Of a stretch of DNA of 64,000 nt, positions 1 through 64,000 are shown piece by piece (position 1 is the stretch's first letter; every line of letters starts with the position of its first letter). Source of the stretch: Pseudomonas fluorescens. GTDB taxonomy: Bacteria > Pseudomonadota > Gammaproteobacteria > Pseudomonadales > Pseudomonadaceae. The notes under the pieces were generated by a model. It searched no databases, was not told the DNA's origin, and saw only the letters and a list, made by a program, of their open reading frames with translations. The translations under genes and the position numbers were made by a program. The DNA lies in contig NZ_CABVGX010000011.1 of NCBI RefSeq assembly GCF_902497625.1, positions 1 through 64,000 of the forward strand, given 5' to 3'.

Positions 1-46
1 CACAGTGTCTGGATGCGTCCTCCAGTTCGGGTTCGACTATGCCTAT

Positions 47-460
47 TGTGGGAGCGAGCCTGCTCGCGAAGAGGCCAGCACATTCACCATCAATGTTGGC
101 CGACTTGACGCATCGCGAGCAGGCTCGCTCCCACAGTGTCTGGACGCATACTCCAGTTGGGGTTCGGCTATGCCTATTGTGGGAGCGAGCCTGCTCGCGA
201 AGTGGCCAGCACATTCAACATCACTGTTGGCCGGCTTGACGCCATCGCGAGCAGGCTCACTCCCACAGTGTCTGGATGCGTACTCCAATTCGGATTCGAC
301 TCTGCCTAGTGTGGGGCTCACTCCCACAGTGTCTGGATGCTTACTCTAATTCGAGTTCGACTCAGCCTATTGTGGGAGCGAGCCTGCTCGCGAAGAGGCC
401 AGTACATTCAACATCACTGTTGGCCGACTTGACGCCATCGCGAGCAGGCTCGCTCCCACA
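47..460. repeat. Three tandem REPINs (paired inverted REP palindromes)
   Basis: Forward REPs at 47-69, 178-200 and 371-393 (core GTGGGAGCGAGCCTGCTCGC) each face an inverted copy at 113-135, 245-267 and 438-460. This gives three REPINs of about 90 bp; a lone degenerate half lies at 309-329. The DNA between the paired REPs is also nearly identical from unit to unit. Such elements are typical of Pseudomonas intergenic DNA and are mobilised in trans by RAYT transposases; no RAYT gene is visible here. They lie downstream of the formate dehydrogenase operon and fill the 484 bp before it. Small ORFs across them are artefacts. Confidence 0.93.
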
Positions 461-484
461 GGTTTCAGGCCAGGCTTGAAAGCG

Positions 485-706
485 TCAAGCCCCCCAACCC
501 GCCCCGCTGACCGCCTCTTGCGCCAGCGGATGCAAGTCCGCGCCGTGATGCTCGATTTGCCACGCGAGCAATTCCTTGCGCATGCTCGGCGCCCAGAACA
601 TTTGCAGGTGGTTGCGCACGCCGAGTACCGCCTGTTCATGGTCCGCCTGGCTGGCGAAATAATTGGCGATCTGGTTGGCCATTTTGACCAGGTTGGCAGT
701 GCTCAT
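485..706 (-). CDS. fdsD: NAD-dependent formate dehydrogenase, delta subunit
   Basis: A 73-aa soluble protein with the KMANQIANYF segment near its N terminus, as in FdsD proteins encoded last in cytosolic formate dehydrogenase operons. FdsD is a small accessory subunit found with the FdsABG complex. Its ATG (706-704) overlaps the TGA of fdsA (705-703), so translation is probably coupled. It is the promoter-distal gene of fdsGBAD. Identification rests on the conserved segment and the position; the size fits the family. Confidence 0.85.
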   Translation of the reverse strand: MSTANLVKMANQIANYFASQADHEQAVLGVRNHLQMFWAPSMRKELLAWQIEHHGADLHPLAQEAVSGAGWGA

Positions 707-3585
707 CGGCGGACCTCCGCTTTCGCGCCACGGGCCTGACGACGATCCTTGAGCAGCCGGTCCTGTTCATCGCTGAACGCCTGATAGCGCTTCTGCCACT
801 CGGAAGGGTGGTAGACGCGGCTGACTTCCACGGCGGTGACCTTGTACTCCGGACAGTTGGTCGCCCAGTCGGAGTTGTCCGTGGTGATCACGTTGGCCCC
901 GGATTCCGGGAAGTGGAACGTGGTGTACACCACGCCCGGGGCGACGCGTTCGGTGATCCGTGCACGCAGCACGGTCTGCCCGGCGCGGCTGCCGATGCCG
1001 ACCCAGTCACCTTCGTTGATGCCACGGCTCTCGGCGTCGGTCGGGTGGATTTCCAGACGGTCTTCAGCGTGCCAGGCAACGTTGTCGGTCCGCCGTGTTT
1101 GCGCGCCGACGTTGTACTGGCTGAGGATGCGCCCGGTGGTCAGCAGTAGCGGATAACGGCTGTTGACCTTCTCTTCGGTGGGCACATAGCCCGTCAGCAT
1201 GAACCGTCCTTTGCCACGCACGAACTCCTCGATGTGCATGGTCGGCGTGCCGTCCGGTGCGGCGGCGTTGCACGGCCATTGCAGACTGCCGTGGCGCTCC
1301 AGTTCGGCGTAGCTGACATTGCTGAAGGTCGGCGTCAGGCTGGCGATTTCATCCATGATTTGCGAAGGGTGCTGGTAATTCATCGGGTAACCCAAGGCAT
1401 TGGCCAGCGCCACCGTGCCTTCCCAATCAGCCTTGCCGCCCAGCGGTTCCATGACTTTGCGCACCCGTGAAATGCGCCGCTCGGCGTTGGTGAACGTGCC
1501 GTCTTTTTCCAGAAACGAGCTGCCCGGCAGGAACACGTGGGCGTACTTGGCAGTTTCGTTGAGGAAAATATCCTGCACCACCACGCATTCCATGGCCGAC
1601 ATCGCCGCGGTCACGTGCTGGGTATTCGGGTCGCTCTGGACGATGTCTTCGCCCTGGCAATACAAACCCTTGAAGCTGCCGCCCAGCGCGGCTTCAAACA
1701 TGTTGGGAATGCGCAGCCCCGGCTCGGGTTGCAGGGTAACGTTCCACGCCTGTTCGAATTGCGTGCGCACCACTTCGTTGGAAATGTGCCGGTAGCCAGG
1801 CAGTTCGTGGGGGAAGGAGCCCATGTCACAGGAACCCTGCACGTTGTTCTGCCCGCGCAACGGGTTGACGCCGACGCCTTCGCGGCCGATGTTGCCGGTG
1901 GCCATCGCCAGGTTGGCGATGCCCATCACTGCGGTGCTGCCCTGACTGTGCTCGGTGACGCCCAGGCCATAGTAGATCGCCGCGTTACCGGCACCGGCGT
2001 ATAATCGCGCGGCGGCTCGAATGTCGGCAGGGTCGACGCCGCAGACCGGGCCCAGCACTTCCGGCGAGTTGTCCGCGCGGCTGACCATTTCGCTCCAGCG
2101 CGCAAAATCGCTGCCCTCGCAGCGCGCATCAATGAAGGCCTGATTGAGCAGGCCTTCGGTCACGATCACGTGCGCCAACGCGTTGAGCATGGCGACGTTG
2201 GTGCCCGGCCGCAGCGCCAGGTGCAGTTCGGCGCGGGCGTGCACCGAGTCCACCAGATCAATCCGGCGCGGGTCGATGACGATCAGCCGCGCGCCTTCAC
2301 GCAGGCGTCGTTTCAGTTGCGAAGCGAACACCGGGTGGGCGTCGCTGGGGTTGGCGCCCATCACCAGAATCACATCGGCCTGCATCACCGAGTCGAAACT
2401 CTGTGTACCGGCCGACTCGCCCAAAGTTTGTTTCAGGCCATAGCCGGTGGGCGAATGGCAAACCCGCGCACAGGTGTCGACGTTGTTGTTGCCGAACGCG
2501 GCGCGCACCAGCTTTTGCACCAGATAGGTTTCTTCGTTGGTGCAACGACTGGAGGTGATCCCGCCAATCGAGTCGCGACCGTATGTTTGCTGCAGCCGAC
2601 GAAATTCGCTGGCGGCGTAAGTCACCGCTTCATCCCAGCTGACTTCCTGCCACGGGTCGCTGATGTGCTTGCGGATCATCGGTTTGGTGATGCGATCCGG
2701 GTGAGTGGCGTAGCCCCAGGCAAAGCGTCCCTTGACGCAGGAGTGGCCGTGATTGGCGTGGCCGTTTTTATCCGGAACCATGCGCACCAGGGTGTCGCCT
2801 TTCATCTCGGCGCGGAACGAACACCCCACACCGCAATACGCACAGGTGGTGATCACGCTGTGTTCCGGCTGACCCAGTTCGACCACGCTTTTTTCGATCA
2901 GCGTCGCGGTCGGGCAGGCCTGCACGCAGGCGCCGCAGGACACGCACTCGGACTCAAGGAAATTATCGCCACCGGCCGCCGCGATCCGCGACTCGAACCC
3001 GCGCCCGGTGATCGTCAGGGCAAAGGTGCCCTGGGTTTCTTCACAGGCGCGCACGCAGCGGTTGCAGACGATGCACTTACTCGGGTCGTAATCAAAATAC
3101 GGGTTGGAGGTGTCTTTCACGTCGGCCAGATGATTGTCGCCTTCGTAGCCATAACGCACCTCGCGCAAACCCACCTGGCCGGCGACGGTTTGCAGCTCGC
3201 AGTTGCCGTTGGCCGAGCAAGTCAGGCAGTCCAGCGGGTGATCGGAAATGTACAGCTCCATCACGTTGCGCCGCAGGGTCGCGAGCTTCGGCGTCTGGGT
3301 GCGCACGTTCATGCCTGCAACCACCGGCGTGGTGCAGGAGGCCGGATAGCCACGCATCCCGTCGATTTCCACCAGGCACATGCGGCAGGAGCCGAACGCT
3401 TCCAGGCTGTCGGTGGCGCACAGTTTCGGGATGGTAGTGCCGAGCAGCGCCGCAGCGCGCATCACCGATGTGCCTTCGGGCACGCTGATGCTGCGGCCGT
3501 CGATATTCAACGTGACCTGCACCTGGCTGTCGCGCGCCGGTGTGCCGAGATCGATGTCGGTTTTCGGGTCGAAGAGAGTGATCAT
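703..3585 (-). CDS. fdsA: Formate dehydrogenase, molybdenum-containing alpha subunit
   Basis: 960 aa. It oxidises formate to CO2 at a bis-MGD molybdenum centre and passes electrons through Fe-S clusters to FdsB/FdsG. Visible in order: an N-terminal 2Fe-2S domain (C56, C67, C70, C84), a NuoG-type His/Cys cluster region (C120-C129), two ferredoxin-type 4Fe-4S clusters (C171-C181 and C214-C224), then the catalytic domain opening with a 4Fe-4S motif (CAYCGVGC, from C248). The active site reads RVCHSPT with C376-H377, so this is a cysteine, not selenocysteine, enzyme. No Tat signal is seen, which fits a cytoplasmic enzyme. I chose ATG 3585 because it overlaps the fdsB stop (ATGA); an upstream in-frame start would lie inside fdsB. 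Confidence 0.95.
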   Translation of the reverse strand: MITLFDPKTDIDLGTPARDSQVQVTLNIDGRSISVPEGTSVMRAAALLGTTIPKLCATDSLEAFGSCRMCLVEIDGMRGYPASCTTPVVAGMNVRTQTPKLATLRRNVMELYISDHPLDCLTCSANGNCELQTVAGQVGLREVRYGYEGDNHLADVKDTSNPYFDYDPSKCIVCNRCVRACEETQGTFALTITGRGFESRIAAAGGDNFLESECVSCGACVQACPTATLIEKSVVELGQPEHSVITTCAYCGVGCSFRAEMKGDTLVRMVPDKNGHANHGHSCVKGRFAWGYATHPDRITKPMIRKHISDPWQEVSWDEAVTYAASEFRRLQQTYGRDSIGGITSSRCTNEETYLVQKLVRAAFGNNNVDTCARVCHSPTGYGLKQTLGESAGTQSFDSVMQADVILVMGANPSDAHPVFASQLKRRLREGARLIVIDPRRIDLVDSVHARAELHLALRPGTNVAMLNALAHVIVTEGLLNQAFIDARCEGSDFARWSEMVSRADNSPEVLGPVCGVDPADIRAAARLYAGAGNAAIYYGLGVTEHSQGSTAVMGIANLAMATGNIGREGVGVNPLRGQNNVQGSCDMGSFPHELPGYRHISNEVVRTQFEQAWNVTLQPEPGLRIPNMFEAALGGSFKGLYCQGEDIVQSDPNTQHVTAAMSAMECVVVQDIFLNETAKYAHVFLPGSSFLEKDGTFTNAERRISRVRKVMEPLGGKADWEGTVALANALGYPMNYQHPSQIMDEIASLTPTFSNVSYAELERHGSLQWPCNAAAPDGTPTMHIEEFVRGKGRFMLTGYVPTEEKVNSRYPLLLTTGRILSQYNVGAQTRRTDNVAWHAEDRLEIHPTDAESRGINEGDWVGIGSRAGQTVLRARITERVAPGVVYTTFHFPESGANVITTDNSDWATNCPEYKVTAVEVSRVYHPSEWQKRYQAFSDEQDRLLKDRRQARGAKAEVRR

Positions 3586-5144
3586 TGGTCGGCCTCCGAG
3601 GGCTGCAGACCGAAGTCGGCGGGGAAGTATTTGAGGGCGCTGGCCACCGGGAAAGGGGCCATGCCGCCCAAGGCACACAGCGAACCGTATTGCATCGTGT
3701 CGCACAGGTCCTTGAGGACCAGCGCCTGCTCATCGCGAGCGCTTTGGTCTGGCGCGGCCAACAAGCGATCAATCACCTCGACGCCACGGGTCGAACCGAT
3801 GCGGCAGGGCGTGCATTTGCCACAGGATTCCTCGGCGCAGAACTGCATCGCAAAGCGCGCCATCTGCGCCATGTCCAAAGTGTCATCCGCCACCACCACA
3901 CCGCCGTGGCCGAGCATCGCACCGATGGCGGTGAACGCTTCGTAGTCCAGCGGCGTGTCGAATTGCGACGGCGGCACCCAGGTGCCGAGTGGGCCGCCGA
4001 CTTGAGCAGCTTTCAGCGGACGACCACTGGCGGTGCCGCCGCCGTAGTCTTCCACCAGTTCGCGCAGGGTCAGGCCGAACGCGCGCTCCACTAATCCGCC
4101 GTGCTTGATGTTGCCAGCGAGTTGGAACGGCATCGTGCCCAGCGAACGGCCCATGCCGTAATCGCGATAGAACTGCGCGCCTTTGGCCAGGATCAGCGGC
4201 ACCGAGGCGAGCGTTATCACGTTATGCACCAGCGTTGGCAGACCGAACAAGCCTTGCAACGCGGGGATCGGTGGCTTGGCGCGGACGATGCCGCGTTTGC
4301 CTTCAAGCGAATCCAGCAGCGCGGTTTCCTCACCGCAGATATAAGCGCCTGCACCGACGCGCACTTCCATGTCAAAGGCCTGACCGCTGCCGCCGACATT
4401 GGCGCCGAGATAGCCGTTGATCCGGGCAAGCTCCAGCGCTTCGTTCAACGTGGCCACGGCTTGGGGATATTCCGAGCGCACATAGATGTAGCCGTAGCTT
4501 GCGCCAACGGTTATTCCCGCAATGGCCATGCCTTCGATCAGCAGAAACGGGTCGCCCTCCATCAGCATGCGGTCGGCGAAAGTGCCGGAGTCGCCTTCAT
4601 CCGCGTTGCACACGATGTACTTTTGCACCGCCGGAGTGGCGCGCACCGTTCGCCATTTGATCCCCGCCGGGAACGCCGCACCGCCCCGGCCACGCAGGCC
4701 TGAATCGAAAACTTCGGTCGCAGTCTGTTCGCCACCGATGGCAATGGCCCTTTTCAAACCCTCAAACCCGTCGTGGGCCCGGTAATCGTCCAGCGACAGC
4801 GGCCGGGTAATGCCGGCGCGGGCGAACAGCAGGCGTTGTTGCGTCTTCAGGTACGGCATCTCTTCCACCAGCCCCAACGCCAATGGATGGGTAGAAGGCT
4901 CGCTTTGCAACGCATCCAGCAGCGACGGCACATCAGCCGCCGTCAACGGCCCGAAACCAATCCGGCCTTGCGGGGTGTCCACTTCCAGCAACGGCTCAAG
5001 CCAATAGAGGCCGCGCGAACTGGTGCGCTGAAATTCCAGCGGCAGGGTGCGCTGCTCAGCCTGAGCGGCGAACGCCACCGCCACCTCATCGGCACCCACC
5101 GCCCGCGCAATCGAATCACCGGACAAATAGAAACGCGGCATCAT
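3582..5144 (-). CDS. fdsB: Formate dehydrogenase beta subunit, NuoF-like
   Basis: 520 aa. It carries FMN and a 4Fe-4S cluster and reduces NAD+ with electrons from FdsA. The NuoF signature GLRGRGGAAFPAG (149-161) marks the FMN/NADH site. ESCGKCTPC (439-447) plus a later Cys near 490 ligate the cluster. About 110 residues precede the NuoF core, as usual for FdsB. Start ATG 5144 overlaps the fdsG TGA (ATGA), and the fdsB stop overlaps the fdsA start in the same way, so the operon is translated without gaps. The longer reading frame upstream is a shadow of fdsG. Confidence 0.94.
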   Translation of the reverse strand: MMPRFYLSGDSIARAVGADEVAVAFAAQAEQRTLPLEFQRTSSRGLYWLEPLLEVDTPQGRIGFGPLTAADVPSLLDALQSEPSTHPLALGLVEEMPYLKTQQRLLFARAGITRPLSLDDYRAHDGFEGLKRAIAIGGEQTATEVFDSGLRGRGGAAFPAGIKWRTVRATPAVQKYIVCNADEGDSGTFADRMLMEGDPFLLIEGMAIAGITVGASYGYIYVRSEYPQAVATLNEALELARINGYLGANVGGSGQAFDMEVRVGAGAYICGEETALLDSLEGKRGIVRAKPPIPALQGLFGLPTLVHNVITLASVPLILAKGAQFYRDYGMGRSLGTMPFQLAGNIKHGGLVERAFGLTLRELVEDYGGGTASGRPLKAAQVGGPLGTWVPPSQFDTPLDYEAFTAIGAMLGHGGVVVADDTLDMAQMARFAMQFCAEESCGKCTPCRIGSTRGVEVIDRLLAAPDQSARDEQALVLKDLCDTMQYGSLCALGGMAPFPVASALKYFPADFGLQPSEADQ

Positions 5145-5617
5145 GCGTCCTCCCGACAAGTGTCGAGCAACGCATCCAGTCGCTCGGCACTCAATCGCGC
5201 ATGCACCCGACCGTCCAGCTCCAGCGCGGGCGAACACGCGCAAGCGCCGAGGCAATACACCGGGCGCAGACTGATGCTGCCATCGGCGCTACTGCCGTGA
5301 TCATCGAGCTGCAGACGCTCGCGCAACTGCGCCGCCAACTGCTCGGCACCGCGACTCTTGCACGACTCGGCGCGGCACAATCGCAGGATATGCCGCGCCG
5401 GCGGCGCAGTACGGAAGTCATGGTAAAAGCTGATCACCCCGCGAATCTCCGCCTGACTCTGATTGAGCGCGTGGGCAATTTCGGGGACGGCGGCATCGGG
5501 GATGTAACCAATGCCCGCCTGAATCTCATGAAGAATGGGCAACAGCGCACCGGGGGAGCTTTTGTGACGCTCCAGCAGACTGCTGACCATTGGCAGGTGC
5601 AACATCTCATCAGGCAT
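5141..5617 (-). CDS. fdsG: Formate dehydrogenase gamma subunit, NuoE-like
   Basis: 158 aa, thioredoxin-like 2Fe-2S protein of the NuoE family with ligands C81, C86, C122 and C126 (CRAESC and CLGAC). It forms the diaphorase pair with FdsB. First gene of fdsGBAD. I chose ATG 5617 because GAGGAATGC sits just upstream as a ribosome site; an in-frame start 24 codons upstream has no such support. No adjacent regulator gene is seen: the next gene upstream is on the other strand and unrelated. No fdhD or fdhE maturation gene lies in the window. Confidence 0.93.
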   Translation of the reverse strand: MPDEMLHLPMVSSLLERHKSSPGALLPILHEIQAGIGYIPDAAVPEIAHALNQSQAEIRGVISFYHDFRTAPPARHILRLCRAESCKSRGAEQLAAQLRERLQLDDHGSSADGSISLRPVYCLGACACSPALELDGRVHARLSAERLDALLDTCREDA

Positions 5618-6286
5618 ACAGCATTCCTCACGGTCACGGACAAACCAGGCGGTTGTCGTTCGTCCGAAAGTGTCGGCTGCGGCACTCACACCACGTCACG
5701 GTATCGTGGCAATTTCAGGCCGGTGGCCAGGGCACCCTGAACGGGCATCTTGTTGTGCCCGGCACGGTCTTCGCCGCACCTGTTGAAGGGCATAAATCGC
5801 AGCTTGCCACGCCACCTTTGAATCCTCTGCACAAAAGCGACGTATTCGGTCCTTTCCACGACTGTCCAATGAGTCTAGATGAGTCGCGCGAGAAGCGTTT
5901 ACCCGCCGGACTAACGAACCAAAGGCCTGTCGATGCTTGATGTATACCAAGCATTACGAGTGAGAAGAAGCGTCAGAAGCGTGAGCAGTTTTGCGGAGCA
6001 GATGCGCTGTTCTTTCCACTGCATCCCAAATCCCGGCCACCCAAACAAACCTCTGTGGGAGCCAGCCTGCTGGCGATAGCGTCAGCCCAACCAGTATAAA
6101 TGCTGAAGATGCATCCCAAACCCACTCCAGTGCCTGCTGCGTGGAAACGTCCTACATCCAAATGCCAAAACAGAATCGGAAGCATCTGATTCTTTTTTTG
6201 GCGATGGCTGAATGAGACATCGCTGATTCCGAATGGCGTAGATTTTTCACTCCCTTAATAACCAGGCAATGACAAGGAGCGGCCTC
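5618..6286. other. Intergenic region between fds operon and hcp
   Basis: 669 bp separating two divergent units. A single REP of the GTGGGAGCCAGCCTGCTGGC type lies at 6055-6083. Promoters for fdsG (minus) and hcp (plus) must lie here, but I could not assign convincing -35/-10 boxes. Small ORFs on both strands lack ribosome sites and recognisable products. Confidence 0.6.
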
Positions 6287-6775
6287 ATGGCGTTTGACGC
6301 TTTCATCAAAATCGAAGGTATTCCAGGCGAAGCCCTTGATGAACAACATAAGGATTGGATAGAAATTACCGGATACAACTTCGGCACTCATCAAAGCGCT
6401 TCAGCTACAGCCAGTTCAGCAGGTGGCGCCTCATCGGGGCGCACGACCGTTAGTGACTTCACGTTCACCAAAAATCTGGACAAATCCAGCTGTAAGCTCA
6501 TCGAGGCCAGTTGTGCGGGGGACCACTTCAAGGAAGTTGTACTGAAGCTGCATCGCGCTGGAGGCGAGAAGCAGAAGTACTTTGAGATCACGCTGGAAGA
6601 AGTCATCGTATCGAGTTATGCACAAACCGCCAATGATGGCGTGCCTACAGAATGCATTAGTTTGAATTACGGTCGTATTAAAACCGTCTACACCCAGCAA
6701 AAAAGAACGGATGGAGCCGGTGGAGGTAACGTGGCGGGTGGTTGGGATCGAATCAGCAATAAAAAATACGCTTGA
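6287..6775 (+). CDS. hcp: Type VI secretion tube protein Hcp (orphan copy)
   Basis: 162 aa, Hcp1 family. The start MAFDAFIKIEGIPGEA and the middle (SDFTFTKNLDKSS, VLKLHRAGG, KYFEITLEEV) are typical of Hcp, whose hexamers stack into the inner tube of the T6SS and chaperone small effectors in the ring lumen. ATG 6287 follows AAGGAG with good spacing. No other structural T6SS gene is in the window, so this is an orphan Hcp unit like those that carry their own effectors. The next gene starts 11 bp downstream, implying one transcript. Confidence 0.95.
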   Translation: MAFDAFIKIEGIPGEALDEQHKDWIEITGYNFGTHQSASATASSAGGASSGRTTVSDFTFTKNLDKSSCKLIEASCAGDHFKEVVLKLHRAGGEKQKYFEITLEEVIVSSYAQTANDGVPTECISLNYGRIKTVYTQQKRTDGAGGGNVAGGWDRISNKKYA

Positions 6776-6786
6776 GGTAACCACTC

Positions 6787-7761
6787 ATGCCGACAAATAT
6801 TTTTATAAATTCACTCATGCAGCCTTATTCGTATCTAAAGTCGACGTTACAGCTTGGAAAAAATTCCATGTCTAAATTTGATGCGTTGAACTCACATGTT
6901 GTCAATTCAGTAGTGCTGCCTGGCGAGATAATAATTGTAGGTGATGATTCAACGGCTTCTTGTACGAGTGAAGAAGCGTTTTACATGGGGCGCGCGATGG
7001 AAGTTCACATGGCACTCATGGTCAACGGGATGCAAAGTGATGGGTTTTTAATTGATAATCATGAACTCATAAAAAAACTACTTGGGTACACATCGCTCGG
7101 GGTGGGTAGCGTGAGCGGCGCGTGGAGTAGGCACCTGGATGGCATCAAGAAGACACTTGAGGATATTGAAGTGGCTCATCGCGATCACCTAAAAAACGGA
7201 GGGGGTCGGAGTCGGGAGGACTTCATAGAAAAGCGCAGGGTGCTATTTGAAAAGCTAGACGGCCAAATGAAAGGTTTCGCTAAATATGGGACAGGCCTTC
7301 GAAACCAAGGCTCTATAAAGGATATGCTTGGAATATCCACAAGAAGCTATTTGCACTCAGGGGTCATAACGGGTTACGCCGAAACGATCAATGGTGTGGC
7401 GAAAGCTTCGAATATACTGAAAAAAGGTACTTACGTGGGTGTTGGCCTGAGTGTGGCCGGCGCAAGCTCATCTATCTATGCCGCATGCTCTACCGGGCGC
7501 GAAACGGAATGCCGAAAAGCTAAATATGTCGAAGGCGGTAAATTATCCGGTGGCCTTGCATTTGGTGCTTTGGGTGGCACCGTTGGAGGTGTTACGGCTG
7601 TTTTAGGATGCGCTGTGGCCTTTGGAATAATTACCGGTGGCGTTGGTGCGCTCGCTTGTGCTGTCGTTGGGAGTGGTCTCGGCGGGTGGGCTGGAGGTGA
7701 ATTTGGCGAAGGAGCTGGTGAGTGGGCGGGTGAAATTGTTTATGAGTACCTGCCCGAATGA
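6787..7761 (+). CDS. Candidate Hcp-linked T6SS effector with glycine-zipper membrane tail
   Basis: 324 aa, no family named with confidence. Residues 1-210 are soluble and rich in charged helices (for example 113-165). Residues 214-303 form long hydrophobic stretches full of Gly repeats (GLAFGALGGTVGG, GVGALACAVVGSGLGGWAGG), a glycine-zipper pattern seen in pore-forming effectors such as Tse4. There is no signal peptide, PAAR or VgrG domain. It lies 11 bp after hcp and overlaps a small membrane protein gene by 4 bp, the classical effector/immunity layout. The DNA is AT-rich relative to flanks, suggesting acquisition. Pore formation is inference. Confidence 0.7.
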   Translation: MPTNIFINSLMQPYSYLKSTLQLGKNSMSKFDALNSHVVNSVVLPGEIIIVGDDSTASCTSEEAFYMGRAMEVHMALMVNGMQSDGFLIDNHELIKKLLGYTSLGVGSVSGAWSRHLDGIKKTLEDIEVAHRDHLKNGGGRSREDFIEKRRVLFEKLDGQMKGFAKYGTGLRNQGSIKDMLGISTRSYLHSGVITGYAETINGVAKASNILKKGTYVGVGLSVAGASSSIYAACSTGRETECRKAKYVEGGKLSGGLAFGALGGTVGGVTAVLGCAVAFGIITGGVGALACAVVGSGLGGWAGGEFGEGAGEWAGEIVYEYLPE

Positions 7762-8153
7762 GTGATATTGCTTTGGCTGTTATAGCTGTAACCATATTTT
7801 TTTTAACGTGCCTAACAATTTTCTGGATGCTGGTGTTCTCTCATCTATGTACTGAGTTAGTGGAAGGTTACTTAAGTAAGAGCAAGTTTGTAGCGAATAA
7901 TCGCGTGGTTTTTTCAGGCTTTGGTTTGGTTGGCAAGGTTCTAAGAAGCGGTGCAATCGCATTGATGTTCTTGATTCCTAGGCTATGCGAGAGGCGTGGC
8001 CTGATCGAAAAAGATGAATTGTTGAATTTGCCATTGGACCTGAAGAGAAAATTATTAGCTCCATGGATTTTTGCTTACGTGCTGTTTTTTTCAATGTTAA
8101 TTTTCTGGCTTTTTGTCGTTAAATTCCCCTTTTTATTATCTTCGGGTCACTAG
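7758..8153 (+). CDS. Candidate immunity protein, small multi-pass membrane protein
   Basis: 131 aa. Strong hydrophobic segments at about residues 5-30 and 105-128, with a weaker one near 50-72, make it an inner-membrane protein. Its ATG overlaps the stop of the upstream gene (ATGA), so the two are translationally coupled. Membrane-embedded immunity proteins are the rule for pore-forming or inner-membrane-targeting T6SS toxins. AT-rich like its partner. No sequence family recognised; the role is inferred from layout and topology. Confidence 0.65.
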   Translation: MSDIALAVIAVTIFFLTCLTIFWMLVFSHLCTELVEGYLSKSKFVANNRVVFSGFGLVGKVLRSGAIALMFLIPRLCERRGLIEKDELLNLPLDLKRKLLAPWIFAYVLFFSMLIFWLFVVKFPFLLSSGH

Positions 8154-8257
8154 TGTTGACCACCTGTAAAGCACGCGATGACCGTAGGCATTTATCAGGG
8201 AAGCGTCAGTAAAGTCAGGTTCATGGCGGCAGTTGAAGGCTACGCGAGGTGTGGATA

Positions 8258-9190
8258 TCAGGGGGTTTTCAACGCGTCGGCGTGCGCCAGTAACCAGTGC
8301 TGGAAACTGCGAACGGCCGGCAGCGGGTTACGGTGGTGCGGTTGCATCAGGTACAGGCGGCCACGGCTGCGCATGCTGTGGGGTAATGCCATCTGCAGGC
8401 GGCCTGACGCCAGTTCGCCTTCAAGCAGGCTTTTCCAGCCCAAGGAAACCCCTTGGTCCATGACCGCCGACTGCATCAGCAATTGGTAGCTGTTGGTGCG
8501 CAAGGCGTGCCTTGGGCTGTGGTAGCTGGCGCCGGCATCGGAGAACCAGTCGGCCCAGGTCAGCCAGTCGTGGTAGTGGTCTTCCACGATCAGCAGGGTA
8601 TGGGCTTCGAGCAGGTGTTGCGCGTCCCGAATCTCGCCTCGGCGCTGCAGATAACCGGGGCTGCAGACGGCGATGACCTCCTCGGTTTCAAACACCGGTG
8701 ACAGCTCCAGACCATGGGGCGCGGGCAATTCATCGAGGTGATAGAACAGGCCCAAGTCGTATTCGCTGACGTCCAGGTGGCTCGGGCTTTCGCTGCACAG
8801 AATGCGGATGTCCAGGTCCGGGTGCTGGCTCTGGAAGTGCGGCAACAGCGCTGCCAGCCAGATCGAACTGATGGTCGGTGTGCTCGCCAGGGTGAGTTGC
8901 CGATCCGCACCACGACGGCGCAGTTCGGCGGATTCGCGATCCAGCTCGCGCAACAGGCGCTGGATGGTGCGGAAGTAACGCTCGCCGGCCGGCGTCAGGC
9001 TGATACCCAGCGCCAGACGGTGGAAAAGCGGGCGCGCCAGGTCTTCTTCCAGACGCTTGATCTGTCGGCTGACCGCGCTTTGAGTCAGGTTCAGCTCGTG
9101 GGCCGCCTGGGTAAAACTCAAATGACGGGCGGCGGCCTCAAAGGTCTGCAGACAGTTGAGCGGTGGGAGATCGACGTTTCGGCGCGACAT
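8258..9190 (-). CDS. LysR-family transcriptional regulator
   Basis: 310 aa. The N-terminal winged helix-turn-helix (LNCLQTFEAAARHLSFTQAA, then LNLTQSAVSRQIKRLE) is diagnostic, followed by the periplasmic-binding-like effector domain. The N terminus PPLNCLQTFEAAARH resembles the GcvA/AmpR branch. It is encoded just downstream of a hydrolase and a BCCT transporter on the same strand, so it may regulate them, possibly with the transported quaternary amine or the hydrolase substrate as signal; that is inference. ATG 9190 precedes the conserved N terminus directly. Confidence 0.93.
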   Translation of the reverse strand: MSRRNVDLPPLNCLQTFEAAARHLSFTQAAHELNLTQSAVSRQIKRLEEDLARPLFHRLALGISLTPAGERYFRTIQRLLRELDRESAELRRRGADRQLTLASTPTISSIWLAALLPHFQSQHPDLDIRILCSESPSHLDVSEYDLGLFYHLDELPAPHGLELSPVFETEEVIAVCSPGYLQRRGEIRDAQHLLEAHTLLIVEDHYHDWLTWADWFSDAGASYHSPRHALRTNSYQLLMQSAVMDQGVSLGWKSLLEGELASGRLQMALPHSMRSRGRLYLMQPHHRNPLPAVRSFQHWLLAHADALKTP

Positions 9191-9273
9191 GAGGTATCCA
9201 CTGGCAAGAGGTAACCCCAGCGAACTGGGGTCGACCGGTAATCAGATTCCGGAGCATCCTGCCATTCCCGGCC

Positions 9274-11283
9274 TCACAGTGCGACCCGGGCGACGCGTTT
9301 GCTCCACTGGCGGTGATGCACCTGCTCGCCGTTCTCCCGTGCCACCTGCTCGGCCTCCACGTAGAACCATTGGTCATCCGCGCGCAGGTGCAGGCTGCTA
9401 TCGACTTCGACCGACCACTGCTCGCGCCCGACGCGGTATTGCCATTGAATATCGGCCCGCGTCGACAGAGGGTCCCACGGCAAGGTTCGGTACTCCTCGG
9501 TGCAACGCTGATCGACCCACAAGCCATGGTCGAGAAAGCGCACCGCCCCCAGATCGTCTTCGATGCGCACGCACACTTCACAGCTGCTGACATCTTCGAT
9601 CAGGGTGCGCTTGGGCGCGGCTGCGCGCAGGACTTCCAAAGCTGCCGGTGGCGCACTTTGCGGCGCGTCGAACGGGCATTCCACCGCGTCGCCGGTGAAC
9701 ACCGGTAACTGCACGCTTTGCAGCCCGGGCAACAAGGTCAGGGTGGTCAGTTCGCGGCTCGGCCACAGCAGCGGGAAACTGGCGGTACTGAGCGCCAGGC
9801 GCAATCGGTAACCGGTCGGCAGTCGAACACCTACCTGATCCAGGCTCAACATGACGTCCATTGGCTCGCCCGGCACAGGCGGCGTCAGTTGGGCGAAGTC
9901 GTCGCGCAGGTTGAGGTTCAGCACGCCATAGGTGAGCTGGCTGACCTGACCATCCGGCGCGACGGCGTTGAGTCGGGCGACCAGTTGTCCACAGGCAGTG
10001 TCGCTGCTCAGGCGCAACTTCAGGCGTACATCCCCCAGCAACGCCAGTGGCTCGGTCAGCGGTGGCGAGTCGAAGCACAGGGACTGGGCATCGTCGCGGC
10101 GCTGATCGGTCGGGCCATCGGGACCGAACCAGATCGCGCAGTACTCGCCCTGATGCAGCCCGGTAGTCAGCGGTGAACAGACGCTGCGTGAGGCGTTCAA
10201 CGACTGTTGGCCCGGGCTCAGGCCTTGATCATCGAGGCTGAAGTCCGTCCATTGAATCTGCGGGTCCGGCCAGCCGGTGGTCTGGACCCAGATGCCCGGG
10301 CGCTCGGCGTAGCTGCCCTTGGGAGGCAGTACATCTTGCAGATAAAACGTGCACGCGGCGTCGTCCATCACGCCATTGTCGATACCCTTGAGCCAGTGAT
10401 CCCACCAGCGCTTGGCTTCCTGCAGGAAACCGATGGCCGGGTTGGGCACCGCAAAGTGCGGGTACTTGTGAATCCACGGCCCGATCATGGCTTTTTTCGG
10501 GCACTGAAGATTTTCCATCAGGCGCGGTACGGCATTCTTGTACGCATCGCCCCAACCGCCCACGGCGTAGACCGCCGCCTTGATCGCCGAGTAATCCTCA
10601 CACACCGAGCCGTGGCGCCAGTAGTCGTCGCGCGTCTGGTGTTGCAGCCAGGTCTCGGCCAGCAACGGCATGGCGTCCAGACGCTCCTGCCACAGGCCTT
10701 TCCAGCTATCGCCCACCAGCAGGGGATCGGGCACCGCCGCACTGAAGTTGAGCATGGTCGCCGCCCAGCCGAAGTTCTCCATCAGCAGGTTGCCGCCCTT
10801 GTAATGGATGTCATCGGCAAAACGGTCATCAGTGGAGCACAGCGTGATGATCGCCTTCAGGGCTTCAGGCTGACGTGCCGCCACTTGCAGGCCGTTGAAG
10901 CCGCCCCACGAGATGCCCATCATGCCGACGTTGCCGTCGCACCAGGATTGCTGGCACAGCCACTCGATCACTTCCAGCGCGTCATTCTGTTCCTGCAGCA
11001 AGTACTCGTCGGCCATCAGGCCTTGAGACTCGCCGTTGCCGCGCATGTCCACGCGAATGCACACGTAACCCTGACCGGCCATCCACGGGTGGGTCAGCGC
11101 ATCGCGCACGGCAGTGCCGTCACGCTTGCGATAAGGCAGGTACTCAAGGATCGCCGGGAACGCCTGCTCACCCGCCGCTTCTGGCAGCCAGATGCGCGCA
11201 GCCAGTTGAGTGCCATCGCGCAACGGGATCAGGCAGTGCTCGATTTCACGAACCGTGTGGGCAAACTCGGTGATGATTTCCAT
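9274..11283 (-). CDS. CocE/NonD-family alpha/beta hydrolase (X-Pro dipeptidyl-peptidase S15-like)
   Basis: 669 aa. The N-terminal hydrolase domain has IPLRDGTQLAARIWLP, the oxyanion region RVDMRGNGES and the nucleophile elbow GISWGG. A beta-jelly-roll C-terminal domain (from about residue 370) is typical of CocE/NonD esterases and PepX-C proteins. It should cleave an ester, amide or acyl-peptide bond; the substrate cannot be told. ATG 11283 has GGAG six bases upstream and is preferred over an in-frame TTG at 11307. The BCCT gene lies 110 bp upstream on the same strand, so substrate import followed by hydrolysis is plausible. Confidence 0.88.
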   Translation of the reverse strand: MEIITEFAHTVREIEHCLIPLRDGTQLAARIWLPEAAGEQAFPAILEYLPYRKRDGTAVRDALTHPWMAGQGYVCIRVDMRGNGESQGLMADEYLLQEQNDALEVIEWLCQQSWCDGNVGMMGISWGGFNGLQVAARQPEALKAIITLCSTDDRFADDIHYKGGNLLMENFGWAATMLNFSAAVPDPLLVGDSWKGLWQERLDAMPLLAETWLQHQTRDDYWRHGSVCEDYSAIKAAVYAVGGWGDAYKNAVPRLMENLQCPKKAMIGPWIHKYPHFAVPNPAIGFLQEAKRWWDHWLKGIDNGVMDDAACTFYLQDVLPPKGSYAERPGIWVQTTGWPDPQIQWTDFSLDDQGLSPGQQSLNASRSVCSPLTTGLHQGEYCAIWFGPDGPTDQRRDDAQSLCFDSPPLTEPLALLGDVRLKLRLSSDTACGQLVARLNAVAPDGQVSQLTYGVLNLNLRDDFAQLTPPVPGEPMDVMLSLDQVGVRLPTGYRLRLALSTASFPLLWPSRELTTLTLLPGLQSVQLPVFTGDAVECPFDAPQSAPPAALEVLRAAAPKRTLIEDVSSCEVCVRIEDDLGAVRFLDHGLWVDQRCTEEYRTLPWDPLSTRADIQWQYRVGREQWSVEVDSSLHLRADDQWFYVEAEQVARENGEQVHHRQWSKRVARVAL

Positions 11284-11327
11284 CGGAGACTCCAAAGCAA
11301 TATTCAAGATTTTGATCGCGAGCCAAT

Positions 11328-11351
11328 GCCTCCCCTCATGTACGGGGAGGC
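11328..11351 (-). terminator. Hairpin between BCCT transporter and hydrolase genes
   Basis: Perfect 8-bp inverted repeat GCCTCCCC/GGGGAGGC with an 8-nt loop, in the 110-bp gap between the transporter stop and the hydrolase start. No run of T follows on the minus strand, so it is more likely an mRNA-stabilising or attenuating hairpin than a strong terminator. Confidence 0.6.
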
Positions 11352-11393
11352 AGGCGCTTGCTGAAAGGGGAAGGGGTCAGGCCAGATCCGGTT

Positions 11394-12989
11394 TTAGCGC
11401 GAGAGCTCCGGCGTTGGGGTGGCGCCGACGGGCATCTCCCGGGCTCGGGTGGCCTGGCTGACAGGGACGGTTTTCACGTCCAGCAGCGCCGGATTCCTCA
11501 GCCAGTAGATCAGTGAGGTACTGGCCAGCAGCACCAGAATTATTCCCGGCAATCCGCCCAGGTTGGACAGCATCTTCACCCCGTCGATCCCGACGAAGGC
11601 GACCATCACCCAGGACACCGTCCCGATGATCACGCCCCACACCACTTTGAGCATCGGGTTACCGTCCAGATCCGAATCCGCGGTGACGCCCTTGCTGCAC
11701 AGGTTGGAGATCACGTCGGTGCTGGAGTCCGCTGCGGTGACGAAAGAAATGAACGCAATGAACAACAGGAAGGCGACCATCAGGCCACTGGCCGGCAACT
11801 GCTGGAACATCTGGTACAGCACATGCTCGACGCCTTGCTCGTTGAGCACACGGTTCAAGCTGCCATCGCCCAGCGCGTCGAAGTACAGGCTGCAACCGGA
11901 GAAAATGCAGATCCACAGCGCGGTGAACAGCGCCGGGTAAAGCATGTTGATATGGATGAACTCGCGGACGGTGTAGCCACGACCGATCTTGCCGAGAAAC
12001 AAAGCACTGACCGGAGCCCAGGCGAACCAGACCGACCAGTAGAAAATCGTCCAGCTTTGCGGCCAGCTGTCACCACTCGCGGCGCCGGTGAAGAGGCTGC
12101 GGCTGAAGAAAGTGTCCAGGTAAACGCCCAGGGATTCGACGCCCAGGCTGATCATGAACAGGGTCGGACCGCAGAGCAGCACGAACAACCCAAGCGCCAG
12201 CATGATCCAGGTATTGAATGACGACAGCATCACGATGCCGCGCTGCAAACCGCTGGCGGCCGAGGCGACGAAGGTGATGACGATCACGCCAATGATGATC
12301 GCCAGACGCAGCGGTGTGGTGTCACCGCCGATGTACTGACTCAAACCACCGGCCAGGGTCAACGCGCCGGTGCCCAGAGAGGACGCCATACCCGCGACCA
12401 GCGCAAACATCGCCAGGGTGTCGATCAGTCCCGCATAGCGTTTGACTCGTGCAGCACCCAGCAATGGTTGCAGCATGGAGCCAATGGAAAAATTGGCGCG
12501 CAGGTTGTAGAACACCAGCGCGAACACCAGCGAAGGCACCAGATAAATCGCATAAGGGGTGATGGTCCAGTGCAGGAACATCGTCGACATCGCGAAGGTC
12601 TTGGCCGACGAAGAACCCGCCTCGATCGCCATGCTGGAAGGTGGGGAATACAGGTGATACAGCGGCTCGGCCGTGGTCCAGAACAGAACACCGACGGCAA
12701 GCGTGGTGCACAGCGCGACCATGAACCAGCGCCATTTGCTCAGCAACGGCTGGGCCTGCTCGCCGCCGATGCGCACCTTGCCCAACGGCGAGAAGTACAC
12801 AATCGCAGTCAGCACCACCATCGCGAAAGAGCCCGCGCTGAACAGCCAGGAGAAATTCGTGAGGATCATCGTGTTGAGCTGTTTGCTCACCGCAAGGAAA
12901 GCATTCAGGTCGACGTAACTGGCAATCACCGCTGCCAGCAAGATCAGGAACGTTGGCCAAAAAACCAACGGCCGCAATGGATACTTCAT
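11394..12989 (-). CDS. BCCT-family (betaine/carnitine/choline) transporter
   Basis: 531 aa, about 12 membrane helices. The family signature appears as WTIFYWSVWFAWAP, with the aromatic-rich stretch WTTAEPLYHLYSPP earlier. BCCT carriers import quaternary ammonium compounds by Na+ or H+ symport or exchange. The substrate is not determined, and a CaiT-like exchanger is possible. It is the first gene of a minus-strand set with the hydrolase and LysR genes, which suggests catabolic rather than purely osmotic use. Its upstream side opens on a gene-free stretch. Confidence 0.92.
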   Translation of the reverse strand: MKYPLRPLVFWPTFLILLAAVIASYVDLNAFLAVSKQLNTMILTNFSWLFSAGSFAMVVLTAIVYFSPLGKVRIGGEQAQPLLSKWRWFMVALCTTLAVGVLFWTTAEPLYHLYSPPSSMAIEAGSSSAKTFAMSTMFLHWTITPYAIYLVPSLVFALVFYNLRANFSIGSMLQPLLGAARVKRYAGLIDTLAMFALVAGMASSLGTGALTLAGGLSQYIGGDTTPLRLAIIIGVIVITFVASAASGLQRGIVMLSSFNTWIMLALGLFVLLCGPTLFMISLGVESLGVYLDTFFSRSLFTGAASGDSWPQSWTIFYWSVWFAWAPVSALFLGKIGRGYTVREFIHINMLYPALFTALWICIFSGCSLYFDALGDGSLNRVLNEQGVEHVLYQMFQQLPASGLMVAFLLFIAFISFVTAADSSTDVISNLCSKGVTADSDLDGNPMLKVVWGVIIGTVSWVMVAFVGIDGVKMLSNLGGLPGIILVLLASTSLIYWLRNPALLDVKTVPVSQATRAREMPVGATPTPELSR

Positions 12990-13734
12990 ATCGTGCGATT
13001 CCCCAGACTGATTATTCTTATCGCCTTTAAAGGCATTTTTTAGGAGCGAACCGGGCAGCGTGTTGCTGCGGGTGATTCGGTTTGTGTCTTCGCTGGGGCT
13101 TAGATAAACGTTTATTCGATACAGGGTGCAATCGATGAATGGGTATGGGGGTATTCCCGGAAGTCATGGGGTAGCGGGGTTAGGTCATGGGGGATGGCGT
13201 GCGGTTCAGATGTCATATCGCTCAGACATGGAGATCAAGCGTTGTGAGTTTTGGATGCTGCTACATCCATGTTATCCACAGACGAAAAAAAGGCCCCGCA
13301 ATGCAAGGCCTTCTAGATTTTGGCGGGCAACTCGAACGATCACTACTTCAGAAAAACGGGATCAAGGTAAAGGGGGGCGAGTAGTTATCAGCTTCAAACC
13401 TAAAGCCAAATCACCCAAATCCGAACACTCAAAAAGTCCCGAAATGTCTCGAGGCGGATCCTGAACACCAGCCCCCACACACAACCCCTGTAGGAGCCAG
13501 CCTGCTGGCGATAGCGCCAACCCAAACAACAAAAATCCCAAAGCCGAACCTAAAACCCACTCACATCAAACAGCCAAACAATGCCCGCCAAACCACCACA
13601 ATCCCTGTGGGTCCTGTGGATCCTGTGGGAGTCGGGCTTGCCCGCGATGACGCCAGCCCAGCCAACATAAATGCTGACTCAACTACCACCATCACAAGCA
13701 ACCCACACCACACAGACTTCAGCGAGATTAAATG
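12990..13734. other. Gene-free junction region with REPs
   Basis: 745 bp with no credible gene. It holds the BCCT promoter region, a terminator-like repeat next to a tRNA-like fragment near 13284-13337 (listed separately), and single REPs at 13487-13516 (GTAGGAGCCAGCCTGCTGGC type) and 13622-13650 (GTGGGAGTCGGGCTTGCCCGC type). ORFs across it lack ribosome sites. Confidence 0.6.
13284..13337 (-). other. Probable decayed tRNA 3' end with terminator (outer attachment-site remnant)
   Basis: On the minus strand GTTCGAGT (a T-loop sequence) is followed by a degenerate acceptor end, then CCAAAATC and a hairpin ending in seven T. Spacing and terminator closely match the tRNA-Leu fragment at 18592-18646. 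The acceptor arm itself is poorly preserved, so the assignment is tentative. If right, it marks the outer edge of the accessory region. Confidence 0.5.
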
Positions 13735-14040
13735 TCAGCCGTCACCCTCGGTCCGCTTAGCGTCCGACCCGCAAGCCTGATCCCGCTCCACCACCTTCCG
13801 CACATCATCAACCACCGCCATACCCATCGCCGTCAGGTAATGCGCAGCACACGCGTGGTAATTCGTGTCGCTTGGGTAAGCCGCATCCTTGGTGAGTGCT
13901 TTCGCGAGGAAGAGGAAATCGGACGCCATGATTAATGCATCGCCGAGTGGGACGTTGCAAGTAACGTGGAAGAGGGCTTGATCGCCGCAGTAGATGGCGG
14001 GGGTTAGGCCGATGGTTGTTAGCTTTGGTTGGTCGGTCAT
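13735..14040 (-). CDS. DUF3077 family protein
   Basis: 101 aa. The stretch TTIGLTPAIYCGDQALFHV and the following DALIMASDFLFLAKALT are typical of DUF3077, a small family common and multi-copy in Pseudomonas, function unknown. ATG 14040 has GGAGG six bases upstream. The longer in-frame ORF on this strand runs into a structured upstream segment and is not credible as coding. The C terminus ends in a charged tail. Confidence 0.85.
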   Translation of the reverse strand: MTDQPKLTTIGLTPAIYCGDQALFHVTCNVPLGDALIMASDFLFLAKALTKDAAYPSDTNYHACAAHYLTAMGMAVVDDVRKVVERDQACGSDAKRTEGDG

Positions 14041-14460
14041 TGGGCACCTCCGGGGATGGAGAGGCAATGGGGGAGGGCGGTATGCGATTGGGAACTGCGT
14101 AAAGGGGGAAGCCAAACTTCGTACGGTTTGATGCTGCGCATTATCCAACTCCTTGATATGGGAGCTGCCACGTTCGTTTCCACACGAATGGGTGACAGCT
14201 GTGCGCAGGGTGGAAAACCGGTAATCAAGGAAACCGGCACGCCCGAAGACGTCCCACGCACAGCCGCCATAACTCACGCTGCTGGCATAAAAATAGCGCC
14301 GGCAAACGTGATTGGGGCGCTGTTGCGCCTTGATTTACGCGGGTTTCCACACCCGGTCGCTGAATTTGCAGCGACGGTGGGAGGGTACCGTGCAGCTTCC
14401 TCTCCTGCAACCTTCGTAGCCCTGCGTTCAAGTTCTGCGGCTGACAATCGCGTCTTTTGA
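14041..14460 (-). other. Structured segment upstream of the DUF3077 gene
   Basis: The segment contains several hairpins: a long interrupted one at about 14149-14230 (outer CCTTGAT/ATCAAGG, inner AGCTG..CAC..TTCGT pairing with ACGAA..GTG..CAGCT), AGCGCC/GGCGCT at about 14295-14322, and GTCGCTG/CAGCGAC at about 14354-14374. Overlapping ORFs in several frames lack ribosome sites. From memory, very similar DNA precedes DUF3077 genes elsewhere in Pseudomonas. It may be a structured leader or a repeated element. The rest of the gap, to 14791, shows nothing I can name. Confidence 0.55.
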
Positions 14461-14791
14461 CTATCGCAGCAAATAACTCCACCGTTAGGTCGGAGTCGCC
14501 CAATCTCTCCTTTTCTGACTCTAGTCCTGCACGCAGCGAATGCTCGAAAAGCCAATGAAGCTGAATGCGATAAAAAGAGGCTGCTCTCAACTAATGGTTC
14601 GTGTGGTGTCTATAGAAGGAAATTTGGAAAAAGTAAGGGGTAGGCTACCTTTTCGTTCATCTGTAAGATCAGAAAGCTTAAACTATCTCGTTTTTTATAG
14701 ACCTAAGTCAGATATCGACAGTCTCCGAGGGAAGGCGTATTTTCAGGCCCTCTAATTCAATGTCTCGTTGCTTTTTTCAGAGAGGTATCCC

Positions 14792-15736
14792 TTGGCTAGA
14801 CCCGCCATACCCGCAGAGATCCGGCGCGCTGTTTTAGTCGAATGTGGTCACCGCTGTGCCATACCCCGATGCAATCAGACTGAACTCGATATACACCACA
14901 TCGTTCCGTGGGAAACCTGTCAAACTCACGAATATTTGAACCTGATTGCACTTTGCCCTATTTGCCATCGTCGAGCTCATAATGGGGACATTGATCGCAA
15001 ATCTCTAATGATTTACAAGGAAAATCTTGCCAAGGAGTTTGGGATACACGACAACGGTACTTTCCAAGCAGATGTTATCGAACTCCGTCGTCGAATTAAG
15101 GATGAGAGTCACGGAACTCCTGGTTTCTCTTTTCAATTTGACTTTCCTGACTTTCCGTCTGTGGTAGAACGCATAGTCTCAAGAAATATTGAGGCTTGGG
15201 GGTGCGAGCTTCTCGCCTCCTTTCAAGAGACTCAGAAGAGTGATGACTCCGACAAGTCAGTCGCGGAATATCCGCTATCCCATATAAAAAACCTGTTGGA
15301 TGGTCATTATCTAATTATTCGCCGAGATGATCGAATTATCAGCATCAGGTACACTATTGATTACTATTATTCAGGTGCTGCACATGGAGGGCGAAGTACT
15401 CGAGTACTCAACTATTTGTTGAGGCCATTCAATCCAATTACCTTGGAGTATTTGCTTGGCGACATCACCCGACTCCCAGTTCTAGCTGACCATATCCGTC
15501 AAAAATTGGCAGGCACCGGTCGCTACGAGGCAGACTGGCTCATCACGGGAACCGAACCAACCTTGGAAAACTTTTCTCTGTTCAATATAGAGCAAAACGG
15601 CCTCACGTTTACCTTTCCGGAGTACAGAATTGCCTGTTATGCAGAAGGAGAGCAGAGGATTTGGGTGAGCTTCTATGAGATTGCCCCTTTCTGCGATCCC
15701 AAAGCGATTGCAGACATGGAGGTTAGTACTTCGTGA
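14792..15736 (+). CDS. HNH endonuclease with long C-terminal domain of unknown function
   Basis: 314 aa. The N-terminal HNH/McrA-type nuclease has paired Cys (C20 and C25, then C60 and C63) for zinc, and ELDIHHIVPW with the catalytic His pair, then HRRAHNG. About 220 C-terminal residues carry no domain I recognise. I prefer TTG 14792 because AGAGG lies seven bases upstream; an upstream in-frame TTG at 14768 has no such site. The gene is AT-rich compared with the core genome. HNH proteins of this layout often occur in defence islands, and the neighbouring FRG-domain gene supports that context. Confidence 0.8.
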   Translation: MARPAIPAEIRRAVLVECGHRCAIPRCNQTELDIHHIVPWETCQTHEYLNLIALCPICHRRAHNGDIDRKSLMIYKENLAKEFGIHDNGTFQADVIELRRRIKDESHGTPGFSFQFDFPDFPSVVERIVSRNIEAWGCELLASFQETQKSDDSDKSVAEYPLSHIKNLLDGHYLIIRRDDRIISIRYTIDYYYSGAAHGGRSTRVLNYLLRPFNPITLEYLLGDITRLPVLADHIRQKLAGTGRYEADWLITGTEPTLENFSLFNIEQNGLTFTFPEYRIACYAEGEQRIWVSFYEIAPFCDPKAIADMEVSTS

Positions 15737-15851
15737 ACGCATCTCCGTCTAGGTACTACAGATACTAAAGTCACTAGGGGGGAGTGGGTGTGGGGGGGGT
15801 GTTAATAAACCGATAGTATTAAGATAGATCCGTCCCCCTTTTATTTCGTGG

Positions 15852-16436
15852 TTATTTTTTTATTTTAGAAATTACTACCTTTTTGAATCGAGATGAAAGG
15901 CGTCGCAATCTTTTATACATAAGCAAAGAGTATGCCAGCATCAATAAACACCCGACAAGTACTGGAGTCATAATTTCAGATGGCGCATAAAAAAAAGCAG
16001 TAGTAGCGCCTGCAAATGCATTCAGCGCTGCTCCACGTGCAATCCGATCTCTACTTACATATGCCTCCATCGTTCTAACCGCGTCTGGAATTGAGTGCGC
16101 AAGAACTTCTGCGCTTCGTTCATACGAGTCCGGTTTGGCTTTGCCTACAAGAAATACATAAGCCGGTAAAAAAAATTTTATAATTCTGGAGCAAGGCTTG
16201 TATGATCCGAGCATGCACCCCAGTTCCTTGATTCGTCTTATCAAGAACGAAGATGTCGTATCGACGTATATGCCAAGTATGTAGGCAACAGGGAAGTAGA
16301 CTATAACGAATATCTCCTTGTAATCTTTGATGCTGTCCAGTGGGAGTTTGATGTAGTTTGTGATTATCGCTAAAACCCATATCGATGCGATGATTCCAGA
16401 TATCAAGTACTCTATTAGTGCCACTGCAAATTGCAT
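15852..16436 (-). CDS. Predicted membrane protein
   Basis: 194 aa, family not recognised. Hydrophobic segments at about 7-30, 42-60, 85-100 and 150-172 suggest about four membrane passes, with a very basic C-terminal tail (RLRRLSSRFKKVVISKIKK). ATG 16436 has a strong ribosome site (AAGGAGAG). It lies 105 bp downstream of the FRG-domain gene on the same strand and is similarly AT-rich, so the two may form a unit. Confidence 0.7.
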   Translation of the reverse strand: MQFAVALIEYLISGIIASIWVLAIITNYIKLPLDSIKDYKEIFVIVYFPVAYILGIYVDTTSSFLIRRIKELGCMLGSYKPCSRIIKFFLPAYVFLVGKAKPDSYERSAEVLAHSIPDAVRTMEAYVSRDRIARGAALNAFAGATTAFFYAPSEIMTPVLVGCLLMLAYSLLMYKRLRRLSSRFKKVVISKIKK

Positions 16437-16541
16437 TATTCTCTCCTTTGAATATTGTTATGTATTGCTGATAAAAAGATGGTGGTTTTAGATAGGGATA
16501 GCGCCATATTAAGCTAGGGATAGCGCCATGTTAAGCAAGGA

Positions 16542-18008
16542 TCAAGCAAGTTCGGACAGAATAAATTTCCGATTTTTGTTAGTTAAATTTGTTTCTTTAA
16601 GCTGTTGTAGGACGGTGTCTTCCGATGCCGATGGGAATAAAAAACTCGCATCATAAGGGTTAGATAACTTAAAGTCAGGGCTTAGCCTTATCTTCATCCC
16701 CAAATATCTAGCGCAGTAGTTTCGTGCCAAATTTCCAGCACCTCCTAGCAATCCACATTTCTGTCTTTCTGGTCTTGTAGCTCTACTATCAGCGATAATT
16801 GAGTTTAGATCAAGGTACGGGTGCAGGCCTTTAATTAAGGGGAAGATGTAAATAGTGGGCCATTCCTCTGGAGGCCTACCATTCCACAAATGTTCCTCGT
16901 AAACCATTTTTCCATCATTAAGCATACATTTCCTGGTTGCAAACCAAGCGGCAACGGTGTGGTCGCTTGTGATATCCAAATATGCAGAAGGCGCTCCATA
17001 TTGCTGTAAAAGCAAACCGTTTTGATAGGACTCTAAACCTCGAGGATTAATAGCTGCCACACCGGCAGTCTGGATTCTGTTTGCGCTTGAACCGTTAAGC
17101 GATATGGTTTCACTTGCATAATGAACCCATTCGGCAAGCTCGAGCACCAAATCTTCGTACTTGTCTGTGCTTCCTAAAAAATCATCGTATTTTCTATATA
17201 GCGATGGTGTAAAGTCAGAGTCCCTTACATTCGAGTACGGGGCTATACCCTTGCTAGTTAAAACAGAGCGATCCGGGGTCAAGTAATCTCGACTCTGCCC
17301 CCTGAGCCATATTTCTACGCCTGGGATACTATTAGCACTGTTTCTTATTTCTTTTAGTATATCTATAAGCTCTGCTTCTGAGCCTGCCTGCAAGACAGGA
17401 GGCGTTGAAAATTTCAGGGGGTCATGCTCTTTTGGTATCAAGTTTTTGAACAAATGCCTTCCCGCAAGTGCGCCTCCCGATAACATATTGTCAGCCCGCT
17501 TTTCCCATAGTTCCTTCGATAATTGGGTGGGCATCGATTTGAGGTGCGCGGACCATATGTCGATTGCAAGACAATGGTTGCTGAGTTTTTTATTCTGGGG
17601 GAGGAAAATGAATCCATACAATGGGTCGAGTAGATATAGGGGTGAATTAAATCCTGACCTTATAATTTTTTGTGCGTCGGAGTCTGGAGCGTAACGGCTC
17701 AGCATTTCCAAGGATATTAGAGAAAGTTTGCTTGTTCGATGTGTTTTACGAAGAAGCGGGGTTATATTTAGATTGTCAAAAGCCTTATCCAAGTGCTGCT
17801 GTTGGACGGGATGCGTAGGTTCAATGCTTAGGGCGGACCTTTCATGTGGGTTTGAAAGACCTAGTTTGTTAATTACACCAGATAATTCTGAAAAATAAGA
17901 TGCTCTCTCAAGCTGTTCCTTATGAAGCCCTTTGAAAGCTCGTATATTTGATCGCTTACTAGAACGCTCTTTCGCATCCAGCAGTTCTTTTTTCCATTCC
18001 TCATACAT
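16542..18008 (-). CDS. FRG-domain protein
   Basis: 488 aa. The FRG domain is recognised from LRGQSRDYLTPDRSVL, a conserved SLYRKYDDF, and QQYGAPSAYLDITSDHTVAAWFA, which corresponds to the family's Q-H/Y-G-x-P-x-x-x-L-D motif. About 200 N-terminal residues are of unknown type. FRG-domain proteins have no settled biochemical role and recur in defence islands and toxin-like genes. ATG 18008 is chosen; a GTG at 18020 is possible and neither has a clear ribosome site. It is AT-rich and followed by the membrane-protein gene. Confidence 0.82.
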   Translation of the reverse strand: MYEEWKKELLDAKERSSKRSNIRAFKGLHKEQLERASYFSELSGVINKLGLSNPHERSALSIEPTHPVQQQHLDKAFDNLNITPLLRKTHRTSKLSLISLEMLSRYAPDSDAQKIIRSGFNSPLYLLDPLYGFIFLPQNKKLSNHCLAIDIWSAHLKSMPTQLSKELWEKRADNMLSGGALAGRHLFKNLIPKEHDPLKFSTPPVLQAGSEAELIDILKEIRNSANSIPGVEIWLRGQSRDYLTPDRSVLTSKGIAPYSNVRDSDFTPSLYRKYDDFLGSTDKYEDLVLELAEWVHYASETISLNGSSANRIQTAGVAAINPRGLESYQNGLLLQQYGAPSAYLDITSDHTVAAWFATRKCMLNDGKMVYEEHLWNGRPPEEWPTIYIFPLIKGLHPYLDLNSIIADSRATRPERQKCGLLGGAGNLARNYCARYLGMKIRLSPDFKLSNPYDASFLFPSASEDTVLQQLKETNLTNKNRKFILSELA

Positions 18009-18137
18009 ATTTCTGTTCACTTTTTATCGTATTTGTTAGTGGGGGAATTGGGGTGATGGAACAGATTTTACTGGATGGGACGAAATGGCTGGCGGCTCGC
18101 TCTAGTGAGCGCTACCGCTGTTTTGGCTGACCGTCAC

Positions 18138-18467
18138 TCACTGAATGCCTTTCAGATAATACTTGAGCGCGATGAGCGGGGCATCAAGCTGCTCAATCGT
18201 CTCCTCAGCATTGAAATCCGCCGACAATCTATGCAGCTCACGCCCCAAAACTGAATCAACACCACCAACAGCACCCAGCGCAAGTGCAAGGCATTCATTC
18301 GCCTTCCCCTGAATCCCCTCAACATCCCCCCGCCTCACCAGCAACCCAAAAACCTCCCGCTCATAATTGCTCATCATCAAATCATCCCGCAGAATCGGAC
18401 TCGAATCTTCCGTCTCATACGCAAGCTTGATGCAGAACAAAGCAACAGTTTCCAGCAGCAGTTCCAT
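18138..18467 (-). CDS. Small hypothetical protein
   Basis: 109 aa, acidic, mostly helical, no recognised domain. ATG 18467 follows AAGGATTCC on the minus strand. It ends 130 bp before the FRG gene begins and has higher GC than that gene, so it may belong to older Pseudomonas DNA. Function unknown. Confidence 0.65.
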   Translation of the reverse strand: MELLLETVALFCIKLAYETEDSSPILRDDLMMSNYEREVFGLLVRRGDVEGIQGKANECLALALGAVGGVDSVLGRELHRLSADFNAEETIEQLDAPLIALKYYLKGIQ

Positions 18468-18528
18468 GGAGGAATCCTTGTGAATGGGCCCATCACGGCG
18501 GGCGGCGGGGAAGAGAAGCAAGGTCTAA

Positions 18529-18555
18529 AGATCGCTGCCTTCGGCAGCTCCTACG
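18529..18555. repeat. Single REP-like palindrome
   Basis: A GCTGCC TTC GGCAGC palindrome followed by TCCTACGCGGGAC. This is the GATCGCTGCCTTCGGCAGC-type REP of fluorescent Pseudomonas, as a single copy just outside the island junction. Confidence 0.7.
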
Positions 18556-18591
18556 CGGGACGGTGGGGGGTCAGCCACGTTATCGCAGGCG

Positions 18592-18646
18592 AAAAAAAGG
18601 CCTTGCAAAGCAAGACCTTTCTTAATTTTGGTGCCCGAGGGAGACT
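18592..18646 (-). other. Island junction: tRNA-Leu 3'-end copy with its terminator
   Basis: Plus-strand TTGGTGCCCGAGGGAGACT (18628-18646) matches the 3' end of the intact tRNA-Leu (39346-39365) except for one missing C. To its left, on the minus strand, come AAATTAAG and a GC-rich hairpin ending in seven T (18592-18623), as expected for the tRNA's own terminator left on the far side of an insertion. To the right, homology to the tRNA stops within a few bases. This fits attL of the inner element. Confidence 0.75.
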
Positions 18647-18683
18647 GTCGGGTACCATAAATTACGTGGCTTGCAGCTCGATT

Positions 18684-18715
18684 ATACAGTCAGGGATACA
18701 CGCTGGGATACACGG
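18684..18715. repeat. Candidate integrase arm-type repeats near the left junction
   Basis: ATACAGTCAG (18685-18694) is followed by two direct GGGATACAC repeats (18693-18701, 18705-18713), the second continuing to GG. The same words occur beside the integrase at 39213-39271. Sharing by both ends of the element suggests arm-type integrase binding sites. Confidence 0.6.
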
Positions 18716-19209
18716 TGCCCGCTGTTGGGATCTTTCAGTGGAGTAACAGCCGTACCGTGATTTTGTTCTACCCAGCCGTGATGCGGGTCGCGAGCAGCCC
18801 GACGGACGGTCGGTCTTTCCACAGGCACTAATCCACGTGAGCAAAAAATCACTGCTTCGCGACATAGCATAACCTTCAACCCTGCCGCTTCTGTTGAGTT
18901 AGTCCAAACCCTCACCTTCACGAGTATCAATTTGAACGACCAGAATTAATCACCTTCCTCGGTCTGGCAAAAGCGCTGCCGAACACCATGCAGATCCGAA
19001 AGAAGCTTGCGGCTCGGCATTGAGTGAATCGCGGTAGATCTGTTGCTGCTCAATGCTATTCACCGTCAGTTTTTCAAGCAGGCCGCCTTAGGGCCGGGTT
19101 AAGAAGACTCAAATGGACGTGAAGCGTTAGGTTGCCCTAGAGCTTGCGGTGGCTGGGCTGTAGGACAAAAATCTTGGCGCTGATGCCGACCTAGAAAATT
19201 CCTGGCCGG
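18716..19209. other. Gene-poor stretch at left end of island
   Basis: About 490 bp without a supported gene. Minus-strand ORFs around 18662-18930 show no recognisable family and no ribosome sites. It could be decayed coding DNA; I see nothing else. Confidence 0.4.
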
Positions 19210-20321
19210 TTAAATGCCAACCTCTTCAGTGACTGCTACCGCTTCAAACAGGGGGAACCGCTGTTTCAACCGCTCAATCGTCCAACGCCACTTCGGCTTA
19301 CTCGGACGACAAACCGTATTCTGATTACCAAACATCCCGATCTCCCGTACCGCCTGACTCACAGGAACGGTGTCCAACCATTGGATTGGAACGAAGTACT
19401 CACAACACTCAGGATCGTCCACAAACTCGGCGTGGTACTTGGCACGGGTCGCGACCTCAAGCACAGGTCGCTCGACACCCTCCTGCAACACCGTGAAATC
19501 CTTTGCCGGTAAGGCTGTACCGAGAACCCGCCCAACGCCAACATAGCCTTGTTGCGGAACATTGACCCAGACCCTATCGCCTGGAGCCAGCAGCTGCAAA
19601 GTCTTGCTGTACCACGCACCGCCGCCCCCGGCAATGAAACCAAACTCGACGGCATCAGCCCAAGAGCGCGAGACAGAGTCACCGAACGAGCAATAGAACT
19701 CACCATTCCAGGGCTCGCTGTGCCCTTCACTCGTCGACACTGCATTCACTTGGGTTTGCACAGGATCGAGTAACCAGGATCTGCTCAGCAGTTGCTGGCC
19801 ACCAACCTGGAAAATCTGAAAGCAAAGAACGTTGATTGGAACATCTCGTTTGCTGAGGTATTCAACAATTCGCTCACTACTGGTATCCAACGCCGTGGCG
19901 ACAATGATCAGCTGATGACTTTTGTTCAGGTCATCTTCATCCAATACCCGTCCAAAGCGAGCCTGAAAATCTACATCCAGACTGCTTCCAGGCCGAAAGC
20001 GTTTGTAGATTGCCGCGATTTCGTCGCCACGCAGACTTTCAACCCACGCGGCATAGTCGAGAGTTTGGGCAACGACCTCGCGAGGCGTGCGGTCTCGTTT
20101 GAGCTCGATCAACACCAGAGCGCCATCAGGAGCGATGGCTAACAAATCAATTCGGCCCCCATTCCGGTGTTTTCTTGCCTGCCTATCAGCATCCATTCAT
20201 CCGAGAGGATGCTGGGAGAGCTCATGATCATATCTTCCAGCAGCTGCTCACTGGCCAATCGGCTTTGACGAAGCTTGTTCGGCACAAGGCCCACGGTCCA
20301 GACGTCCGTTTTGATTGGCAC
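19210..20321 (-). pseudogene. DUF91/NucS-like PD-(D/E)XK nuclease gene, frameshifted
   Basis: Two frames make one protein of about 370 aa. The first (20321-20139, GTG start) gives MPIKTDVWTVG to GRQENTG; the second continues from GGRIDLLAIAPDGALVLIELKRD. Restoring one A in GGAATGGGGG near 20162-20171 joins them as ENTGNGGRIDLL. The Asp and Glu-x-Lys of the PD-(D/E)XK core lie in the second part. A long C-terminal region follows. Related proteins are stand-alone nucleases in islands. Either a real loss-of-function deletion or a homopolymer error; alternatively the 328-aa second part starts at ATG 20196. Confidence 0.75.
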
Positions 20322-20433
20322 GATGAGAGCCCCTTAATGTTTTTATTAACGAAATTGAACATCATTTGTCGTCTTGGAAGCGGTGAGCCCATCACTGCTT
20401 CCACAAGCTATATGCGACAAAAAAGATTCGGAA

Positions 20434-21033
20434 TCAAAGAAGATCCAACACAGTGTCTTCATTGTGTTTTCGCTCTTCAGCTTCGTATTCAATAGATGAA
20501 TACTCTATTGACAGATCGCACTGAAAGCTCTCCCCTGCCAACGACAAACAAATTTTTGTCGCACCATCAATCCAAGTTGTAAATCGAGACATATGACCGG
20601 CGCTTACAGCCATCCCCCAACTTTGATAATCATCCTGATATAGATCGTTGAGCCAATACTCGTTATCGCTCTCTGGCGCACCGTACTTTTTCTGAAGCAT
20701 TTCTTTGAACTCATCAAACTTCGATAAGTATGTATTATCATTGGCAAATTTTTGGTTAAAGACATATTTGCCCCGAACCAATATATCATTTAACAAAACA
20801 AACAATACTAGGCACTCATTCCCACCAAGCGCCGACTCAAACCCCAAATAGCCCTCACCCTCCAGCCAAGAGGTACTTGGCTCGGACTGTTTTATATTTA
20901 ATCGGTGCGTCCCCCAAGAAAGCTTCCGAAAATTATTGCCTGCACCTGAGCTGGCCACAATACTCGTTTGATATTCCCAAGTTCCGTCTTTATTAAGTAC
21001 GACCTTTCGACCATCAGCTGCAGTAGCAAACAT
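20434..21033 (-). CDS. Hypothetical protein
   Basis: 199 aa, soluble, no signal peptide. The N terminus MFATAADGRKVVLNKDGTWEYQ resembles a short motif found at the start of many unrelated bacterial proteins ('DGTWEY'). The rest is unrecognised. ATG 21033 has TAGGAG eight bases upstream and is preferred over an in-frame TTG at 21039. It lies 66 bp downstream of the giant helicase gene on the same strand and may be co-transcribed with it. Confidence 0.7.
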   Translation of the reverse strand: MFATAADGRKVVLNKDGTWEYQTSIVASSGAGNNFRKLSWGTHRLNIKQSEPSTSWLEGEGYLGFESALGGNECLVLFVLLNDILVRGKYVFNQKFANDNTYLSKFDEFKEMLQKKYGAPESDNEYWLNDLYQDDYQSWGMAVSAGHMSRFTTWIDGATKICLSLAGESFQCDLSIEYSSIEYEAEERKHNEDTVLDLL

Positions 21034-21099
21034 TCCCAAACTCCTAAAACCAAAAATTGAGCACGCACTATGCTTCCCATTACAAAGGCAGCTTGAAGA

Positions 21100-24000
21100 T
21101 CACTGCCCACCAATCAGCACCAGTACATCATCAATGTAACGACCTTCTGCGCTATGGGTTCCTGTGCGCAAATACCCAGGGATCATCTGTTGAAACTCAA
21201 GACGGTCTGAAGGCTGAAACTCAAGCAATGCTTCCAACATCGCAGGTCTCAACAAACGCTGGTGATCTGGCACATCAGGTAGCTTCGAGCGAATGACATT
21301 TTCGTCGAGCCAGATTAGCTTTTCTCGCAGACTGTGCCCCCCCTCGATAGTTATACGTTCAGCATGCTCGCTCTGGTCATCGGCTACTTGCTGTATGGCT
21401 AGTTCTTCCGACTCCTCAACCGGCACTTCGGCCACTTCTACCGGCTCGGTTCTCAACCGCGCCAGCTCCTGAAGAATCGGCTCAATCTGCACGCGAGCAT
21501 TACGGAACCAGTCCACCGACCAAATGCGGCGAATATTCCAGCCCAATTGCTCCAACACGCTTTGGCGTAAGCGATCACGGTCACGCGCCGATTTGGCCGA
21601 ATGGTACGCAGCTCCGTCGCACTCGATCCCCATCAGATAGCGGCCTGGTTGCCCCGGATCGCGGACGGCCAAATCGATGAAGAAGCCAGCCACTCCAACT
21701 TGGGGCTCGCACTGGTAGCCATGGCGCGCCAACATCTCGATGACTGCTACTTCGAAATCACTGTCGGGCGCACGATCGTTTTCTTTGATGTGAGGCATCC
21801 GGCCAGACTCAGCAAAATGCAGAAAATCACGCAGTGCCTGCACGCCTCTGCTGGAGGTCCCGGTTACAAGGACATCGGTTGAGCCAAACGAGGAGAAAAC
21901 CTGCATGCGTTTCTTCGAACGGGTATAGAGCACGTTCAAACGCCGCCATCCGCTGGCACCGTTAATTGGGCCGAAACGCTGAGGGACGCTACCACCCACT
22001 TCCATAGGACCGTAGGTACCGGAGATGTAAATAACATCTCGCTCATCACCCTGAACATTTTCCAGGTTTTTGATGAACAGCGGCTCATCCTGACCCTGAT
22101 TGCGATCCAACGCGACTTGTAGCTGCGGGCTCTGTTTAGCCAGATGCTCAAGCATCCGCTCGATTTGGTCAGCCTGTTTAACGTTCATGGCCACTACACC
22201 CAGTGACTCATCAGGGCGATGAATAACGTGGTGTTCAATGGCTTTGGCGACAACCTCTGCCTCTTCCAGGTTGCGCTGCTCGACAAAACGCCCGCGTGGC
22301 ACTCTGACAAACTTCACGCCAAACTCTGAGGATTCACGGTGTGGTGACGGGTACACCACCAAATTGCTTTCATAGAATGCTTTGTTGGAGAAGGCAATCA
22401 GACTCTCGTGGCGCGAACGGTAGTGCCAACGCAAACGTCGCAGCTTGAACAGCGGCATGGCGGCTTCCAAAATGCTTTCCGAGTCCTCAGCTAATGATGC
22501 ATCGGTTTCGTCGGTATCCGAATCGCCGCCATTGCGGGAGAAGAAGTTCGTAGGTGGCAGCTGTTTCGGGTCTCCCACGACCACAAGTTGCTTGCCCCTT
22601 GCGATACTTCCCAGTGCTTCTTCCGGACGCATTTGAGAGGCTTCGTCCATCACGACCAGATCGAAGTGGACGTGCCCTGCAGGTAAATATTGAGCGACGG
22701 CCATTGGCGACATCATGAAGCAGGGCTTAAGGCCTTGCAGTGCTTCAGCTGCACGATTCATCAAGCTACGAATCGGTACATGCCGCGTCTTTTTCTCGGC
22801 TTCGCGCTGCAGCAGGGCCAATTGCGTGAACTCTCTAACTGCGCCATGACTATTCCCAGTTGGGATATTGTTCTGACTGATACGTGACGAAACCTGTTCT
22901 CGCTGAAGGCGCTTGAGCTGCTCATCGATTTCTGCAAAACGAGCACGGATAGCCTCCTGCTCTTTGCCCGAAAACTGGCCCAGGGCGGGATTTAGCTCAA
23001 GGACTTTCAATGCCCAGCTATCAAGAAGACCAAGCAGGCAGGCATCGACGCAGCGCTCAGACACCAGTTTTTGTGTCTCGATTGCTTCGACAACTGTCTC
23101 GAAACCCAACTCAGCCAGGTGCAAGCGTAAGCGACGGTACTCGAACCAATGGTCGAGCAAATCAGGGTTCTGAGCCGCCCAGGCCAGCCGGCCAGCCATT
23201 GGGTCGAAGTCTCTTTTTTCGATGGTCTGCCACCACTGACCAGCAACAACTCCAGCACTTTGGTAGAATGATGAGATCGACTGCTCCCAATTCTCCACAG
23301 CGAACGCGAGTGTTTTAGCTTGTTGATGCCAATGGAGAATCAGGGATTCGGCTTCTTTTGACGTACATGCAGTCAACTGCGGAATGAGAATATCCCGAAT
23401 CGGCAATGCCAGAATGGGCTGAACGAAGGCGACGGTATGCCGCCAACTCGTCAACCGGGGTCGTGCCGCTGAAAGATTTTCGATCCGAGGTAGCTCTTCA
23501 CCCTGCAAGCAAGTTTGTAGTACCGCGTCGTTTTGTAAGGCTGCCGAGCGGGTTTGCCAACTTTCCACCGACTGAATCAGCTGGAGCATTTTCCCCATGG
23601 TTGGCTGCTCTTCGCTGATTACGGGTAACAAAGAGCGCAGTGCGGTTCCGATGTCCTTGATCAGGCGAACATACAACCCCTCTGAGGAGAGCAAGTCTTC
23701 TGAGCGCAAATCATGACTGTCGAAAGGCAATAGTTCTTCCAGATCCAGCCGATGATCCAGAACATCCAGCAGGTAAGGTTCAAGCTCCGCACTATCGGAT
23801 GCAACGCTGGCCAGAAGATTGCTATCAGCCTTAAGTAGGTATTCTGCAATCCATACTTTTGCTCCAAATCCCCGTCCGCACTCAGTACGTAGGAGTTTGT
23901 ACCAACCCCGAATGCGCTTAAGCGCATCGATAGGAGTATCAAGCCCTTTGAAGTGCTCACCCAGTTTCTCGGTGAACTGTTTGCTTTCATTCAGTTGACT

Positions 24001-26844
24001 GTATTTTTTCAGATAAGCGATGACATCAGGCAAGCTAACCAGAAGCTGGTTCAGCTTGAGCCCTGGTCGCGCCATGGTCAGGATTTCAGCCTTCGCAGCG
24101 CGCCATTGCCCCTTGAACCAACGGAAAAGTGATTTGTCCGCCAGAACTCGACTCAAATCTTCCAGTCGCGTATGACTTGGCAATTGATCCAGAGTGAAAT
24201 GATTCGCAGCCTGTTCCTGCAACTGCTTGACCACCGCGATGTCGCTATCCAACTCTGCGACCAACTCGTCCAAGCCCTCATCTTCGAAGCGTTTATGGCG
24301 GAGGTGTGCCAAATCCTCGGGCATCGCCGCGTGCATTTGCAGAAAGAGCACTAGTTGCTCAACCCCGACCAAATCGCTTCGCAAACCCTGAACCCCAGAT
24401 TCTTTCGATAACAGCCGAATCAGCATTTGAGCGCGCGGGGCCAGTTCCAATAACTCCTCAGCCTCTTCGATGACATCGAGCAACGCATTGAGGGAGAGGG
24501 CCTCATCGCCGTTATGCAAACGAATGGCCGCGCAGGATTTTTTGATTGACGCTATCGCTTGCCCAGAGCCAATTACATCTGCGCGCAGCGACCGAGCCAA
24601 GACAACTTGCTCGTCCAACAAGGAGTCCATACCTTGCAGCCAGAGTTTCAATGCCTCGCAAGACTCGATCTCCAGTCGCCCCAACAGATCCCAATCCTCG
24701 TCACCTTTAGGTAGCGCAAGTACCGGGATTGAAGCGGCCAAACTTCGCAGTTGATCTGGGCTATAGGTTTCCAGAACAGCTACCTGCAACTGCTCGGCTA
24801 ATTGAGGTCGAAGGGCGGCTAGACGACTCAGTGCCTGCTGAGCCAGGGAAAGACTCTCTAGAAGTGCAGAGCGCTCTGCGCCCGTCACGCGAGTTTTGGT
24901 GCTACCAAACCATGGGTGCGTCTCAAGTTTGCCAGCGTGACCAGCTTCCTCAGCCGTCTTGCGATAGATGTGTGCATAGAAGCCGGCCTGTTCTTGCAGG
25001 TGCGCTTTATCGATTCGCACCTCTGACTGCGGATGGAGATCGGCAGGTTTAATCGACAATGCCTCACGCAACCGAGTTGCCTGCATTAGCACTTCGTGAA
25101 TACTCATGCCCGATTCTTCGAACTGAGCATGCAAGTGTTGCACGTGCTTATTGAGTTGCTGCTTCAATCGCTCATAGTTGGCGATCAGATCCGTCAGCTG
25201 CTTGGGCGAGCGATAGCCGCCTCCGTTCTGAATTCGCTGGCGAATGCTGTCGATAACAGCGCTTTTTTGACTCTTATGGCTGTGCAACTCCAGGCAAAAA
25301 TCGCCCAAACCTGCTCTCGTCAATCGGGTCTTAACCACCTCAAGCGCTGCACGCTTCTCGGCAACGAACAACACTTTTTTACCTTGGGCCAGCGCCGCTG
25401 CAATCATGTTGGTGATGGTTTGAGACTTACCCGTTCCTGGCGGGCCCTCGATCACAAGATCATCACCGCGAATCACATCGATCAAGGCACTGTGCTGTGA
25501 GCTGTCGGCATCGTCGATCAGAGGAAACTGCAGGTGCACCTGTTCGATATCGTCGATTGAATGCTCGACGCAAAAGGCGCCTTGTTTTCCTGACGAATCG
25601 GCCGGTAAGCCGTCCATCCCTGTAAGTCGTTTGACCAGACCATGGTCCAGTAACGATTGGTCTTTCCAACGCCCTGGATCAAGGTCGAGATACATCATCA
25701 ACTTGCCAAACTCGAACAAACCAAGCGAAGCGAAGCGATGAACCTTCCAGTCAGGTTTGACCTTCAGCACCGTTTCGACAATTCGCTCGAAATACTCCTC
25801 GGGCGTGCTGTCGTCGGTTATCCGCGGTAACGCGATACCAAAATCGACGCGAAGCTTTTCTCGCAATGACAAGTTGGTAAGGATGTCTTCGCCAGTAGGA
25901 TGTAGGCGGTATTCGAATGTCGCGGTTTGAGGGTTGAGCTTGCCTTTTTCCAGGTTCACTGGCACCAACATCAGGGGCGCCAGGCGGGTGCTTTCTTTCC
26001 CTGCGACCGACTCATCCCACTCCAGAAACCCGAGCGCAAGATAAAGGATGTTCGCCCCCGTCTCTTCGAGTGCTGATCGCGATTGGGCATACAAAACCTG
26101 TAACCGCGACTCCATCTCTGCAGGGTAATAAAGTGTCTGAATTGCATCGTCAGAGTGCTTGGCGGGTTGCCCGCTTTCAGGGGGGCGTGGCAACTCATAG
26201 TTGATTGCCATACCAAGAATCTGCGCCCAAACCTCCGCTGTCGGCTGTTTCTTTAACTCGACAACGGCACCAGTTTTCTCGTCCAGCTTCAAAAAACCAT
26301 GGGTAATAAGCTGCCTCTCCGTTGGTTCGGGTACGGCAGCAAATCGCATGGCTTTTTCGTCTGCCAGTGACTCAAACAAGTGGTCAGGCAATTCATCAAT
26401 GATTCGTACGAACCGCTTGGAGCGTGCATGTGAAAAATTCAGCAGCCGATTGCGAGCGCTGAGATCAAGAAGCCTGCTTCTCAGTTTCTCCAGGCTATCC
26501 GGTATCTCGCTTGGGGGTGTATCAAGGTCATCCCAATCGGTAAGCGGATCAGGCTCAATGGACCTCGAATGTTTCTTGGCCTCAGCATCAAACCGATAAA
26601 CCGATCCGCCACGACCAGCCCCTTTATTGAGTAGCCCCTTGGTAACGAGCTCGTCGCGAAGGTTCCAGTACTCCTCTTCAGAGATGGAAAAACTCTGAAG
26701 CTCGGCTCGACGGTCAATCCTGTCACGGAGTGTTTTGTTGCCAACGGCCGTCCCGTCTGCCGGGACCAATTCCAGTATCCATTGCTGAACAAGTTCATAC
26801 CGTTGGATAGCCAATGATTCAGGGCCTGAGTTCACGTCGATCAC
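21100..26844 (-). CDS. Giant SF1 helicase: DUF4011-helicase-Vsr-like nuclease (Hhe-like defence protein)
   Basis: 1914 aa. In order: an N-terminal winged-helix-like part; the DUF4011 region with LLDLSARNRLLNF (about 125-137); SF1 helicase Walker A GPPGTGKS (about 467-474); a long helical insert; Walker B DEAS (about 1400) and GDPKQLPPTNFF; the C-terminal helicase core (LNVLYTRSKKRM); a Vsr/MTES_1575-type nuclease (about 1695-1790) with GFFIDLAV, MGIECDGAAYHS and RDRLRQSVLEQLGW; and a DUF3320-like tail. This matches the single-gene Hhe anti-phage architecture as I recall it. GTG 26844 is chosen without a strong ribosome site. The reading frame is intact. Confidence 0.9.
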   Translation of the reverse strand: MIDVNSGPESLAIQRYELVQQWILELVPADGTAVGNKTLRDRIDRRAELQSFSISEEEYWNLRDELVTKGLLNKGAGRGGSVYRFDAEAKKHSRSIEPDPLTDWDDLDTPPSEIPDSLEKLRSRLLDLSARNRLLNFSHARSKRFVRIIDELPDHLFESLADEKAMRFAAVPEPTERQLITHGFLKLDEKTGAVVELKKQPTAEVWAQILGMAINYELPRPPESGQPAKHSDDAIQTLYYPAEMESRLQVLYAQSRSALEETGANILYLALGFLEWDESVAGKESTRLAPLMLVPVNLEKGKLNPQTATFEYRLHPTGEDILTNLSLREKLRVDFGIALPRITDDSTPEEYFERIVETVLKVKPDWKVHRFASLGLFEFGKLMMYLDLDPGRWKDQSLLDHGLVKRLTGMDGLPADSSGKQGAFCVEHSIDDIEQVHLQFPLIDDADSSQHSALIDVIRGDDLVIEGPPGTGKSQTITNMIAAALAQGKKVLFVAEKRAALEVVKTRLTRAGLGDFCLELHSHKSQKSAVIDSIRQRIQNGGGYRSPKQLTDLIANYERLKQQLNKHVQHLHAQFEESGMSIHEVLMQATRLREALSIKPADLHPQSEVRIDKAHLQEQAGFYAHIYRKTAEEAGHAGKLETHPWFGSTKTRVTGAERSALLESLSLAQQALSRLAALRPQLAEQLQVAVLETYSPDQLRSLAASIPVLALPKGDEDWDLLGRLEIESCEALKLWLQGMDSLLDEQVVLARSLRADVIGSGQAIASIKKSCAAIRLHNGDEALSLNALLDVIEEAEELLELAPRAQMLIRLLSKESGVQGLRSDLVGVEQLVLFLQMHAAMPEDLAHLRHKRFEDEGLDELVAELDSDIAVVKQLQEQAANHFTLDQLPSHTRLEDLSRVLADKSLFRWFKGQWRAAKAEILTMARPGLKLNQLLVSLPDVIAYLKKYSQLNESKQFTEKLGEHFKGLDTPIDALKRIRGWYKLLRTECGRGFGAKVWIAEYLLKADSNLLASVASDSAELEPYLLDVLDHRLDLEELLPFDSHDLRSEDLLSSEGLYVRLIKDIGTALRSLLPVISEEQPTMGKMLQLIQSVESWQTRSAALQNDAVLQTCLQGEELPRIENLSAARPRLTSWRHTVAFVQPILALPIRDILIPQLTACTSKEAESLILHWHQQAKTLAFAVENWEQSISSFYQSAGVVAGQWWQTIEKRDFDPMAGRLAWAAQNPDLLDHWFEYRRLRLHLAELGFETVVEAIETQKLVSERCVDACLLGLLDSWALKVLELNPALGQFSGKEQEAIRARFAEIDEQLKRLQREQVSSRISQNNIPTGNSHGAVREFTQLALLQREAEKKTRHVPIRSLMNRAAEALQGLKPCFMMSPMAVAQYLPAGHVHFDLVVMDEASQMRPEEALGSIARGKQLVVVGDPKQLPPTNFFSRNGGDSDTDETDASLAEDSESILEAAMPLFKLRRLRWHYRSRHESLIAFSNKAFYESNLVVYPSPHRESSEFGVKFVRVPRGRFVEQRNLEEAEVVAKAIEHHVIHRPDESLGVVAMNVKQADQIERMLEHLAKQSPQLQVALDRNQGQDEPLFIKNLENVQGDERDVIYISGTYGPMEVGGSVPQRFGPINGASGWRRLNVLYTRSKKRMQVFSSFGSTDVLVTGTSSRGVQALRDFLHFAESGRMPHIKENDRAPDSDFEVAVIEMLARHGYQCEPQVGVAGFFIDLAVRDPGQPGRYLMGIECDGAAYHSAKSARDRDRLRQSVLEQLGWNIRRIWSVDWFRNARVQIEPILQELARLRTEPVEVAEVPVEESEELAIQQVADDQSEHAERITIEGGHSLREKLIWLDENVIRSKLPDVPDHQRLLRPAMLEALLEFQPSDRLEFQQMIPGYLRTGTHSAEGRYIDDVLVLIGGQ

Positions 26845-27459
26845 CGCTATTTTTTTGGGCTACTGCCTATTGGATTGTTCTGGGCACGATGAACCGATGC
26901 TCAGCTTGAGCTGGCCGCGATTACAAGAAAGGCTTTGAGTGGCACTGCCGATAGCTCGGAGCGCGAGATGCCATCCTTGGAAAAAACGACCAGCCTAGAA
27001 TTTCATGGATGTCACAATATCCAGCACATAGAGCAACGTAAAGGCAAAGTGCCTTGACGCAGCACAAACCGCTGCGTTCTCGACGATTGGTCATTAGCCT
27101 GCCCACTACGCTTGTTGAGAGTATTGAAGCATATTCAAAGAGTTGATCTTGCGCGGTGGTAGGGGAGCGGAGATCAAATATCGTGTTGAGCACGAATACG
27201 CCTTCGCCTTTCGATCTGTCGGCCGACGGGGCTGCTAAAGGCGGCAGGGCCGCACGAAGATGATCTGATTCAGCAAGTAAACGTGGCAATTCTCGGCGGG
27301 CAAGTCGACTAGTTAGGCGGTGGCTCGGAGCACAAATCTGCAGCTTGCACCGTTATCGCTGACATCGCCGATCGAGTTTGATCAAGCAACCCTCCGACCG
27401 CTTATCGGGCAAGAATAGCGGCCCGGTAGGGTGGGAATCCGATATGGGACCGGCGGAGA
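26845..27459. other. Gene-poor stretch upstream of the giant helicase
   Basis: 615 bp. A minus-strand ORF (27289-26921, 122 aa) has no recognised family, an unlikely amino-acid make-up and no ribosome site, so I do not call it. The helicase promoter should lie here. No terminators or repeats stand out. Confidence 0.4.
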
Positions 27460-28026
27460 ATGGTTGATCTGGACCTTAATGGATCGCGCGGATATTTCAG
27501 GGATCTGGCCATTCCGGCTTTTGACGACTTCTGGTGTGTTTACCAGGCCGATAGGCCCCTCGATCGGCGCAACTTCTCACTGGTGTACAGGCGCTTGGTC
27601 GCTGCCAGCATGCTGCTGAACCACTTTCAGACAAGATCGCGGTAGTGCTCTTGGCCCAGTGTGAAAAAGGGCGAGGATCGTCTGAAGAAGTTGGAGCCAC
27701 TCATCGAGGCCGTCTCGCCGGTTGCTTTGTTGCAAATAGATGCGTGCCGTCACTTTTCAAACGACCTGAAGCACGTAGCACACAAACTTCATTCTTTCGA
27801 CTCAAGACCTCGCAATCCTGGCTATGACGACCCGGGCGAGCACGGTGTTTTCTGCTTTTTCGTCAAGTATCCAAACAAGCCCGATCCGGTTGATCTATGC
27901 ATTGCTGCGGGCGATGCGTTCAATTTCTGGCGCGGTTACTGCTCTAACGAGTTCAGAGCTGTAGCTCTACACAAAGGATTGACTACGCTTCTGAGGATAG
28001 GCCAAGAGGTCCGCACCAACCAATGA
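27460..28026 (+). pseudogene. Hypothetical gene interrupted by paired frameshifts
   Basis: The frame beginning at ATG 27460 (MVDLDLNGSRGYFRDLAIPAF) runs into TAG at 27643-27645, then reopens in the same frame at GTG 27661 (KKGEDRLKKLEPLIEAV to the end). The middle reads sensibly in another frame (DKIAVVLLAQCEKG), so one base lost after CACTTT and one gained in GAAAAAGG would restore a single protein of about 185 aa. Product family not recognised. Its stop overlaps the next gene's ATG. The 120-aa downstream part could still be made from GTG 27661. Confidence 0.6.
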
Positions 28027-28505
28027 CCATCAGACAGGAAAGTTCATGGATGAAACGGCAACGCAAACTCTCGGAATACAGTATCGCCCGTGACCTAGGA
28101 GCGGCTTTGGCTCAGCGTCTGGTTATGGTTTGTATCCGTGATCTCCAGCGCATGCAGGGCTGCCTGTTGTCTGGTGATGACACGCCGCTGAGCAGCATCT
28201 GGGAAGAGATCTGTGTCCAGCAGCAGTGGGAGCTGTCTTTTTACTGGCGCGCCTACCAAGACACAATTACCGCCTGCGTCGAAGGCCGCATTGAGGGCTT
28301 GCATCCTTACGAGCTGGACGCTCTGTGGCTGCTGACTCGCGAAGGTGAGTTTTGGGATTGTGAACTGGAAGGTGAACGCGAATCCTACCCGGTGTTCCAA
28401 GGTGATGTGGTCGATTACATTCGGGACGAAATACTCGGTCGAGCTAACGACTGGAGCAATGAGCGGATTCGGCGCTATTTAGCGCGTCGTTATGAGATGG
28501 ATTGA
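28023..28505 (+). CDS. Hypothetical protein, coupled to upstream gene
   Basis: 160 aa, acidic, with many Trp and aromatic residues (for example the WELSFYWRAYQD stretch) and the helical ending DWSNERIRRYLARRYEMD. No family recognised. ATG 28023 overlaps the stop of the preceding gene (ATGA), so the pair forms a two-gene unit. An alternative start is ATG 28050. The upstream partner is damaged while this gene is intact. Confidence 0.7.
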   Translation: MTIRQESSWMKRQRKLSEYSIARDLGAALAQRLVMVCIRDLQRMQGCLLSGDDTPLSSIWEEICVQQQWELSFYWRAYQDTITACVEGRIEGLHPYELDALWLLTREGEFWDCELEGERESYPVFQGDVVDYIRDEILGRANDWSNERIRRYLARRYEMD

Positions 28506-28507
28506 GA

Positions 28508-28630
28508 GTAATCGCCATCCGTGGCGTTTCGCTCAATCCAGGATCTCGCGACGGATCTTGTCCTGCTCCCGAAGCTCTTCGGCAAGTTCTCGCAACAGCG
28601 GCCTCATCCCGTCTGTCCAGGCATTGCGCG
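28508..28630 (-). pseudogene. 3' fragment of the small gene at 33557-33769
   Basis: 123 bp about 90% identical to 33532-33654. On the minus strand it reads AWTDGMRPLLRELAEELREQ and on to REILD before the stop, i.e. the C-terminal part of the 70-aa protein encoded at 33557-33769; the N-terminal part is missing. It marks a duplicated or decayed element edge. The divergence makes a fresh duplication unlikely. Bases 28631-28897 beyond it hold nothing recognisable. Confidence 0.8.
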
Positions 28631-28897
28631 ATGAAGCAACCTTAGGGTCGTACTAAGTACAAAGCAGCGGGCTATGGTCTGTGGTGTCATCCAAAAAAAG
28701 CGCAAAACCGAGTTCAGCAATAATGGCACAGGTGTCGACACATGGTGTCGACCGAACCCAGCCTTCCTTGATCTTAACGGCTCAGTCGTGGCCATCACCG
28801 TTCCTTTAGTAGTTAGTAATAACGCGTTGTATCGCTAATAAATGGTGCCTCAGCCACGGCTGAATATTGTAGATGTATGTGGCCTGGAAAAGTGCTT

Positions 28898-29515
28898 TCA
28901 GGCGTTGGCCAAGTCCCTGATCCTGAGGACTGTGGTCGTTGAGCAGTTGGCGTGCCTGGCTGTTGCGCGGATGCCAAGGCCGGCACCGAGCAATTCCGTA
29001 ACGCGTTTGTGCAGATCGTCATCAATCGGCCGACCCTGATACTTACCTGCCGCTTTGGCCTTTTCGATACCCTGGGCCTGGCGCTCGCGGCGTTGCTCGT
29101 AATCCTTGCGGGCAATGGCGGCCATCATTTCCACCAGCATGGAGTTGATAGCGCCCAGCATTCGCCCGGTGAACTCGTCGCCCTTCGTGTCCTGCATTCC
29201 CTGGTGACTGGTCGGCAGATCGAGCGCGACGATGCGCAGGCCCTTGGAATCAATCGTGGCCTTGAGCTTCTGCCAATCCTCCACCGGCAAGCGGGAGAGC
29301 CGGTCTATCGACTCCACCAGCAACACGTCACCGTTGCGCGCATCTTTGAGCAGACGCAGCAACTCGGGCCGGTCTGCGGAGGCGCCGCTGGCATTCTCCA
29401 GATATACGCTCGCGATGACCTTGTTATGGTCGCTGGCGAACTGTTCAAGCGAGGCCTGGGCGCGGCTGGCGTCTTGCTCTTCGGTTGATGCTCGGAGATA
29501 TGCGCGGATGAACAT
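28898..29515 (-). CDS. Serine recombinase (resolvase family)
   Basis: 205 aa. The catalytic domain has YLRASTEEQDASRAQ with the active Ser, then LLVESIDRLSRLP (motif with catalytic Arg), an E-helix, and a C-terminal helix-turn-helix (GIRATARHANCSTTTVLRI). The size and layout are those of transposon resolvases or plasmid invertases. ATG 29515. Direct repeats just upstream (29526-29539 and 29612-29625) may form its recombination site. No transposase gene accompanies it, so it is either a relic of a Tn3-like unit or a stand-alone resolution system. Confidence 0.9.
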   Translation of the reverse strand: MFIRAYLRASTEEQDASRAQASLEQFASDHNKVIASVYLENASGASADRPELLRLLKDARNGDVLLVESIDRLSRLPVEDWQKLKATIDSKGLRIVALDLPTSHQGMQDTKGDEFTGRMLGAINSMLVEMMAAIARKDYEQRRERQAQGIEKAKAAGKYQGRPIDDDLHKRVTELLGAGLGIRATARHANCSTTTVLRIRDLANA

Positions 29516-29524
29516 GATGTGCCT

Positions 29525-29626
29525 TCCGTATCAGTTAGGGTGTTCTACTAATACTGTTGCACTATGGGTGTCACTTATCAAGCGGAAAGGGCAAATAAAT
29601 TTGAATATGCCCGTATCAGCTAAGGC
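29525..29626. promoter_or_regulatory. Candidate res-type site of the serine recombinase
   Basis: Near-identical words CCGTATCAGTTAGGG (29525-29539) and CCGTATCAGCTAAGG (29611-29625) lie about 86 bp apart in AT-rich DNA immediately upstream of the recombinase gene, the usual place for res subsites. The inner half-sites were not resolved by eye. Confidence 0.5.
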
Positions 29627-29630
29627 ATAC

Positions 29631-29849
29631 CTATAACTGCCGTAGTCGCATGATGGCGCCTGTGATGTCTTGAGCATTCCGGTCCAGCGTTTCGATGGCC
29701 GCAATTGCGTTAGCGGCAACGCTCCCCACTCCATTCTCAGAAAGCCACTTGGTCACCTCCTCAATGGCTGCACATATGGCGTGCTGGTTGTGCAGGAGCA
29801 GTGTGAGTGCGTCTGCTGTGGCTATGTTGGCTTCAGAGTTATCTGACAT
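29631..29849 (-). CDS. Small hypothetical protein
   Basis: 72 aa, one predicted helical protein (MSDNSEANIATADALTLLLH to IMRLRQL), no recognised domain. ATG 29849, with AAGGACG upstream on the minus strand. It lies just upstream of the recombinase gene on the same strand. Function unknown. Confidence 0.6.
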   Translation of the reverse strand: MSDNSEANIATADALTLLLHNQHAICAAIEEVTKWLSENGVGSVAANAIAAIETLDRNAQDITGAIMRLRQL

Positions 29850-30224
29850 GGGTATCGTCCTTGAGTAACTGGTGCGGGAAGACTAGCTGAACTCGCCGCT
29901 GGCTCGAGCCACTTCTCCAGATCCGCTGACGCCTAGGCAATTACACTGACTTGACCACCCATTTGCATTCGACCTAACCAGCCATCTGCGCCGGATTTGA
30001 CCCGCCCCCTTAGCAAACATGACCGTCAGTGAACGACCCAAAGCGGCCGGCAAACCGAGCCAAGGTAAACGAGCGAGAGACTGCGAATAACGGCGCTTAT
30101 GGTAAGCCGGGTCAAGATCCTATCGCGTGCCAGTGCGGGGCTCGCACTGGCACGCGTCCGACCGTTTATGTCGGACCCGACAGAGTCCGTAAGATTTGCC
30201 TGCCAAGTCGGGGCTATTCAGCGA
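29850..30224. other. Intergenic stretch
   Basis: 375 bp with no supported gene. An inverted pair GTCGGACCCGAC lies near 30170-30181. The sequence around 29945-30030 looks like decayed coding DNA, possibly of an insertion element, but I cannot assign it. Confidence 0.35.
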
Positions 30225-31727
30225 TTATCGGCTAACGCGGAAGCGACCACTCAACCGGCTCAAACGATCGGCAAATTGGCTGAGTTGCTGGCCATCGTTA
30301 TTAAGCTTGTTTGCATCGCCGAACGTTTGCTCAGCCACTTTTTGCACACTGTGAAGATGCTGACTGACTTCTGCACTGGTCGCAGCCTGCTCGTGGGTGG
30401 CAGCGGCAATCAGCTCGTTCATTTGAGTAATGGCGCTGATGTCTTGCGCTACGGCGCCGAGCAGTTCTGCAGTTGCCTGACTGTCTCGCACGCAGCTGCG
30501 CGCACTGTCTCGACTTTCCTGCATGGCAGTCACTGCTTGACGGCTGCCTTGTTGCAGGCCGCTGATGATTTCTTGGATCTCAGCGGTGGACAACGCTGTT
30601 TTCTGCGCAAGATTACGTACCTCGTCAGCCACGACGGCAAAACCACGACCATGCTCGCCAGCACGTGCGGCTTCAATCGCTGCGTTTAGGGCCAGCAGGT
30701 TGGTTTGATCCGCAATTGAACGGATCACTTCCAGAACCTTGCCGATTTTCTCGGACTGCTCTGCCAGCGCCTGAACCTCGGTTTCAGTAACATCGATTTG
30801 TGTGGCTAGTTTGCCAATCTCGCTACGCACATGGTTGACCGAGCGGCTGCCCTCGGCAGCCTGTTGATTCGCGGTTCGAGCTGCCGTTGCGGCGCCATCG
30901 GCATGCCCAGCAACTTCGTCAATAGCGGTGCTCATCTGCAGCATGGCTGAGCTCATGCAGGTAATTTCGCTTTGCTGCTGCTCCGCACCGGAGCTTAGGT
31001 GGCCGGTGGTTTGCAGCAGACTGTCACCCATTTTTTTCAGGCTTTGGGTATGGTTAACCACTTCACCGACCAACTCATCTAAGGTGCTGAGAAATTGGTT
31101 AAAGCCTAGGCTAACTTTGCCTTGGGCAGTGCTGCGGCAAACGAGGTTTATTTCGTCATCATTCTCAATTAGCTTTTCGGCCGCTTGCATCAGCGCCGCG
31201 CTTTCAACGGCTTCCGCGTGGTTCTGCATCGCCAAGTAAATCAGGATGGCGCTTTCTGCAACGACGTACATTGCATGCAGAAAAATTATTGACCAACTGC
31301 CGCTCGGCAGTACAACCACGTCTACACCTTGTGCTTGCAATGCAAAGAAACTCAGGTGGTGCACTGCAATCACCAACGCTGCGACCAAAATCGGCAGCCA
31401 ATCGCGGTAATACACTAAGAAGGCAAGTAACACAAAGATGCTGAAGTGCATCTCCATCATGCCGCCTGCCTGGTTGATGTGCAGGGCCGCCATCACCATA
31501 TACGCCGCGCCCATCACGCAACGCAACAGGCGTTGGCCGCTAATGAGTTGGTTAAGTACGCTCATTACTACAGCCGTACCACCAGCGACCAGGAGCGCTT
31601 GACCCCAAGTACCATTCCAAAACGCGAGGCCGACCGAGTACACAAACATCAGCCACAGCACCCCCAGCATGACTCGGTCTGCTTTTTGGTAGTGCTCTTG
31701 AAGGGTGGGGGATAGGTCAGATGACAT
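30225..31727 (-). CDS. Methyl-accepting chemotaxis protein with six-helix membrane module
   Basis: 500 aa. About six hydrophobic segments occupy residues 20-175 with hardly any periplasmic loop. A HAMP-like linker follows, and then the cytoplasmic signalling domain with the conserved hairpin tip [41 protein letters not shown]. It should signal to CheA/CheW. The sensor is unusual in having no periplasmic ligand-binding domain, so the signal is probably membrane-borne or energetic. ATG 31727 starts [13 protein letters not shown]; an ATG at 31778 is in frame. It is cargo within the island, next to a thioredoxin-like gene on the same strand. Confidence 0.9.
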
Positions 31728-31905
31728 GGTGAGAGGCTCGAGAGGTTGTGCTGCAGTCGTGGTGAGTGCGGCAATCATATATTCGTAAATAGCGTTAGCT
31801 CGATTTAGGCGAGCGGCAACTGCTCACAATTGCTGTATCGGCAAGTTGAGTCTAGGGATGAGCATGAATTTGCGCATAACGCCATAGCGCGCTGCCGGTT
31901 CGTCG

Positions 31906-32478
31906 TCAATTGCTCGGCCAGTCGCAGAAGCAGCCTATGGCCATTGTGTTGACTGCGTTTACGGGTCTGCCAGCACTCAGGGCGTCTAGAATGGGCTCGA
32001 TAATGCTGTTACTAGAGGTGCAGGTAGCGCCTTCACTGTAGGGGCCGAAATATGCCAGTTGGCCTGTTCGGTCCCAGATTGCCACAGCCGGGCTGGCGGG
32101 GATTTTGTAGCTGCCGCTCAAAGCCGGTAAGGTTTTCAGGGCGTTCAGGCCACCAGATAATTGGCCGTTGCTACCTGGGGTTTGTACCGCGTAGAAACTT
32201 ACACCCTGTGGGCCGAAGCGCTTGATCAGCTCGGTCAGGTGTTGCTGGTTGCCTATATTGCACGGGCAGGATGGGTCCCAGAAATGTATCAGGCGGATCT
32301 GGCCTGGACCAGCAAGCTCATCAGGCAGGCGCAGCTGTTCACCGTAGAACAGCGCGGTCTGCTCACTGAAGCTGCGCAGGTAGCGCACTTCGTACCACCA
32401 GTAGGCAACTAGCATGGAGAGGCCCCAGAGCATAATCAGCAGGCTTGCTATGAGGGTTTTGCGATTCGGGCGGGTCAT
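31906..32478 (-). CDS. Membrane-anchored thioredoxin-like protein (DUF6436-like)
   Basis: 190 aa. An N-terminal membrane anchor (about residues 8-30, ASLLIMLWGLSMLVAYWWY) is followed by a thioredoxin-fold domain with IRLIHFWDPSCPCNIG, where CPC replaces the usual CxxC. Further Cys lie near the C terminus (GCFCDWPSN). It should face the periplasm. ATG 32478 is preferred; an upstream ATG at 32514 would add 12 residues. It precedes the chemotaxis receptor gene on the same strand, 178 bp upstream, so the two may be expressed together. A link between redox state and taxis is speculation. Confidence 0.75.
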   Translation of the reverse strand: MTRPNRKTLIASLLIMLWGLSMLVAYWWYEVRYLRSFSEQTALFYGEQLRLPDELAGPGQIRLIHFWDPSCPCNIGNQQHLTELIKRFGPQGVSFYAVQTPGSNGQLSGGLNALKTLPALSGSYKIPASPAVAIWDRTGQLAYFGPYSEGATCTSSNSIIEPILDALSAGRPVNAVNTMAIGCFCDWPSN

Positions 32479-32912
32479 GGGCAGTCTTTGATTTTTAGAT
32501 GTGCAACTTACCATAGCTAGGGCTTACCAGTCCGCGGCCAAAGCCACAGCCGTCGCTTTCCTCCTGAGTTATTCGACAACTCATCGGGCCTGACGGTAAC
32601 GGTTTTACGATGTCGCGTGAGTCTGTCGCAGGTACTTTATGAACTGCGGCATGACATGCGACGATGTGGTACTAAGAAGGATGCGAGGTGAGCCCGATAC
32701 GCTTGGTACCACCCTGTGCAATGCCGCAGCGAGATATGTGGGAGAGTTTATGTTTTTCACGACTGACCGGAAATGGCCGTTCGCTGCCGGTCGTATCTTC
32801 GGTGTGGCACCGGTCAATTCGGTTGAAAACAGCCGTCAACACCAAATCAATTAGATGATGATCGCCGCCCCGGTTGGCTATGCCGTTGACAGGCCGCTTG
32901 GTGATGGTCCAC
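32479..32912. other. Intergenic stretch
   Basis: 434 bp with no supported gene. A plus-strand ORF at 32639-32854 (71 aa) lacks a ribosome site and a recognisable product. Bases up to about 32600 probably include the promoter of the thioredoxin-like gene. Confidence 0.35.
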
Positions 32913-33255
32913 GCGCGCGCGTACTGCTCCGAAAACTATCAAATCCCCTCGCCAGTTAGGGCTTTCTAAATCATCAATTTTTTTGGCGACTGCTGAAAAC
33001 ACTTCAGTGGTTCTGTGAACGAACCACTTCAAGCTCCAGTTTCTCCTAGGTGGAGCAAGGAGTCATACGGGATGCTCCATGGCAGTGTGGTTAGTCGGGC
33101 CGACTGGGGTGATACACGCGCGTACTGCTTAAGAAACTATGAGATCTTCCTGCCTTTCATTGGCTCCAGAAATCACCATTCTCTTTGTGACGACTATTGA
33201 ATGCAGCTCAATGGTTCTAAATTCGAACCACGTCAGGTTCCAGTTTTCTCCTAGG
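32913..33255. repeat. Two degenerate tandem copies of a structured 140-bp unit
   Basis: Unit A (32913-33050) and unit B (33115-33255) share in the same order: CGCGCGTACTGCT, AAACTAT, GCGACTG/GACGACT, a small hairpin, a second hairpin, and CAGTTT(T)CTCCTAGG. The first hairpin is CTGA/TCAG in A and TTGA/TCAA in B with 7-nt loops. The second is AGTGGTTC/GAACCACT in A (33006-33028) and TGGTTC/GAACCA in B (33212-33230), again with 7-nt loops. The first stem shows compensatory change. Nothing coding overlaps it; the stretch 33256-33556 is otherwise empty. Confidence 0.7.
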
Positions 33256-33556
33256 CGCTGATCAGTACGGCGGCGCCCAGGCACGCCGGAGCCGGTGCTA
33301 TGTGGGTTCCCGACTACGATGGTGTTTTATCGTCGCTCTGACTCCATTCGTGTGTTGCCATGTTTCTGATGGGGAGTTTCTTTTAGGTGCACCTCAGGTG
33401 CAACACACAACTGGACAAAACGGAACGGACGAGTCTTGATTTCAAGGCTTAGGAAAGGTATTTTTCGTTGCACTTTGTCGGGACAACTCAAAGTGATACG
33501 CGTCAGCAAATCCAGGGCGGGTAAGCACTTGGTAATCGCCATCCGTGGCGTTTCGC

Positions 33557-33769
33557 TCAGTCTAGGATCTCGCGACGAATCTTGTCCTGCTCTCGCAGCT
33601 CTTCGGCCAGCTCTCGCAGCAACGGCCTCATTCCACCTGTCCAGGCATTGCGCGCCGCGGCGGCCTTACCCTCGGTGCTTCGTGGCCCGGTGCTTTGTTC
33701 CCAAGGTCGCCATTGCCGGATCAGCTCCGCCTGCCGCGCCCGTCGCTCGGGCGTCCAACCGTTCGCCAT
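33557..33769 (-). CDS. Small hypothetical island protein
   Basis: 70 aa, strongly basic (GWTPERRARQAELIRQWRPW then STGPRSTEGKAAAARNAW). This is a short conserved type found in Proteobacterial prophages and islands, with no known function; it may bind nucleic acid. ATG 33769 has GGAGG six bases upstream. Its 5' end lies inside the longer neighbouring gene (33666-34271) in another frame. A truncated copy sits at 28508-28630. Confidence 0.75.
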   Translation of the reverse strand: MANGWTPERRARQAELIRQWRPWEQSTGPRSTEGKAAAARNAWTGGMRPLLRELAEELREQDKIRREILD

Positions 33770-34271
33770 GCTCAACCTCCAATAGTTCGTTCTGCGCTTT
33801 TTTGGTTTTCCGCGTGCGCGCGGGCTTCTCTTGAATACCGTTATTGACCTGGACCTGATTGCCGATGTTCGCCTGCTTCACGAAAGCGACCTGCTTGGGG
33901 GTTTTAAGTTCGCCCAAGGTCTGCAAGGTCGCCCGGGCCTGGTTCTGAGCCTTAAGTGCGAGACGCATGTAGGACTCAAGCCCGCCCATGTTTTTAGACG
34001 ACAGTGCACGACTCGCAAGATGCACGAATAGAGCATCCAGAGAGTGCGCTTGCGATACCAGCATGTCTTCTGCTCGGCTCATGTCGCCGCGGTTGATTGC
34101 AGTCGTCTGCCGACCCAGTTCGAGGACAGCCTCGAGGAACGACGTCTTGCCGAGCAGGTTACTGCTGACAAGCAATGCGGCGTTCTTGCACTCCGGAGTC
34201 AGGTAATTACGGGCATTGGCCCGTTCCTCATTCTCCTCAATGGCAAACTCCACTGACGGGGCATCGTTCAT
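33666..34271 (-). CDS. Hypothetical island/phage-type protein
   Basis: 201 aa, soluble. The middle has long helices, and the segment VAFVKQANIGNQVQVNN followed by a basic tail is a pattern I associate with phage-derived proteins of unknown function. ATG 34271 overlaps the stop of the upstream gene (ATGA). Its last third overlaps the small gene at 33557-33769 in a different frame, about 104 bp, so the true C terminus may be uncertain. Confidence 0.65.
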   Translation of the reverse strand: MNDAPSVEFAIEENEERANARNYLTPECKNAALLVSSNLLGKTSFLEAVLELGRQTTAINRGDMSRAEDMLVSQAHSLDALFVHLASRALSSKNMGGLESYMRLALKAQNQARATLQTLGELKTPKQVAFVKQANIGNQVQVNNGIQEKPARTRKTKKAQNELLEVEHGERLDARATGAAGGADPAMATLGTKHRATKHRG

Positions 34272-35050
34272 TCGCTCGTCTCCATCTGGGTGTTGTTATA
34301 ACGCTGGCGCAGATCAACGCCAGCCGGACAGTAACGGCCGGTTGCCGCATGGCAGGCGCGGCAGCTCATCAGATGGTTGGTGTGTGCCGCATCGGCCTCT
34401 CGCCATGCCTGTGACGCCTTAGCTGCGGTGTGGATGATGTGCTGCGGCTTAACTTCCTCCACGGTGTGGATCTCGGCCGTTTGCTCAACCCGCTGCGGCC
34501 GGTTGATCCACGCCGGGCTAACGTGGATCGTGTCGGCCACCAGCACGACGTCCGCATCGGCCAGCTCGGCAAGGTCGTGCGGCTCCAAATGCCCCTCGTC
34601 CAGCAGTACAGCAGGATGGGTGCCGAGCAGACGCGCGACACGAGGCAGCCAGAGGCTCGACGGAGTAGGTTTAGACGATGGCGTGGCGAGTGTGCCGATT
34701 AGCGCCTTGACGATCTCCGCCTCGGAGAGAGGACGCTCGAAGCCTGGGACTGCAACTACCGCCAACAGGGTATCGCCGTGCTGCTGATGAGCCTTTTGTT
34801 TTGTAATAGCGGTGTCGATATCGCCGCATGCTTGCACCACGTACCCGTTGGCCAACACCAGCAGGTGCAACCAGCAAAGGGTCGGATCATTAGCCGCATT
34901 CAGTTCGGCAATGAGCTCGACGCGGTGCTTGCATACATAGAGTCGGTCGGCATCCGTGATGCGGTCAGCGGGGCGCAGGCGAAGTTTATCTCCGTTGAGC
35001 TCGGCGGTGAGGCCGGCCCGGAGCAGGTAGTCCAGGGCGGCCACGATCAA
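34268..35050 (-). CDS. Protein with TubC-like N-terminal domain
   Basis: 260 aa. Residues 1-50 (ALDYLLRAGLTAELNGDKL to KHRVELIAEL) resemble the TubC N-terminal docking domain, which in Pseudomonas islands is often attached to replication-associated proteins. The rest is unrecognised, apart from a Cys/His cluster near the end (CRACHAATGRYCPAG) that could bind zinc. Both ends overlap neighbours by ATGA, so it is embedded in the primase/helicase operon. Confidence 0.7.
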   Translation of the reverse strand: MIVAALDYLLRAGLTAELNGDKLRLRPADRITDADRLYVCKHRVELIAELNAANDPTLCWLHLLVLANGYVVQACGDIDTAITKQKAHQQHGDTLLAVVAVPGFERPLSEAEIVKALIGTLATPSSKPTPSSLWLPRVARLLGTHPAVLLDEGHLEPHDLAELADADVVLVADTIHVSPAWINRPQRVEQTAEIHTVEEVKPQHIIHTAAKASQAWREADAAHTNHLMSCRACHAATGRYCPAGVDLRQRYNNTQMETSE

Positions 35051-36282
35051 AACTCCTCAAAGTCGACTGCAGGCGACTTGGCATGCTGTCCGTTCTGTGT
35101 CCGGTTTTCGTCCGCTTCCCGTCCGGTTTGTCCGGTATTAACGATCTTCAGACTGTCCGTCCGGTCCGGTTCCATTAAGGACTGCAGGACAGGACGGACA
35201 AGAAATACATGTGCACCGTCGATTCGGATTTGCTGACGATCAGTCAGCGTGTTTTTGACATCGTGAAACCGCTGGCGAGAAATTTCGGCTTCTTCACACT
35301 TCGCTTTCCATGCGTCAAGTGTGATGAGTACCGGGTGATCCTCCCGGCCCTGGCTATTCAACCGTTGGGCGATCTCCGCGTGCATCTGCTCGAGCGTTTC
35401 CAGCGCAGCCTTTTGCTGCTTACCCAACTTTGCCAACACTGGCGCTGCTGGTGCTGTGTACCCAGTCAGACGCAGCGCGGCACCGCTGATCAGGCTGCCA
35501 CTGTCGTCGCGCACTGATACTCCGACCAGTTCGAAGGCAAGTGAGGACGGCTCTTCTGCATCCTTCATCTTGCGCGGGATCAGTCGAACCAGGTTGTCTT
35601 CGTTGCTGCGGCTCACTTCGAATTCAGCATCTGCAGCACCTTTCAGTGCCGACGATCCGCGTGCGCCTCGCTCGCCATCCTTGCCGCTGTGGTGGACGAT
35701 CAAGACAGTGGCCTTCCAGTGCCGACGCAGTGCGTCAACGTTGCGGATGAAATGCCCCACGTCAGTTGCGCTGTTTTCGTCGCCTCCGAAATTACGGGCC
35801 ATGGTATCGATCACAATCAGCACCGGGGATTCGCCAGTAGCTTCGGCAATCTGCTTAACCGCTTCTGCTACTTTTGCAGCATTTGTTTCGCTGGACAGAT
35901 CCGTAGGGGCCTCTGATACGAACAGCAGTTCCGGCAAGGCAGTGTCGTTATGCTGCGCCCATGCGTGAAGGCGCCGAGCGATACCGTTGTGACCTTCCCC
36001 TGCTATGTAAATTACAACTCCCGGTTTCACCAAATGGCCGTGGAACGGCATGCCGCTAGCAATACAGCAAGACAAGTCCAAAGCAACGAACGATTTCCCC
36101 TTACCGGGAGGGCCGTACATCACCGTGAGTGCGTCTTCCTCGATATAGCTTTCAACCAGCCAGGCAACAGGCTTGATTGGCATATGGCAGGCCGCTACAA
36201 AACGGAAGTCGGGAGTGCTGATCTGCTGCTGGCGCTGTGTTGCCCACTGGTTGTGGTAGAGATCTTTTGTTTTCGCACTCAT
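35047..36282 (-). CDS. RepA-like helicase, AAA family (replication of the island)
   Basis: 411 aa, RecA/DnaB-like ATPase of the RSF1010 RepA/AAA_25 type. Walker A is GPPGKGKSFVALDL (about residue 56), Walker B VLIVIDTMARNFGG (about 154), followed by IVHHSGKDGERGARGSSALKGA typical of the family. It should unwind DNA at the element's origin. A C-terminal extension probably includes a winged helix. The gene overlaps its neighbours on both sides (ATGA) and follows the primase gene directly. Confidence 0.88.
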   Translation of the reverse strand: MSAKTKDLYHNQWATQRQQQISTPDFRFVAACHMPIKPVAWLVESYIEEDALTVMYGPPGKGKSFVALDLSCCIASGMPFHGHLVKPGVVIYIAGEGHNGIARRLHAWAQHNDTALPELLFVSEAPTDLSSETNAAKVAEAVKQIAEATGESPVLIVIDTMARNFGGDENSATDVGHFIRNVDALRRHWKATVLIVHHSGKDGERGARGSSALKGAADAEFEVSRSNEDNLVRLIPRKMKDAEEPSSLAFELVGVSVRDDSGSLISGAALRLTGYTAPAAPVLAKLGKQQKAALETLEQMHAEIAQRLNSQGREDHPVLITLDAWKAKCEEAEISRQRFHDVKNTLTDRQQIRIDGAHVFLVRPVLQSLMEPDRTDSLKIVNTGQTGREADENRTQNGQHAKSPAVDFEEF

Positions 36283-36671
36283 GCTTTCAACTCCAAGCCT
36301 GCCAAGCGATCACGCGCCAGCTCGAAGCGATGGCGATCCTCTTCAGACAGTTCTGCACCTTGGGCGATTAGGGATTGGCCAATGAGGTGGACCATACGCT
36401 CACGCTCGATGGCAGCTCTGCTCGGACCCAGTCGACGTGGCTTGCTGCCGCAATCAGGGAACAGGTCGCGCAACTCCAGCTCGACGGAGGCGAGGATCTC
36501 GGTCACCGAACAGCCGACCCAGCACTTCACCAACAGCTTCCCGTCCTCGACCTCTGTGATATGCAGGCTGGGAGTCTTGTCATCATGTGCCGGGCAGCGA
36601 GCCGTCCACTTACCCGATTTCACTTGGCGAACTTTGTCGAGGAGTGGCAAAAGTTTGTCTGCAGGCTTCAT
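36279..36671 (-). CDS. CHC2 zinc-finger primase-type protein, short
   Basis: 130 aa. A CHC2-type zinc finger is visible: KWTARCPAHDDKTPSLHI and DGKLLVKCWVGCSVTEIL, with C26, H29, C50 and C54 as likely ligands. This is only the zinc-binding N-terminal domain of a DNA primase; no TOPRIM domain follows. Such short proteins recur next to RepA-like helicases in satellite and plasmid modules, where they may recognise primer sites. ATG overlaps nothing upstream; its stop overlaps the helicase start. Confidence 0.85.
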   Translation of the reverse strand: MKPADKLLPLLDKVRQVKSGKWTARCPAHDDKTPSLHITEVEDGKLLVKCWVGCSVTEILASVELELRDLFPDCGSKPRRLGPSRAAIERERMVHLIGQSLIAQGAELSEEDRHRFELARDRLAGLELKA

Positions 36672-36675
36672 TCAA

Positions 36676-37017
36676 TTACTCCTCGGAGATGAAGTCGAAG
36701 CGCTGCAGGGCGTTACATGCGGACTTATTGGTGCTGGCAGCCTTTTTCACTTCGACTACCTCACGCATTTCAATGCGTTTGCGTACCCATTCCTGGACTT
36801 CAGACAGAACGAAACCCACGGGTGCGCCACGGGACTTACTGTCGCTCAGTTGAACGGGACGAGGAAACGTGGGGTCGTCTTTGAGGCGTTTGTAGATGGT
36901 CGGCCGAGCAAGGCCGGTAATGGCTGCCAGATCGGGCATCCGGATGATGGTGGTGCCGGAGTCGAACGGAAGGCTGGCCGCGCGGCTTGCTGCTTTGAGG
37001 GGTTGGGTGTTGTGCAT
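36676..37017 (-). CDS. AlpA-family helix-turn-helix regulator
   Basis: 113 aa. IIRMPDLAAITGLARPTIYKRLKDDPTFPRPVQLS followed by GFVLSEVQEWVRKR is the AlpA/excisionase-like MerR-type fold. In P4-type elements AlpA proteins activate the integrase promoter and excision. It heads the operon of primase, helicase and TubC-like genes; only 4 bp separate its stop from the primase start. ATG 37017. Confidence 0.9.
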   Translation of the reverse strand: MHNTQPLKAASRAASLPFDSGTTIIRMPDLAAITGLARPTIYKRLKDDPTFPRPVQLSDSKSRGAPVGFVLSEVQEWVRKRIEMREVVEVKKAASTNKSACNALQRFDFISEE

Positions 37018-37079
37018 ATCTGTTTCCCGCCATTGATTGAGACGGGAGCAGACTGATGACTTAAACAGGCTAAAAAAAT

Positions 37080-37124
37080 CCCCTCAACGTGCCGGATATG
37101 GGGATATCCGGCACGTAAAAGGGG
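37080..37124 (-). terminator. Long perfect hairpin with T run
   Basis: ACGTGCCGGATAT (37087-37099) and its perfect complement (37104-37116) flank a GGGG loop. Outer CCCCT/AGGGG pairs extend the stem. On the minus strand the stem is followed by ATTTTTTT, a strong rho-independent terminator for the gene ending at 37138, just before the alpA promoter region. An operator role for the palindrome is possible too. Confidence 0.8.
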
Positions 37125-37137
37125 TTATCCGATACGG

Positions 37138-37731
37138 TTAAGGGGTTTTACGGCGGCGACCTGCTAAACGGGCGTAGTGCGGTGCTATTGGTTTGATCCA
37201 GTCCGCCACGCGTCCTATGGCTGGAAGATCCGCAGTTCCCTCTCGCTTCAAAATATCCATGACTAGTTTGGCCATGTCCGTTACTCGATACTCCTGCCCG
37301 GTGTCGGCTTGCCATATTTGACTTGCGATGGTTTTGGCGCGTTCAACAATAATCGATTTCTTCCTATTGGCTTCCAAGAATGGACGCGCTTTCTTGAACT
37401 CGGATTCACTAGACCTGAAGATCAAATCTTCAACGGCGCGGACCCCTACCAAAATTATTGCTGTAGCGCTCCCCATGATCAATTCTTCACTTTCCGGGTG
37501 CTTCTCCAGCAGCAAGGTCAAGTTCACCAAGGAACGACCAAGCATCTCAGCGGTCTTTTCTCGATCCTCCCCAGACAGGTGCTCGGTCATACTCGCTGCG
37601 AAAAGCGCTAGATCCTCAATTTGGATGCGTTCGTTATTTTTTTTGATTTCCTCAAATCGTTCTGCGGCTAAATCATGGCTCTCTTTGACTGACCTATATG
37701 TTGGCGGTATGTATTCGTCTTTCAATCTCAT
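37138..37731 (-). CDS. Hypothetical protein
   Basis: 197 aa, soluble, helical, with no recognised domain (AAERFEEIKKNNERIQIEDLALF; later KKSIIVERAKTIASQIWQ). ATG 37731 has TGGAAG seven bases upstream; an in-frame TTG lies 15 bases earlier. It is located between integrase and alpA on the same strand, and a strong hairpin terminator follows. The position suggests a regulatory or accessory gene of the element. Confidence 0.65.
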   Translation of the reverse strand: MRLKDEYIPPTYRSVKESHDLAAERFEEIKKNNERIQIEDLALFAASMTEHLSGEDREKTAEMLGRSLVNLTLLLEKHPESEELIMGSATAIILVGVRAVEDLIFRSSESEFKKARPFLEANRKKSIIVERAKTIASQIWQADTGQEYRVTDMAKLVMDILKREGTADLPAIGRVADWIKPIAPHYARLAGRRRKTP

Positions 37732-37938
37732 CGCTTCCAGCGGCAACGCATTAATTTCGGCTGAAAGTGCTCGCGAGTACCCACGCTTCGCCCCCTCCCA
37801 AAGGGCCGCCGAATTGCACTATTCCTACGTTCTCGGAGCAATGCCGGAGGTCGACTGATTGGATGCGGTATATCCAAGCAGCGTTGTATTTAGTCTATAT
37901 CTGTCTATGGGCCATAGGGAAGGTCGGCAATCAACGCA

Positions 37939-39180
37939 CTATGCTTTTTTGTTGAACTGGCCTTGCACCACGTTGCCGGCGGCTAGCGTGTCCAAGTGGT
38001 CGGCGTACCACTGCATCATGGTCGTGCGTTGCTCAAGGTACTGGGCCTTGTTGTAGATGCCGGAGATGCCCTCCTCCTTGTGTGCCAGTTGCGCCTCAAT
38101 GTGATCTTTTTGCCAGCCGTTTTCGCGCAATAGGGTGCTGGCAGTGTGGCGGGTGCCATGTCCGACCAAGCGACCTTTGTACCCAATCCCGGCGAATACT
38201 TTGTTGATCGTGTTTTCACTGATTGTCGGGTTTTTCGGTCCGACGCCGGGGAACAGCCAGCGGCTACGGCCTGTCACCCTGTGCAGTTCGCGTAGGGCAT
38301 CGATCGCCTGGCTGGGCAGGGGGACCACATGATCCCGGCGCATCTTCATCTTGGCGGCGGGTGTCGTCCAAGTGGCGACATCAAAGTTTACTTCCGCCCA
38401 CTCCGCCAGCCGCACCATTCCGGGCCGGGATGCTGTCCAGATGCAAAGCCATGCAGCGGTCTTGGCAGGCAGGCGGCTAGTTGTAGATTTCAATGCCCGG
38501 ATGAACTCTGGCAGTTCGGGCTCCAGTAAGTGCGGGTGTTGCTGAGTCTTGGGGGCGGGTGCAGCAATATCGCGCAGCCTGCTGGCCGGATCGTTCTCCG
38601 TCAGCCCTAGGCCAATGGCCCGTCCAAATATCTGATTTATCCAAGTGCGACACTTCTCGGCAACGTTATGAGCGTTGCGCGCTTCGAGTGAGGCTTGCAG
38701 GGCGGCGCAGTCGGTGCGGGTGATTTCGTCCAACTGCATGTCACCCAGAGCAGGGAGTATGTCCTTCTCCAGATAGGTGCGGATCTTACTCAGGGTGGAG
38801 TCGGCCAGCCCTTTATCGACTTTGGCCTTAAGCCAGCCATCCGCCGCTACGCGGAATGTCCGGGTTTTGGCAGCTACAGTGGCAGCCTTGGTGGCGAGCT
38901 TTTGTTCCTGTGGGTCAATACCGTCGCTGATTAGTTTCCTCAGCTTGTCCGCTTCCTCGCCAGCGCGCTTAGCGCTCACTTCGGGATAACTGCCTAACCC
39001 CATCCACGCCCATTTACTTGCCGCGTTCTTGTATCGGAGCTGCCACGATTTACCGCCATTCGGTTTCACCCGAAAGTAAAGCCCGCGCTCATGTAGTTCT
39101 CGATATTCCTGTGTGTCTGGCTCAAGACTGCTCAGTACGGTATCAGCCAACGGGCGGCGCTTGATATCGGAACGCTTCAT
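37939..39180 (-). CDS. int: P4-type tyrosine integrase
   Basis: 413 aa. The N-terminal DUF4102 arm-binding domain (LHERGLYFRVKPNGGKSWQLRY) precedes the catalytic domain. The catalytic set includes Arg in ASRPGMVRL, the HGTRHTAST box (H-x-x-R type), the LAHKEEG His, and the Tyr nucleophile in IYNKAQYL near residue 390. The gene begins 167 bp from the 3' end of tRNA-Leu, pointing away from it, which is the standard layout for integration at a tRNA 3' end. Full length, so the element may still be mobile. Confidence 0.95.
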   Translation of the reverse strand: MKRSDIKRRPLADTVLSSLEPDTQEYRELHERGLYFRVKPNGGKSWQLRYKNAASKWAWMGLGSYPEVSAKRAGEEADKLRKLISDGIDPQEQKLATKAATVAAKTRTFRVAADGWLKAKVDKGLADSTLSKIRTYLEKDILPALGDMQLDEITRTDCAALQASLEARNAHNVAEKCRTWINQIFGRAIGLGLTENDPASRLRDIAAPAPKTQQHPHLLEPELPEFIRALKSTTSRLPAKTAAWLCIWTASRPGMVRLAEWAEVNFDVATWTTPAAKMKMRRDHVVPLPSQAIDALRELHRVTGRSRWLFPGVGPKNPTISENTINKVFAGIGYKGRLVGHGTRHTASTLLRENGWQKDHIEAQLAHKEEGISGIYNKAQYLEQRTTMMQWYADHLDTLAAGNVVQGQFNKKA

Positions 39181-39212
39181 GATCTGTATCCCAGAGTTAG
39201 GGCTTTTTCTGA

Positions 39213-39271
39213 GGATACAAGGTGGGATACACGGAGGGAAGAGATAAGGTGAGATAGGGAGATACAGTCAG
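39213..39271. repeat. Integrase-side arm-type repeats
   Basis: GGATACAA (39213-39220), GGGATACACGG (39224-39234) and ATACAGTCAG (39262-39271) repeat words found at the opposite end of the island (18684-18715). They lie between int and the tRNA, in the place expected for attR arm sites; int transcription may be autoregulated through them. Confidence 0.6.
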
Positions 39272-39279
39272 AAACAACA

Positions 39280-39302
39280 AAGCCCGCACTAGGCGGGCTT
39301 CG
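39280..39302 (-). terminator. Terminator downstream of tRNA-Leu
   Basis: AAGCCCGC CTAGT GCGGGCTT on the minus strand, followed by TGTTGTTT. It ends the tRNA-Leu transcript on the island side. Since the displaced junction at 18592-18646 carries its own terminator, this one was probably supplied by the island. Confidence 0.75.
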
Positions 39303-39346
39303 TGTGCTGTTTCGTGAACTGTCTGAGACAGCTAGAAACATATGGT

Positions 39347-39431
39347 TGGTGCCCCGAGGGAGACTCGAACTCCCACTCCTTTCGAAAACGGATTTTGAAT
39401 CCGCCGCGTCTACCAATTCCGCCATCAGGGC
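39347..39431 (-). tRNA. tRNA-Leu(CAA)
   Basis: 85 nt including an encoded CCA. Acceptor stem GCCCTGA/TCGGGGC, D-loop GGCGGAATTGGTAGACGC, anticodon loop TTCAAAA with anticodon CAA, a type-II variable arm, and T-loop GTTCGAGTC. The 3' 20 nt are repeated imperfectly at 18628-18646: this tRNA is the integration target of the island. Confidence 0.96.
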
Positions 39432-39538
39432 TCAATGGCGGCGAAGTATAGAGATGAGATTACCGTCGGTCAATCAGGTACATAGAGAATTTTCACTATT
39501 TCGGCTAGACTTCCGGCCCCTGCTAGACGAACCCCATC

Positions 39539-41718
<2,180 letters not shown>

Positions 41719-41761
41719 GTTTTCTGACCCCAAGATTCAACATTTGCAACTGGAGTGCTAA

Positions 41762-42100
41762 ATGAGCTTTTTTATCTCTAATGCCATGGCTGACGCTGCT
41801 GCACCGGCTGCTGCCGGCCCAATGGGTGGCGGTTTTGAGTGGATTTTCCTGGTCGGCTTCCTGGTCATCTTCTACCTGATGATCTGGCGTCCACAGGCCA
41901 AGCGCGCCAAAGAGCAGAAGAACCTGCTGAGCAGCCTGCAGAAAGGCGACGAAGTTGTGACCACCGGCGGCATCGCCGGCAAGATCACCAAAGTGGCTGA
42001 TGATTTCGTGGTTCTGGAAGTTTCCGACACCGTCGAAATGAAGTTCCAGAAAGGCGCCATCGCCGCCACGCTGCCAAAAGGCACGCTGAAAGCGATCTAA
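41762..42100 (+). CDS. yajC: Preprotein translocase subunit YajC
   Basis: 112 aa, one membrane helix (about 25-43, WIFLVGFLVIFYLMIW) followed by RPQAKRAKEQ and the cytoplasmic DEVVTTGGIAGKI stretch. Part of the SecDF-YajC complex that assists SecYEG. A GC-rich hairpin separates it from secD. Confidence 0.97.
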   Translation: MSFFISNAMADAAAPAAAGPMGGGFEWIFLVGFLVIFYLMIWRPQAKRAKEQKNLLSSLQKGDEVVTTGGIAGKITKVADDFVVLEVSDTVEMKFQKGAIAATLPKGTLKAI

Positions 42101-42121
42101 AGTTTCAACTTCTACTCAATC

Positions 42122-42147
42122 GACGGGGCGCGCAAGGCGCCCCGCGT
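42122..42147 (+). terminator. GC-rich hairpin between yajC and secD
   Basis: GGGGCGC/GCGCCCC (42125-42131 and 42137-42143) around GCAAG, with outer GAC pairing extended weakly. No T run follows, so partial termination or transcript processing is more likely than full stop before secD. Confidence 0.6.
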
Positions 42148-42164
42148 CATAAGCGGGCGGCGTG

Positions 42165-44033
42165 ATGCTGAACAAATACCCTCTGTGGAAATACATTCTG
42201 ATCCTGGCAGTGCTGGCGGTCGGTCTGGTTTATTCCGCTCCCAATTTATACCCTGATGACCCGGCCATTCAGGTCAGCGGCGCGAGCACTGCGCTGCAGG
42301 TCAATCAGGCTGACCTGGACCGTGTGAGCGCAGCGCTCAAGGCGTCCGGGATCAACGTCAAGGCTGCCACGCTGGCAGAAGGCGGCAAGGGCGGGCTGAT
42401 TCGCCTGACCAAGGCTGAAGACCAATTGCCAGCCAAGGATGTTGTGCGCAAGGCGTTGGGTGATGACTACGTCGTCGCGTTGAACCTGGCACAAACCACT
42501 CCGCAATGGCTGCGCAGCCTCGGCGCGCACCCGATGAAGCTGGGTCTGGACTTGTCCGGTGGTGTGCACTTCCTGCTGGAAGTGGACATGGACAAAGCCC
42601 TCGACGCACGCTTGAAAGTCTACGAAGGCGACGTCAAGAGCCTGTTGCGTAAAGAGAAGCTGCGCTATCGCAGCCTGCCGCAACTCGATGGTGCCGTTCA
42701 GCTGGGCTTCACCGACGAAGCAGCTCGCGAGCAAGCGCGTACGCTGATCCGCAAAAACTTCAACGATTTCGACATTGTTCCGGCTGACCTCAATGGCCAA
42801 CCGGTGCTGCGTCTGGCGATGACCCCGGCCAAGCTGGCGGAAATCCGCGAATACTCCATCAAGCAGAACTTGACCACGGTACGTAACCGCGTCAACGAAC
42901 TGGGTGTTGCCGAACCGATCGTTCAGCGTCAGGGTGCCAACCGCATCGTGGTTGAGCTGCCAGGCGTGCAGGACACTGCAGAAGCCAAGCGTATTCTCGG
43001 CAAGACGGCCAACCTCGAGTTCCGTCTGGCGGCAGAGCCGGGCGCTTCGAAAGCCACTTCCGAAAGCTTCGAGTTCCGCGAAGGCGGTCGCCCTGCGGCG
43101 CAGATCGAGCGTGGCCTGATCATCACTGGTGACCAGGTAACGGACGCCAAGGCCGGCTTCGGCGAGCAAGGCACGCCAGAAGTGAACATCCGTCTGGATG
43201 GTCACGGTGGCGAGCTGATGAGTCGTGCCACCCGCAATAACGTCGGTCGCAGCATGGCGGTGATCTTCATCGAGCAGCGCCCGGTGACGACTTACGTCAA
43301 GCAAGTGGTTGATGGCGTCGAGAAAGACGTTGCGGTGCAGACGTTCAAGGAAGAGAAAAAGATCATCAGCCTGGCGACCATCCAGTCGCCGCTCGGTGCC
43401 CAGTTCCGCATCACTGGCCTGAACGGTCAGGGCGAATCGTCCGAACTGGCGCTGCTGTTGCGTGCCGGTGGTCTGGCGGCGCCAATGTACTTCGCTGAAG
43501 AGCGCACCATTGGCCCGAGCCTGGGTGCCGACAACATCACCAAAGGTATCGATGCGTCGCTGTGGGGCATGCTGTTCGTCTCGCTGTTCATCATCGCCAT
43601 CTACCGCTTCTTCGGCATCATCGCCACCGTCGCACTGGCGGTGAACATGGTGCTGCTGCTGGCCCTGATGTCGCTGCTGGGGGCAACGCTGACCCTGCCG
43701 GGTATCGCCGGTATCGTCCTGACCATGGGTATGGCGGTCGACGCCAACGTGCTGATCTTCTCGCGGATTCGTGAAGAGATCGCGGCGGGCATGACCATCC
43801 AGCGTGCAATCAACGAAGGCTTCGGCCGGGCATTCACCGCGATTCTCGACTCCAACCTGACCACATTGCTGGTCGGCGGGATTCTCTTTGCCATGGGCAC
43901 TGGCCCGGTCAAAGGTTTTGCGGTGACCATGTCCCTGGGTATCTTTACCTCGATGTTCACGGCCATTCTGGTGACCCGCGCTATGGTCAACCTGATCTTC
44001 GGCGGTCGTGACTTCAAGAAGCTGTGGATTTAA
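42165..44033 (+). CDS. secD: Protein translocase subunit SecD
   Basis: 622 aa. N-terminal helix, a large periplasmic domain (with LGLDLSGGVHFLLEVD at about 127-142), then five C-terminal membrane helices containing GMAVDANVLIFSRIREE. With SecF it uses the proton motive force to complete export. ATG 42165 is chosen over an overlapping GTG at 42162. secF follows after 9 bp. Confidence 0.97.
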   Translation: MLNKYPLWKYILILAVLAVGLVYSAPNLYPDDPAIQVSGASTALQVNQADLDRVSAALKASGINVKAATLAEGGKGGLIRLTKAEDQLPAKDVVRKALGDDYVVALNLAQTTPQWLRSLGAHPMKLGLDLSGGVHFLLEVDMDKALDARLKVYEGDVKSLLRKEKLRYRSLPQLDGAVQLGFTDEAAREQARTLIRKNFNDFDIVPADLNGQPVLRLAMTPAKLAEIREYSIKQNLTTVRNRVNELGVAEPIVQRQGANRIVVELPGVQDTAEAKRILGKTANLEFRLAAEPGASKATSESFEFREGGRPAAQIERGLIITGDQVTDAKAGFGEQGTPEVNIRLDGHGGELMSRATRNNVGRSMAVIFIEQRPVTTYVKQVVDGVEKDVAVQTFKEEKKIISLATIQSPLGAQFRITGLNGQGESSELALLLRAGGLAAPMYFAEERTIGPSLGADNITKGIDASLWGMLFVSLFIIAIYRFFGIIATVALAVNMVLLLALMSLLGATLTLPGIAGIVLTMGMAVDANVLIFSRIREEIAAGMTIQRAINEGFGRAFTAILDSNLTTLLVGGILFAMGTGPVKGFAVTMSLGIFTSMFTAILVTRAMVNLIFGGRDFKKLWI

Positions 44034-44042
44034 GGGGCTGCC

Positions 44043-44957
44043 ATGTTACGTACAATCAACTTTATGGGCGTTCGCAACGTTGCGTTCGGCATCACCGTGC
44101 TCCTTACCCTGTTGGCGTTGTTCAGCTGGTTCAGCAAGGGTTTGAACTACGGCCTGGACTTCACCGGCGGTACGCTCATCGAGCTGACCTACGAGCGTCC
44201 GGCCGATGTCACCAAGGTGCGTGAGCAACTGGTGGCTTCAGGTTATCAGGACGCCGTGGTGCAGAACTTCGGCGCCACCACCGATTTGCTGGTGCGCATG
44301 CCGGGTGAGGATCCGCAACTGGGTCATCAGGTGGCTGAAGCGCTGCAAAAGGTCGGCGGCGACAACCCGGCCGTGGTCAAGCGCGTAGAATTCGTCGGCC
44401 CGCAGGTCGGTGAAGAGCTGCGGGACCAGGGCGGCCTGGGCATGCTGATGGCGCTGGGCGGGATCATGATCTACCTCGCTTTCCGCTTTCAATGGAAGTT
44501 CGCGGTCGGTGCCATTGTCTCGCTGATCCACGACGTGGTGGTGACGCTGGGTATTCTGTCGTTCTTCCAGATCACCTTTGACCTGACGGTGCTCGCAGCG
44601 GTACTGGCGATCATAGGTTACTCGCTCAACGACACCATCGTCGTGTTCGACCGGGTGCGTGAGAACTTCCGCGTGCTGCGCAAGGCTTCGCTGATCGAGA
44701 ACATCAATATCTCGACCACGCAGACCCTGCTGCGGACCATGGCGACATCGATCTCCACATTGCTGGCGATCGCGGCGCTGTTGTTCTTCGGTGGCGACAA
44801 CCTGTTCGGTTTCTCGCTGGCGTTGTTCATCGGTGTTCTGGCGGGTACCTACTCGTCGATCTACATCGCCAACGTGGTGTTGATCTGGCTGAACCTGAGC
44901 ACCGAGGATCTGATTCCTCCGGTGGTTGCCGATCAGGAAGTTGACGACCGCCCATAA
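44043..44957 (+). CDS. secF: Protein translocase subunit SecF
   Basis: 304 aa, six membrane helices with the periplasmic loop after the first. The conserved GLDFTGGTLIEL and NDTIVVFDRVREN motifs are present. Partner of SecD. A strong terminator (44987-45019) closes the operon. Confidence 0.97.
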   Translation: MLRTINFMGVRNVAFGITVLLTLLALFSWFSKGLNYGLDFTGGTLIELTYERPADVTKVREQLVASGYQDAVVQNFGATTDLLVRMPGEDPQLGHQVAEALQKVGGDNPAVVKRVEFVGPQVGEELRDQGGLGMLMALGGIMIYLAFRFQWKFAVGAIVSLIHDVVVTLGILSFFQITFDLTVLAAVLAIIGYSLNDTIVVFDRVRENFRVLRKASLIENINISTTQTLLRTMATSISTLLAIAALLFFGGDNLFGFSLALFIGVLAGTYSSIYIANVVLIWLNLSTEDLIPPVVADQEVDDRP

Positions 44958-44986
44958 CGGCGATTGTCTTCCAGCTGTCGGCCGAA

Positions 44987-45019
44987 AAGGCGCGAGTGTT
45001 GAACTCGCGCCTTTTTTTA
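44987..45019 (+). terminator. Rho-independent terminator of the yajC-secDF unit
   Basis: AAGGCGCGAGT/ACTCGCGCCTT stem with a short loop, followed by TTTTTTT. Confidence 0.9.
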
Positions 45020-45076
45020 TGCTCCAAGGCTGGGAGAAGCGCGGGCTATCCCGCACGTGATGGTCAGGAGGTTCAT

Positions 45077-45625
45077 GTGAACAAGTCGTTGCTGGTTGGT
45101 GCGGTATTGGGTGCTGTCGGTGTGACTGCCGGGGGTGCTGTTGCCACCTACAGCCTGGTTAATAGCGGCCCTGAGTATGCGCAAGTCTTAGCTGTTGACC
45201 CGGTCAAGAAACAGATCAAGACGCCACGTGAAGTGTGCAAGGACGTAGCGGTGACCCGCCAGGCACCGGTCAAAGATCAACACCAGATTCTCGGCACCGC
45301 GATTGGCGCGGTTGCGGGTGGTTTGCTGGGTAATCAGGTCGGCGGCGGCACGGGCAAGAAAATTGCCACGGTGGCGGGCGCAGTCGGCGGTGGTTATGCG
45401 GGCAACAAGGTGCAGGAAGGTATGCAGAATCGCGACACCTACACCACGACCCAGACTCGCTGCAACACGGTGAATGACATCAGCGACAAGATTGTCGGCT
45501 ACGACGTTCGTTATTCACTGGATGGCAAGGAAGGCAAAGTGCGGATGGATCGCGAGCCGGGTGACAAGATTCCGGTCGACAAAGAAGGCAAGTTGATCCT
45601 GTCGCAGAACGAGCCGGCGCAGTAA
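45077..45625 (+). CDS. Glycine-zipper 2TM-domain envelope protein
   Basis: 182 aa. N-terminal hydrophobic signal (VGAVLGAVGVTAGGAV), then at about 77-125 a glycine-zipper 2TM domain (GTAIGAVAGGLLGNQVGGGTGKKIATVAGAVGGGYAGN) as in SlyB/RcsF-like outer-membrane proteins, then a C-terminal globular part ending in PGDKIPVDKEGKLI. GTG 45077 has AGGAGG at ideal spacing and is preferred to a far upstream start. No lipobox Cys is obvious. Role in the envelope is inferred. Confidence 0.85.
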   Translation: MNKSLLVGAVLGAVGVTAGGAVATYSLVNSGPEYAQVLAVDPVKKQIKTPREVCKDVAVTRQAPVKDQHQILGTAIGAVAGGLLGNQVGGGTGKKIATVAGAVGGGYAGNKVQEGMQNRDTYTTTQTRCNTVNDISDKIVGYDVRYSLDGKEGKVRMDREPGDKIPVDKEGKLILSQNEPAQ

Positions 45626-45649
45626 GCCTCGATTCAAGGCATATAAAGA

Positions 45650-45672
45650 AGCACCCTGCGGGGTGCTTTTTT
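45650..45672 (+). terminator. Terminator after the glycine-zipper gene
   Basis: AGCACCC TGCG GGGTGCT followed by TTTTT. Confidence 0.88.
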
Positions 45673-45701
45673 GTGTCCACGATTTAAGCGACACAGCAAA
45701 A

Positions 45702-45800
45702 CCCCTGTAGGAGTGAGCCTGCTCGCGATAGCAATCCATCATTCAAAATAGGTGGTGACTGCTACATCGCTATCGCGAGCAGGCTCACTCCTACATGGGG
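45702..45800. repeat. REPIN
   Basis: Two REPs in inverted orientation: CCCTGTAGGAGTGAGCCTGC and its near-perfect complement at 45770-45800, with 35 bp of unrelated DNA between. Located between convergent genes. Confidence 0.88.
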
Positions 45801-45832
45801 TTTGTGGTGAGGCAGGGGTAAATCCCAGGCAC

Positions 45833-45860
45833 AAAAAAGCACCCCTAAGGGTGCTTTTTT
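45833..45860. terminator. Bidirectional terminator between convergent genes
   Basis: AAAAAAGCACCC CTAA GGGTGCTTTTTT: symmetrical, with A run and T run on either side, so it can work for both the plus-strand envelope gene and the minus-strand suhB. Confidence 0.9.
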
Positions 45861-45872
45861 GTGCCCGCAAAC

Positions 45873-46691
45873 TTAGCGTTTCAGCGAGGCCGGCAGGTGC
45901 GGCTGGATCGCCGTCAGTACTGCTTTGAAGCACTTGGTGTTGCCGGCAACGATGTGGCCTTTCTCAAGGAAATCGTGACCGCCGGTGAAGTCGCTGACCA
46001 AACCGCCCGCTTCCTGGATCAGCAGGGCGCCTGCAGCCATGTCCCACTCGGAAAGGCCCGACTCCCAGAACGCATCGAAACGACCGGCTGCAACGTAAGC
46101 CAGGTCCAGGCTCGCCGAGCCGGCGCGACGGATGCCGGCGGTCTGGCCAACCAGAGCGCGGAACATGCCCAGGTAATTGTCGAGGTTGTCCATCTGGTCG
46201 TCACGGAACGGGAAGCCGGTACCCAGCAGGGCGCCGTCAAGGCTGGTGCGACCGCTGACACGCAGACGACGACCGTTCAGTTGAGCGCCGCGACCACGGC
46301 TGGCGGTGAATTCTTCCTGGCGAACCGGGTCCAGAACAACAGCGTGTTCCAGGCGACCGCGGTATTTGCAGGCAATGCTGACAGCGAAGTGAGGAATGCC
46401 GCGCAGGAAGTTGGTGGTGCCGTCCAGTGGGTCGATGATCCACAGGTATTCTTCGCCTTCGATCCCGGTGCCGGCGTGCATGCCGGTTTCTTCACCCATG
46501 ATCGAGTGATTCGGGTAAGCCTTGCGCAGCGCGTCGATGATTTTCTGTTCAGCAGCGCGATCAACCTCGGATACGTAATCCTTGGCGTCTTTTTCGTCGA
46601 CCTTGATGGTATCCAGGCGCTCGATGGAGCGGAAGATCAATTCACTGGCGCTGCGGGCGGCGCGCAGCGCGATATTCAGCATGGGCTGCAT
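45873..46691 (-). CDS. suhB: Inositol-1-monophosphatase (SuhB)
   Basis: 272 aa. Metal-binding motifs GEETG, WIIDPLDGTTNFLRG and WDMAAGALLIQEAGG are diagnostic. Besides inositol phosphatase activity, SuhB acts in the rRNA antitermination complex in E. coli, and in P. aeruginosa it affects virulence regulation. Divergently transcribed from trmJ across about 147 bp. Confidence 0.97.
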   Translation of the reverse strand: MQPMLNIALRAARSASELIFRSIERLDTIKVDEKDAKDYVSEVDRAAEQKIIDALRKAYPNHSIMGEETGMHAGTGIEGEEYLWIIDPLDGTTNFLRGIPHFAVSIACKYRGRLEHAVVLDPVRQEEFTASRGRGAQLNGRRLRVSGRTSLDGALLGTGFPFRDDQMDNLDNYLGMFRALVGQTAGIRRAGSASLDLAYVAAGRFDAFWESGLSEWDMAAGALLIQEAGGLVSDFTGGHDFLEKGHIVAGNTKCFKAVLTAIQPHLPASLKR

Positions 46692-46838
46692 GGATGTGTC
46701 ACCTAAGGTTGTTAAAGAAAGCCGGGCATTCTACTCAGAAAGTTTCTGCAGGTGAAGGACGGTGTTCGCTTTCGTAGCTTAACGGTAGTTGGCGCTGTAA
46801 GATTCTGCTCCCCTTTATTGTGTTCGAGAGCGCCTCCC

Positions 46839-47609
46839 TTGCTGCATAACATTCGTGTCGTCCTGGTCAATACCAGTCATCCCGGGAATATCGGCGGGGC
46901 TGCGCGTGCCATGAAGAACATGGGCCTGACGCGGCTGGTGCTGGTCGAGCCGCGGTTGTTCCCGCACCACGAGGCCGATGCGCGAGCCTCGGGCGCCGGC
47001 GACATCCTTGAAAACGCTCAAGTCGTCGCCACCTTGGAAGATGCCTTGGTTGGCTGCAACCTGGTGCTCGGCACCAGCGCCCGTGACCGCCGCATTCCCT
47101 GGCCGCTGCTTGATCCCCGCGAGTGCGGAACGAAAGTGGTCGAGGAAGCTGCGCAAGGCGCCGAAATTGCCCTGGTGTTCGGTCGTGAAGATTCCGGCCT
47201 GACCAACGAAGAGCTGCAGCGATGTCATTACCACGTGCACATCCCCTCAGACCCTGAATTCAGCTCGCTGAACCTCGGGGCCGCGGTGCAGGTGTTGAGT
47301 TATGAAGTGCGCATGGCCTGGCTCGCGGCCCAAGGCCAGCCGAGCAAGGTCGAGAAGGAAGAAGTGGCTTCGACCAAGAGTGCTGAACTGGCGACCATGG
47401 ATGAGCTGGAGCGATTCTATGAGCACCTGGAGCAGACCCTGGTGGCCATCGAATTCCTTGACCCGGAGAAACCACGGCACTTGATGGCGCGCCTGCGCCG
47501 GTTGTACGGACGAAGCTCGGTCAGCCGGGCGGAGATGAACATATTGCGTGGCATCCTCACGGAAACCCAGAAAGCGGCCCGTGGCGAGCTTCTAAAGCGG
47601 AAGGATTAA
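46839..47609 (+). CDS. trmJ: tRNA (cytidine/uridine-2'-O-)-methyltransferase TrmJ
   Basis: 256 aa, SPOUT family; methylates position 32 of tRNA. Conserved [19 protein letters not shown] and [15 protein letters not shown] motifs plus the C-terminal dimerisation extension. TTG 46839 (giving [15 protein letters not shown]) is chosen from the family's start; the longer frame from 46752 adds residues not seen in relatives. cysE follows with an overlapping TAATG. Confidence 0.93.
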
Positions 47610-48388
47610 TGATGTTCGAGCGTTTGCGTGAAGATATCCAAAGCGTATTCCACCGAGACCCGGCGGCGCGTAACGCTTTTGAAGTGTTGACCTGCTACCC
47701 CGGCATGCACGCCATCTGGATCCATCGTTTGTCGTCGTTGCTGTGGCGCACGGATCTGAAATGGCTGGCGCGGCTGGTGTCGAACTTCGGTCGCTGGTTG
47801 ACCGGAATCGAGATCCATCCGGGCGCTAAAGTGGGTCGGCGGTTCTTTATCGATCACGGCATGGGCATTGTTATCGGGGAAACCGCTGAGATCGGCGACG
47901 ACGTCACGCTTTATCAGGGTGTGACGCTGGGCGGCACCAGCTGGAACAAAGGCAAGCGTCACCCGACCCTGGAAGATGGCGTGGTGGTGGGTGCCGGCGC
48001 GAAAGTGCTTGGCCCGTTTACGGTGGGTGCGGGCGCGAAGGTTGGCTCCAACGCAGTGGTGACCAAGGCTGTGCCTGCCGGTGCGACTGTGGTCGGTATT
48101 CCGGGGCGGATTATCGTCAAACCTGATGAAGAGCAGGACGCCCGACGCAAAGCCATGGCCGAGAAGATCGGTTTCGATGCCTATGGCGTTGGCGAGGACA
48201 TGCCGGATCCGGTGGCTCGCGCCATCAATCAACTGCTCGATCATTTGCAGGCAGTTGACGGGCGTCTGGAAGGCATGTGCGGCGCGCTGAAGGACCTGGG
48301 CAGCAATTACTGTGCAAAAGATCTGCCTGAGCTGCGCGAAGAAGACTTCGCCTGCGTCAAGGACAAAGACCAGAGTCAGGCCAGCTGA
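47609..48388 (+). CDS. cysE: Serine O-acetyltransferase
   Basis: 259 aa. Makes O-acetylserine, the immediate cysteine precursor. Left-handed beta-helix hexapeptide repeats run from [25 protein letters not shown] through [14 protein letters not shown] and [21 protein letters not shown]. Its position upstream of the isc operon suits cysteine supply for Fe-S assembly. ATG 47609 overlaps the trmJ TAA; ATG 47612 is equivalent. Confidence 0.95.
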
Positions 48389-48399
48389 CCGCACGCGCT

Positions 48400-48834
48400 G
48401 TAGCAGCTGCCGAGGCACGAGGCTGCGTCCGAGTGCGAAGCGCTCGCAATTGCGCTGGCAGCTCATTCTGGATGACCGCACGCTGGATTGATGACTGTTT
48501 CGCGGCCGGACGCAGCCTCGTGCCTCGGCAGCTGCTACAGGCCTTGTTTCGCGGTCGAACGCAGCCTCGTGCCTCGGCAGCTGCTACAGGGCTCGTTTCG
48601 CGGCCGAACGCAGCCTCGTGCCTCGGCAGCTGCTATAGGGCTCGTTTCGCGGCCGGACGCAGCCTCGTGCCTCGGCAGCTGCTACAGGGCTCGTTTCACG
48701 GCCGAACGCAGCCTCGTGCCTCGGCAGCTGCTACAGGGCTCGTTTCGCGGCCGGACGCAGCCTCGTGCCTCGGCAGCTGCTACAGGGCTCGTTTCACGGG
48801 CGAACGCAGCCTCGTGCCTCGGCAGCTGCTACAG
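48400..48834. repeat. 49-bp tandem array (7 copies) with one inverted copy
   Basis: The word CGCAGCCTCGTGCCTCGGCA (continuing GCTGCTACAG) starts at 48511, 48560, 48609, 48658, 48707, 48756 and 48805: exactly 49 bp apart. A single inverted copy lies at 48400-48433. The 19-bp spacers also repeat, differing by single bases (TTTCGCGGCC vs TTTCACGGCC), and small ORFs across them are artefacts. This is a Pseudomonas REP variant amplified in tandem between cysE and iscR. Confidence 0.93.
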
Positions 48835-48929
48835 GAGGGATGCGGGGCGCAGGTGTGCCATTGCGCCGCAGATCCTGCTATGATGCGGCCGCTCTTTTGC
48901 GGGTAATCCTGACTAAAGTACTAGGTCTT

Positions 48930-48962
48930 ATAGTTGACTTAAATACTCGGGAATTGCATACT
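48930..48962 (+). promoter_or_regulatory. iscR promoter with type-1 IscR box
   Basis: -35 TTGACT (48934-48939), 17-bp spacer, -10 CATACT (48957-48962). The span 48930-48954 (ATAGTTGACTTAAATACTCG and on to GGAAT) fits about 22 of 25 positions of the type-1 IscR site as I recall it, and it covers the -35 box, so holo-IscR would block polymerase. A weaker similar word (CCTGACTAAAGTACTAGG) lies at 48908-48925. Confidence 0.85.
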
Positions 48963-48993
48963 CGCCCCATTCCGAACTCCGTGGTAATTGTCC

Positions 48994-49485
48994 ATGCGAC
49001 TGACTACAAAAGGCCGATACGCCGTGACCGCCATGCTCGATCTGGCGTTGCACGCGCAGCACGGGCCGGTGTCCCTGGCCGATATCTCCGAGCGCCAAGG
49101 CATCTCCCTGTCCTACCTCGAGCAGCTGTTCGCCAAATTGCGCCGCAGCAACCTGGTCTCCAGCGTTCGTGGTCCGGGTGGCGGCTACCAGCTGTCGCGC
49201 GACATGCAGGGCATCCAGGTGGCTCAGGTGATCGACGCGGTCAACGAATCGGTCGATGCCACCAAGTGCCAGGGCCAGGGCGATTGCCATCAAGGCGACA
49301 CCTGCCTGACTCACCATTTGTGGTGCGACCTGAGCCTGCAGATTCACGAATTTCTGAGCGGTATCAGCTTGGCTGATCTTGTCACTCGCCGTGAGGTACA
49401 AGAAGTAGCCCAGCGTCAGGACCAGCGTCGTTGCAATAGCAAGACGCCGCGCCTGGACAAGATTGAAGCGTCCGCCGTCGAATGA
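48994..49485 (+). CDS. iscR: Fe-S cluster assembly regulator IscR
   Basis: 163 aa, Rrf2 family. Winged [23 protein letters not shown] with [10 protein letters not shown]; cluster ligands are in [19 protein letters not shown] (three Cys plus His). It represses its own operon when loaded with a 2Fe-2S cluster. First gene of the isc operon; ATG 48994, 32 bp after the -10 box. Confidence 0.97.
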
Positions 49486-49536
49486 CAGCCAAAGAGCCAA
49501 GCGGCGCGCCAGCCAGCCTGATTTAGGAGAGAGTCC

Positions 49537-50751
49537 ATGAAATTGCCGATTTACCTTGATTACTCTGCGACCACCCCGGTTGATCCGCGTGTTGCGCAAA
49601 AAATGAGTGAATGCCTGCTGGTCGACGGAAACTTCGGTAACCCGGCGTCCCGCTCCCACGTATTCGGCTGGAAGGCTGAAGAGTCCGTCGAAAACGCCCG
49701 TCGTCAGGTCGCCGATCTGGTCAACGCCGACCCGCGTGAAATCGTCTGGACCTCCGGTGCCACCGAGTCCGACAACCTGGCAATCAAGGGTGCGGCGCAT
49801 TTCTACGCCACCAAAGGCAAGCACCTGATCACCACCAAGATTGAGCACAAGGCTGTCCTTGACACCATGCGCCAACTGGAGCGTGAAGGCTTCGAAGTGA
49901 CTTACCTCGAGCCGCGCACCGACGGTCTGGTCACGCCAGAGATGATCGAAGCAGCCATGCGTGACGACACCATTCTGGTTTCGGCCATGCACGTGAACAA
50001 CGAAATCGGCACCATCAACGACATCCAGGCGATCGGCGAACTGTGCCGCTCCAAGGGCGTTCTGTTCCACGTCGACGCCGCTCAGTCCACTGGCAAGGTC
50101 GAAATCGATCTGCAGAAGCTGAAAGTCGACATGATGTCGTTCTCTGCCCACAAAACCTACGGCCCTAAAGGCATTGGCGCACTGTACGTCAGCCGCAAGC
50201 CGCGTGTGCGCATCGAAGCGACCATGCACGGCGGCGGTCACGAGCGCGGCATGCGTTCCGGCACCCTGGCCACTCACCAGATCGTCGGCATGGGTGAAGC
50301 GTTCCGTGTGGCCAAGGAAGACATGGCTGCCGAAAACGTGCGCATCAAAGCCTTGAGCGACCGTTTCTTCAAACAGGTTGAAGGCCTCGAAGAACTGTAC
50401 GTCAACGGCAGCATGACCGCCCGCGTTCCGCACAACCTGAACCTGAGCTTCAACTATGTTGAAGGCGAGTCGCTGATCATGGCGCTCAAGGATTTGGCCG
50501 TGTCGTCCGGTTCGGCCTGCACCTCGGCGTCGCTTGAGCCTTCGTACGTACTGCGCGCCCTGGGCCGCAACGACGAACTCGCGCACAGCTCGATCCGCTT
50601 CACCTTCGGCCGTTTCACCACCGAAGAAGAAATCGATTACGCCGCGCAGAAAGTCTGCGAGGCCGTCACCAAGCTGCGCACCTTGTCGCCGCTGTGGGAC
50701 ATGTACAAAGACGGTGTCGACATTTCGAAAATCGAGTGGGCGGCACACTAA
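49537..50751 (+). CDS. iscS: Cysteine desulfurase IscS
   Basis: 404 aa, PLP enzyme that supplies persulfide sulfur. PLP lysine in [15 protein letters not shown], catalytic Cys in [14 protein letters not shown], and the usual C-terminal tail. TAGGAGAG precedes ATG 49537. Separated from iscU by 95 bp containing a hairpin. Confidence 0.97.
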
Positions 50752-50772
50752 TTAAGTCGCCGTTGGCAGGCG

Positions 50773-50807
50773 CTGTAAAAACGTCGCGAGCGCGATGGTT
50801 TTTACAG
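50773..50807 (+). promoter_or_regulatory. Intercistronic hairpin iscS-iscU
   Basis: Perfect 10-bp stem CTGTAAAAAC/GTTTTTACAG around GTCGCGAGCGCGATG, itself able to form TCGC/GCGA. No T run follows the hairpin, so it is unlikely to be a terminator; a site for RNA processing or stability is more likely. Confidence 0.7.
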
Positions 50808-50846
50808 GGTCTGAAGAGCGACTCTCTGATGAGTGAGGATTGAATC

Positions 50847-51233
50847 ATGGCTTACAGCGAAAAGGTCATCGACCACTACGAGAACCCGCGCAACGTCGGC
50901 AAGATGGACGCGGAAGACCCTGATGTCGGCACCGGCATGGTCGGCGCTCCGGCGTGCGGCGACGTCATGCGCCTGCAGATCAAGGTCAACGAAGCCGGCA
51001 TCATCGAAGACGCCAAATTCAAGACCTACGGCTGCGGTTCGGCCATCGCCTCCAGCTCCCTGGCGACCGAGTGGATGAAAGGCAAGACTCTGGATGAAGC
51101 AGAGACCATCAAGAACACTCAACTGGCCGAAGAACTGGCTTTGCCGCCGGTGAAAATTCACTGCTCCGTACTCGCTGAAGACGCTATCAAAGCGGCCGTT
51201 CGCGACTACAAGCAGAAGAAAGGCTTGATCTGA
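50847..51233 (+). CDS. iscU: Fe-S cluster scaffold IscU
   Basis: 128 aa. Conserved cluster cysteines in GAPACGDVM, YGCGSA and KIHCSVLAEDAI; the LPPVK motif that HscA binds is intact. Confidence 0.98.
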   Translation: MAYSEKVIDHYENPRNVGKMDAEDPDVGTGMVGAPACGDVMRLQIKVNEAGIIEDAKFKTYGCGSAIASSSLATEWMKGKTLDEAETIKNTQLAEELALPPVKIHCSVLAEDAIKAAVRDYKQKKGLI

Positions 51234-51260
51234 TTTTTGGCGACGAGTAAGGAGTCACCG

Positions 51261-51584
51261 ATGGCTATCAGCATGACAGAAGCGGCTGCTCGACACGTGC
51301 GGCGCTCCCTCGACGGGCGCGGCAAAGGTGAAGGGATTCGTCTGGGTGTTCGCACCACAGGCTGTTCCGGCCTTGCCTACGTGCTGGAGTTTGTCGACGA
51401 GGTGGTTGCAGAGGATCAGGTGTTCGAGAGTCACGGCGAAAAAGTGATTATCGACCCCAAGAGCCTGTCCTACCTGGACGGCACCGAGCTCGATTTCGTC
51501 AAGGAAGGGTTGAACGAAGGCTTCAAGTTCAACAACCCCAACGTACGCGGTGAATGTGGCTGCGGCGAAAGCTTCAATATCTGA
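51261..51584 (+). CDS. iscA: Fe-S assembly protein IscA
   Basis: 107 aa, A-type carrier with the three Cys in TTGCSGLAY and [11 protein letters not shown] 51261 has AAGGAG upstream, preferred over a start 24 bp earlier. 27 bp after iscU. Confidence 0.97.
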
Positions 51585-51592
51585 GGCTTCTT

Positions 51593-52114
51593 GTGGGTAC
51601 TCCTTGTCATTTCGCTTTATTCGAGCTGCAACCGAGTTTCAATCTGGACCTCGAGCAGTTGGCAGCGCGCTATCGTGAGTTGGCGCGAGCCGTTCATCCC
51701 GATCGTTTTGCGGACGCTTCCGAGCGCGAGCAACGGCAGGCGCTGGAGCAATCCGCGAGCCTGAACGAGGCCTACCAGACGCTCAAAAGCCCACCCAAGC
51801 GCGCGCGATACCTGCTCGCCATGGGCGGTCGCGAGTTGCCGCTGGAGGTCACGGTGCATGATCCGGAGTTCCTCCTGCAGCAGATGGAGCTGCGTGAAGA
51901 GCTCGAAGACCTGCAAGACAGCGCCGATCTCGACGGTGTTGCGGTGTTCAAGCGTCGTTTGAAAACCGCTCAGGAAGTCTTGAACCAAAGCTTTGCAGCC
52001 TGTTGGGACGATGCAGCGCAACGTGAGCAGGCCGAGCGCCTGATGCGACGCATGCAGTTCCTCGACAAGCTGACCTACGAAGTGCGCCAGTTAGAAGAGC
52101 GCCTCGACGATTAA
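51593..52114 (+). CDS. hscB: Co-chaperone HscB
   Basis: 173 aa, J-domain protein with the HPDRF motif, delivering IscU to HscA. GTG 51593 has GAGG eight bases upstream, giving the family's short N terminus ([16 protein letters not shown]). The C-terminal three-helix IscU-binding domain is complete. Confidence 0.95.
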
Positions 52115-52165
52115 CCCAGTGCCGCTCCGGTCGCACGCCTGATATACAGATAAGTCCTGATAACG

Positions 52166-54031
52166 ATGGCCCTACTGCAGATCGCCGAACCCGGCCAAAG
52201 TCCTCAACCGCACCAGCGTCGTCTGGCTGTGGGGATCGACTTGGGCACTACCAATTCGCTGGTCGCTGCGTTGCGCAGTGGTCTTTCCGAGCCTTTGGCC
52301 GACGCTGAGGGGCAGGTCATCCTGCCATCGGCTGTGCGCTATCACGCCGATCGCGTTGAAGTCGGCGAGTCCGCCAAGCTGGCTGCCGCTGCCGATCCCT
52401 TGAACACTGTGCTGTCGGTCAAGCGCTTGATGGGTCGTGGTCTGTCCGACGTCAAGCAATTGGGCGAGCAACTGCCGTACCGCTTTGTCGGTGGCGAATC
52501 GCACATGCCGTTCATCGAAACGATTCAGGGCCCGAAAAGCCCGGTCGAAGTCTCCGCCGATATCCTCAAGGTGCTGCGTCAGCGCGCCGAAGCGGCATTG
52601 GGTGGTGAGCTGGTCGGTGCGGTGATTACCGTTCCGGCGTATTTCGATGACGCTCAGCGCCAAGCGACCAAGGACGCCGCCAAGCTGGCCGGTTTGAACG
52701 TATTGCGTCTGCTCAACGAGCCAACGGCTGCGGCGGTGGCTTATGGGCTGGATCAACACGCTGAAGGCCTCGTCGCGATTTATGACCTGGGCGGCGGCAC
52801 CTTCGATATTTCGATCCTGCGCCTGACCGGCGGAGTTTTTGAGGTTCTGGCCACTGGCGGCGACAGTGCCCTGGGCGGCGATGATTTTGATCATGCGATC
52901 GCTGGCTGGATCATCACCAGCGCCGGTTTGTCGGCCGACCTCGACCCGGGCGCGCAACGTCATCTGCTGCAGACCGCGTGTGCGGCCAAAGAAGCGCTGA
53001 CCGATGCCGACGCTGTTGAAGTCGTTTACGGCGACTGGAAAGCGCAGCTCACCCGCAAAGCCTTTGACGCGCTGATTGAGCCAATGGTCGCTCGCAGCCT
53101 GAAAGCCTGCCGCCGTGCGGTGCGTGATTCCGCTATCGAACTGGAAGAAGTGCACGCGGTGGTCATGGTGGGTGGTTCGACCCGCGTGCCGCGCGTTCGC
53201 GAAGCAGTGGCGGAAGCTTTCGGTCGCGAGCCGCTGACGGAAATCGACCCGGATCAAGTGGTGGCCATTGGTGCCGCGATTCAGGCCGATACGTTGGCAG
53301 GCAACAAGCGCGATGGCGGCGAATTGCTCCTGCTTGATGTGATTCCGTTGTCTCTGGGGCTGGAAACCATGGGTGGCTTGATGGAGAAGGTGATTCCACG
53401 CAACACCACCATCCCCGTCGCTCGTGCCCAGGACTTCACCACCTACAAAGACGGCCAGTCGGCCATGGCGATTCACGTGTTGCAGGGCGAGCGCGAGCTG
53501 ATCAGCGACTGCCGCTCCCTGGCGCGTTTCGAATTGCGCGGCATCCCGGCGATGGTGGCGGGCGCGGCGAAGATTCGAGTGACCTTCCAGGTCGATGCGG
53601 ATGGGCTGCTTAGCGTGGCGGCTCGGGAATTGGGTTCGGGCGTCGAAGCCAGCATTCAGGTCAAACCGTCCTACGGCCTGACCGACGGCGAAATCGCTAA
53701 GATGCTCAAGGATTCGTTCCAGCACGCCAATGACGACAAGGTCGCCCGTGTGTTGCGTGAGCAGCAGGTCGATGCCCAGCGTCTGGTCGAAGCCGTGCAG
53801 GCCGCACTGGATGTCGACGGCGAACGCCTGCTCGATGCCGAAGAGCGCATGGTCATCGAACTGCATATGCAGGAACTCACTGAACTGATGAAAGGCACCG
53901 ATGGTTTCGCCATCGAGCAGCAGACCAAGCGTCTGTCGCAAGTCACTGATGCCTTTGCTGCCCGCCGTATGGATTTGACGGTGAAAGCCGCTCTGTCGGG
54001 GCGCAACCTGAATGAAATCGAGGATATTTGA
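52166..54031 (+). CDS. hscA: Hsp70-type chaperone HscA
   Basis: 621 aa. The ATPase domain ([43 protein letters not shown]) and substrate-binding domain are complete. Releases clusters from IscU through the LPPVK motif. Its stop overlaps the fdx start (TGATG). Confidence 0.97.
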
Positions 54032-54372
54032 TGCCGCAGGTCATTTTTCTGCCCCACGAGAAGTTTTGCCCGGAAGGCATGGTGGTCGAGGCTGAGCCCG
54101 GTACTTCCATCCTGGATCTGGCGCACGAGCACCACATCGAGATGGAGAACGCTTGCGGCGGTGTATGCGCTTGCACCACTTGTCACTGCCTGATTCGCGA
54201 AGGGTTTGATTCGCTGGAAGAAGCGGACGAGCTGGAGGAAGATTTCCTTGATCGTGCCTGGGGTCTGGAAGCGCAGTCGCGCCTGGCCTGTCAGGCGATC
54301 GTCGGGACTGAAGACCTGACCGTGGAAATTCCGAAATACTCGCTCAACCATGCGGCCGAAGCGCCGCACTGA
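54031..54372 (+). CDS. fdx: 2Fe-2S ferredoxin of the isc system
   Basis: 113 aa, adrenodoxin type with ligands in ENACGGVCACTTCHC and LACQAIV. Electron donor during cluster assembly. ATG 54031 overlaps hscA's stop. Confidence 0.97.
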   Translation: MPQVIFLPHEKFCPEGMVVEAEPGTSILDLAHEHHIEMENACGGVCACTTCHCLIREGFDSLEEADELEEDFLDRAWGLEAQSRLACQAIVGTEDLTVEIPKYSLNHAAEAPH

Positions 54373-54386
54373 TTCAAGGAAATGTC

Positions 54387-54587
54387 ATGAGCCTGAAATG
54401 GGTTGATGTACAAGAGATCGCTATACAGCTTGCTGAGGCACACCCGGACATTAATCCTCTGACGGTGAACTTCGTTAAACTGCGTAATCTGGTCATGGCG
54501 CTGCCCGAGTTCGACGACGTGCCTGACCGGGGCGGGGAAAAGGTGCTCGAAGCGATTCAGACCTTGTGGATCGAAGAAGCAGACTGA
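54387..54587 (+). CDS. iscX: IscX (YfhJ)
   Basis: 66 aa, acidic, with VNFVKLRNLVMALPEFDD conserved. Binds IscS and iron and modulates assembly in E. coli. Last gene of the operon. Confidence 0.95.
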   Translation: MSLKWVDVQEIAIQLAEAHPDINPLTVNFVKLRNLVMALPEFDDVPDRGGEKVLEAIQTLWIEEAD

Positions 54588-54602
54588 CCGCACCGCACGC
54601 CG

Positions 54603-54649
54603 TTAGGCAATACCCAAGAACCCGCGTATAATTCGCGGGTTTAATTTTT
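54603..54649 (+). promoter_or_regulatory. isc terminator overlapping the likely ndk promoter
   Basis: AACCCGCG/CGCGGGTT stem (54619-54626 and 54634-54641) followed by TAATTTTT closes the isc transcript. The loop holds a perfect -10 box TATAAT (54627-54632); TTAGGC at 54603-54608 is a weak -35 with an 18-bp spacer. One sequence may end isc and start ndk. Confidence 0.65.
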
Positions 54650-54677
54650 CACAAATTACCGTTTCTGGAGTTACACC

Positions 54678-55103
54678 ATGGCTGTTCAACGTACTTTCTC
54701 CATCATCAAGCCTGACGCTGTTGCAAAAAACGTCATCGGCGAGATCACCACTCGTTTCGAAAAAGCTGGCCTGCGCGTTGTAGCTTCGAAACTCAAGCAA
54801 CTGTCCAAAGCCGAAGCTGAAGGCTTCTACGCTGAGCACAGCGCTCGTGGTTTCTTCGGCGACCTGGTTGCTTTCATGATCTCCGGCCCTGTTGTCGTTC
54901 AGGTTCTGGAAGGCGAAAACGCAATCGCTCTGAACCGTGAACTGATGGGCGCTACCAACCCTAAAGAAGCTGCTGCCGGCACCATCCGTGCTGACTTCGC
55001 TGATTCCATCGACGCCAACGCTGTGCACGGTTCGGACTCCGAAGCCGCTGCTGCTCGCGAAATCTCGTACTTCTTCGCAGCTACTGAAGTAACCACTCGC
55101 TAA
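54678..55103 (+). CDS. ndk: Nucleoside diphosphate kinase
   Basis: 141 aa. Balances NTP pools. Active-site His in [10 protein letters not shown] (117). Full length, CTGGAG before the ATG. Codon use is that of a highly expressed gene. Confidence 0.98.
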
Positions 55104-55131
55104 GCATTGGCTTAAGAGTGAAGGTGAATCC

Positions 55132-56280
55132 ATGACTACATCGACTGTAAAAACCAACCTGCTGGGTCTGACTCAACAGGAAATGGAAAAATTCTTCGAC
55201 TCGATCGGGGAGAAGCGTTTCCGTGCCGGTCAGGTAATGAAATGGATTCACCACCTTGGCGTCGATGATTTCGACGCCATGACGAACGTCAGCAAGGCCT
55301 TGCGCGACAAGCTCAAGGCGATTGCCGAAGTTCGCGGTCCTGAAGTCGTCAGCGAGGACATTTCCACCGACGGCACCCGTAAATGGGTGGTGCGCGTGGC
55401 GTCCGGCAGCTGCGTCGAGACCGTTTACATTCCCCAGGGCAAACGCGGCACCTTGTGCGTTTCGTCCCAGGCAGGCTGTGCCCTGGACTGCAGTTTCTGC
55501 TCCACCGGCAAGCAAGGATTCAACAGCAACCTCACCGCCGCCGAAGTCATCGGTCAGGTGTGGATTGCCAACAAGTCGTTCGGCAGCATCCCGGCGACCG
55601 CCGACCGTGCCATCACCAACGTGGTGATGATGGGCATGGGCGAGCCGCTGCTGAACTTCGACAACGTCGTTGCGGCCATGCACCTGATGATGGACGACCT
55701 CGGTTACGGCATTTCCAAGCGCCGCGTGACCCTGTCGACCTCCGGCGTGGTGCCGATGATCGATGAGCTGTCCAAGCACATCGACGTCTCCCTGGCGTTG
55801 TCCCTGCACGCACCGAACGACGCATTGCGTAACCAATTGGTGCCGATCAACAAGAAATATCCGCTTAAGATGCTGCTCGAGTCGTGTCAGCGCTACATGT
55901 CGTCCCTGGGCGAAAAACGCGTGCTGACCATTGAGTACACCTTGTTGAAAGATATCAACGACAAGGTCGAGCACGCGGTCGAGATGATCGAGTTGCTCAA
56001 GAACATCCCTTGCAAGATCAACCTGATTCCGTTCAACCCGTTCCCGCATTCCGGCTACGAGCGACCGAGCAACAACGCGATTCGTCGGTTCCAGGATCAG
56101 CTTCACCATGCCGGCTTCAATGTCACCGTGCGCACCACGCGCGGTGAAGACATCGACGCCGCGTGTGGGCAATTGGTAGGGCAGGTGCTGGATCGCACCC
56201 GCCGCAGCGAACGCTATATCGCCGTGCGCGAGTTGAGCGCCGAGAACGATCTGGCGCAGAACGCCGCAAACAACACTTAA
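55132..56280 (+). CDS. rlmN: 23S rRNA (adenine-2503-C2)/tRNA methyltransferase
   Basis: 382 aa radical SAM enzyme. [15 protein letters not shown] carries the CxxxCxxC cluster site; the methyl-carrying Cys is in DAACGQLVG near the C terminus. Conserved MGMGEPLLN is present. Confidence 0.97.
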
Positions 56281-56292
56281 GAGAGGATCTCT

Positions 56293-57051
56293 ATGTCACT
56301 GCGCTTTGCGCTGCTTGTGCTGCTGGCCAGTCTTTGTACTGGCTGTGTCCTGTCGGGCGATTTCAACCCGATGAAGACCAGCAAGGGCCGCGACGAAGCG
56401 CGTGCTGCCTATGTGCAGCTTGGCCTGGGGTACTTGCAACAAGGCATGACCGAGCGCGCCAAGGTCCCGCTGAAGAAAGCGCTGGACCTGGACAGCTCCG
56501 ACCCCGATGCCAACGCCGCGCTGGGGCTGGTGTTTCAAGCCGAGATGGAACCGGAACTGGCTGACGAGCATTTTCGCAAGGCGCTGTCCTCGCGCTCTGG
56601 CGATGCACGGATCCTGAACAACTACGGCAGTTTTCTTTTCGAGCAGAAGCGTTATAAAGAGGCATACGAGCGCTTCGAACAGGCTGCCGCCGATACCCTG
56701 TATCCTGAGCGCTCGCGAGTTTTCGAAAACCTCGGGATGACCGCCTCGAAGCTCGGTCAGCGTGATCTTGCCCAGCAGCAACTGGAAAAAGCCTTGCGTC
56801 TGAACCGGCAACAGCCGCGGGCATTGCTGGAAATGGCTGAGTTGTCTTACGAAGACAGGCATTATGTGCCGGCGCGTGACTATTACGACCGTTTTAGCCT
56901 GCTGACTGAACAAAATGCACGTAGTCTATTGCTCGGCGTTCGGCTGGCAAAAGTATTTGAAGATCGCGACAAGGCGGCCAGTTTTGGCCTGCAATTAAAA
57001 CGACTCTATCCCGGTTCGCCGGAATATCAGCAATACCTGTCGGAGCAATGA
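56293..57051 (+). CDS. pilF: Type IV pilus biogenesis lipoprotein PilF
   Basis: 252 aa. Lipobox LCTGC with Cys17-19 region after a short signal peptide, then about six TPR repeats (VQLGLGYLQQGMTERAKVPL and following). It helps localise the PilQ secretin to the outer membrane. Its stop overlaps rodZ's start (ATGA). Confidence 0.95.
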   Translation: MSLRFALLVLLASLCTGCVLSGDFNPMKTSKGRDEARAAYVQLGLGYLQQGMTERAKVPLKKALDLDSSDPDANAALGLVFQAEMEPELADEHFRKALSSRSGDARILNNYGSFLFEQKRYKEAYERFEQAAADTLYPERSRVFENLGMTASKLGQRDLAQQQLEKALRLNRQQPRALLEMAELSYEDRHYVPARDYYDRFSLLTEQNARSLLLGVRLAKVFEDRDKAASFGLQLKRLYPGSPEYQQYLSEQ

Positions 57052-58064
57052 TGAAAGCGGCGCATCCCGAAGTTGTAGCAGCGAATCGCGTTAACCCCGG
57101 TGAGACACTGCGCCAGGCCCGCGAAAGCAATGGCTGGTCGCTGGCCGAAGTGGCCCTCAAGCTCAACCTCACCGTCAGTTCCTTGAGCAATCTGGAAGCC
57201 GGCGCTTTCGACAAGCTGCCGGGGCACACCTTCGCTCGCGGATACATTCGCGCGTACGCCAAATTGCTTGGCATGGACCAGACCGTTCTGGTTCAGCAAT
57301 TCGATCAATCCACCGGCACCGATTCTCAGGGCAGCAGCGTTCACAGCCTGGGCCGCATCGAAGAGCCGGTTCGGGTGTCCCACACCATTCTGCGGATTGT
57401 CAGCCTGCTGTTGCTGCTCGCGGTGATCGGTGGTGGTTTCTTCTGGTGGCAGGATCAAACCTCCCAGCGCACCAAGGAAGTCACCAGCCTGAGCCCGGAG
57501 CACGTTGAAGTCGAAGGGGCTGACGGCACGACCCAGATCCATCCGCTGGACGAGCCGGAAGACCAGGCCGTCGTGGAAGGTCAGGCTGAAGCTTCCAGCG
57601 AATTGGCGTTGCCGCAAGCCGAAACGTCTGCTGAAACGCCAGCGGCTGCTGAAGCGGCCGTGCCTGTTGCGCCGGCACCGGCACCAGGCACCGCGCCGGT
57701 TGTTGCAGCACCGGTCACGCCAGCCGTGACTTCACCGACTGCCCCGGTCGTGCCTAACCCGCCAGCGAGCGCCTCGGTGACTCCGACCATTCCCGCCCAG
57801 GCAGGGACGGCGCCGGTTGCCGGTCAGGGTCAGGTGCAACTGCAATTCACCGCCGATTGCTGGACGCAGGTCACCGATGGCACCGGCAAGGTGTTGTTGA
57901 GCGGCCTCAAGCGTAAAGGCGAAAACGTTTCTGTCAGCGGCAAGCCACCTTTTGCCGTGCGCCTGGGCTTTGCCCGCGGCGCGCAGGTCAGCTACAACGG
58001 GCAAGTGGTTGATGTCGCTCCGTTCACCAGTGGCGAGACTGCTCGCCTGAAGTTGGGTCAATAA
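57048..58064 (+). CDS. rodZ: Cytoskeletal protein RodZ
   Basis: 338 aa. N-terminal HTH (GETLRQARESNGWSLAEVA), one membrane helix at about 107-125, a Pro/Ala/Val-rich linker, and a C-terminal beta domain (DUF4115; LQFTADCWTQVTDGTGKVL). It links MreB to the membrane for rod shape. Starts at 57048 or 57051. Confidence 0.95.
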   Translation: MMKAAHPEVVAANRVNPGETLRQARESNGWSLAEVALKLNLTVSSLSNLEAGAFDKLPGHTFARGYIRAYAKLLGMDQTVLVQQFDQSTGTDSQGSSVHSLGRIEEPVRVSHTILRIVSLLLLLAVIGGGFFWWQDQTSQRTKEVTSLSPEHVEVEGADGTTQIHPLDEPEDQAVVEGQAEASSELALPQAETSAETPAAAEAAVPVAPAPAPGTAPVVAAPVTPAVTSPTAPVVPNPPASASVTPTIPAQAGTAPVAGQGQVQLQFTADCWTQVTDGTGKVLLSGLKRKGENVSVSGKPPFAVRLGFARGAQVSYNGQVVDVAPFTSGETARLKLGQ

Positions 58065-58067
58065 GTC

Positions 58068-59177
58068 ATGCACGGCGAATCTCCAATCAAACGTCGCGAA
58101 TCCCGCAAGATCTGGGTCGGTAACGTACCCGTCGGTGGCGATGCACCTATTGCTGTGCAAAGCATGACCAACAGCGATACCAACGATGTCGCCGCCACCG
58201 TCGCGCAGATCAACCGTCTGGAAGCCGCCGGCGTCGATATCGTGCGGGTTTCGGTGCCGGACATGGACGCCGCCGAAGCGTTCGGCAAGATCAAGCAGTT
58301 GGTAAAGGTGCCCTTGGTCGCCGACATCCACTTCGACTACAAGATCGCCTTGCGCGTAGCCGAACTGGGCGTTGACTGCCTGCGCATCAATCCCGGCAAC
58401 ATCGGTCGCGAAGACCGCGTGCGGGCCGTGGTCGATGCCGCCCGTGATCGCGGGATCCCGATCCGCATCGGCGTCAACGCCGGTTCGCTGGAAAAAGACC
58501 TGCAAAAGAAATATGGCGAGCCGACCCCGGCCGCGCTGGTTGAATCCGCGCTGCGCCACGTCGAGCACCTCGAGCGCCTGAACTTCCAGGATTTCAAGGT
58601 CAGCGTGAAAGCCTCCGACGTGTTCATGGCCGTCGCCGCCTACCGCTTGCTGGCCAAGGAAATCGTCCAGCCGCTGCATCTGGGTATCACCGAAGCCGGC
58701 GGTTTGCGTTCAGGTACGGTGAAATCCGCCGTAGGCCTCGGTATGCTGCTCGCCGAAGGAATTGGCGATACTATCCGCATTTCGCTGGCGGCCGACCCGG
58801 TCGAGGAAGTGAAGGTCGGCTACGACATTCTCAAATCCCTGCACCTGCGTTCCCGTGGCATCAACTTCATCGCCTGCCCGAGCTGCTCGCGGCAGAACTT
58901 CGATGTGGTCAAGACCATGAACGAACTGGAAGGGCGCCTCGAAGACCTGCTGGTGCCGCTGGACGTCGCGGTCATCGGATGCGTGGTCAACGGGCCGGGT
59001 GAAGCCAAGGAAGCGCATATCGGCTTGACTGGCGGCACGCCAAACCTGATTTACATCGACGGCAAGCCGTCGCAGAAGCTGACGAATGACAATCTGGTGG
59101 ATGAGCTTGAACGCTTGATCCGTCAGAAAGCGGCCGAGAAGGTCGAAGCCGATGCAGCGGTTATCGCGCGCGGCTGA
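58068..59177 (+). CDS. ispG: 4-hydroxy-3-methylbut-2-enyl diphosphate synthase
   Basis: 369 aa, Fe-S enzyme of the MEP isoprenoid pathway. The cluster ligands lie in [10 protein letters not shown] and GCVVNGPGE; the TIM-barrel N-terminal part is complete. Depends on the isc system for its cluster. Confidence 0.98.
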
Positions 59178-59200
59178 TCAAACGAATTTAAGGATTTTTT

Positions 59201-60490
59201 GTGAGCAAGTCTCTGCAAGCCATTCGTGGCATGAACGACATCCTGCCCGAACAGACTCCGCTGTGGCGTCACTTCGAAGGCACCGTATCGCGTTTGCTGG
59301 ATAACTACGGTTACAAGCAGATCCGCATGCCGATCGTTGAATTCACCGAGCTGTTCAAGCGCTCCATCGGTGAAGTGACCGACATCGTCGAAAAAGAGAT
59401 GTATACCTTCGAGGACCGCAACGGCGATTCGTTGACCCTGCGTCCCGAAGGCACTGCCGCGTGCGTGCGTGCCGTACTAGAGCACGGCATCACCGGCGGT
59501 GGCCAGGTGCAGAAACTGTGGTACATCGGCCCGATGTTCCGCCACGAACGCCCGCAGAAAGGCCGTTATCGCCAGTTTCACCAGATCGGTGTCGAAGTGT
59601 TCAACCTCGACGGTCCGGACATCGACGCCGAGCTGATCGTGCTGACCTGGCGCCTCTGGGGCGAGCTAGGGATCCGCGATGCGGTCAAGCTCGAGCTCAA
59701 CAGCCTTGGCACCAGCGAATCCCGTGGTCGCTATCGCGAGGCGCTGGTCGAGTTCCTGTCCGCTCACCTGGACAAACTGGACGAAGACAGCCAGCGCCGC
59801 CTGAAGACCAACCCGCTGCGGGTTCTGGATACCAAGAACGCCGACACCCAAGCGATCCTGGTCGACGCGCCGAAAATGGCCGATTACCTCGATGACGAAT
59901 CCCGCGTGCACTTCGAGGGCCTCAAGGCGCGCCTCGATGCTGCCGGCATTCCTTATGTGATCAACCCGAAGCTGGTACGCGGGCTGGATTACTACAGCAA
60001 GACCGTTTTCGAATGGGTCACCGACAAGTTGGGCGCCCAGGGCACCGTGTGTGCCGGTGGTCGTTACGACGGCCTGGTGGAACAGATGGGCGGCAAGCCG
60101 ACCGCTGGCGTGGGTTTCGCCATGGGGATCGAGCGCCTGGTGTTGATGTTGGAAACCCTGGAAAAGATCCCGCAAGAGATCTCCCGCCAGGTCGACGTCT
60201 ACCTCTGCGCGTTCGGCGAGGCAGCCGAGCTGGCCGCCCTGACCTTGAGCGAAAAGGTGCGTGATCAATTGCCCAACCTGCGCCTGCAGATCAATGCCGG
60301 CGCCGGAAGCTTCAAAAGCCAGTTCAAGAAAGCCGACAAGAGCGGCGCGCTGTATGCGCTGATCCTTGGTGACGACGAAATGGCCCAGCAAGTGGTAGGT
60401 TTCAAACCCCTGCGTGGCCAGGGCGAACAACAAAGCATTGCCTGGGATGCGCTTGCTGCACACCTGGCCACCTGCGTCGTGCAGGGTTGA
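59201..60490 (+). CDS. hisS: Histidyl-tRNA synthetase
   Basis: 429 aa, class II. Motif 2 with [17 protein letters not shown] and FHQIGVEVF, HisA motif [18 protein letters not shown] start 59201, AAGGA upstream. Confidence 0.98.
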
Positions 60491-60530
60491 AGCTGTCAAA
60501 CAGCCGATTTAGCGATTAAGGAGTATTGGG

Positions 60531-61172
60531 GTGTCGAGTACCGAAGACGAACAGCTGGCGGATTTGAAGGACTGGTGGACACGCAACGGCAAGCCCCTGG
60601 TTACTGGCGGCCTGTTGGCGCTGGTCATCGTGTTCGGTTGGCAAGCCTGGCAGAAATATCAGAGCAATCAGTCGCAAGGCGCCTCGATTCTCTATCAGCA
60701 ACTGCTCGAAACCACGCTGACGCCGGACGGCAAGCCTGACGCCGCCCGTGTTTCGGACCTGGCCGGCAAGCTCAACAACGAATTCGGCGGCACCGCGTAT
60801 GCACAGTACGGCAGCCTGTTCGTGGCGAAAGTCGCGGTCGACAGCGGCAAACTGGACGACGCCGCCACCGAGCTCAAAGCCATTATCGCCAAACCGGCCA
60901 AACCAGCGCTGGGCGAAATTGCCCGTCAACGTCTGGCCCAGGTTCTGGCGGCGCAAAGCAAGGCCGATGAAGCTCTGAAGCTGCTGGAAGGCGATGCCGA
61001 CACAGCGTTCCTGGCCACTCGCGAAGAACTCAAGGGCGACCTGCTGGTGCAGTTGGGTCGTACCGACGAAGCAAACACGGCGTATCAAAAAGCCAAGGCG
61101 GCACTGTCGGATGAAGCGGCGGTCGGCGGCTTACAAATCAAGCTGGACGATCTGGCCAAAGGGGATGCGTGA
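60531..61172 (+). CDS. YfgM-family membrane-anchored TPR protein
   Basis: 213 aa. Short cytoplasmic N terminus (ADLKDWWTRNGKPL), a membrane helix at about 24-42, then periplasmic TPR-like repeats. YfgM in E. coli is an ancillary protein at the SecYEG translocon linked to periplasmic chaperones. It sits between hisS and bamB as in other gammaproteobacteria. GTG 60531 with AAGGAG. Confidence 0.92.
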   Translation: MSSTEDEQLADLKDWWTRNGKPLVTGGLLALVIVFGWQAWQKYQSNQSQGASILYQQLLETTLTPDGKPDAARVSDLAGKLNNEFGGTAYAQYGSLFVAKVAVDSGKLDDAATELKAIIAKPAKPALGEIARQRLAQVLAAQSKADEALKLLEGDADTAFLATREELKGDLLVQLGRTDEANTAYQKAKAALSDEAAVGGLQIKLDDLAKGDA

Positions 61173-62316
61173 CGTGATTCGTTGGAAACATGCAGCATTG
61201 CTGGCTCTGGCCATTTTGGCCGCGGGTTGCAGCAGCAACAGCAAAAAAGAACTGCCACCGGCCGAGCTGACTGACTTCACTGAAGAAGTGGTTCTGCAAA
61301 AGCAGTGGAGTCGTTCGATCGGTGACGGTCAGGGCAAAACCTACAACATGCTGGTTCCGGCGATCGAGGGCGATACCATTTATGCCGCGGACGTCACCGG
61401 TGTGGTGATGGCGATGGATCGCAGCAATGGCGACGTCAAGTGGGAGAAGGATCTCGAACTGCCTGTCTCCGGCGCTGTTGGCGTGGGTTACGGTCTGGTC
61501 ACTTTCGGTACCATCAAAGGCGAGATCGTTGCGCTGGATTCCAGCAGCGGTGAAGAGAAATGGCGCACGCGTGTGTCCAGCGAAGTACTCGCGCCGCCAG
61601 CCAACAACGGTGACGTTGTCGTGGTGCAGACTCAGGATGATCGTCTGATCGGCCTGGACGCTGCCACCGGCGACCAGCGCTGGTTGTACGACAGCACGCC
61701 AGCCGTCCTGACCCTGCGTGGCACCAGTGCACCGATCGTGACCAACCGCCTTGCGGTGGCTGGCCTGTCGACCGGTAAAGTGGTTGCGCTCGATATCTCC
61801 AACGGCGTGCCGGTGTGGGAACAGCGGGTTGCGATTCCTCAGGGGCGTTCGGAACTGGAGCGTGTAGTCGATATCGACGGTGGCTTGCTGCTGTCCGGCG
61901 GTACGCTGTATGTCGCCAGTTATCAGGGTCGCGTTGCGGCACTGGACCTGGAAAGCGGTCGTCAGCTGTGGCAGCGTGATGCTTCCAGCTATGCCGGTGT
62001 TGCTCAGGGTTTCGGTAGCGTTTACGTGAGCCTGTCGTCGGGCACCGTTGAAGGTGTCGACGAGCGTTCTACCTCTGCATTGTGGAGCAATGATTCGCTG
62101 GCTCGCCGTCAGCTCTCGGCGCCGGAAGTGTATTCCAGCTACGTAGCCGTCGGTGACATGGAAGGCTATCTTCACCTGCTGAGCCAGGTGGACGGTCGCT
62201 TCGTCGGCCGCGAACGCATCGACAGCGATGGCCTGCGCGCCCGTCCGCTGGTGGTGGGTGACACGATTTATGTGTATGGCAACAGTGGCAAACTGGAAGC
62301 CCTGACCATCAAGTAA
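61165..62316 (+). CDS. bamB: Outer membrane assembly lipoprotein BamB
   Basis: 383 aa. Signal peptide with lipobox LAAGC, Cys22; then PQQ-type beta-propeller repeats (AMDRSNGDVKWEKDL, ALDSSSGEEKWRTRV, GLDAATGDQRWLYD). Part of the Bam complex. ATG 61165 overlaps the previous stop by 8 bp; GTG 61174 is also in frame. Confidence 0.95.
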   Translation: MRDVIRWKHAALLALAILAAGCSSNSKKELPPAELTDFTEEVVLQKQWSRSIGDGQGKTYNMLVPAIEGDTIYAADVTGVVMAMDRSNGDVKWEKDLELPVSGAVGVGYGLVTFGTIKGEIVALDSSSGEEKWRTRVSSEVLAPPANNGDVVVVQTQDDRLIGLDAATGDQRWLYDSTPAVLTLRGTSAPIVTNRLAVAGLSTGKVVALDISNGVPVWEQRVAIPQGRSELERVVDIDGGLLLSGGTLYVASYQGRVAALDLESGRQLWQRDASSYAGVAQGFGSVYVSLSSGTVEGVDERSTSALWSNDSLARRQLSAPEVYSSYVAVGDMEGYLHLLSQVDGRFVGRERIDSDGLRARPLVVGDTIYVYGNSGKLEALTIK

Positions 62317-62368
62317 AGATTTGACTATGCTTGGGTCAAACCCCAAGCGGCTTCATCTGTGGTGATCA

Positions 62369-62484
62369 ATGTGGGAGCAGCCGGTCGACGCTCGACTGCT
62401 CGCGATGGACGTCAACGATAACGTTGGCATCCTGAATAAACGCGGTGCCTTTGCGCTTAGTCGCTGGCAGGCCAGCTCCCACAA
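62369..62484. repeat. Degenerate REPIN
   Basis: GTGGGAGCAGCCGGTCGACG at 62370 and an inverted partner near 62460-62484 (GCTGGCAGGCCAGCTCCCAC), between bamB and der. Confidence 0.6.
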
Positions 62485-62512
62485 TGAAACCTACGGTGTT
62501 GCCCCGAGCACC

Positions 62513-62543
62513 AGCCGCTGCCTCGCAGCGGCTTTTGTATTTT
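62513..62543 (+). terminator. Terminator between bamB and der
   Basis: AGCCGCTG/CAGCGGCT stem, tail TTTGTATTTT, ending 26 bp before the der ATG. Confidence 0.8.
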
Positions 62544-62568
62544 CTGAAATAACGAAGTGGAGAGCCGC

Positions 62569-64000
62569 ATGGTTCCCGTAATCGCCCTGGTGGGCCGACC
62601 AAACGTCGGCAAGTCCACCTTGTTCAACCGCCTGACCAGGACGCGTGACGCCATCGTTGGCGACTTGTCCGGTCTGACCCGTGATCGCCAATACGGTGAG
62701 GCCAAGTGGCAAGGGCGTTCCTACATTCTGGTCGACACCGGTGGTATCTCCGGTGACGAGCACGGTATGGACGAAAAAATGGCCGAGCAGTCGCTGCTGG
62801 CCATTGAAGAAGCCGATGTGGTTTTGTTTCTGGTAGATGCCAAGGCCGGTTTTACCGCCGCCGACCAGATGATCGCCGAGCATTTGCGCAAACGTAACAA
62901 GCGTTCCTACGTGGTGGCCAACAAGGTCGACAACATCGACCCTGAAATGGCGCGCGCCGAGTTCGCCCCTTTGGGCATGGGCCACGCGATCCCGATCGCC
63001 GGTGCCCACGGTCGCGGCATCACGCAGATGCTCGAAATCGCCCTGAGCACCTTCCCGAAAGACGAAGAAGAGCCAGAAGAGGGCGATGAAGAGATCGTTG
63101 CTGAAGGCGAGGAAGCCAAGCGCATTCCTGGCCCGAGCGAAAAAGACGGGATCAAGATCGCTATCATCGGCCGCCCGAACGTCGGCAAGTCGACCCTGGT
63201 CAACCGTATGCTCGGTGAAGACCGGGTAATCGTTTATGACGAGCCTGGCACCACCCGCGACAGTATCTACATCCCGTTCGAGCGTAACGAAGAGAAGTAC
63301 ACGCTGATCGACACTGCCGGTGTGCGCAAGCGCGGCAAGATCCACGAAGAAGTTGAAAAATTCTCCGTAGTCAAAACCCTGCAGGCCATCAAGGACGCCA
63401 ACGTGGTGATCTTCGTGATGGACGCCCGCGAAGGCGTTGTGGATCACGACCTCAACCTGCTGGGCTTTGCCATTGAAGCGGGTCGTGCGCTGGTGATCGC
63501 GATCAACAAGTGGGACGGCATGACGCCCGGCGAGCGCGACTTCGTCAAGGTCGAGCTTCAACGTCGACTGTTCTTTGTCGATTACGCTGACATCCACTTC
63601 ATTTCGGCCCTGCACGGCACGGGCGTGGGCAACCTCTACGCGTCCGTACAGAACTCGTTCAAGTCTGCGGTCACCCGCTGGCCAACCAACCGTCTGACCA
63701 CGATTCTGGAAGATGCGGTTGGCGAACACGCGCCACCGATGGTAAACAACCGCCGGATCAAGCTGCGTTATGCCCACTTGGGTGGCGCGAACCCGCCAAT
63801 CATCGTGATTCACGGTAACCAGATCGAGAAGGTGCCGAAGTCTTACGTGCGTTATCTGGAAAACACTTACCGTCGTGTCTTGAAGCTGGTCGGTACGCCG
63901 ATCCGCATCGAGTTCAAAGGCGGCGAGAACCCGTACGAAGGCAACAAGAACTCGCTCACCGACCGACAGGTCAACAAGAAGCGTCGCATGATGTCGCACC
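62569..64000 (+). CDS. der: Ribosome biogenesis GTPase Der (partial)
   Basis: 477 codons to the window edge; runs off the end. Two GTPase domains in tandem, each with GRPNVGKST (near 9 and 202) and NKVD/NKWD, then the KH-like domain ([10 protein letters not shown]). Essential for 50S assembly. ATG 62569 has GGAGA upstream. The stop lies outside the window. Confidence 0.97.

What the first reader, a model, noticed from the sequence alone, without database searches (positions are those of the whole stretch)
33557..37731. Satellite-like replication module driving a defence-bearing element
int, an unknown gene, alpA, a short CHC2 primase, RepA-like helicase, TubC-N protein and phage-type small genes are packed with ATGA overlaps and no capsid or conjugation genes. 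With a giant Hhe-like protein as cargo at the other end this resembles a phage satellite or similar mobilisable element carrying anti-phage genes.
Basis: inference. Interest (0 to 1): 0.7.

Follow-up and report, generated by a model that had tools for sequence, protein, structure and literature searches.

The report
Satellite-like defence island at tRNA-Leu
A 20.7-kb mobile DNA island, built like small elements that ride inside phage particles, has inserted itself at a leucine-tRNA gene and carries anti-phage genes; it belongs to a scattered family whose members swap their DNA-copying genes but keep the same two unnamed neighbour genes.

Summary
The genes described are there: int, X, alpA, CHC2, RepA-type helicase, a 260-aa protein and two small genes form a compact minus-strand module. 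The element is larger than stated: a 20.7-kb island (18,628-39,365) at tRNA-Leu(CAA), with attL, attR and empty sites in relatives. Distal cargo includes Hhe (1,914 aa) and PDC-S11. No capsid, terminase or relaxase family was found in the island ORFs scanned.

Corrections: the CHC2 protein is a zinc-finger domain without TOPRIM, not a complete primase; 'TubC-N' was not confirmed; the small genes are not phage-type. They (orfY-orfZ) are the module's steadiest part: an orfY profile hits 12 of 398 same-genus genomes, behind three different helicase families, and neither gene matches 50,697 phage records.

Satellite link: int, X, alpA and the tubC C-terminus match, in order, genes of PhiAH14b, a reported induced and packaged Pseudomonas satellite. 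A bounded relative (L248) combines 12 of 22 queried PhiAH14b proteins, two tail-assembly genes and orfY-orfZ. Published precedent: a Pseudomonas defence island transduced by a jumbo phage. Best reading: a helper-dependent phage satellite with defence cargo (0.62); excision and packaging were not shown. A conjugation-mobilised element is the main rival.

The parts
18628..18646 (+). attL (distal): TTGGTGCCCGAGGGAGACT, one C fewer than attR
   Evidence: the same one-C-less form is the distal copy in 8 of 11 other islands at this tRNA in which a distal copy was found (20 flanks examined)
39346..39365 (+). attR: TTGGTGCCCCGAGGGAGACT, 3' end of tRNA-Leu(CAA)
   Evidence: 10 of 27 relative flanks join sequence matching the window up to 18,646 directly to this tRNA end (empty site)
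39347..39431 (-). tRNA-Leu(CAA), integration site, next to a queA-like gene (39,539-40,588 +; name recalled from the protein)
37939..39180 (-). tyrosine integrase
   Evidence: PF00589, Arm-DNA-bind_3; about 78% identical in six islands at the same tRNA, in two pieces in a seventh (L040), 55% in L032; 42% to PhiAH14b p01
37138..37746 (-). gene X between int and alpA; C-terminal domain shared with L054 X (35%) and PhiAH14b p02 (29%, E 1.2e-5)
36676..37017 (-). alpA regulator/excisionase family
   Evidence: PF05930, 46 bits
36279..36671 (-). stand-alone CHC2 zinc-finger protein (130 aa, no TOPRIM)
   Evidence: the zinc ligands are lost in relative L053
35047..36282 (-). RepA-type (AAA_25) helicase
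   Evidence: 67-71% in six other loci; 34-46% in further viral-collection loci, some with capsid genes
34268..35050 (-). 'tubC' protein; C-terminal Cys-rich domain shared with PhiAH14b p17 (46%, E 3e-11)
   Evidence: no Pfam family
33666..34271 (-). orfY, signature gene of the family
   Evidence: no match in 50,697 phage records
33557..33775 (-). orfZ, signature gene overlapping orfY
   Evidence: no match in phage records
28508..33668 (.). 5-kb nested segment between two 137-bp copies of the orfZ 3' end (28,508-28,644 and 33,532-33,668, 87% identical)
31906..32514 (-). DUF6436 protein (cargo)
30225..31778 (-). methyl-accepting chemotaxis protein (cargo)
29631..29849 (-). small accessory gene (phrog_12397)
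28898..29515 (-). serine resolvase/invertase; 97% identical copy in a second element of the same genome
28023..28505 (+). family gene found beside orfZ in L149 and L151 (52-62%)
27661..28026 (+). small ORF upstream of 28,023, overlapping it by 4 bases
21100..26844 (-). Hhe defence protein (DUF4011, SF1 helicase domains, MTES_1575 nuclease), 1,914 aa
20434..21039 (-). 201-aa protein between Hhe and PDC-S11, no family match
19210..20196 (-). candidate defence protein PDC-S11
   Evidence: PADLOC E 9e-139

Best explanation
It is a 20.7-kb helper-dependent integrative element of the phage-satellite kind. Integrase and AlpA (with X) excise it at tRNA-Leu. The CHC2 protein and the RepA-type helicase, using host primase and polymerase, amplify it, probably as circles or concatemers. 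A helper phage then packages the copies, and the element re-integrates in a new cell. Hhe and PDC-S11 protect the carrier from other phages. Shown: boundaries, empty sites, gene families, collinearity with a reported satellite, defence-type cargo by HMM. Inferred: excision, replication, packaging, defence activity.
For: attL/attR and empty sites. Integrase, AlpA and helicase families. int, X, alpA and the tubC C-terminus match p01, p02, p03 and p17 of PhiAH14b in order; that element was reported as mitomycin-induced, packaged in helper capsids and without an identifiable terminase (PMC4936722, passages). Relative L248 has 12 of 22 queried PhiAH14b proteins (of 29 annotated) at 60-90% identity, two gpI-like tail-assembly genes and orfY-orfZ inside 17.3 kb at tRNA-Phe; gpI homologues also occur in loci fetched as distant helicase relatives. 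Some distant helicase relatives lie in short elements with capsid and terminase genes, which I take for cf-PICIs. The int-adjacent DUF6387 gene of Marinobacter relatives is weakly similar to the int-adjacent gene of one of these (E about 2e-4). Defence genes follow the module in many relatives. Published precedents: PICMI and I55, transduced by a jumbo phage.
Against: No packaging gene, cos/pac site or helper was identified. orfY-orfZ have no phage match but lie on two small Polaromonas plasmids, one typed MOBV. PhiAH14b itself has no orfY-orfZ, and the window has no match to its primase, helicase or gpI. The X and alpA matches are weak (E about 1e-5). The CHC2 protein lacks a catalytic primase domain. 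Some relatives (L241, L245, L246) carry cargo without recognised defence genes. No excision data exist.
Confidence: 0.62

Rival explanations
1. An integrative element mobilised by conjugation: it replicates as a plasmid-like circle and uses an oriT recognised by another element's relaxase.
For: orfY and orfZ lie close together on two small Polaromonas plasmids, one typed mobilizable MOBV. Elements without a relaxase but with an oriT are known (PMC11389934, passages). Relaxase-bearing elements do use this tRNA: L043 has Relaxase and MobC.
Against: No relaxase or MobC in 17 island ORFs scanned with Pfam. Order and several genes follow PhiAH14b. Relative L248 carries phage tail-assembly genes. 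No oriT search was made.
Confidence: 0.2
2. An immobile or dying defence island that moves only by chance transduction.
For: attL and attR differ by one base; a 5-kb nested insertion sits in the element; cargo such as a chemotaxis receptor is not satellite-like. A related island, L040, has its int and replication gene in pieces.
Against: The one-base difference recurs in 8 of 11 islands, so it is probably a shared site variant and not decay, though one of the 8 (L043) has an unrelated integrase. Module reading frames are intact and under purifying selection.
Confidence: 0.13
3. Remnant of a prophage.
For: Integrase and AlpA are shared with phages; some distant helicase relatives lie beside capsid genes.
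Against: No head, portal or terminase gene was seen in bounded relatives L148, L151, L245 and L248 by ORF reading. orfY-orfZ have no match in phage records.
Confidence: 0.05

Closest known systems
PhiAH14b, satellite of PhiAH14a in Antarctic Pseudomonas (PMC4936722, KU708005)
   Same: int, second gene (C-terminal domain), alpA, replication genes, p17/tubC domain in the same order; no terminase or capsid gene
   Different: The window has CHC2 plus RepA-type helicase instead of TOPRIM primase plus DUF927 helicase, has orfY-orfZ and defence cargo, and lacks gpI
PICMI satellites of Vibrionaceae (PMC10803314)
   Same: int, a gene next to int, alpA, replication gene, then a defence hotspot; no capsid-remodelling genes
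   Different: tRNA-Leu instead of fis, no DUF3987/DUF5906 primase, 20.7 kb against an average of 6.7 kb
I55/I23/I44 tmRNA islands of Pseudomonas, I55 transduced by a jumbo phage (PMC12595487)
   Same: Tyrosine integrase, AlpA, direct repeats, defence systems, no transfer genes
   Different: Other site; no YqaJ, RadC or Gp2-like family among the Pfam hits here; another gene order
cf-PICIs of Enterobacterales (label mine, from gene content and recall)
   Same: Related RepA-type helicase (35-46%); gpI-like gene shared with relative L248
   Different: The window has no capsid, portal or terminase gene found
Hhe defence protein (PADLOC)
   Same: HMM match over residues 229-1913 of 1,914
   Different: Activity not tested

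Membership tests
phage satellite (general) | Site-specific integration with att repeats | tested here: met
phage satellite (general) | Packaged in particles made by a helper phage | not testable with these tools
   needs induction or infection and particle DNA
PhiAH14b-type satellite | int, p02-like gene, alpA and p17 domain in order | tested here: met
   int E 1e-90, X E 1.2e-5 (74 aa), alpA E 7e-6, p17 E 3e-11 (50 aa)
PhiAH14b-type satellite | TOPRIM primase plus DUF927 helicase, p18-p20 | tested here: not met
   no match in the window; met in relative L248
PICMI | int and alpA | tested here: met
PICMI | DUF3987/DUF5906 primase | tested here: not met
   DUF3987 is present in the second element of the same genome (L218)
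PICMI | integration at fis | tested here: not met
   tRNA-Leu
P4-like satellite | Psu, delta, epsilon, alpha (Pfam profiles named in PMC8628076) | tested here: not met
   none among the Pfam hits of 17 island ORFs; Sid has a custom profile only and was not tested
cf-PICI | own capsid and packaging genes | tested here: not met
   (ORFs scanned)
I55-type tmRNA island | tmRNA site with YqaJ, RadC and Gp2-like genes | tested here: not met
IME with relaxase | relaxase | tested here: not met
   positive control L043 is detected
IME with oriT only | oriT recognised by a helper relaxase | not tested
   no oriT search was made
Hhe defence system | nearly full-length Hhe protein | tested here: met
   552 bits
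Hhe defence system | anti-phage activity | not testable with these tools
   needs plaque assays

The most novel reading that the evidence does not exclude
orfY-orfZ mark an unnamed family of satellite-type elements in Pseudomonas and relatives. In it a constant two-gene unit, absent from phage records, is coupled to interchangeable helicases (RepA-type, DUF3987, DUF927) and to an adjoining cargo slot that often holds defence genes, and performs the step that makes these elements transferable (helper hijack or packaging adaptor). The CHC2-only protein acts as a non-catalytic replication loader.
Probability: 0.3. Interest if true: 0.75.

Novelty: new variant of a known kind. Interest (0 to 1): 0.55.

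Why it matters
How defence islands move between bacteria is largely open. This island ties a defence-bearing tRNA island to a reported Pseudomonas satellite through shared gene order and a bridging element, and it offers a two-gene marker (orfY-orfZ) for finding more such elements that phage-gene libraries miss. It makes a direct test possible: does loss of orfY or orfZ stop transfer but leave excision and replication intact?

Tried and rejected
The CHC2-helicase order at the same tRNA: not found in 20 flanks that I chose from 99 genomes searched, 98 with a match (L051 held only 5.9 kb). DNA similarity to phages: integrase pieces and one short piece in the helicase region. The helicase as family marker gave only the own genome among 398 same-genus genomes at E 1e-30, so I moved to orfY. 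An orfY single-sequence scan of viral contigs gave no relative; with an alignment it returned only L224 and L225, the same contigs as L053 and L054. PDB profile searches: none for orfY; for orfZ five weak hits, E 0.005 at best. Paper searches for TubC-N and for 'integrative element / defence island / primase' gave nothing useful. att repeats: 4 of 17 relative loci tested had tRNA-anchored repeats inside the stretch held (L148, L151, L245, L248); L150 and L246 had repeats not at a tRNA; the second element of the own genome (C6) had only a 14-base one. The nearness of the distal orfZ copy to the C6 element (126 of 137 sites, against 119 to the local copy) is too slight for a claim.

Results against my reading: orfY-orfZ on plasmids and not in phages or PhiAH14b; no gpI, terminase or cos/pac found in the window element (cos/pac were not searched for by any motif); weak X and alpA similarity to PhiAH14b; L241, L245 (a 1,659-aa adhesin-like protein, by reading) and L246 (an Hsp70-like protein, by reading) carry cargo without recognised defence genes; L247 and L249 are remnants without integrase. 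Cargo scans were made on proteins that I picked because they looked promising, not on all ORFs: 30 relative cargo proteins in three PADLOC calls (74, 75, 80), of which 24 had a hit at E 1e-10, some partial (L040 Ppl). The six without a hit were L149:17869-19959, L218:16093-19053, L221:2077-3075, L055:12635-13240, L036:12831-14069 and L038:9845-12433.
Full report
1. Observation. The CHC2 protein matches PF01807 below the Pfam cut-off and matches primase families over the zinc finger only. X, the 260-aa 'TubC-N' protein, orfY and orfZ match no Pfam or NCBIfam family. ATGA overlaps join CHC2/helicase, helicase/tubC and tubC/orfY. No relaxase or structural family appeared among 17 island ORFs scanned with Pfam, and no structural family among 20 scanned with PHROGs.

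2. Boundaries. The tRNA-Leu(CAA) lies at 39,347-39,431. A 13-base repeat of its 3' end lies at 18,634. In 10 of 27 flanks from related genomes, sequence matching the window up to 18,646 runs straight into the tRNA end: these are empty sites. The distal copy lacks one C. The same one-C-less form is the distal copy in 8 of 11 other islands at this tRNA for which a distal copy was found (20 flanks examined), so it is probably a shared site variant and not decay; one of the 8, L043, has an unrelated integrase. The island is 18,628-39,365, about 20.7 kb. It therefore includes the DUF6436 protein, the chemotaxis receptor, the resolvase, Hhe and PDC-S11.

3. The same site elsewhere. Of 20 flanks fetched, 8 hold an integrase related to int (about 78% in six, in two pieces in L040, 55% in L032), 7 of these also hold alpA, and 0 hold CHC2, this helicase, tubC, orfY or orfZ. 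The 7 islands share a replication protein by BLAST, split in L040; Pfam named it DUF927 in L035, the only one scanned. An MvaT-like gene is in 4 of 11 islands (Pfam in L035). Of ten cargo proteins that I picked from six of these islands and from L039, eight matched PADLOC at E 1e-10, among them Avs3a, IetS, PDC-M01A, PDC-S46 and PDC-M31A/B; the L040 match (Ppl) is partial. L039 has no integrase match in the stretch held. A relaxase-bearing element (L043) also uses the tRNA, which shows that such genes are recognised when present.

4. Relatives of the module. The helicase is rare: only the own genome among 398 same-genus genomes at E 1e-30, and 11 of 369 class genomes at E 1e-20, own included. 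Close homologues (67-71%) lie in viral-collection contigs L053/L054 and L055 and in Denitrificimonas (L148), two Marinobacter (L149, L151) and Pseudomonas mandelii (L150). L053/L054 keep CHC2-helicase-tubC-orfY-orfZ; L148 has a TOPRIM primase in place of CHC2; L149 and L151 have a protein 51-52% identical to the PhiAH14b primase, then helicase-orfY-orfZ. L055/L150 keep CHC2-helicase, but orfY was not found there. Picked cargo proteins after orfZ match type I or IIG restriction-modification, AbiD, PDC-S20 or PDC-S35.

5. orfY-orfZ as the constant part. A profile of orfY found 12 of 398 same-genus genomes, and a single-sequence search 5 of 398 phylum genomes, own included in both. The own genome has a second copy on another contig (orfY 92%, orfZ 94%) behind a TOPRIM protein and DUF3987, with GmrSD and type I restriction cargo. 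Of 11 further same-genus loci fetched, 9 have an integrase within the stretch, 7 a primase, CHC2 or helicase gene between int and orfY, 9 an orfZ match, and 5 a restriction gene on the orfZ side by a limited marker set; L241, L245 and L246 carry cargo without recognised defence genes (by reading). Helicases preceding orfY belong to three families: RepA-type, DUF3987 and DUF927. Neither orfY nor orfZ matches any of 50,697 phage records at E 1e-3. orfY occurs in 2 and orfZ in 5 of 72,556 plasmid records, two of them the same Polaromonas plasmids. dN/dS between window and relatives is 0.06-0.30, some pairs with saturated dS.

6. CHC2. The protein is 130 aa, and its gene ends in an ATGA overlap with the helicase gene, so truncation is unlikely. 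The zinc ligands are present in the window and L055 but lost in L053. It cannot be a complete DnaG-type primase; priming is presumably by host DnaG (inference).

7. Link to known satellites. PhiAH14b (16.8 kb) was reported as induced with mitomycin C and packaged in capsids of PhiAH14a, with no identifiable terminase (PMC4936722: passages read, abstract among them). Its p01, p02, p03 and p17 match int (42%, E 1e-90), X (29%, E 1.2e-5), alpA (35%, E 7e-6) and the tubC C-terminus (46%, E 3e-11) in the same order. p17 matches occur in 11 of 46 loci tested, none of them among the 20 tRNA-Leu flanks. L248 is bounded by a 19-bp tRNA-Phe repeat (17.3 kb) and holds 12 of 22 queried PhiAH14b proteins (29 are annotated; helicase 83-84%), two gpI-like tail-assembly genes and orfY-orfZ. 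gpI homologues also occur in loci fetched as distant helicase relatives, among them L113, whose E. coli kin are annotated with capsid, portal and terminase. L221 has a gene beside orfZ with a partial match to tail fibres. PhiAH14b has no orfY-orfZ.

8. Mechanism. By analogy with PICMI, where alpA, int and the int-neighbour gene are needed for excision and the primase for replication (PMC10803314, passages), and with I55, transduced by a jumbo phage (PMC12595487, outline and passages), I propose phage-triggered AlpA expression, Int-mediated excision, helicase-driven amplification, packaging by a helper and re-integration at tRNA-Leu. Excision, amplification and packaging are inferred. The role of orfY-orfZ is open; the plasmid hits favour a replication or maintenance role, the position beside gpI in L248 a packaging role.

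9. Nested segment. A 137-bp repeat of the orfZ 3' end (87% identical) flanks a 5-kb block with the chemotaxis receptor, DUF6436 and a resolvase; in L149 and L151 the gene at 28,023 sits directly beside orfZ. The block is therefore probably a later acquisition at the orfZ boundary. The resolvase recurs in two other contigs of the genome.

10. Verdict. A real, bounded, defence-bearing integrative element of satellite type; a new variant, not a member of PICMI, P4-like, cf-PICI or I55-type families by the features tested. The paper searches that did not show this family were made; they cover open-licence PubMed Central only. The genus name Pseudomonas for the window is inferred from relatives; the genome itself is unnamed.

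Noticed in passing
window 14188-14388 (-): C4 antisense RNA with its a1/b1 targets (Rfam), left of the island in a low-GC stretch with an HNH-DUF3298 gene and a weak FRG-domain match; perhaps another mobile-element remnant.
   Followed up: no
L218 (G000:C6:20000-39999) and L219: Second orfY-orfZ element in the same genome with DUF3987 replication gene, GmrSD and type I restriction cargo, and a 97% identical resolvase; its ends were not found.
   Followed up: partly
L248:10478-11715: Two tandem gpI-like tail-assembly genes inside a 17.3-kb element in which no other tail or head gene was recognised by reading.
   Followed up: partly
L053:243-635: CHC2-family protein that has lost the zinc ligands but keeps its place before the helicase.
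   Followed up: no
L146, L147 (Polaromonas plasmids): orfY and orfZ homologues close together on small plasmids with RepA, ParA and a recombinase.
   Followed up: partly
L032: Island at the same tRNA-Leu with what reads like VgrG-type secretion genes instead of defence genes (by reading).
   Followed up: no
L221:9504-10391: Protein with partial tail-fibre matches next to orfZ in an element beside an mnmE-like gene.
   Followed up: no
L245:2360-7339: 1,659-aa adhesin-like protein (by reading) as cargo of a 14.9-kb orfY element at tRNA-Thr.
   Followed up: no
window 6001-8000: GC falls to about 48% between 1-kb windows of 60% and more to the left and 58-64% to the right; genes there not examined.
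   Followed up: no
window 32916-33146: Diverged direct duplication (30-base copies 201 bases apart, 80%) in the non-coding stretch after orfZ; possible origin or packaging site, untested.
   Followed up: no
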